A stretch of 26,018 nucleotides of DNA, taken from positions 1 to 26,018 of IMG/VR virus record IMGVR_UViG_3300034082_001545, one strand, 5' to 3'. Source of the stretch: a virus. Positions 1 through 26,018 of this stretch are shown here, one piece after another (the first letter of the stretch is position 1; each line of letters opens with the position of its first letter). Made by a program: the position numbers and the translations under genes. The notes under the pieces were generated by a model that was given only the letters and a program-made list of their open reading frames with translations, was not told where the DNA came from and did not search any database.

Positions 1-1226
1 GAACCTGAAGTTCCACTTGAACCATCTGTACCGCTAGTACCTGACGAACCTGAAGTTCCTGATGAGCCATCTGTTCCGCTAGTTCCTGATGAACCTGAAG
101 TACCATCTGTTCCGCTAGTTCCTGATGAACCATCTGTTCCGCTAGTTCCTGATGAACCTGAAGTTCCACTTGAACCATCTGTTCCGCTAGTTCCTGAGCT
201 ACCATCTGTTCCGCTAGTACCTGACGAACCTGAAGTTCCTGATGAACCTGAAGTTCCACTTGAACCATCTGTTCCGCTAGTTCCTGATGAACCATCTGTA
301 CCGCTAGTTCCTGATGAACCTGAAGTTCCACTTGAACCATCTGTTCCGCTAGTTCCTGAGCTACCATCTGTTCCGCTAGTACCTGACGAACCTGAAGTTC
401 CACTTGAACCATCTGTTCCGCTAGTTCCTGATGAACCTGAAGTTCCTGAGCTACCATCTGTTCCGCTAGTTCCTGATGAACCATCTGTACCGCTAGTTCC
501 TGATGAACCATCTGTACCGCTAGTTCCTGATGAACCTGAAGTTCCACTTGAACCATCTGTTCCGCTAGTACCTGATGAACCTGAAGTTCCTGAGCTACCA
601 TCTGTACCGCTAGTTCCTGATGAACCTGAAGTACCATCTGTTCCGCTAGTTCCTGATGAACCATCTGTTCCGCTAGTTCCTGATGAACCTGAAGTTCCAC
701 TTGAACCATCTGTTCCGCTAGTTCCTGATTCTCCTGAAGTACCACTTGAACCTGATGTTCCGCTAGTTCCTGATTCTCCTGAAGTACCGCTTGAACCTGA
801 TGTTCCGCTAGTTCCTGATTCTCCTGAAGTTCCTGAAGAACCTGAAGTACCGCTTGAACCTGATGTTCCGCTAGTTCCTGATTCTCCTGAAGTTCCTGAA
901 GAACCACTTGAACCATCAACTCCACTTAAACCGCTTGAACCTGATGTTCCGCTAGTTCCCGATTCTCCTGAAGTACCACTTGAACCTGATGTACCGCTAG
1001 TTCCCGATTCTCCTGAAGAACCACTTGAACCACTTGAACCTGATGTACCGCTAGTTCCTGATTCTCCTGAAGAGCCACTTGAACCGCTTGAACCTGATGT
1101 ACCGCTAGTTCCTGAAGAACCACTTGAACCATCAACTCCACTTAAACCACTTGAACCTGATGTACCGCTAGTTCCTGATTCTCCTGAAGTTCCTGAAGTA
1201 CCACTAGTACCCGATGTTCCTGTTCC
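1..1226 (-). repeat. Gly-X-Y coding minisatellite with two compositional zones
   Basis: In-frame tandem repeat inside the collagen-like gene. Zone A (about 727-1226, proximal to the N-terminus) is built from GESGTSGTSGSSG-type units and contains the interruption GLSGVDG twice. Zone B (1 to about 726) lacks Glu and is built from units of 9, 12 and 15 residues that each contain GTDG, for example DGSSGTSGSSGTSGT (45 bp). Nucleotide identity between copies is very high, including the recurring ACT AGC (Thr-Ser) codon pair, so recent duplication is likely. The repeat runs off the window. Confidence 0.9.
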
Positions 1227-2093
1227 ACCTGTAAAATTAATTATTACATTACCACTTCCGTTATCTATAACAGAAGCACCTGAAAAAGTCATACCTGTAA
1301 CGTTTGTTGCCGTTACACCTGACGTGGCATCATAAATTGTAAGAGGGCTTCCACCTCCACCGCTTGTAAATCCAGTTACCTGAATATCCTCACCAAGTGA
1401 ATTGGTAAGAGTTAAAGTTTGGCTACCACTATTATAAGTTCCACCTGTAATTGGAGCAGTTAAACCTGTAATTGTTATTGTACCGCCAGTATTATTATAT
1501 AAATCTAAATCTGATGTACCTGAAAAATATGTACCACCCGTAATTTGAACGTCACTACCATAAAATATCCTCCAACGAGCATCTCCTACTGTTGTCCCAC
1601 TTTGACCTTCAATTGTCGAACCAGTCCAAGCGTTAATAAAATCTCTACCCGCTTGTGAACGGTCATTAACCGATGTTGCATAGTCAGTAACAGTAATTCC
1701 AGAGTTACCTGTTAATCCTGTCAACGCATTCCATAGTGTATCATAATTTGGTATTGTATATTGATATACAGTTTCAGTTTCCTGAACAAATACTTGCATA
1801 CCTAATCTCCTTCTACCTGAAGATATATTATCAGAATTTAACGTTAATACATCACGTGAAAATGCACTTCCCGTTCCTTTCGTGAATTGAATTGGTATTG
1901 TATTACCAGAATTTTGAATTGCTCCTGATGTTACACCGTATGTCGACCAATTTAAATCCGAAAGTGAATATACCTCCATATATCCACCTGTTTGGAGTAC
2001 AGAAAAATTAGTACCAAATGTTGCTGTCCTTGTTACGGATTCAGAACCTGAAAGTTGACTTGCGGTTATAGGATTTTTATATGGAAATGACAT
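1..2093 (-). CDS. Collagen-like (Gly-X-Y) fibre protein, C-terminus cut off by window edge
   Basis: The frame is open from an ATG at 2093 to the left edge (697 codons, no stop), so the C-terminus lies outside the window. Residues 1-288 (MSFPYKNPITASQL...) form a non-repetitive Thr/Ser/Gly-rich region, beta-rich in appearance, with no recognised domain. From about residue 289 onward every third residue is glycine, in triplets such as GTS, GSS, GES and GTD, for about 136 uninterrupted triplets. There is no signal peptide and almost no proline. Phage Gly-X-Y proteins of this sort are usually tail-fibre or virion-surface proteins that trimerise as collagen-like rods; that role is inferred here from the repeat and from its place at the end of the structural block. 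The leader is A-rich without a Shine-Dalgarno and carries the TATTTTT-N4-TAAA element. The X and Y positions are almost all Ser/Thr, with scattered Asp or Glu. The reading is certain; the function is probable. Confidence 0.85.
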   Translation of the reverse strand, partial: MSFPYKNPITASQLSGSESVTRTATFGTNFSVLQTGGYMEVYSLSDLNWSTYGVTSGAIQNSGNTIPIQFTKGTGSAFSRDVLTLNSDNISSGRRRLGMQVFVQETETVYQYTIPNYDTLWNALTGLTGNSGITVTDYATSVNDRSQAGRDFINAWTGSTIEGQSGTTVGDARWRIFYGSDVQITGGTYFSGTSDLDLYNNTGGTITITGLTAPITGGTYNSGSQTLTLTNSLGEDIQVTGFTSGGGGSPLTIYDATSGVTATNVTGMTFSGASVIDNGSGNVIINFTGGTGTSGTSGTSGTSGESGTSGTSGSSGLSGVDGSSGSSGTSGTSGSSGSSGSSGESGTSGTSGSSGSSGSSGESGTSGTSGSSGTSGESGTSGTSGSSGLSGVDGSSGSSGTSGESGTSGTSGSSGTSGSSGTSGESGTSGTSGSSGTSGESGTSGTSGSSGTSGESGTSGTDGSSGTSGSSGTSGTDGSSGTSGTDGTSGSSGTSGTDGSSGTSGSSGTSGTDGSSGTSGSSGTSGTDGSSGTSGTDGSSGTSGTDGSSGTSGSSGTSGTDGSSGTSGSSGTSGTDGSSGTSGTDGSSGTSGSSGTSGTDGSSGTSGTDGSSGTSGSSGTSGSSGTSGTDGSSGTSGTDGSSGTSGSSGTSGTDGSSGTSGTDGTSGSSGTSGTDGSSGTSGSSGTSGTDGSSGTSG

Positions 2094-2102
2094 GTTGTTT
2101 TG

Positions 2103-2117
2103 TTTATATTAAAAATA
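2103..2117 (-). promoter_or_regulatory. Candidate leader/promoter element TATTTTT-N4-TAAA
   Basis: On the coding strand the leader of the collagen-like gene reads TATTTTT, AATA, TAAA, then 9 nt to the ATG at 2093. The same arrangement (TATTTAT-N4-TAAA) precedes the genes starting at 4695, 11154 and 19960. This copy has one mismatch in the first block and a 2 nt longer spacer to the start. It lies in a 34 bp intergenic gap. Confidence 0.4.
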
Positions 2118-2127
2118 TGTTTTTATA

Positions 2128-4695
2128 TTATGTTTTAGTGTCCCCCTTAAAGTAGATTGTAACAGACAATGGAGGTGCCACTGGTTGTTCAGCATACGAA
2201 CCTAACCATAATACTCTATAAGTCCCTGCAGGAATGGCTGCTCCTGAAGTTACGATAACGTTTTGTGTTGATAAACCTGGGTCAGGCGTACCATCATTGA
2301 TAACATTAGTTGCACATGCACTACCAGTACCAATATCTACCGTCATATTTGTCATTGTACCTCCAACACCCGCCAATGGTACCCAAATTGAATAGAAGTA
2401 TTGAATACTAGGGTCTACTTGTCCAGGTGCTACCGCGATAGTACCAAACGTATATTGATTTTGTCCACAACCATAAGAATCATTACCCGAACCAGAAACT
2501 TGTCTTATTGGTCCTGCCAAAGTTGTAACAGGCGTTAGGAACCCATCAACAGTAGTTGACCAACCTGAGAAATGAGCATAAACGTCCAAATCAGGAGAAT
2601 AATTTGGTCCTGCGGCCGGAGCAACCTGACCATTAAGCCAATAACCATAGAATGAAACGGCACCATTATCTGACATATATTGACCAAGATTATTAGTTGA
2701 ACTAACATCACTTGGTTCAGGGAAAATGTAAGCCGAGAATGGTAGATTAGTTGGTGTTGGTGTAGGTGTTTGAGTTGGTGTTTCTGTGTTAGTTGGTGTC
2801 TGAGTTACCGTTGGTGTTGGTGTATTCGTTGGAGTCTCAGTATTTGTTGGTGTCTGAGTTTGGGTTGGCGTTTCAGTGTTAGTTGGTGTCTGAGTTTGGG
2901 TTGGCGTTTCAGTATTTGTAGGTGTATTAGTTGGAGTCTCAGTATTAGTTGGTGTTTGAGTTTGAGTTGGTGTTTCTGTGTTAGTTGGTGTTTGAGTTTG
3001 AGTTGGCGTCTCGGTATTTGTTGGAGTATTTGTTGGAGTCTCAGTATTTGTTGGTGTCTGAGTTTGAGTAGGTGTTTCTGTATTTGTAGGTGTCTGAGTT
3101 TGAGTTGGCGTCTCGGTATTTGTTGGTGTATTTGTTGGTGTTTCAGTATTAGTTGGAGTTTGAGTTTGAGTTGGCGTCTCAGTATTAGTAGGTGTTTGAG
3201 TTTGTGTTGGAGTCTCGGTATTTGTTGGTGTCTGAGTTGGAGTTTCAGTATTTGTTGGTGTCTGAGTTTGTGTTGGAGTTGGAGTTTCAGTATTTGTTGG
3301 TGTCTGAGTTGGAGTTTCAGTATTTGTTGGTGTCTGAGTTGGTGTTTCAGTTGGGGTAGGTGTTTGAGTTTCAGTTGCAGTAGGTGTTGAACCTGCAGTT
3401 GCAGTTGTACTTGGTGTTGGTGTTTGAGTTTCTGTATTAGTCGGTGTCTGAGTTGATGTTGGTGTTTCAGTATTAGTCGGTGTTTGAGTTTGTGTTGGTG
3501 TTTCTGTAGGAGTTTGTGTTGGAGTCTCAGTATTAGTAGGTGTTTGAGTTTGTGTCGGTGTTTCAGTATTTGTAGGTGTTTGAGTTTGTGTCGGTGTTTC
3601 AGTATTTGTAGGTGTGTTTGTTGGAGTTTCAGTATTAGTTGGCGTTTGAGTTTGTGTTGGTGTAGGCGTAGGTGTTGCGTTATACGTATATCCTGTAATA
3701 AATGCATAAGTATAAATTGAACCAGGCGCACTAACTATAAGGTTATTAAAAATAGATATTTGAGTTGCGTCGGTATAAACATCGTTTAATACGGTTTGTG
3801 TAAATCCTGTTGTTTCCCCAAACGGAATTACAATATTTACCGAATTAAAAATTGGGATTCCCGTTGTTTCTATTTCGTCAATAAATGATATGTTAAGTGC
3901 AACATCAGACAATGTTGACGCAGTGGCACCATAACCTGCATAAATTGAACCAGACGAATAGAATGCTTCAAGATTAATTATAACACCAGCGGGTGTGACA
4001 CTTGGAGTAGGGGTTAATGTTGGAGTCTCAGTATTAGTAGGTGTATTTGTTGGTGTTTCAGTTGGTGTAGGAGTTTGAGTTTCAGTCGCAGTAGGAGTTA
4101 ACCCAACAGATGCTGTCGGAGAAGGTGTAAGTGTTGCAGTTGTAGTTACCGTTGGAGTTTGGGTTTGAGTTGGAGTTTGGGTTTGAGTAGATGTTTGAGT
4201 TTGAGTTGGTGTTTCAGTATTGGTTGGTGTTTGGGTTTGAGTTGGCGTCTCAGTATTAGTTGGTGTTTGTGTATTTGTTGGAGTTACTGTCGGTGTTTGA
4301 GTCTGAGTAGCAGTATTTGTCGGTGTTTGAGTTTGAGTTGGTGTTTCAGTATTGGTTGGTGTTTGGGTTTGAGTTGGCGTCTCAGTATTAGTTGGTGTTT
4401 GTGTATTTGTTGGTGTAGTCGTTGGGGTTGTGGCAATTGAAGTTACTGATGGTGTTGGTGTAGGTGTTGGCGTTACACACTCAAGGGTTACAACAACCCC
4501 ATTAAACATGTCTGTTCTTGTTTGTGCGGAATAATAAATTACATTGTCAACATAAACATTAAATGGTCCTAAGGCGTTTGAATTAGATGCTAATCTAACA
4601 ATATATGTGGTACAACCTGTTACTGTTAATTGTTGTTCAATTTCAGTTCCACATCCAGGTGCATTATTTGTTACTAATATAGAGTAAGTCGACAT
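2128..4695 (-). CDS. Thr/Pro-rich multidomain fibre-like protein (855 aa)
   Basis: ATG start at 4695, TAA stop. Three globular pieces are joined by two mucin-like linkers: residues 1-74 (Cys-containing, with APGCG and LECV), Thr-Pro tract 75-235, a domain at 236-340, Thr-Pro tract 341-650, and a C-terminal domain at 651-855 starting at NLPFSAYIFPEP and ending GDTKT. No catalytic motif, signal peptide or membrane segment is visible. The linkers repeat a 12-residue unit of the form TPTNTETPTQTQ and would be extended and stiff, potentially heavily O-glycosylated if exposed to a suitable machinery. A tail-fibre or virion-surface adhesin is the likely role, inferred from architecture and from its place between an SprB-repeat gene and a collagen-like gene. 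No family is firmly recognised for the three globular domains. The upstream gap (84 bp) holds the TATTTAT-N4-TAAA element 7 nt before the ATG. Confidence 0.85.
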   Translation of the reverse strand: MSTYSILVTNNAPGCGTEIEQQLTVTGCTTYIVRLASNSNALGPFNVYVDNVIYYSAQTRTDMFNGVVVTLECVTPTPTPTPSVTSIATTPTTTPTNTQTPTNTETPTQTQTPTNTETPTQTQTPTNTATQTQTPTVTPTNTQTPTNTETPTQTQTPTNTETPTQTQTSTQTQTPTQTQTPTVTTTATLTPSPTASVGLTPTATETQTPTPTETPTNTPTNTETPTLTPTPSVTPAGVIINLEAFYSSGSIYAGYGATASTLSDVALNISFIDEIETTGIPIFNSVNIVIPFGETTGFTQTVLNDVYTDATQISIFNNLIVSAPGSIYTYAFITGYTYNATPTPTPTQTQTPTNTETPTNTPTNTETPTQTQTPTNTETPTQTQTPTNTETPTQTPTETPTQTQTPTNTETPTSTQTPTNTETQTPTPSTTATAGSTPTATETQTPTPTETPTQTPTNTETPTQTPTNTETPTPTQTQTPTNTETPTQTPTNTETPTQTQTPTNTETPTQTQTPTNTETPTNTPTNTETPTQTQTPTNTETPTQTQTPTNTETPTNTPTNTETPTQTQTPTNTETPTQTQTPTNTETPTNTPTNTETPTQTQTPTNTETPTQTQTPTNTETPTNTPTPTVTQTPTNTETPTQTPTPTPTNLPFSAYIFPEPSDVSSTNNLGQYMSDNGAVSFYGYWLNGQVAPAAGPNYSPDLDVYAHFSGWSTTVDGFLTPVTTLAGPIRQVSGSGNDSYGCGQNQYTFGTIAVAPGQVDPSIQYFYSIWVPLAGVGGTMTNMTVDIGTGSACATNVINDGTPDPGLSTQNVIVTSGAAIPAGTYRVLWLGSYAEQPVAPPLSVTIYFKGDTKT
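2746..3675 (-). repeat. Thr/Pro-rich coding minisatellite, tract 2 (about 310 residues)
   Basis: Tandem 36 bp units encoding variants of PTNTETPTQTQT, with a higher-order alternation in which ETPTNTPTNTETPTQTQTPT blocks recur several times. The coding strand is almost entirely A and C with few T and G, so the complementary strand is a long G/T-rich tract. Several spurious open frames on both strands come from this low complexity. A short less regular stretch around residues 428-450 (STTATAGSTPTATETQTPTP) breaks the tract. Confidence 0.9.
3991..4473 (-). repeat. Thr/Pro-rich coding minisatellite, tract 1 (about 160 residues)
   Basis: The same 36 bp unit as tract 2, but more degenerate, with insertions such as TVTPT and TATLTPSPTASVGLT. 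An element resembling residues 428-450 of tract 2 (TPTATETQTPTPTETPT) recurs here at about residues 200-216, which suggests that the two linkers arose by duplication of one ancestral linker around the central domain. Confidence 0.88.
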
Positions 4696-4702
4696 TCGTT
4701 GT

Positions 4703-4717
4703 TTTACTTAATAAATA
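4703..4717 (-). promoter_or_regulatory. Candidate leader/promoter element TATTTAT-N4-TAAA
   Basis: The coding strand reads TATTTAT, TAAG, TAAA and then exactly 7 nt (ACAACGA) to the ATG at 4695. Geometry and sequence match the elements before 11154 and 19960. The remainder of the 84 bp gap (4718-4779) is a T-rich run on the coding strand with no GC-rich hairpin, so no convincing terminator is seen for the upstream gene. Confidence 0.5.
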
Positions 4718-4779
4718 CCACGACTATCTTATTTGAATAAAAAAAAAATAAAACAGATTATTATAAAAATAAAAATATC

Positions 4780-5130
4780 TTATATTACACAAGAAGGGTC
4801 TGAATATACAATAGAAAAATTACAATTTGCTTCTTGAATATCAATATTGACGACACAAGAAGCCAATTCAATAGTAATTTGGAAAGTACAACCAAAAGTA
4901 CATTGTAATAATTTAAAAATACTACATCCATTGTTATCCGTTAAGGTTAACATTATCTCAGGAGCAGTATTAAATATTGAAGGTATTGTGTTATTATATT
5001 CAACTGTAGGTGGAACGGGTCCTGTATTTATAGTACCAAGTAAAGTTTGATAGTTCCCATATACATCTGATATATAGACATCAATTGGGTATGTACCTCC
5101 CGATATTTCCGTTATTCTTACCTGTATCAT
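4780..5130 (-). CDS. Small Cys-rich SprB-like single-domain protein (116 aa)
   Basis: An in-frame TTG at 5139 would give 119 residues, but the ATG at 5130 overlaps the upstream TGA as ATGA (5127-5130) and is the better start (MIQVRITEISGG). Residues about 5-80 resemble one SprB-like repeat: a SGGT motif near the start, a beta-rich middle, then LTLTDNNGCSIF, which matches the VTDxNGC end of the repeats in the gene just upstream. The C-terminal third has six further cysteines (LLQCTFGC, ASCVV, EANCNF, DPSCVI). There is no signal peptide. It is translationally coupled to the SprB-repeat gene and is probably an accessory or cap for that fibre; function unknown. Confidence 0.75.
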   Translation of the reverse strand: MIQVRITEISGGTYPIDVYISDVYGNYQTLLGTINTGPVPPTVEYNNTIPSIFNTAPEIMLTLTDNNGCSIFKLLQCTFGCTFQITIELASCVVNIDIQEANCNFSIVYSDPSCVI

Positions 5131-7262
5131 GTTAAACAAATTGTATCATAAACGATTATCAATTCAATAATAATTTCCTGACCATTTAAACTATTGTTAG
5201 TTGGACTTGTTTGAATTATTATTTGATTATTGGCAGAATCTACCGTTATTACACCAATACCAGGTATTGTATTTAATAAACTAACAACTGTATCATAATA
5301 ATCATTATCACTTGGTGCAACATTTAAAGATGTTGTTGTAAAGAACGTATCACTTGTTGTTATACCTAAAGGATTTACGGAAACTTTAACTGTAAAAGTT
5401 GCAGATATTAAACTACAACTTGTATTTCCCGAAGTTAAATCATCAAATCCAACATTCAACATTTGTAACAATCCAAACTTAGTTTGTGATTGAATGTTAA
5501 ACACTTGAGACCCCATTACATAAGTTTGATAAGAAACATATGCCGCATCACAAGTAATACTGGTAGTTCTTGATAATGAACATCCATTATCATCAACTAT
5601 TGTTAAATTGTATGTTCCACCTGTTAAACCTGTGACAGTAATTTCTTGTGGGTTATTAGGTATATTATCAGACCAAGTAAATACGAAAGGTGGAGTACCA
5701 GATGAGATAAATGCAGTTAACATCCCATCAGAACCTGTACCACAGGAAGTGCTATATAAACTATAATCTAACGGTGAACTTTCCCCAACATATACTTGAG
5801 TAGTTTGGGTACAACCCGTACTATCTGTAACGGTAATTGTATGTTGTCCCGATGAAACATTATCAAATGTAATTGCAGATAATGTAGTATCATTTATATT
5901 AACTAAACCATCTAATGAATAGTCAAATGGAGATTCTCCCCCATCACTCTTGTTAACTGTGATATAACCATTATCACGATTGCAAGTTGTTCCTGTAGTT
6001 TCAGTGGAAATTGTAAAGGTATTAGTAGCATATAATGTAACCTCATCCATATAAAAACATCCCGATTCATCTTGAACCGAAACTGAATATGTTCCCGAAG
6101 CTAAATTTGAAAATAATTGAGTGGTTTGATTATTACTAACATTTAATGTATTCCCATTAGGATAAATTAAAGTATAGATATAAGGCGATGTACCTCCAAT
6201 AACCGAAACAGTTATTGAACCACCATTACTTGAACATGTTGAACCTTGTGTTGAAATACTAACAGACGTTATACCATTTGGTGATGTTAGAGTTGTACCT
6301 ACCGTGATTGTACATAAAGCTGCATCGGTAACTTGGAAAGAATAATTTCCTGGTGATAATCCAGATATTGACCATGATGTCGGATATTGGACCACCACTT
6401 GACCTGTGGATGCAGAATAGTAATAAGGTGCGGTTCCTCCCGTAATTTGAATGGTTAAAACTCCATCGGCGGAAAAACAAGTTGGTTCCGTTGCTGTAAA
6501 TATTCCCAACCCTATTGGCGGTACATCAACAATTGTTGCAGACTTTGTTGTCACACATCCATAAAAATCTGTGACACTAACAGAGTAATTTCCCGCAGTT
6601 AATCCAGTTACAGTTGACCCTGTGGCACTTGTGTTCCAAAGATATGTATATGGTGGACTACCTGTTAAACCAGTAATCATAATTTTACCCATAGCACTAC
6701 CTCCGCAAGATGAGTTTGGTACCACATATAGTCCATAATCTAATGTATCGGAATCTTCAACGATAAAATTGGCACTTTGTCCTGTACAACCACCCAAGTC
6801 AAGAACAGTTATATAATATGTTCCCGCTGTTAGGCTTCCAAATTCAACGGTAGATTGGCTTGTAGTTGCAGATTGAGAAAATACCCCATCTCCATGATAT
6901 AAATAAAAACTTGTTGAGGAATAATCAGATGTCGATGTTCCTGTAACTGCCCCGTTATTTTCAGAACATGTTGTTCCCATAACTCCAAGAATACTTGCAC
7001 ATACCCCACTTGATACTGGTATATTAATGTAAAATTCACTATTTGTTGGTAGGGTACTATCATTAACCCTAACCGCATATGTTGTGGCGCTTAATCCCGT
7101 TTTAACCGCAGGTGATGTTGTAACAATATCAGGTGATAATACAGGACTTAACCATTGTACTGTATATGGTGGAGTACCACCAGTCAAAGTCAAACTAATT
7201 GACCCTGAGTTTGTATTTGAACAATCCCCCGTAACCGCTATGTTATAATTAAACACTGACAT
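5127..7262 (-). CDS. SprB-repeat (Ig-like) fibre or adhesin protein (711 aa)
   Basis: ATG at 7262 overlaps the upstream TAA as TAATG. The protein consists of seven repeats of roughly 75-85 residues (about 5-85, 86-170, 171-246, 247-327, 328-411, 412-492, 493-571), each with the SprB pattern: a Cys near the start, G-x-I-x-V/I-x-I-x-GG-T/S-PPY in the middle, then GL-x-x-G-x-Y-x-V-x-V-x-D-x-x-G-C. The clearest copy is repeat 3 (GSPPYTYLWN, TGLTAGNYSVSVTDFYGC). Residues 572-711 form a different C-terminal domain without repeats. In Flavobacteria, SprB-type repeats build cell-surface gliding adhesins; here there is no signal peptide or type IX secretion C-terminal signal that I recognise, and the gene sits among virion genes, so a tail-fibre role is inferred. 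Repeat 2 lacks the GGTPPY segment and repeat 6 has GGESPFDY instead. Confidence 0.85.
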   Translation of the reverse strand: MSVFNYNIAVTGDCSNTNSGSISLTLTGGTPPYTVQWLSPVLSPDIVTTSPAVKTGLSATTYAVRVNDSTLPTNSEFYINIPVSSGVCASILGVMGTTCSENNGAVTGTSTSDYSSTSFYLYHGDGVFSQSATTSQSTVEFGSLTAGTYYITVLDLGGCTGQSANFIVEDSDTLDYGLYVVPNSSCGGSAMGKIMITGLTGSPPYTYLWNTSATGSTVTGLTAGNYSVSVTDFYGCVTTKSATIVDVPPIGLGIFTATEPTCFSADGVLTIQITGGTAPYYYSASTGQVVVQYPTSWSISGLSPGNYSFQVTDAALCTITVGTTLTSPNGITSVSISTQGSTCSSNGGSITVSVIGGTSPYIYTLIYPNGNTLNVSNNQTTQLFSNLASGTYSVSVQDESGCFYMDEVTLYATNTFTISTETTGTTCNRDNGYITVNKSDGGESPFDYSLDGLVNINDTTLSAITFDNVSSGQHTITVTDSTGCTQTTQVYVGESSPLDYSLYSTSCGTGSDGMLTAFISSGTPPFVFTWSDNIPNNPQEITVTGLTGGTYNLTIVDDNGCSLSRTTSITCDAAYVSYQTYVMGSQVFNIQSQTKFGLLQMLNVGFDDLTSGNTSCSLISATFTVKVSVNPLGITTSDTFFTTTSLNVAPSDNDYYDTVVSLLNTIPGIGVITVDSANNQIIIQTSPTNNSLNGQEIIIELIIVYDTICLT
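5550..7250 (-). repeat. Array of seven SprB-like protein repeats
   Basis: The repeats are diverged at both protein and DNA level (no long identical blocks), unlike the near-identical minisatellites in the two genes downstream. This indicates an old array under structural selection rather than recent slippage. Conserved markers are the repeat-initial Cys and the terminal D-x-x-G-C. Confidence 0.8.
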
Positions 7263-10246
7263 TATCTAGTACAATTTATATTAATATTTATTCCTACGTT
7301 TAAAACTACCGTTTCTTGTAAATTTTGGGAAACACATCCTAAATTAGTTATTGTTAATGTATTACCATTTAAGAAATATGTGTAGCCATAACCATATAAA
7401 GTTGGTAGATAATCTATTAAAGCGTTTCTCCACTGCGAATCTGTTGGTACATCATTATAACCATACCCATTATAAAAACTATCTTGAATTATGATTTGGT
7501 TATTAATTCTTAAATCAACATACCATTCTGTCTGAACTGAATTTTGATAACATTCATTAAGTGTTAGTCCACTTGATGATAACATATTATTAATTCTATT
7601 TGCAAGAATACTATTAAAATCAGATACATTAATATCACCATTTAACCACGGATAAATATAAAATTCAACATACTCTGAATTACATGTGTAATCAAAAATG
7701 TTTGATATAATATAACATGGGTCAACAGGTACTGGTATAAACTGACAACCTCTTTGTCTTCTATAAACAAACTTTTGTTTATGTAGTACAGAGTTTTCGA
7801 ATCTAACCCCGCCATTCCAAATGGTTGTTGCGGGAACCATCTGTTCCACCAACTTAGTCCAATAAGGACCTATACCATTAACGTAATCGATTAACTTTTG
7901 ATACGTGTACTTGTTGTTGGGCAACCCGACAGTTTGTTCTGATTCGATGTATTTCCACCAAATAGATTGTAATGTAGGATAACCACCCGTTTTACCATCA
8001 GAGATGTATTGTCTGTTTCGAGTGTTAATCATATTCTGCCAAAAAGTTTGAGAGAATTCAAAGAATGTTTTCTTCTTAGGCTTAGGGTCAACATATGTCC
8101 AATCAACACCACCTGGTACAGGATAACCAACGGTTAAACCTGATTCAGGAATTGGGTAATCATATCTTCTTGATTGGTCCCAAACATCATAAACAAGACC
8201 TTGGGCCGGATTTAAGAATATGTCAACGTTCTTTACGTTTAATACTAATTTTTCATTATCGATAAAGTAGTATGCATTGTAATCTCCTTGAGTTGAAACT
8301 CTAATTTTATCATCGTCCGCTAACCATGATTTATTATTATCAACAACTTTTTGAAGTTTAAATCCTTCCGTCATATAAGGGAAGTCCCTAAATCTATTCA
8401 AATAAGTCTGACCGTAAGTAAACGGTTGTAATTGTGTTTGGATACTAAAGTTTTGTCCTGTGTAAACATTTCCCGTAAGTACAACATTATCAGGACTTCT
8501 ATGTGATGGTGTAGTTTCATACCAACCAGCACCAATTTGGAAGAAGTATGTTTCCGTATTGACAGGAGCTTTTGGATATCCTTCAAAATCTATAGGGTAT
8601 GCTGCTAATGTTATATTAGTATCAGTATATGTTGCGGTTTCTGTAAATGCAGTATAAATTTGTCCATAAATACTATATGTTTGACCTACAGCATAAGATG
8701 GTGTTTCTTGAACGTAAGTACCACCTGAAATTTGAGCCCATTGATTATAGAACTGGTCAAGATTAATTTTTTGGTCAGCCAAATAAATGTGTTCATTATA
8801 TTCAATTAGTGAATCAGGTGCTCCAATCAATCTTAATAAAAATTCAACAGACCTTCTCGTACCTTTTGATTTAAAAAGGTATGAGGCATTAAGAATTAAA
8901 TTTCTATAATATGCATAGTTTAATTCTGTTGGCGTTAAAGCTCGAGCATAACCAGGATAAGTTGGTGTCGATGTATTACCAAAAACAGATGATAAGAAAT
9001 CCTCATTTGTAATTGGTGAAAAATTAGATGACCATCCTAATGTTTGAGATAAATTAGCCAATAATTGTGAAGGTATATCATTTGATGGATTATAGTTTAC
9101 AGAATTCATGTAAGCCAACCCTTCGATAAATTGTTTTATTTGGTCAAAACTTCTACCGTAAATTTGGAATATCTTTTCAACTTTTCTACCCAAAGTATCA
9201 AATTCTTTTAAAGAATCTGAAATTAAGAATCTTGAAATTAAATTGGTCTTAAACGAATCCAAATTAACCGCAATTGCTTGGATTTGTTCCAAGTATGAGT
9301 CAAATAAGAATGAACTAATATCTAAGTTCCAAGGACCATCTTTTGGCCAAGTCACTTGTTGATAATCCGTATATGTTTGACCAAATTCATTTTGTTGTGG
9401 TACTTGAAATACCGCAGTATATTCAGGTCTAACTAATCTATTAAGTAAGAATTTTTCAACCTCATCAAAACTTTCTTGAAATATTTTGTCAACAATATAA
9501 TCATTTGGTCTGATTTGATATTCTTGTTGGATTGTGGTTGCCGTTGTTCCAAATGGTGAACCAGAAACGTAAAATGTAATATCACCTGATGTTAATGTGG
9601 TAGACGGAATAAACGCCAAAACCTTATAGATATTATCATCAATGCTAACACAATAATCTAAATAAGTGTTGTTAAGATTTCTATATGGCGAAACATCTAA
9701 CTCTCTCAATGTTAAGTTAGTTGACGCACTAATAGAATAATCAATATCAAATGGATTTTTTATTCTATCAACATTAACCTTGAAATATGTTTCATCATTT
9801 TGAACATCATAAACAATATCATAAGCAGTATTACCTGTTGAGAAATCACTATTAGTAAATATAATATCTAAAGACGCTGGGAAATAATTAATAACACGAG
9901 TAATTGAAACCCTAAATCTTTCAGATAGAGAACCATACATCGAAAAGTTAAGAACTTGAGTAATATCAAAGTTTGGATAAACTCTAAATTGAGTTGCAAG
10001 TATTCTTCGACTCTCTTCAACACTATCAATATTCATCATATCCAAAGTCATTGGTTCTGAGAACGCTCCGACATTGAATGTACGATTAACTTTTTCTGTT
10101 ACTCCTGTTGTAAACTCAAAATTACCTTGCGTAAGTCCTCCACCCTCGACAGTTTGTAATCCTACAATGTTGTCAGAGAAAGTCCCCCCGCCATTACCTG
10201 GTCTTGGTGGATAAAAGTATTTAGTATTTGTTGTGTTTACTGCCAT
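7262..10246 (-). CDS. Large tail/baseplate structural protein (994 aa)
   Basis: ATG at 10246 overlaps the upstream TAA as TAATG. No enzyme motif. Residues about 250-400 look helical, and residues 440-487 (YYRNLILNASYLFKSKGTRR...LLRLIGAPDSLIEYNEH) resemble the 'short chain, then SKGT, then helix, then IGAP' pattern often seen in phage tail/baseplate proteins of the P2 gpI type, so this part may be a baseplate attachment domain. Residues about 780-830 (TKLVEQMVPATTIWNGG, QKFVYRRQRGC) are strongly basic and aromatic. The last 160 residues contain five cysteines and YGYGYTYF, and look like a separate beta-rich domain. By length (T4 gp7 is about 1030 residues) and position it could occupy the role of a large wedge subunit or of a fibre connector to the SprB-repeat protein downstream. 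Neither is proven by the sequence. Confidence 0.7.
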   Translation of the reverse strand: MAVNTTNTKYFYPPRPGNGGGTFSDNIVGLQTVEGGGLTQGNFEFTTGVTEKVNRTFNVGAFSEPMTLDMMNIDSVEESRRILATQFRVYPNFDITQVLNFSMYGSLSERFRVSITRVINYFPASLDIIFTNSDFSTGNTAYDIVYDVQNDETYFKVNVDRIKNPFDIDYSISASTNLTLRELDVSPYRNLNNTYLDYCVSIDDNIYKVLAFIPSTTLTSGDITFYVSGSPFGTTATTIQQEYQIRPNDYIVDKIFQESFDEVEKFLLNRLVRPEYTAVFQVPQQNEFGQTYTDYQQVTWPKDGPWNLDISSFLFDSYLEQIQAIAVNLDSFKTNLISRFLISDSLKEFDTLGRKVEKIFQIYGRSFDQIKQFIEGLAYMNSVNYNPSNDIPSQLLANLSQTLGWSSNFSPITNEDFLSSVFGNTSTPTYPGYARALTPTELNYAYYRNLILNASYLFKSKGTRRSVEFLLRLIGAPDSLIEYNEHIYLADQKINLDQFYNQWAQISGGTYVQETPSYAVGQTYSIYGQIYTAFTETATYTDTNITLAAYPIDFEGYPKAPVNTETYFFQIGAGWYETTPSHRSPDNVVLTGNVYTGQNFSIQTQLQPFTYGQTYLNRFRDFPYMTEGFKLQKVVDNNKSWLADDDKIRVSTQGDYNAYYFIDNEKLVLNVKNVDIFLNPAQGLVYDVWDQSRRYDYPIPESGLTVGYPVPGGVDWTYVDPKPKKKTFFEFSQTFWQNMINTRNRQYISDGKTGGYPTLQSIWWKYIESEQTVGLPNNKYTYQKLIDYVNGIGPYWTKLVEQMVPATTIWNGGVRFENSVLHKQKFVYRRQRGCQFIPVPVDPCYIISNIFDYTCNSEYVEFYIYPWLNGDINVSDFNSILANRINNMLSSSGLTLNECYQNSVQTEWYVDLRINNQIIIQDSFYNGYGYNDVPTDSQWRNALIDYLPTLYGYGYTYFLNGNTLTITNLGCVSQNLQETVVLNVGINININCTR

Positions 10247-11154
10247 TAACCAGTTATGTTTGTAAAGTTTTTACTGAAATCAATATTATTACCTCTACTT
10301 TGTCTAACCTCATATAACAATGCATTAAATTGGTCTCTAATTTCATACAAGTTGTATTGTCTGTATATGTTATTTTCAGAGTCATATATTGTATAAACAC
10401 CATCATCAATTGATTTGGTTTGATTACCATAAAGAGCAATTGCAAGAGATGATACGTCGTATTCAACCATTTCAACTTCCAAAGTAATTGGGTTAAAAAA
10501 TGTATTTGAAATAATAATGTTTTGATTTGGCTGACCAATAAATGGTGTTGCGTTTGGATTGTTAGTTGGGGATGATGATGGTGATAAAGTCAAGAATATT
10601 AAATTTGAATTTCCATCAACATATCTATATCTAATTGCTTTTTGTGTTGTATTTGTTTGGTTTGTCACCACAGGTTCACAAAAGAACGATGATGTAATAA
10701 CTCTAAAGAAATTTGGTATTTTTGAACCATCAGGATTTAAATATTCAACTCTAAATCCAACCAATCCTTGTGGAACAAATTTATTTTGATATTGTGTTGG
10801 AACATTTGAAATATCAATCACAATTCCTTTTACGTTTGGCAAAGCACTTAACACACCACAATCAGTAATTCTTGTTCTGATTTGTGCGGGTCTTAAGTAT
10901 AGTGTGTAAATCCCAAGAGCGTTGAACTGCTCAGCAGGTAATGTTAAGTTGTATAATCCACCCAAAACCTCAACACCAGCGTTTCCACCTGTTTCTGTGT
11001 TGTTGAAATAAGGTTTAAGAATTGTTTGTGCATCAAGTTGTGTTAGGACGAAATTACTCGTAACATCCCTTGATGGAGTATAATTTAATATAATCTCTAC
11101 GTCTTCAGGTGAAACGTCTGAAGGTCTAATTGTGCCGTATGAACCGATTGCCAT
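10246..11154 (-). CDS. Unrecognised structural protein (302 aa)
   Basis: ATG at 11154 (MAIGSYGTIRPSDVSPEDVE), TAA overlapping the next ATG. Composition is typical of a virion protein: rich in Asn, Thr, Tyr and Ile, no signal peptide, no transmembrane segment, two cysteines. A Pro/Ser/Asn-rich loop (LSPSSSPTNNPNATPF, about residues 190-205) separates two beta-rich halves. The last 40 residues are more charged and probably helical. It is the first gene after the 24 bp gap that carries a TATTTAT-N4-TAAA element, so it may begin a transcription unit together with the 994-residue, SprB-repeat and 116-residue genes. I do not recognise the family; a baseplate or fibre-connector component is a guess from context. 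Confidence 0.7.
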   Translation of the reverse strand: MAIGSYGTIRPSDVSPEDVEIILNYTPSRDVTSNFVLTQLDAQTILKPYFNNTETGGNAGVEVLGGLYNLTLPAEQFNALGIYTLYLRPAQIRTRITDCGVLSALPNVKGIVIDISNVPTQYQNKFVPQGLVGFRVEYLNPDGSKIPNFFRVITSSFFCEPVVTNQTNTTQKAIRYRYVDGNSNLIFLTLSPSSSPTNNPNATPFIGQPNQNIIISNTFFNPITLEVEMVEYDVSSLAIALYGNQTKSIDDGVYTIYDSENNIYRQYNLYEIRDQFNALLYEVRQSRGNNIDFSKNFTNITG

Positions 11155-11161
11155 ATCTTAT

Positions 11162-11176
11162 TTTATCTTATAAATA
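11162..11176 (-). promoter_or_regulatory. Candidate leader/promoter element TATTTAT-N4-TAAA
   Basis: The coding strand reads TATTTAT, AAGA, TAAA and then exactly 7 nt (ATAAGAT) to the ATG at 11154. The element starts 2 nt after the stop codon of the upstream gene and fills most of the 24 bp gap, so it can hardly be there for another reason. Confidence 0.5.
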
Positions 11177-11178
11177 GT

Positions 11179-12288
11179 TTAGTTCTTTTTTTCAACGTTA
11201 AAAAATCCATATCCGTAATTAATCATGTCACCTAAATTGTCAACCTCCCCTAATCTTTGGATTCTTTCGTATGCTGAATTCTTTCCTCGTTCAACAAAAA
11301 CATTTGTTTGTATTTGTGGTTGGTCAATAACTTTGATTAAAACTTCCTCTTTTGTTATTGGTCTTTGTGTTAAATTATTCTCTGTAAATCCTGAAGATTG
11401 TTCAAAAAATATTGTTGTCCCGTCTATGTAATCATAGTAATCAACCAAATTAACTGTATAGGCGGTGAATGTTGTTGCAGTATTAGTTATCGCCCCCCAT
11501 ATTTGACCGTTCTTAATAACGGGAACTCCAACTTGGAATTTTAATGGTCCATACATCGCCAACTCATTAAGTTTGGATTTTGTTAAACCTGAAACCGTAA
11601 ATGGAACCGTTGTAAAATTATTTGATGTTTGAGCAGATACTTCGTTAACGGCATCTCCTGAAAATATGTAGTTATAACTGATTGGAGTTTCAATCCAATT
11701 ACCACCCACAGGAATAAAAAACGCTTCACCATTTGGGTTATTAATGACCACATCAGAAAATGGTGTCGTGATTGTTTTGGAAACTCTTGTAATTCCCCAC
11801 GGATTTGTTTGTTCCAATGTAATTGTATATTGAGCAATTGCAACAGGATAAGTGTGTACGATTGAATTGGGTGTGTATGAACTAATGGTTTGCGATGGCG
11901 TCCCATCACCCCAACTAACCTTATAAGATGATAAATCAAGAAATTTTTGAAACTCACTTGATGTATTATACACATTATAAACATATGGGTTTGAAGTTGT
12001 TGATGAGAATATAAAATTGGCAACCACATCTTTCTGTAATACCGCTCCATCAAATGGACTAAAGTAACCAACGTCAACCGCAGTTTGTCTGAATAAAATT
12101 GGAATTGTAATTCCTGATAATATTGAACTTCCATTTGGTCCCGCAGTCAATACTTGGGTCATCCCCGAATAAACACCAGTCGTTTCACCAGTATAAGTTG
12201 GTCCAACGTTTTCACCTTGCATATTAACAATAAACAAGTCACCCTTAATTGTTTCAGGTGATATTATAATATTATAAAAATCTTCCAT
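11179..12288 (-). CDS. Structural protein with a PKD/Ig-like domain (369 aa)
   Basis: ATG at 12288 overlaps the upstream TAA as TAATG. Residues about 85-175 show the hallmark of a PKD-type beta sandwich: VSWGDGTPS at 124-132, then VHTYPVAIAQYTITLEQ about 15 residues later. PKD and related Ig-like domains in phage virions sit on the exterior and bind weakly to surfaces or sugars; in this context a baseplate or tail decoration role is inferred. N- and C-terminal parts (about 1-80 and 200-369) are not recognised. The C-terminus ends in a basic, aromatic stretch (GYGFFNVEKKN). No signal peptide. Confidence 0.72.
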   Translation of the reverse strand: MEDFYNIIISPETIKGDLFIVNMQGENVGPTYTGETTGVYSGMTQVLTAGPNGSSILSGITIPILFRQTAVDVGYFSPFDGAVLQKDVVANFIFSSTTSNPYVYNVYNTSSEFQKFLDLSSYKVSWGDGTPSQTISSYTPNSIVHTYPVAIAQYTITLEQTNPWGITRVSKTITTPFSDVVINNPNGEAFFIPVGGNWIETPISYNYIFSGDAVNEVSAQTSNNFTTVPFTVSGLTKSKLNELAMYGPLKFQVGVPVIKNGQIWGAITNTATTFTAYTVNLVDYYDYIDGTTIFFEQSSGFTENNLTQRPITKEEVLIKVIDQPQIQTNVFVERGKNSAYERIQRLGEVDNLGDMINYGYGFFNVEKKN

Positions 12289-13109
12289 TATGGGTTAACA
12301 TATTCATACCATTTTATGGGTTCCAATGTACCCGCCCTTTGAGCATCATTAAGATATATTGTTTGATTTGGATTCATGTTGAATATTTGATAATCATGTT
12401 TTTCATAATTTAATTCAACACGATAATAAAAATATTGTGAACCATCAAAGATATATTTGTTACCAGGTAATGATGATTGTGGCATATTCATCATCTTTGT
12501 AAAGTATCCATTTTTTGCATCATAGAACTTGGCAGTCATATAAAATGTTTTGATATCCAAAAATGTTCTTTTCTTTAACCAATAGATAAAGAAACCTTCT
12601 TTGTCTCCAACATAGTCCAAAACAAAATATGGTTTTTTAATACTAACAGGTGTCGTCTGCATGATTGCGTCCATCTTTAACCCTTGTTGTGTCGGTATAA
12701 TAATTGTTATATAATTGGTCTGTCTTTTTTCATCAACATTGTCATACAAATCCAATTTAAAAAATGAATTGGTAAAGTTGTTTGTATAATAAAAAATCTC
12801 TTGAGTTGTAAACCCTTCCACCTGATAATTGGACTTCCAATTTGTAGCATCATTTAAAGAACCTCCTGAATAAAAATTAAACTCATATTTAATATCCGTT
12901 GGTTCAGTTGTTGTACCTGTCAAAGGTGCATGAGCAAATCGAGTTACCTCAAAATCTCTACCAACACCAATAACCTCAGTAATGATTTTACTTTCGTATT
13001 CATCAATACTTTGGTCCAACCCAACATAGTCCCACGTTAACTGAATGGGGATTGTAAGTTGTCGGTCAACAAAACCGTCTAAATTAATTTTAACTTTATT
13101 CACACTCAT
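12288..13109 (-). CDS. Unrecognised structural protein (273 aa)
   Basis: A TTG at 13112 could add one residue, but the ATG at 13109 (MSVNKVKINLDGF) is the likelier start; it overlaps the end of the upstream gene by 14 nt, which suggests coupled translation. The stop overlaps the next ATG (TAATG). The protein is rich in Tyr, Phe, Lys and Asn with alternating hydrophobic residues, hence probably mostly beta. The segment at about 170-215 (FFIYWLKKRTFLDIKTFYMTAK) is aromatic and basic, but too charged to be a membrane helix. No domain recognised; a baseplate-associated role is inferred only from position. Confidence 0.68.
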   Translation of the reverse strand: MSVNKVKINLDGFVDRQLTIPIQLTWDYVGLDQSIDEYESKIITEVIGVGRDFEVTRFAHAPLTGTTTEPTDIKYEFNFYSGGSLNDATNWKSNYQVEGFTTQEIFYYTNNFTNSFFKLDLYDNVDEKRQTNYITIIIPTQQGLKMDAIMQTTPVSIKKPYFVLDYVGDKEGFFIYWLKKRTFLDIKTFYMTAKFYDAKNGYFTKMMNMPQSSLPGNKYIFDGSQYFYYRVELNYEKHDYQIFNMNPNQTIYLNDAQRAGTLEPIKWYEYVNP

Positions 13110-14784
13110 CAAACAATGGCTTAATTGGGTACTGAACCCCTAAAGAGTTATAGTTTATTCCTTCAGGTATTAATCTAAAGATGGCTTCTTGATATGGATA
13201 TTGAGCGCTGTTCATAAATGGGAAATCAACACCCCTTTCAAGGTTATCCTTAAACCCATAAGTATATATGTCTCTCCATCTAAACGATTGGTCGGCAGAA
13301 GAATAAAAAGAATAGAAAGGCACATTTTCAACTTGTTCCGCAACCGCAGTCTCAACATAATCAGAGAAAACTCTAATCCTCATTGATGTGTGGGGTTTGT
13401 AATAAAATCCAGGACTATTTGTTGAATATGTTTCAGTAGTTTGAAATACGTTTTGATTGTAATTCAGTTTTTGATAGTATGGTGAAATAACCCTTTCAAT
13501 TTGGTTATAATCATTCCACTCACAAAAGTCACCATCAATTAAATCATCTTTTTTTAAATCTTGATTATAATAAAATGTTTTTGTAACACCACTAGTCAAA
13601 GTATAATTTGATGTTTGTATGTTTGTATCGGAATAAGTATTTTTTAAATCCCACCAAGAACTTATTGGCCTTGTCAAATTAAACTCCCAACCTTGTTTTA
13701 ACCCTATACCATTATTTGGTTGATTAAAATATCCCGTATATCCTTTATTAATAATAGTTAAAAATAATTCACTAACAGGTCGTTTTTGATTATCCAACAC
13801 TCCATTTAAATCTAAATCGTAATTGACCGTAACATTATATGAATTACTACTAGTCTTTTGAGATATTCTTGAAATTTGGTTTGGTGTTATTGAACTATAT
13901 TCAAATTTTCTCTCTTCGTTAAATAGATTCTTTTCAAACGCATTTTTAACCATAATACAATCTCCAACATTTGTTAAAATTTTATGTTCCCTCACATAAT
14001 ATTTTGACTTTGTTTCCAATAAATTATCAGGATTAATAACTCTTTTAAATGTTCCCGTAACTCCATTGGCAAATGTGGTACCCGTATATCCAAAATTGAA
14101 TAGGTTAAAAACGTAGGGGTCACTATCTAATTGGTTATTACCCAATGAATAAACTTGGAATAAATTTAATTGATTATAAAAGAAAGGTAATTCAACATAC
14201 TCACCAACAGTTAATCCGTGTGGTGCAATACATTGAAATCTAATAACATTACTACCATTTTGAGTTCCATTAATAATTGAAAATGGAATACCTTCGGACG
14301 CATACCAATCATAACTACTATTATTTAATGTGTATGACATTTGTTTTAAATAATTGTTACTTTGAGCATAACTAATATAATATGTCCAATTGTATGTGTA
14401 GGCACTTTTTGCAACATAATTAATATGTTGGTCAGATATGTTAGGCCTATAAAAATCAAATTCATAATATTGTGGAAATCCTTTCCATATAGTACTAACA
14501 AAAGATTGTTCGGGATTAACATAATATAAAGTATTTCTAAATGGAACATATTCAGTAGTACCTGTATATGTGTTACCATACAAATAATTAACTTTGAATG
14601 TGGGTCTGAATATACCACTACTTTGTCTTTCATCATCAAATACTTGAGCCAAACTAATACTTTGACTTCGGTCATATTCAACCATTTGTTGACTCTGTTG
14701 CTCTAAAGTAATAGTGATATCTTGGTCAACTGATGGAGCCGCCTGATATTCCTGACTACTCGGTATAATTGTAAACTTATTCAC
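13096..14784 (-). CDS. Unrecognised structural protein, GTG start (562 aa)
   Basis: The start is a GTG at 14784, which overlaps the upstream stop by 8 nt (GTGAATAA). No ATG is available before residue 34, so the GTG is preferred; it is the only non-ATG start I accept in this window. The protein is exceptionally rich in Tyr, Asn and Ser. Residues about 186-200 (CIAPHGLTVGEYVEL) resemble a short 'HGL-x-x-G-x-x-V' beta-hairpin motif found in several phage tail proteins. DLDLNGVLD near residue 325 resembles an acidic calcium-binding-like loop, but a single copy is weak evidence. No signal peptide or membrane segment. Role unknown; baseplate or tail component from context. Confidence 0.7.
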   Translation of the reverse strand: MNKFTIIPSSQEYQAAPSVDQDITITLEQQSQQMVEYDRSQSISLAQVFDDERQSSGIFRPTFKVNYLYGNTYTGTTEYVPFRNTLYYVNPEQSFVSTIWKGFPQYYEFDFYRPNISDQHINYVAKSAYTYNWTYYISYAQSNNYLKQMSYTLNNSSYDWYASEGIPFSIINGTQNGSNVIRFQCIAPHGLTVGEYVELPFFYNQLNLFQVYSLGNNQLDSDPYVFNLFNFGYTGTTFANGVTGTFKRVINPDNLLETKSKYYVREHKILTNVGDCIMVKNAFEKNLFNEERKFEYSSITPNQISRISQKTSSNSYNVTVNYDLDLNGVLDNQKRPVSELFLTIINKGYTGYFNQPNNGIGLKQGWEFNLTRPISSWWDLKNTYSDTNIQTSNYTLTSGVTKTFYYNQDLKKDDLIDGDFCEWNDYNQIERVISPYYQKLNYNQNVFQTTETYSTNSPGFYYKPHTSMRIRVFSDYVETAVAEQVENVPFYSFYSSADQSFRWRDIYTYGFKDNLERGVDFPFMNSAQYPYQEAIFRLIPEGINYNSLGVQYPIKPLFDECE

Positions 14785-17700
14785 CTACAGAATATTTTGT
14801 TTTAAATTTATCTAACGCAGTTAATCCTTTATTTACTCCAAAATAAAAATGGAATGGAGCGCTAACTAAGAATTTATTTGGATAAGTTCCCGCATTGTAA
14901 GAATATGAACCATTAGGGTTTACATTAAAGATATAACCTCTTTCGTATATATCACTTACTTGTGAATTTGACCCAATAAAATAACTTGGCGACCCAATAT
15001 TTCTTCTATCTAATGATTGATAGTTATATCCAAAAATACCTGAAGTATTAATATTTGATGATTGATTTGTAACCCAATCATTGTATTGTGAACCAAAAAT
15101 ACTTTGTATTGATGGTTGATTTAATCCCCACTGATAAAACGGTACATACTGAGATTTAATACCATAAGGATATGTTATAGCATTTGCATTATTTGATGGT
15201 CTAAAATCAATAACTCCAGGCGTTAAGAAGTCTTTGTTTTGTAAATCAACTGTGGTAGAAGAAAAGAAAACACCCATTGTTGGGTCATCAAGTCCACCCA
15301 AAATAACAACAGGGTCATTACTTGTACCATAAACACTATAAAACTCAGGTGAAAAAGGTATTACACCATACTCAGAATTAATTGACATACTTTGAGCTAA
15401 ATCACCATCAATTCTTCTATCGGGTCTGGTAAATAATTGATTCAATCCATTATTACCAAAAGTAAAAAGTTGAGCCAAATATCCTTCGTCTGTAATACGA
15501 GATATAACAAATAAATTTACCAAATCTGAAGTATCCGAATAACTTGTTGGATTTAATGTATTCATTATGTACCCTTTAGCTGACGGGTCAAAAATTATTT
15601 CTTGATAAAAATCATCTTTAATACCCAAATTAACAATTGTTGTTGGGAACAATAAATTTCTGTCATTAACGGGGTTTATTAATCCAAGAGTTGGTCTTCC
15701 AATAAATCTTGGTGATGTTGTTCCTGACAAATAAGGTGAACTTCTGTAATAGAAGTTATTAGTCTTATCATCAAAATAAACAAGTTCTTTGGCAAACTGA
15801 GGTGGTAATGGTTTATTTTGTTGGTCAAAATAAGTATCAACTTGTATTGGAAATGTGTATAATGAACCATTTACCCAATTGTTGGTAAATGTTTGAGATA
15901 AAACACCTCGACATAACCCATAGAAAAATCTAAATCTAAATCCCCACTCACTAAACGCCCTTAAATCTTTTTGTAAATCTGTCCAAGGATTAACCGCAAA
16001 AACATAACACCCATTTTGAACTGAATCACTACTTTGACATCCCGCAGTAACACCAAAATTAACACTATTACCACTATAACAATTAAGACCAACCATTCTC
16101 TCACAAGTACTTAATGACTCTAACACATTGACACTAGCAAGTTGACCCTCAATATCAGCATTAACTTGAGATGCACCTGTATCGTAACCACTTACATTAA
16201 TGGGTGCTCCTTGTCCACCAATAATATAAGCAGAAAATCCTACGTTTTGTTGTAATAAACTAACACTACCATTTATAACACCACTATCGATATAATCAGA
16301 TGATGGTAATCTGTCAGTTCTCATAACATTTCTTGAAGAATTGACAATGTTCAACGCACTTGAACCCGTTAATGTTGGATATAAAATTGGGCTAAAGTAT
16401 ACCCTACTCGGTGGGTCATTATATGCCTTATAAGAGAGCAACGGGAATATCACATTTAAAATAATAGTATTTAAAACTAATGGAGTTAACTTTAATATTG
16501 CACCACCCGATAAATCCTCGGCGGTATCATACTTACTAACCGATATTGCGGATGAATAATAATCATTCGATGTTTTGGTTACCACACCATTAGCTATTCC
16601 ATATGACGGACTTTTATCAATGAATACTGTTGCTGGTACAAAAACATTACCAAATGTTGGACCTGAATTAATAGTTCTATCGGGAGTTGTTGAATCTAAT
16701 GCCCCATAAAATCCAACATTACTTGTGGTGTATGAAGAAAATTGTAAACCAGGTGTTGTTGAACCTACCACACCAGGACTATAAACATAAGATGAAAAAT
16801 AAATATTATTTTGAACGTTATGTTGTGGAACAGTAGTTACTGAACCTGTTGGTAATTTTTGAACAGGTATATTCATTTTTGTTGTTGCCGTAATGATTAC
16901 GTCGTTTTCATTTGGGTATCCCAATATCTTACCAATACCATATTGATTAATTAACGTTGGGGAATATGGGTCAACCCCTCTTTGTAAAATTAAAATTTTT
17001 GAGTCAGAAAAATCCGCAAAATTACTTATGGCTAAATTTTGTTGTGCTCCATCTTCAAGCCACCCATCACTACCTAAATTGCCTTTAACTTCTTTATAAA
17101 TTTGAACTGAGCTTGGTGCAGTTAAATAGTTCCAAAACCCAACACCACTACCTAAATTAGGTATTGAATATTGTGGTACACCATTAACAATATTTGTTGT
17201 AATTGTAATAGCAGTAAGTACTTGATAGTATTCAATATCTGAAGGATATACATATCTTTGACAACTTTCACCAAAACTAACTACCGTATATTCTGCAGTA
17301 CCACCTAAATTAGTTGTACTTATACAATTAACATTTGTTATTGTATGAGACCCTAATGTTAACGCACTATAAATAACAATCCCCCCATTACAAGTATTAT
17401 ATGTCACCGTACCTGAAGTAGTAACATCTATAGTAATACTATCAACACACTCAGTTGTTGCACTTGGTATAGTATATAATGTAGTCGATTCCGTAGTTTG
17501 ACTATTATCTGTTGGAATTGCATATTTTACTTGAGTAGTAAATTGGTCAGTTTGAATTCTACCATTTATTCCTTGTAACACTGAACCACCAGTAGTTCCT
17601 GTCCACAAATAATTTTTATCTGTGGTTAATGATGGATTCACAAAAGTTAATAGAGTACCTGGTTCAAATTCTTCAGGTGATAATATAGTTAAAGTATTAT

Positions 17701-19960
17701 CATAATGATACAAACCTACAGGATTATTTACATCTGAAGCAAAAGTAGCTTTTATTCTATTAATCCCTTGGAAATATTTATTTCTAACATTAAAAGTGTT
17801 TATCCTTTCTCCTGGTGTTATTGTTTTTGAAACAGCAAATCTTCGAGTATTATCGCTGTCAGGAAATGTAACAATAGAACTCACACCATTTTTGTATGCA
17901 GATGGATTAGTATTACTAGAACCAAATCCTGCAAGTGCCTCACTTAAAATTTGAGCATATAATGAATTGTTCGCTTCGTAAGTATCATCACTTGGAGATT
18001 GTGATGTTGCCCTTTCTTGAGCCTTAACTAAATTTTCATAATATGCCGATGAATTAGATAATTGACTAACTAAAAAAGACTCAGTGGCGTTTGTAGAAGA
18101 CTGTAGAATCTCTGGGTCACATTCACAAGCCTGACAATCGGGATAAGTCACCATTGGTAATTTAAAAGGTCCAAACCTTAGTTGTTCAATGAATTTTTTT
18201 ATTTTCTTTGCTTTAATTAACAAAATTGTCCATACGGTCAACTGTAGTACCGCAGATACTACCCCCGCAATACTAACACCAAAAGACGCAATAATTAACG
18301 CAATATAAACCGCAACCAAAAATCCAAACGCAATAACGTTTTTAATAATCCACCCAATTAATGCAATAATTAAAGGTTTCGCATAATTTTCTAAAATTGC
18401 CGCAGCAATATGATAAACAATTAATAATGGGATACCAATTATTTGAACCAATTGCATTAAAATTGCAAATAGAAAGAAAATAAAATCAAAATTTCTAAAA
18501 CCTTCATTTACAGGAAATTTATTAATAGTACTTTCACAATCTTGACTGTCAATTTCTTTAATCCCAATAAACCTACCTCTTCCACCATTTTTAAATTCAT
18601 CAATTAACCCTGAAACCGTGTAAACTTTATTAAAGTCAAATTGATAAAAAGTATCATCACAATTTATTGCCGCTTGAGTATTTGTGTATCCGGTCCAATC
18701 TAATCCAAAATAATATGAACCAGCCAATTCTGCGTTAGACGATGGGTTAAATTGTAAATTTGGGTCAATTACCGAACTTGTCCATCCATACTCTTTAATA
18801 TTTGGAACTAAAAAATATGGTCGTCTTGTTTGTTCAGTTAATGCCGTTGGTTGAGTCCATTTAATTTTAAATCTATATTTTGCCTTAGTTGGAATACCTA
18901 TTGTTGGGTCATTTGATATAACTCTTTCACCAAATTCATTAGTTATATAATAATCTAAGTTCATTGGTAATTCAGTTAACCAAACACCATCACCATCAAT
19001 AATATTTCCAGATTGTTCTAATTGATATTGTTCCAGTATTGGATTACCAATAGTATCTTGTTGGATGGTTTGTCTAATTGCTAATATTTGTCCAGGTCCT
19101 GATTGTAAACTACAAAGATTACCCATATCATCTTTAGGTTTTGCATTTCTCCTAACTCGGTAAGCGTCTGAAGTGGAATAAATTGAACCCATAAAAACAG
19201 ATGTTGGTTGTATATTAACATTTGCCTCGTCTCTCAAATCAAAATCAAGACGATTAATGGCAATGTCACAAATATCAGGGTCACCCCAAAGTGGTGATAT
19301 TTCAATACCTTTAACCAAATTAATAATTTGAGGTAATGAATTTAAATCTGTTGATGTTCTAAAACGATTACCCGCAACTTGAGCTTCAGTTGCAAGACCC
19401 ATTCTAATTAAATCCTGTGGTGTCAATGAAAACTCTCCAATATCAGACAAGTCAACATCCATAACAACAGTTTGAAACCCTAATGGTACCCCCATTATCA
19501 TGTAATCCCCACTATCATTTGTTTTGGCCGTGAACTTATAATATCTGTCATATATTTCAACAGCGGTTGTTCCTGTCAGAGCATCCAATCTTGATGGTAT
19601 TGTACCTGTTGCTGCGTGAACAGAATAAGATTTTTCATAAGGTAATAAGTTGTACCTATATCCATCTTCATTTTTATCTGAAGGTGATTTATATGGGTAT
19701 ATACTTGAAATAATTGGGTTTGATTCATCTACCGTTGTAATAGGTATGAATATTGACACTCTTGCGTTTGGTAATCCAAAACCATTGTTAGCGGTAACCC
19801 TACCAACAATAACTCCATAATCGGCACAACTTCTTATATAGACATCTTCTTGTTGTATTTTTAAAGATAAAATCTCTAACTGTTCAAACTCTTGGTCTAA
19901 TTGTACGTTGATTGTTTTGTTAACCCCTAATTCAGTCCTTATTCTATATGATTGACCCAT
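14777..19960 (-). CDS. Giant baseplate/tail protein with membrane-spanning cluster (1727 aa)
   Basis: ATG at 19960, in a 92 bp gap carrying the TATTTAT-N4-TAAA element. Residues about 46-165 look like a carboxypeptidase-regulatory/transthyretin-like beta domain (GVIVGRVTANNGFGLPNARV, then FTAKTNDSGDYMIMGVPLG). Residues about 491-583 are almost continuously hydrophobic (FDFIFFLFAILMQLVQIIGI, then two more such stretches), enough for three or four membrane helices, and are followed by a basic stretch (KAKKIKKFIEQLRF) and a CxxCxC motif at 609-614. The remaining 1100 residues are Ser/Thr/Asn/Tyr-rich, beta-like and unrecognised. A membrane segment inside a virion protein suggests that it is delivered into or onto the host envelope, or that it acts inside a tail channel; both are inference. 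The gene directly follows gp6-like and occupies the place of T4 gp7, but I see no gp7 similarity. Confidence 0.78.
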   Translation of the reverse strand: MGQSYRIRTELGVNKTINVQLDQEFEQLEILSLKIQQEDVYIRSCADYGVIVGRVTANNGFGLPNARVSIFIPITTVDESNPIISSIYPYKSPSDKNEDGYRYNLLPYEKSYSVHAATGTIPSRLDALTGTTAVEIYDRYYKFTAKTNDSGDYMIMGVPLGFQTVVMDVDLSDIGEFSLTPQDLIRMGLATEAQVAGNRFRTSTDLNSLPQIINLVKGIEISPLWGDPDICDIAINRLDFDLRDEANVNIQPTSVFMGSIYSTSDAYRVRRNAKPKDDMGNLCSLQSGPGQILAIRQTIQQDTIGNPILEQYQLEQSGNIIDGDGVWLTELPMNLDYYITNEFGERVISNDPTIGIPTKAKYRFKIKWTQPTALTEQTRRPYFLVPNIKEYGWTSSVIDPNLQFNPSSNAELAGSYYFGLDWTGYTNTQAAINCDDTFYQFDFNKVYTVSGLIDEFKNGGRGRFIGIKEIDSQDCESTINKFPVNEGFRNFDFIFFLFAILMQLVQIIGIPLLIVYHIAAAILENYAKPLIIALIGWIIKNVIAFGFLVAVYIALIIASFGVSIAGVVSAVLQLTVWTILLIKAKKIKKFIEQLRFGPFKLPMVTYPDCQACECDPEILQSSTNATESFLVSQLSNSSAYYENLVKAQERATSQSPSDDTYEANNSLYAQILSEALAGFGSSNTNPSAYKNGVSSIVTFPDSDNTRRFAVSKTITPGERINTFNVRNKYFQGINRIKATFASDVNNPVGLYHYDNTLTILSPEEFEPGTLLTFVNPSLTTDKNYLWTGTTGGSVLQGINGRIQTDQFTTQVKYAIPTDNSQTTESTTLYTIPSATTECVDSITIDVTTSGTVTYNTCNGGIVIYSALTLGSHTITNVNCISTTNLGGTAEYTVVSFGESCQRYVYPSDIEYYQVLTAITITTNIVNGVPQYSIPNLGSGVGFWNYLTAPSSVQIYKEVKGNLGSDGWLEDGAQQNLAISNFADFSDSKILILQRGVDPYSPTLINQYGIGKILGYPNENDVIITATTKMNIPVQKLPTGSVTTVPQHNVQNNIYFSSYVYSPGVVGSTTPGLQFSSYTTSNVGFYGALDSTTPDRTINSGPTFGNVFVPATVFIDKSPSYGIANGVVTKTSNDYYSSAISVSKYDTAEDLSGGAILKLTPLVLNTIILNVIFPLLSYKAYNDPPSRVYFSPILYPTLTGSSALNIVNSSRNVMRTDRLPSSDYIDSGVINGSVSLLQQNVGFSAYIIGGQGAPINVSGYDTGASQVNADIEGQLASVNVLESLSTCERMVGLNCYSGNSVNFGVTAGCQSSDSVQNGCYVFAVNPWTDLQKDLRAFSEWGFRFRFFYGLCRGVLSQTFTNNWVNGSLYTFPIQVDTYFDQQNKPLPPQFAKELVYFDDKTNNFYYRSSPYLSGTTSPRFIGRPTLGLINPVNDRNLLFPTTIVNLGIKDDFYQEIIFDPSAKGYIMNTLNPTSYSDTSDLVNLFVISRITDEGYLAQLFTFGNNGLNQLFTRPDRRIDGDLAQSMSINSEYGVIPFSPEFYSVYGTSNDPVVILGGLDDPTMGVFFSSTTVDLQNKDFLTPGVIDFRPSNNANAITYPYGIKSQYVPFYQWGLNQPSIQSIFGSQYNDWVTNQSSNINTSGIFGYNYQSLDRRNIGSPSYFIGSNSQVSDIYERGYIFNVNPNGSYSYNAGTYPNKFLVSAPFHFYFGVNKGLTALDKFKTKYSVGE

Positions 19961-19967
19961 TAATGTC

Positions 19968-19982
19968 TTTAGTTAATAAATA
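19968..19982 (-). promoter_or_regulatory. Candidate leader/promoter element TATTTAT-N4-TAAA
   Basis: The coding strand reads TATTTAT, TAAC, TAAA and then exactly 7 nt (GACATTA) to the ATG at 19960. The rest of the 92 bp gap (19983-20052) holds a T-rich run right after the gp6-like stop and a short GC-richer stretch (GTGTGGG...ATCCCGC on the coding strand); these could form a weak GGG/CCC hairpin, but I do not call a terminator. Confidence 0.5.
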
Positions 19983-20052
19983 GTTTATGCGGGATTTTTA
20001 AAGTGAACCCACACAATTAAATAATAATCCAAAGAAAAAATAAATAAACTTG

Positions 20053-21891
20053 TTAAGAAAAAGTAATTGATTGGAAGTTCTTAACCGAAACTCTAATGTC
20101 TTTACCTGGATATCTAATCTGATACACTTGTGATGGTTGAGCAAATATGGTATCATCAACAGGACCAATAAGTTTTAATTCTGGGTCTGAGTATTCCATA
20201 GAGGTTTCTGCCGATGAATATTGACCACCAACTTCATTAAACACATCTAAAGTTGAAACGGTTAATACCCCATTTGTATTTTGAATAATACTTCTAATCT
20301 CGGATAGATAAACATTCTGACCTAATTGTCTTGATAGAGGGTTAAAGTATGCAGATATTTTATCAATAACACTTGAAATAACTTGTCCTGAGTTTTGAGC
20401 TGAATCTAAGACAATCGCAACATCAACACTCAAGTCAATAACCTCAGCACTGAATATTGAAATATAATCATTCATCATTCGGTAGTTTGATAAATAATTT
20501 GCAATGTTTTGTCTTAAAGTATTTGAAACAATATTGGTTAATTTACCTGAAGTATCGTAAGATAAAATTTGAATTAAAATTTTATTATCATTTTCTGTTA
20601 TAGATACTTTTGCGGGTGCTCCAAATTGAGCTGGCATGTTTCTAATAATTGATTCGTAATCCTGTACGGTAACCGCTCTCTTTTGAGCTGCAAAATTAAA
20701 TGATACATAGTTTCTAATTTCCTCTAATGATGGAATACCCGCTCCACCTACCGCCGCAGTTACGTTAACACATCTTAATGAATTAACTACCGCTGAGTTT
20801 GTTGTCTCAGATGGACCATTAACAAAGAATGAAACAGTACCAATTTGATTGATTACGTTTGTTCCTAAGTTTGTTGCCAATCCACCACCAACTCTATATT
20901 GAATGAACAATGTTGAATTTGGTGTTAATGTTGAACCTAATGAGAAATTGTTAGAATATTTTTGAAGTTCTAATGTTGTACCTAAAGTTGTGAACTGGTT
21001 CAATTGGTCTTGTGCGGTATTGGTACCACCACCAAATGTCATTTTCTTAAATCCTTCAGGTGTATATTCGGTAATAAATCTATCTTGAGTTTGGATATAC
21101 TTACCAACTTTAATACCAGGTTGGTCAGAAACTTTTGCAGGGTCTTCAATAAAGACTCTATCTTCAGCCAATGCATCCACTTCATACCATCTATTATCAA
21201 CACCTAAAAACTCTGCAGTTGTTGGTGTGTTTGTATATTGTGTACCATTCTTTAATAATACACTTGTAATGCCTAACACATTTTTTTCAGGTAAAAATAA
21301 TTCAAAGAATGGTTTAACATCATTTGCACCAATAACTCGTTTGAATACCTTTGTAATACCATTTACAACAATTTCTCTTTTTGTGATTGTATAATTAACT
21401 AAAATATTATTTGAGTTAAAGTTTGGTATTTTTAATCTATTGGGAAAACCTTGAGAATTATATGGTGAAGCAAAATCAATGTCATAAACATTTTCAAAAA
21501 CAATTCCGGCTCCAACAACTTGTGAACCTCTTGTCAATGTTCCAAGATATCTTTCATCTTCTTTATCACCAAAAGCAGGGACTGTAATTGAGAAATCAAC
21601 TAAAGCAACTGATGGTCTTTGTCCTGGTAATTTTAAACCGTAGGTTCTGGCTATGTTATAAACTGATGACCTTTGTTGAGCATATTGTAAAACAGTCTCC
21701 TGAATACTTCGGTCAATGTTATAATGTAAGTTGTCCGCAATCGCGGCGTTTAAATCAATGAATACGGAGAAGACCGAAGCATCGTTAAAGTCTTGGATTA
21801 AGTCAGGATAGTAAGTTTTAGTATAATTCAAGAGCTCGGTCCTGATTGACTGATAATCCCTAGATGCGTATGATATTCTATTATTTGCCAT
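20053..21891 (-). CDS. Baseplate wedge protein, T4 gp6-like (baseplate J family) (612 aa)
   Basis: ATG at 21891, 5 bp after the gp25-like stop. The N-terminus has the family's opening: SRDYQSIRTELLNYTKTYYP at 10-29, then a helical region DFNDASVFSVFIDLNAAIAD and LHYNIDRSIQETVLQYAQQR, followed by GLKLPGQRPS. Near residues 405-418 is the AVTVQDYESIIRNM motif typical of baseplate-J-like proteins, followed by the C-terminal domains. T4 gp6 is about 660 residues, so the length fits. In contractile tails gp6 dimers form the inner ring of the baseplate wedge and contact gp25 and gp53, in agreement with the gp25-like gene directly upstream. Intact, no oddities. Confidence 0.88.
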   Translation of the reverse strand: MANNRISYASRDYQSIRTELLNYTKTYYPDLIQDFNDASVFSVFIDLNAAIADNLHYNIDRSIQETVLQYAQQRSSVYNIARTYGLKLPGQRPSVALVDFSITVPAFGDKEDERYLGTLTRGSQVVGAGIVFENVYDIDFASPYNSQGFPNRLKIPNFNSNNILVNYTITKREIVVNGITKVFKRVIGANDVKPFFELFLPEKNVLGITSVLLKNGTQYTNTPTTAEFLGVDNRWYEVDALAEDRVFIEDPAKVSDQPGIKVGKYIQTQDRFITEYTPEGFKKMTFGGGTNTAQDQLNQFTTLGTTLELQKYSNNFSLGSTLTPNSTLFIQYRVGGGLATNLGTNVINQIGTVSFFVNGPSETTNSAVVNSLRCVNVTAAVGGAGIPSLEEIRNYVSFNFAAQKRAVTVQDYESIIRNMPAQFGAPAKVSITENDNKILIQILSYDTSGKLTNIVSNTLRQNIANYLSNYRMMNDYISIFSAEVIDLSVDVAIVLDSAQNSGQVISSVIDKISAYFNPLSRQLGQNVYLSEIRSIIQNTNGVLTVSTLDVFNEVGGQYSSAETSMEYSDPELKLIGPVDDTIFAQPSQVYQIRYPGKDIRVSVKNFQSITFS

Positions 21892-21896
21892 TTGTA

Positions 21897-24418
<2,522 letters not shown>

Positions 24419-24442
24419 AATTCTTGTTTATTTTAATTTATA

Positions 24443-25819
24443 TTATTGTTTTTGTTCTTCTCTTTGTTTTCTTTTTTCTAAAAGTTCTTTAACTCGGTCA
24501 CGTTTTCTTTCTTCTTGTTGTTCCCCAAAACCTAAGAAGGTTACAGATGACTCTGTATCGATTTCAAGTAGTTCGTTGTTGAACTTACAGTTCTCAAACA
24601 CTACCCCATCTTTACCAATACGTGATTTGGTAATAGCAATTGTTGCCAAGTTCATTTCTTTTTGTTGTAAAGTTTTAGCCACGGTAATGATAACGTGTCC
24701 AACTTGTGCTTTCTTAATAGAACCACCCATTTGGTCAGTAGTAACAACCTCAGAAGATATAGAGCTTCTGTTACCCTGTGTTGCTGTCCATCCAACTAAT
24801 GATAGTTCGTGACACATTGATTCAAACCCTCTCATTACTGAACCCTCAGCTTTCCACTCATCTTTACTTGTACTTTCAGGAACGACACAATCAATGTAGT
24901 CCAAAAGAACCAAGTCAATCTTTGTACCGTCAGCAATCATTTTTCTGATTTGGTTTTTGATTTGGTTCATTGTCATTGAATCTGAAGGAAGTTTTTTCAT
25001 AATTAACTCATTCTTCATTGTTTCTTTGATGTCTGTAAGTTTAGCCATAACCTCTTCTTTGTGGTTTACCAAGTTGTCTGGTTCAATACCTGTCCAAAGT
25101 GTGAAGTGTTTACGTTGTACAATCTTTGGGTTGTCCTCAAAAAATATTTGAAGAACATTATATCCAAGATTAAACGCAGTGTTCGCAATCTTTGTTAAGA
25201 TGGTAGTTTTACCGACACCTGTGGGTGCTAAGATAACACCAATTTCTCCTTTAGCCAAACCACCTTTAAGTAATCTGTCAATACCTGGTATTCCTAATGG
25301 AATTGGGTGTCTAAAATCTTCATCAAGTACTGTGTCAAGGTTAGAAAATACATCAGTTGTACCCGTGTCTTTTTCCCCAACCTGTAATGCTTCACGAACC
25401 AAACTCTCAACCTTGTCATAGGATTCAAAGTCTCCTTCGGTAATAATCTTTTGGGCTTTGTCCATTGCCTTTTGTAGTTCTTGTTGTTTACAGAACTTTA
25501 AAGCCTTTTCTTGAACAAACTGAGTCCCTTCAAATGGAGCGTCTTTTACTTGTTTGATGGTGTCAAGGACAATTTTTGCAACTAATTCTTGTGAAATTTC
25601 AGATTTTACAATCTGTTCAAGAGTATCGAAATTAGGGGTTGATTGGTATTTGGCGTGGTACTCCTTGGTCATTTGCAAGATAATCTTGAAGTATTTGTTA
25701 TCAAAATAAGAAATCTCAATTACATCCATAATTGATGTTGAAAATTCTTTATCCACGATAAGTTGGTTTAAAAGTTGTATTTGAAATGTATTCCCTAAGT
25801 AGTCAAAGTTCTTGTTCAT
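24443..25819 (-). CDS. Replicative DNA helicase, DnaB/T4 gp41-like (458 aa)
   Basis: ATG at 25819. Ring helicase of the RecA/DnaB fold that would unwind DNA ahead of the phage replication fork. Residues about 1-150 form a helical N-terminal domain plus linker; the core starts at PLGIPGIDRLLKGGLAKGEI (174-193). Walker A is APTGVGKTT (198-206), Walker B LVLLDYID (303-310), the sensor segment GWTATQGNR (343-351), and the later GGSIKKAQVGHVIITVAKT plus KSRIGKDG (398-405) match the DnaB C-terminal motifs and arginine finger region. The last 25 residues are a highly charged tail (ERKRDRVKELLEKRKQREEQ), probably a helix for partner contacts. A RecA/KaiC-like paralogue is less likely given length and motif order. 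Confidence 0.88.
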   Translation of the reverse strand: MNKNFDYLGNTFQIQLLNQLIVDKEFSTSIMDVIEISYFDNKYFKIILQMTKEYHAKYQSTPNFDTLEQIVKSEISQELVAKIVLDTIKQVKDAPFEGTQFVQEKALKFCKQQELQKAMDKAQKIITEGDFESYDKVESLVREALQVGEKDTGTTDVFSNLDTVLDEDFRHPIPLGIPGIDRLLKGGLAKGEIGVILAPTGVGKTTILTKIANTAFNLGYNVLQIFFEDNPKIVQRKHFTLWTGIEPDNLVNHKEEVMAKLTDIKETMKNELIMKKLPSDSMTMNQIKNQIRKMIADGTKIDLVLLDYIDCVVPESTSKDEWKAEGSVMRGFESMCHELSLVGWTATQGNRSSISSEVVTTDQMGGSIKKAQVGHVIITVAKTLQQKEMNLATIAITKSRIGKDGVVFENCKFNNELLEIDTESSVTFLGFGEQQEERKRDRVKELLEKRKQREEQKQ

Positions 25820-25853
25820 ATTGTAATTTGCGTTCGTCTGTTTAATTAAATAT

Positions 25854-26018
25854 TCACTTGTTTAGGTCAAAGTCCATATATTCCAAACTTAATTTTTGTT
25901 CGGAAAAAATGTCAGTTAATTCTCTTAACGTGTTCTTTAAAAATGGTCGTACGTCAACGGTATAACGAACTTTTGGTGGGAATGTTTTTCCATCAAAATA
26001 TCTATGACAAATTGTCTG
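25854..26018 (-). CDS. Unidentified protein, C-terminal 54 residues only
   Basis: The frame is open from the right edge to a TGA at 25854-25856; the start lies outside the window. The visible peptide runs from QTICHRYFDGKTFPPKVRYT to LSLEYMDFDLNK, basic at first and acidic at the end, without a recognisable motif. It ends 34 bp before the helicase start, so it is probably in the same operon and may be a replication protein, but the fragment is too short to tell. Confidence 0.6.
   Translation of the reverse strand, partial: QTICHRYFDGKTFPPKVRYTVDVRPFLKNTLRELTDIFSEQKLSLEYMDFDLNK

Follow-up and report, generated by a model that had tools for sequence, protein, structure and literature searches.

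A family-wide hydrophobic block in a baseplate-cluster protein of uncultured T4-like phages, a candidate membrane-entering hairpin

The window analyzed here is a stretch of viral DNA of 26,018 nt, positions 1–26,018 of the IMG/VR record IMGVR_UViG_3300034082_001545, and all features described below lie on its minus strand. A gp25-like baseplate wedge protein (21897..22367; PF04965, E 9.6e-12; phrog_261, E 3.3e-18) precedes a gp6-like baseplate wedge protein (20053..21891; PF04865, E 5.5e-8; phrog_219, E 8.5e-24), and directly after the latter comes an ORF of 1,727 aa (14777..19960), called P0001, a protein of the tail/baseplate cluster that has no named relative. It overlaps by 8 bases with a 562-aa ORF directly downstream (13096..14784). 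The same neighbors recur throughout the family: relatives with the hydrophobic block described below, which the initial annotation had suggested looking for beside gp6-like genes, have gp6 directly upstream in 115 of the 115 loci that extend far enough for a verdict, and the 562-aa ORF follows directly, overlapping or abutting, in 97 of the 97 testable loci, although these counts include near-identical contigs and so are not all independent. The proposed location in the baseplate region is thus borne out, and it is mainly because of this gene order that we regard P0001 as a probable tail or baseplate component, presumably located in the virion. Upstream of the wedge genes, the window contains a ribonucleotide reductase (22559–24418) that weakly matches the insertion domain of the B12-dependent class II enzymes; at the corresponding position, the relatives G001 and G005 have an 808-aa ORF.

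Residues 491–614 of P0001 correspond exactly to window positions 18119–18490. Five charged residues occur among the first 93 of them, residues 491–583, whose mean Kyte–Doolittle hydropathy (KD) is 1.91, far above the 1.14 of the best window of that length in 1000 shuffled versions of the protein; the hydrophobic stretch claimed in the initial annotation is therefore real. The maxima within this block are 2.70 for a 19-residue window and 2.25 for a 45-residue window; in the other tail-cluster ORFs of the window that were tested, the 45-residue value never exceeded 0.78. The block is long enough for at least two transmembrane (TM) helices, and a simple home-made TM model, an approximation of our own with thresholds to match rather than a calibrated predictor, found three segments in it. 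Since the P0001 ORF is intact and closely conserved across dozens of separate contigs, an assembly or frame artefact is ruled out.

Searches of P0001 against Pfam, PHROGs, and PDB sequences gave no match, and a tblastn search of a cultured-phage collection found no homologue. Uncultured viruses, by contrast, hold hundreds of relatives: two scans of IMG/VR recovered 147 and at least 546 confirmed related stretches, respectively. GTDB genomes yielded 26 pattern matches, none of which was confirmed. When a distant family member was compared with cultured phages at E values up to 10, four weak matches of 50–62 residues appeared around its hydrophobic stretch. The phages carrying the family have the marks of T4-like contractile-tailed phages, with a gp23-like capsid protein and a sheath (phrog_23, E 2.9e-54) in the relative G001 and gp25 and gp6 in the window. 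The capsid protein of G001 is nearest to those of LR756508 (an uncultured 484-kb phage), Microcystis phage Mel-JY01, Flavobacterium phage immuto, and Rhodothermus phage RM378, and gp6 is nearest to immuto, LR756508, and Mel-JY01. Because RM378 is the cultured representative of the Far-T4 group (PMC4360716), a Far-T4-like placement of the P0001-bearing phages appears likely from these similarities. The Far-T4 phages (RM378 and freshwater contigs) and immuto thus resemble the P0001 phages in their T4-like capsid and gp6, but a profile search of the whole records of immuto, Mel-JY01, LR756508, LR756511, RM378, and T4 found no relative of P0001; a single match at E 0.09 was interrupted by nine stops and was discarded.

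Several ORFs toward the other end of the window are repetitive. A 711-aa ORF of the tail cluster (5127–7262) contains SprB repeats (PF13573, E 9.1e-23), known from the gliding-motility adhesins of Bacteroidota, and these repeats together with the closeness to immuto are suggestive, though only that, of a Bacteroidota host. Beyond it lies an 855-aa ORF (2128–4695) consisting mostly of T/P-rich repeats of the TQTPT type, with no Pfam match, and a collagen-like repeat ORF (3–2093; PF01391, E 7.2e-59) remains open at the window end. Among the unannotated ORFs of G001 are one of 696 aa (positions 11299–13389 of locus L162) and one of 2,516 aa (11029–18579 of L159), both without a PHROG or Pfam match, the latter adjoined by an ORF of 1,675 aa.

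The position right after gp6 had led the initial annotation to see in P0001 a counterpart of T4 gp7, a claim that did not hold up in profile comparisons. An hhalign comparison of P0001 with T4 gp7 gave no significant alignment, and none of the profiles matched by T4 gp7 itself (PF21427, PF21428, PF21456, and phrog_964) was matched by P0001. A better candidate for a gp7 or gpI-like wedge protein lies further downstream in the same cluster, in a 994-aa ORF (7262..10246). In blastp comparisons, which rest on single sequences as do all those of this ORF, it matched a 1,336-aa protein of Mel-JY01 (E 2e-8) and proteins of immuto and LR756508 (E 0.002). This ORF has the region of a wedge-type KGT motif in common with the large protein encoded downstream of gp6 in each of Mel-JY01, immuto, and LR756508; within the cluster of the P0001 phages, the motif sits in the 994-aa ORF and not in P0001. 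A search of nine records with PF09684 (Tail_P2_I) gave two matches only, both below threshold at E 0.024, one to the LR756508 protein and the other to the counterpart of the 994-aa ORF in the relative G002, where it falls at the KGT motif. The same search found nothing on P0001 and nothing on T4 gp7 either, which makes it a weak test of P0001. The alignment of the 994-aa ORF with T4 gp7 by hhalign was not significant, and we assign it as the putative gp7 or gpI-like wedge protein of the clade with moderate confidence.

Comparison across the family separates the block into parts that differ in conservation. The first part, residues 491–534 (18359..18490), is hydrophobic in every member: over these approximately 44 residues, all 75 members measured have 0–4 charges and a mean KD of 1.2–2.6, leaving room for two helices of about 18–20 aa that flank a conserved Gly, often as G-x-P. 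The first of these has a mean hydrophobicity <H> of 0.83 and a moment of 0.29. The second half, residues 535–590 (18191..18358), is present in about 60% of the relatives and has the lowest identity of the regions compared, with a mean pairwise identity of 0.27 against 0.77–0.79 in the flanks of the block, while its KD stays at 1.30 ± 0.21 among 44 long-form members; such low identity within a narrow range of hydrophobicity is consistent with selection that maintains hydrophobic character and not a particular packing. Membrane-compatible hydrophobicity is accordingly kept across the whole P0001 family. The total length of the block is bimodal, 42–85 aa in 30 of 75 members and 95–142 aa in the remaining 45, and in the short forms the tail of the block is shorter, more polar, and often Cys-bearing.

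The number of predicted segments follows the length. The TM model scored two segments in 25 of 31 short forms and three or four in 43 of 45 long forms, and in 61 of 76 members it found none beyond the block. About 40% of the members have the shorter block with one or two TM-like segments, a few short forms scoring just one. The three to four helices of the initial annotation are consequently right for this phage, which has three segments, and for most relatives with a long block, but not for the family as a whole: since only the first ~44 aa are common to all members examined, the higher number belongs to this phage and its nearer kin. We also considered a strictly even number of crossings, toward which the counts lean in the short forms, and rejected it, as 18 of the 45 long forms score three.

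Cysteines frame the block on both sides. Cys475 (18536..18538), ahead of it, and the three cysteines of the C609-x-x-C612-x-C614 motif behind it (18119..18136), which lie within a conserved YPxCxxCxC, are invariant in 90 of 90 aligned sequences, and the CxxCxC at residues 609–614 had been called exactly. The KAKKIKK patch between the hydrophobic stretch and this motif, on the other hand, is present in P0001 but absent from every other aligned relative, and we rejected it as a functional patch; a net positive charge is still found in the region in most relatives. Conserved flanks that enclose 42–142 aa suggest an insert that is looped out with its ends close together, and the strands bearing C475 and C609/C612/C614 probably hold these ends in place.

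We modeled P0001 in two parts with AlphaFold2. The model of residues 1–760 has a mean pLDDT of 59 and is helical at 488–558 and 564–593, with pLDDT below 50 in the flanks of the block; it draws 488–558 as a single long helix, without a clear hairpin. Its N-terminal part contains a beta-rich domain at residues ~45–170 (19451..19828), with pLDDT of ~75–86 over much of 51–170, that Foldseek likened to prealbumin-like or Cna-B-like folds, the best match being 3qec (E 3.7e-4), followed by pilin and intradiol-dioxygenase domains. The second part, residues 640–1727, was modeled with a mean pLDDT of 76 as mostly beta, and a search of this model against the PDB and BFVD returned no credible match.

To judge how unusual such a block is, we turned to the proteins of T4 and to other large tail proteins. 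Among 21 structural and tail-assembly proteins of T4, the highest 45-residue KD was 1.09 in comparison with 2.25 in P0001. At 19 residues the T4 set is topped by gp7, with 2.07 against 2.70, and gp7 was the only one of 11 T4 proteins in which the TM model found a segment. This TM-like helix, at residues ~883–905 (positions 9707–9775 of locus L192; around 886–902 by a narrower estimate), separates the Pfam domains V and VI of gp7 and is kept in three other T4-like phages (Lw1, 50AhydR13PP, and EniLVp02); the annotation of NC_000866 gives gp7 a predicted integral membrane domain at its C-terminus. T4 gp7 is nevertheless a wedge protein of the virion, seven solved entries of whose sequence exist. 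The premise of the initial annotation that baseplate proteins are normally soluble is thereby weakened, and TM-likeness alone proves little for a protein of this kind. Among the ORFs of at least 350 aa in the relatives G001, G002, and G005, three TM-like segments were found in P0001 only, the others having none or one, and the likely tape-measure and other large tail proteins of these relatives lack several strong TM segments. The tape measure of G001 is likely to be a 616-aa ORF, judging by its position near the tube gene and a sub-threshold match to PF10145; its 19-residue maximum is 1.20. P0001 itself was considered as a tape measure, which would be expected to be mainly helical, encoded near the tube gene, and matched in length to the tail, and was rejected because outside the block it models as largely beta and G001 has this separate candidate.

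The reading that we tentatively prefer, and to which we give not quite an even chance, is that P0001 is a clade-specific tail or baseplate component that stores a hydrophobic hairpin in the virion and brings it into a host membrane at infection. The block would form a helical hairpin that loops out between the conserved strands bearing C475 and C609/C612/C614; its smallest version would have two segments, and there may be as many as four in this phage and the relatives closest to it. In the virion, the hairpin would be shielded; rearrangement of the baseplate or contraction of the sheath would expose it, and the exposed hairpin could then insert in a host membrane, where it may anchor the baseplate or line the path of the DNA. 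Release on contraction and formation of a pore, both proposed in the initial annotation, may be part of this, and the membrane concerned may as well be the outer one, holding an anchor, as the inner one that the annotation named. A membrane role is favored by the high hydrophobicity of the first helix with its modest moment, by a hydrophobicity of the block beyond chance and beyond all 21 T4 proteins, and by tape-measure candidates in G001, G002, and G005 that lack several strong TM segments. The hairpin shape is disfavored by the single long helix of the weak AlphaFold2 model and by the long forms that score three segments, in which an even number of crossings is not preferred. That the membrane-crossing helices of this clade reside in a dedicated baseplate protein instead of the tape measure, and that several copies released by contraction together form an anchor or conduit through a host membrane, seems to us rather unlikely, if well short of implausible.

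The most serious alternative, which we doubt but consider a real possibility, is that the block is a buried element that never meets a membrane, being packed in an oligomeric helix bundle of the baseplate or covered by a chaperone during assembly. T4 gp7 sets the precedent with a conserved TM-like helix in a virion wedge protein, the hydrophobic regions of the TP901-1 tape measure may serve in the recruitment of chaperones (PMC5099701), and AlphaFold2 draws one long helix. Against this, gp7 reaches a KD of just 0.73 over 45 residues, compared with 2.25 in P0001, and tight packing normally conserves sequence, whereas the second half of the P0001 block is the least conserved part and varies in length yet is still hydrophobic. 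It is improbable that P0001 stays out of the virion and works in a membrane of the infected cell, say as an assembly platform of the host inner membrane whose gene lies in the tail cluster: several TM-like segments would permit residence there, but the place of the gene between gp6 and a downstream tail-cluster gene is invariant in all testable loci and the block starts only at residue 491, behind the beta-rich N-terminal part. Least probable of all is that P0001 corresponds to gp7 with its hydrophobic region expanded, for although the gene lies directly after gp6, as gp7 does in T4, and gp7 likewise has one hydrophobic helix, P0001 shows neither profile similarity to gp7 nor a PDB sequence match, its C-terminal half has no fold match, and the 994-aa ORF is the better candidate.

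The passage of DNA through the inner membrane is an unsettled question for contractile-tailed phages, and a review of T4 calls a conduit made by the tape measure likely (PMC9022992). A hydrophobic hairpin kept throughout a family of baseplate-cluster proteins, in phages whose tape-measure candidate has none, would give this question a concrete and testable part. Many uncultured relatives of T4, but none of the cultured phages tested, encode a P0001 protein, which may help them to hold on to the host membrane or to breach it. Of the known systems, T4 gp7 resembles P0001 in being large, in having its gene directly after gp6, and in its conserved TM-like helix; it differs in having one helix instead of a block of 42–142 residues, and the two have no detectable sequence similarity. 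The helix of gp7 shows that a TM prediction alone is ambiguous for a baseplate protein. The tape measure of TP901-1, a virion protein, has a pair of hydrophobic regions, each with three putative TM segments, that the authors of the study could not tie to membrane insertion (PMC5099701); unlike P0001, it is a protein of a lactococcal siphophage. The closest published parallel to the hairpin reading appears to be pb2 of T5, in which 46 hydrophobic residues are read as two TM helices and have been proposed to insert in the outer membrane at infection (PMC10038345). The shortest blocks of the P0001 family, at 42–46 residues, match this long hydrophobic stretch in size, but pb2 serves as tape measure in a noncontractile tail, whereas P0001 is beta-rich, lies beside gp6, and belongs to a contractile-tailed phage in whose relative G001 the 616-aa tape-measure candidate is a separate protein.
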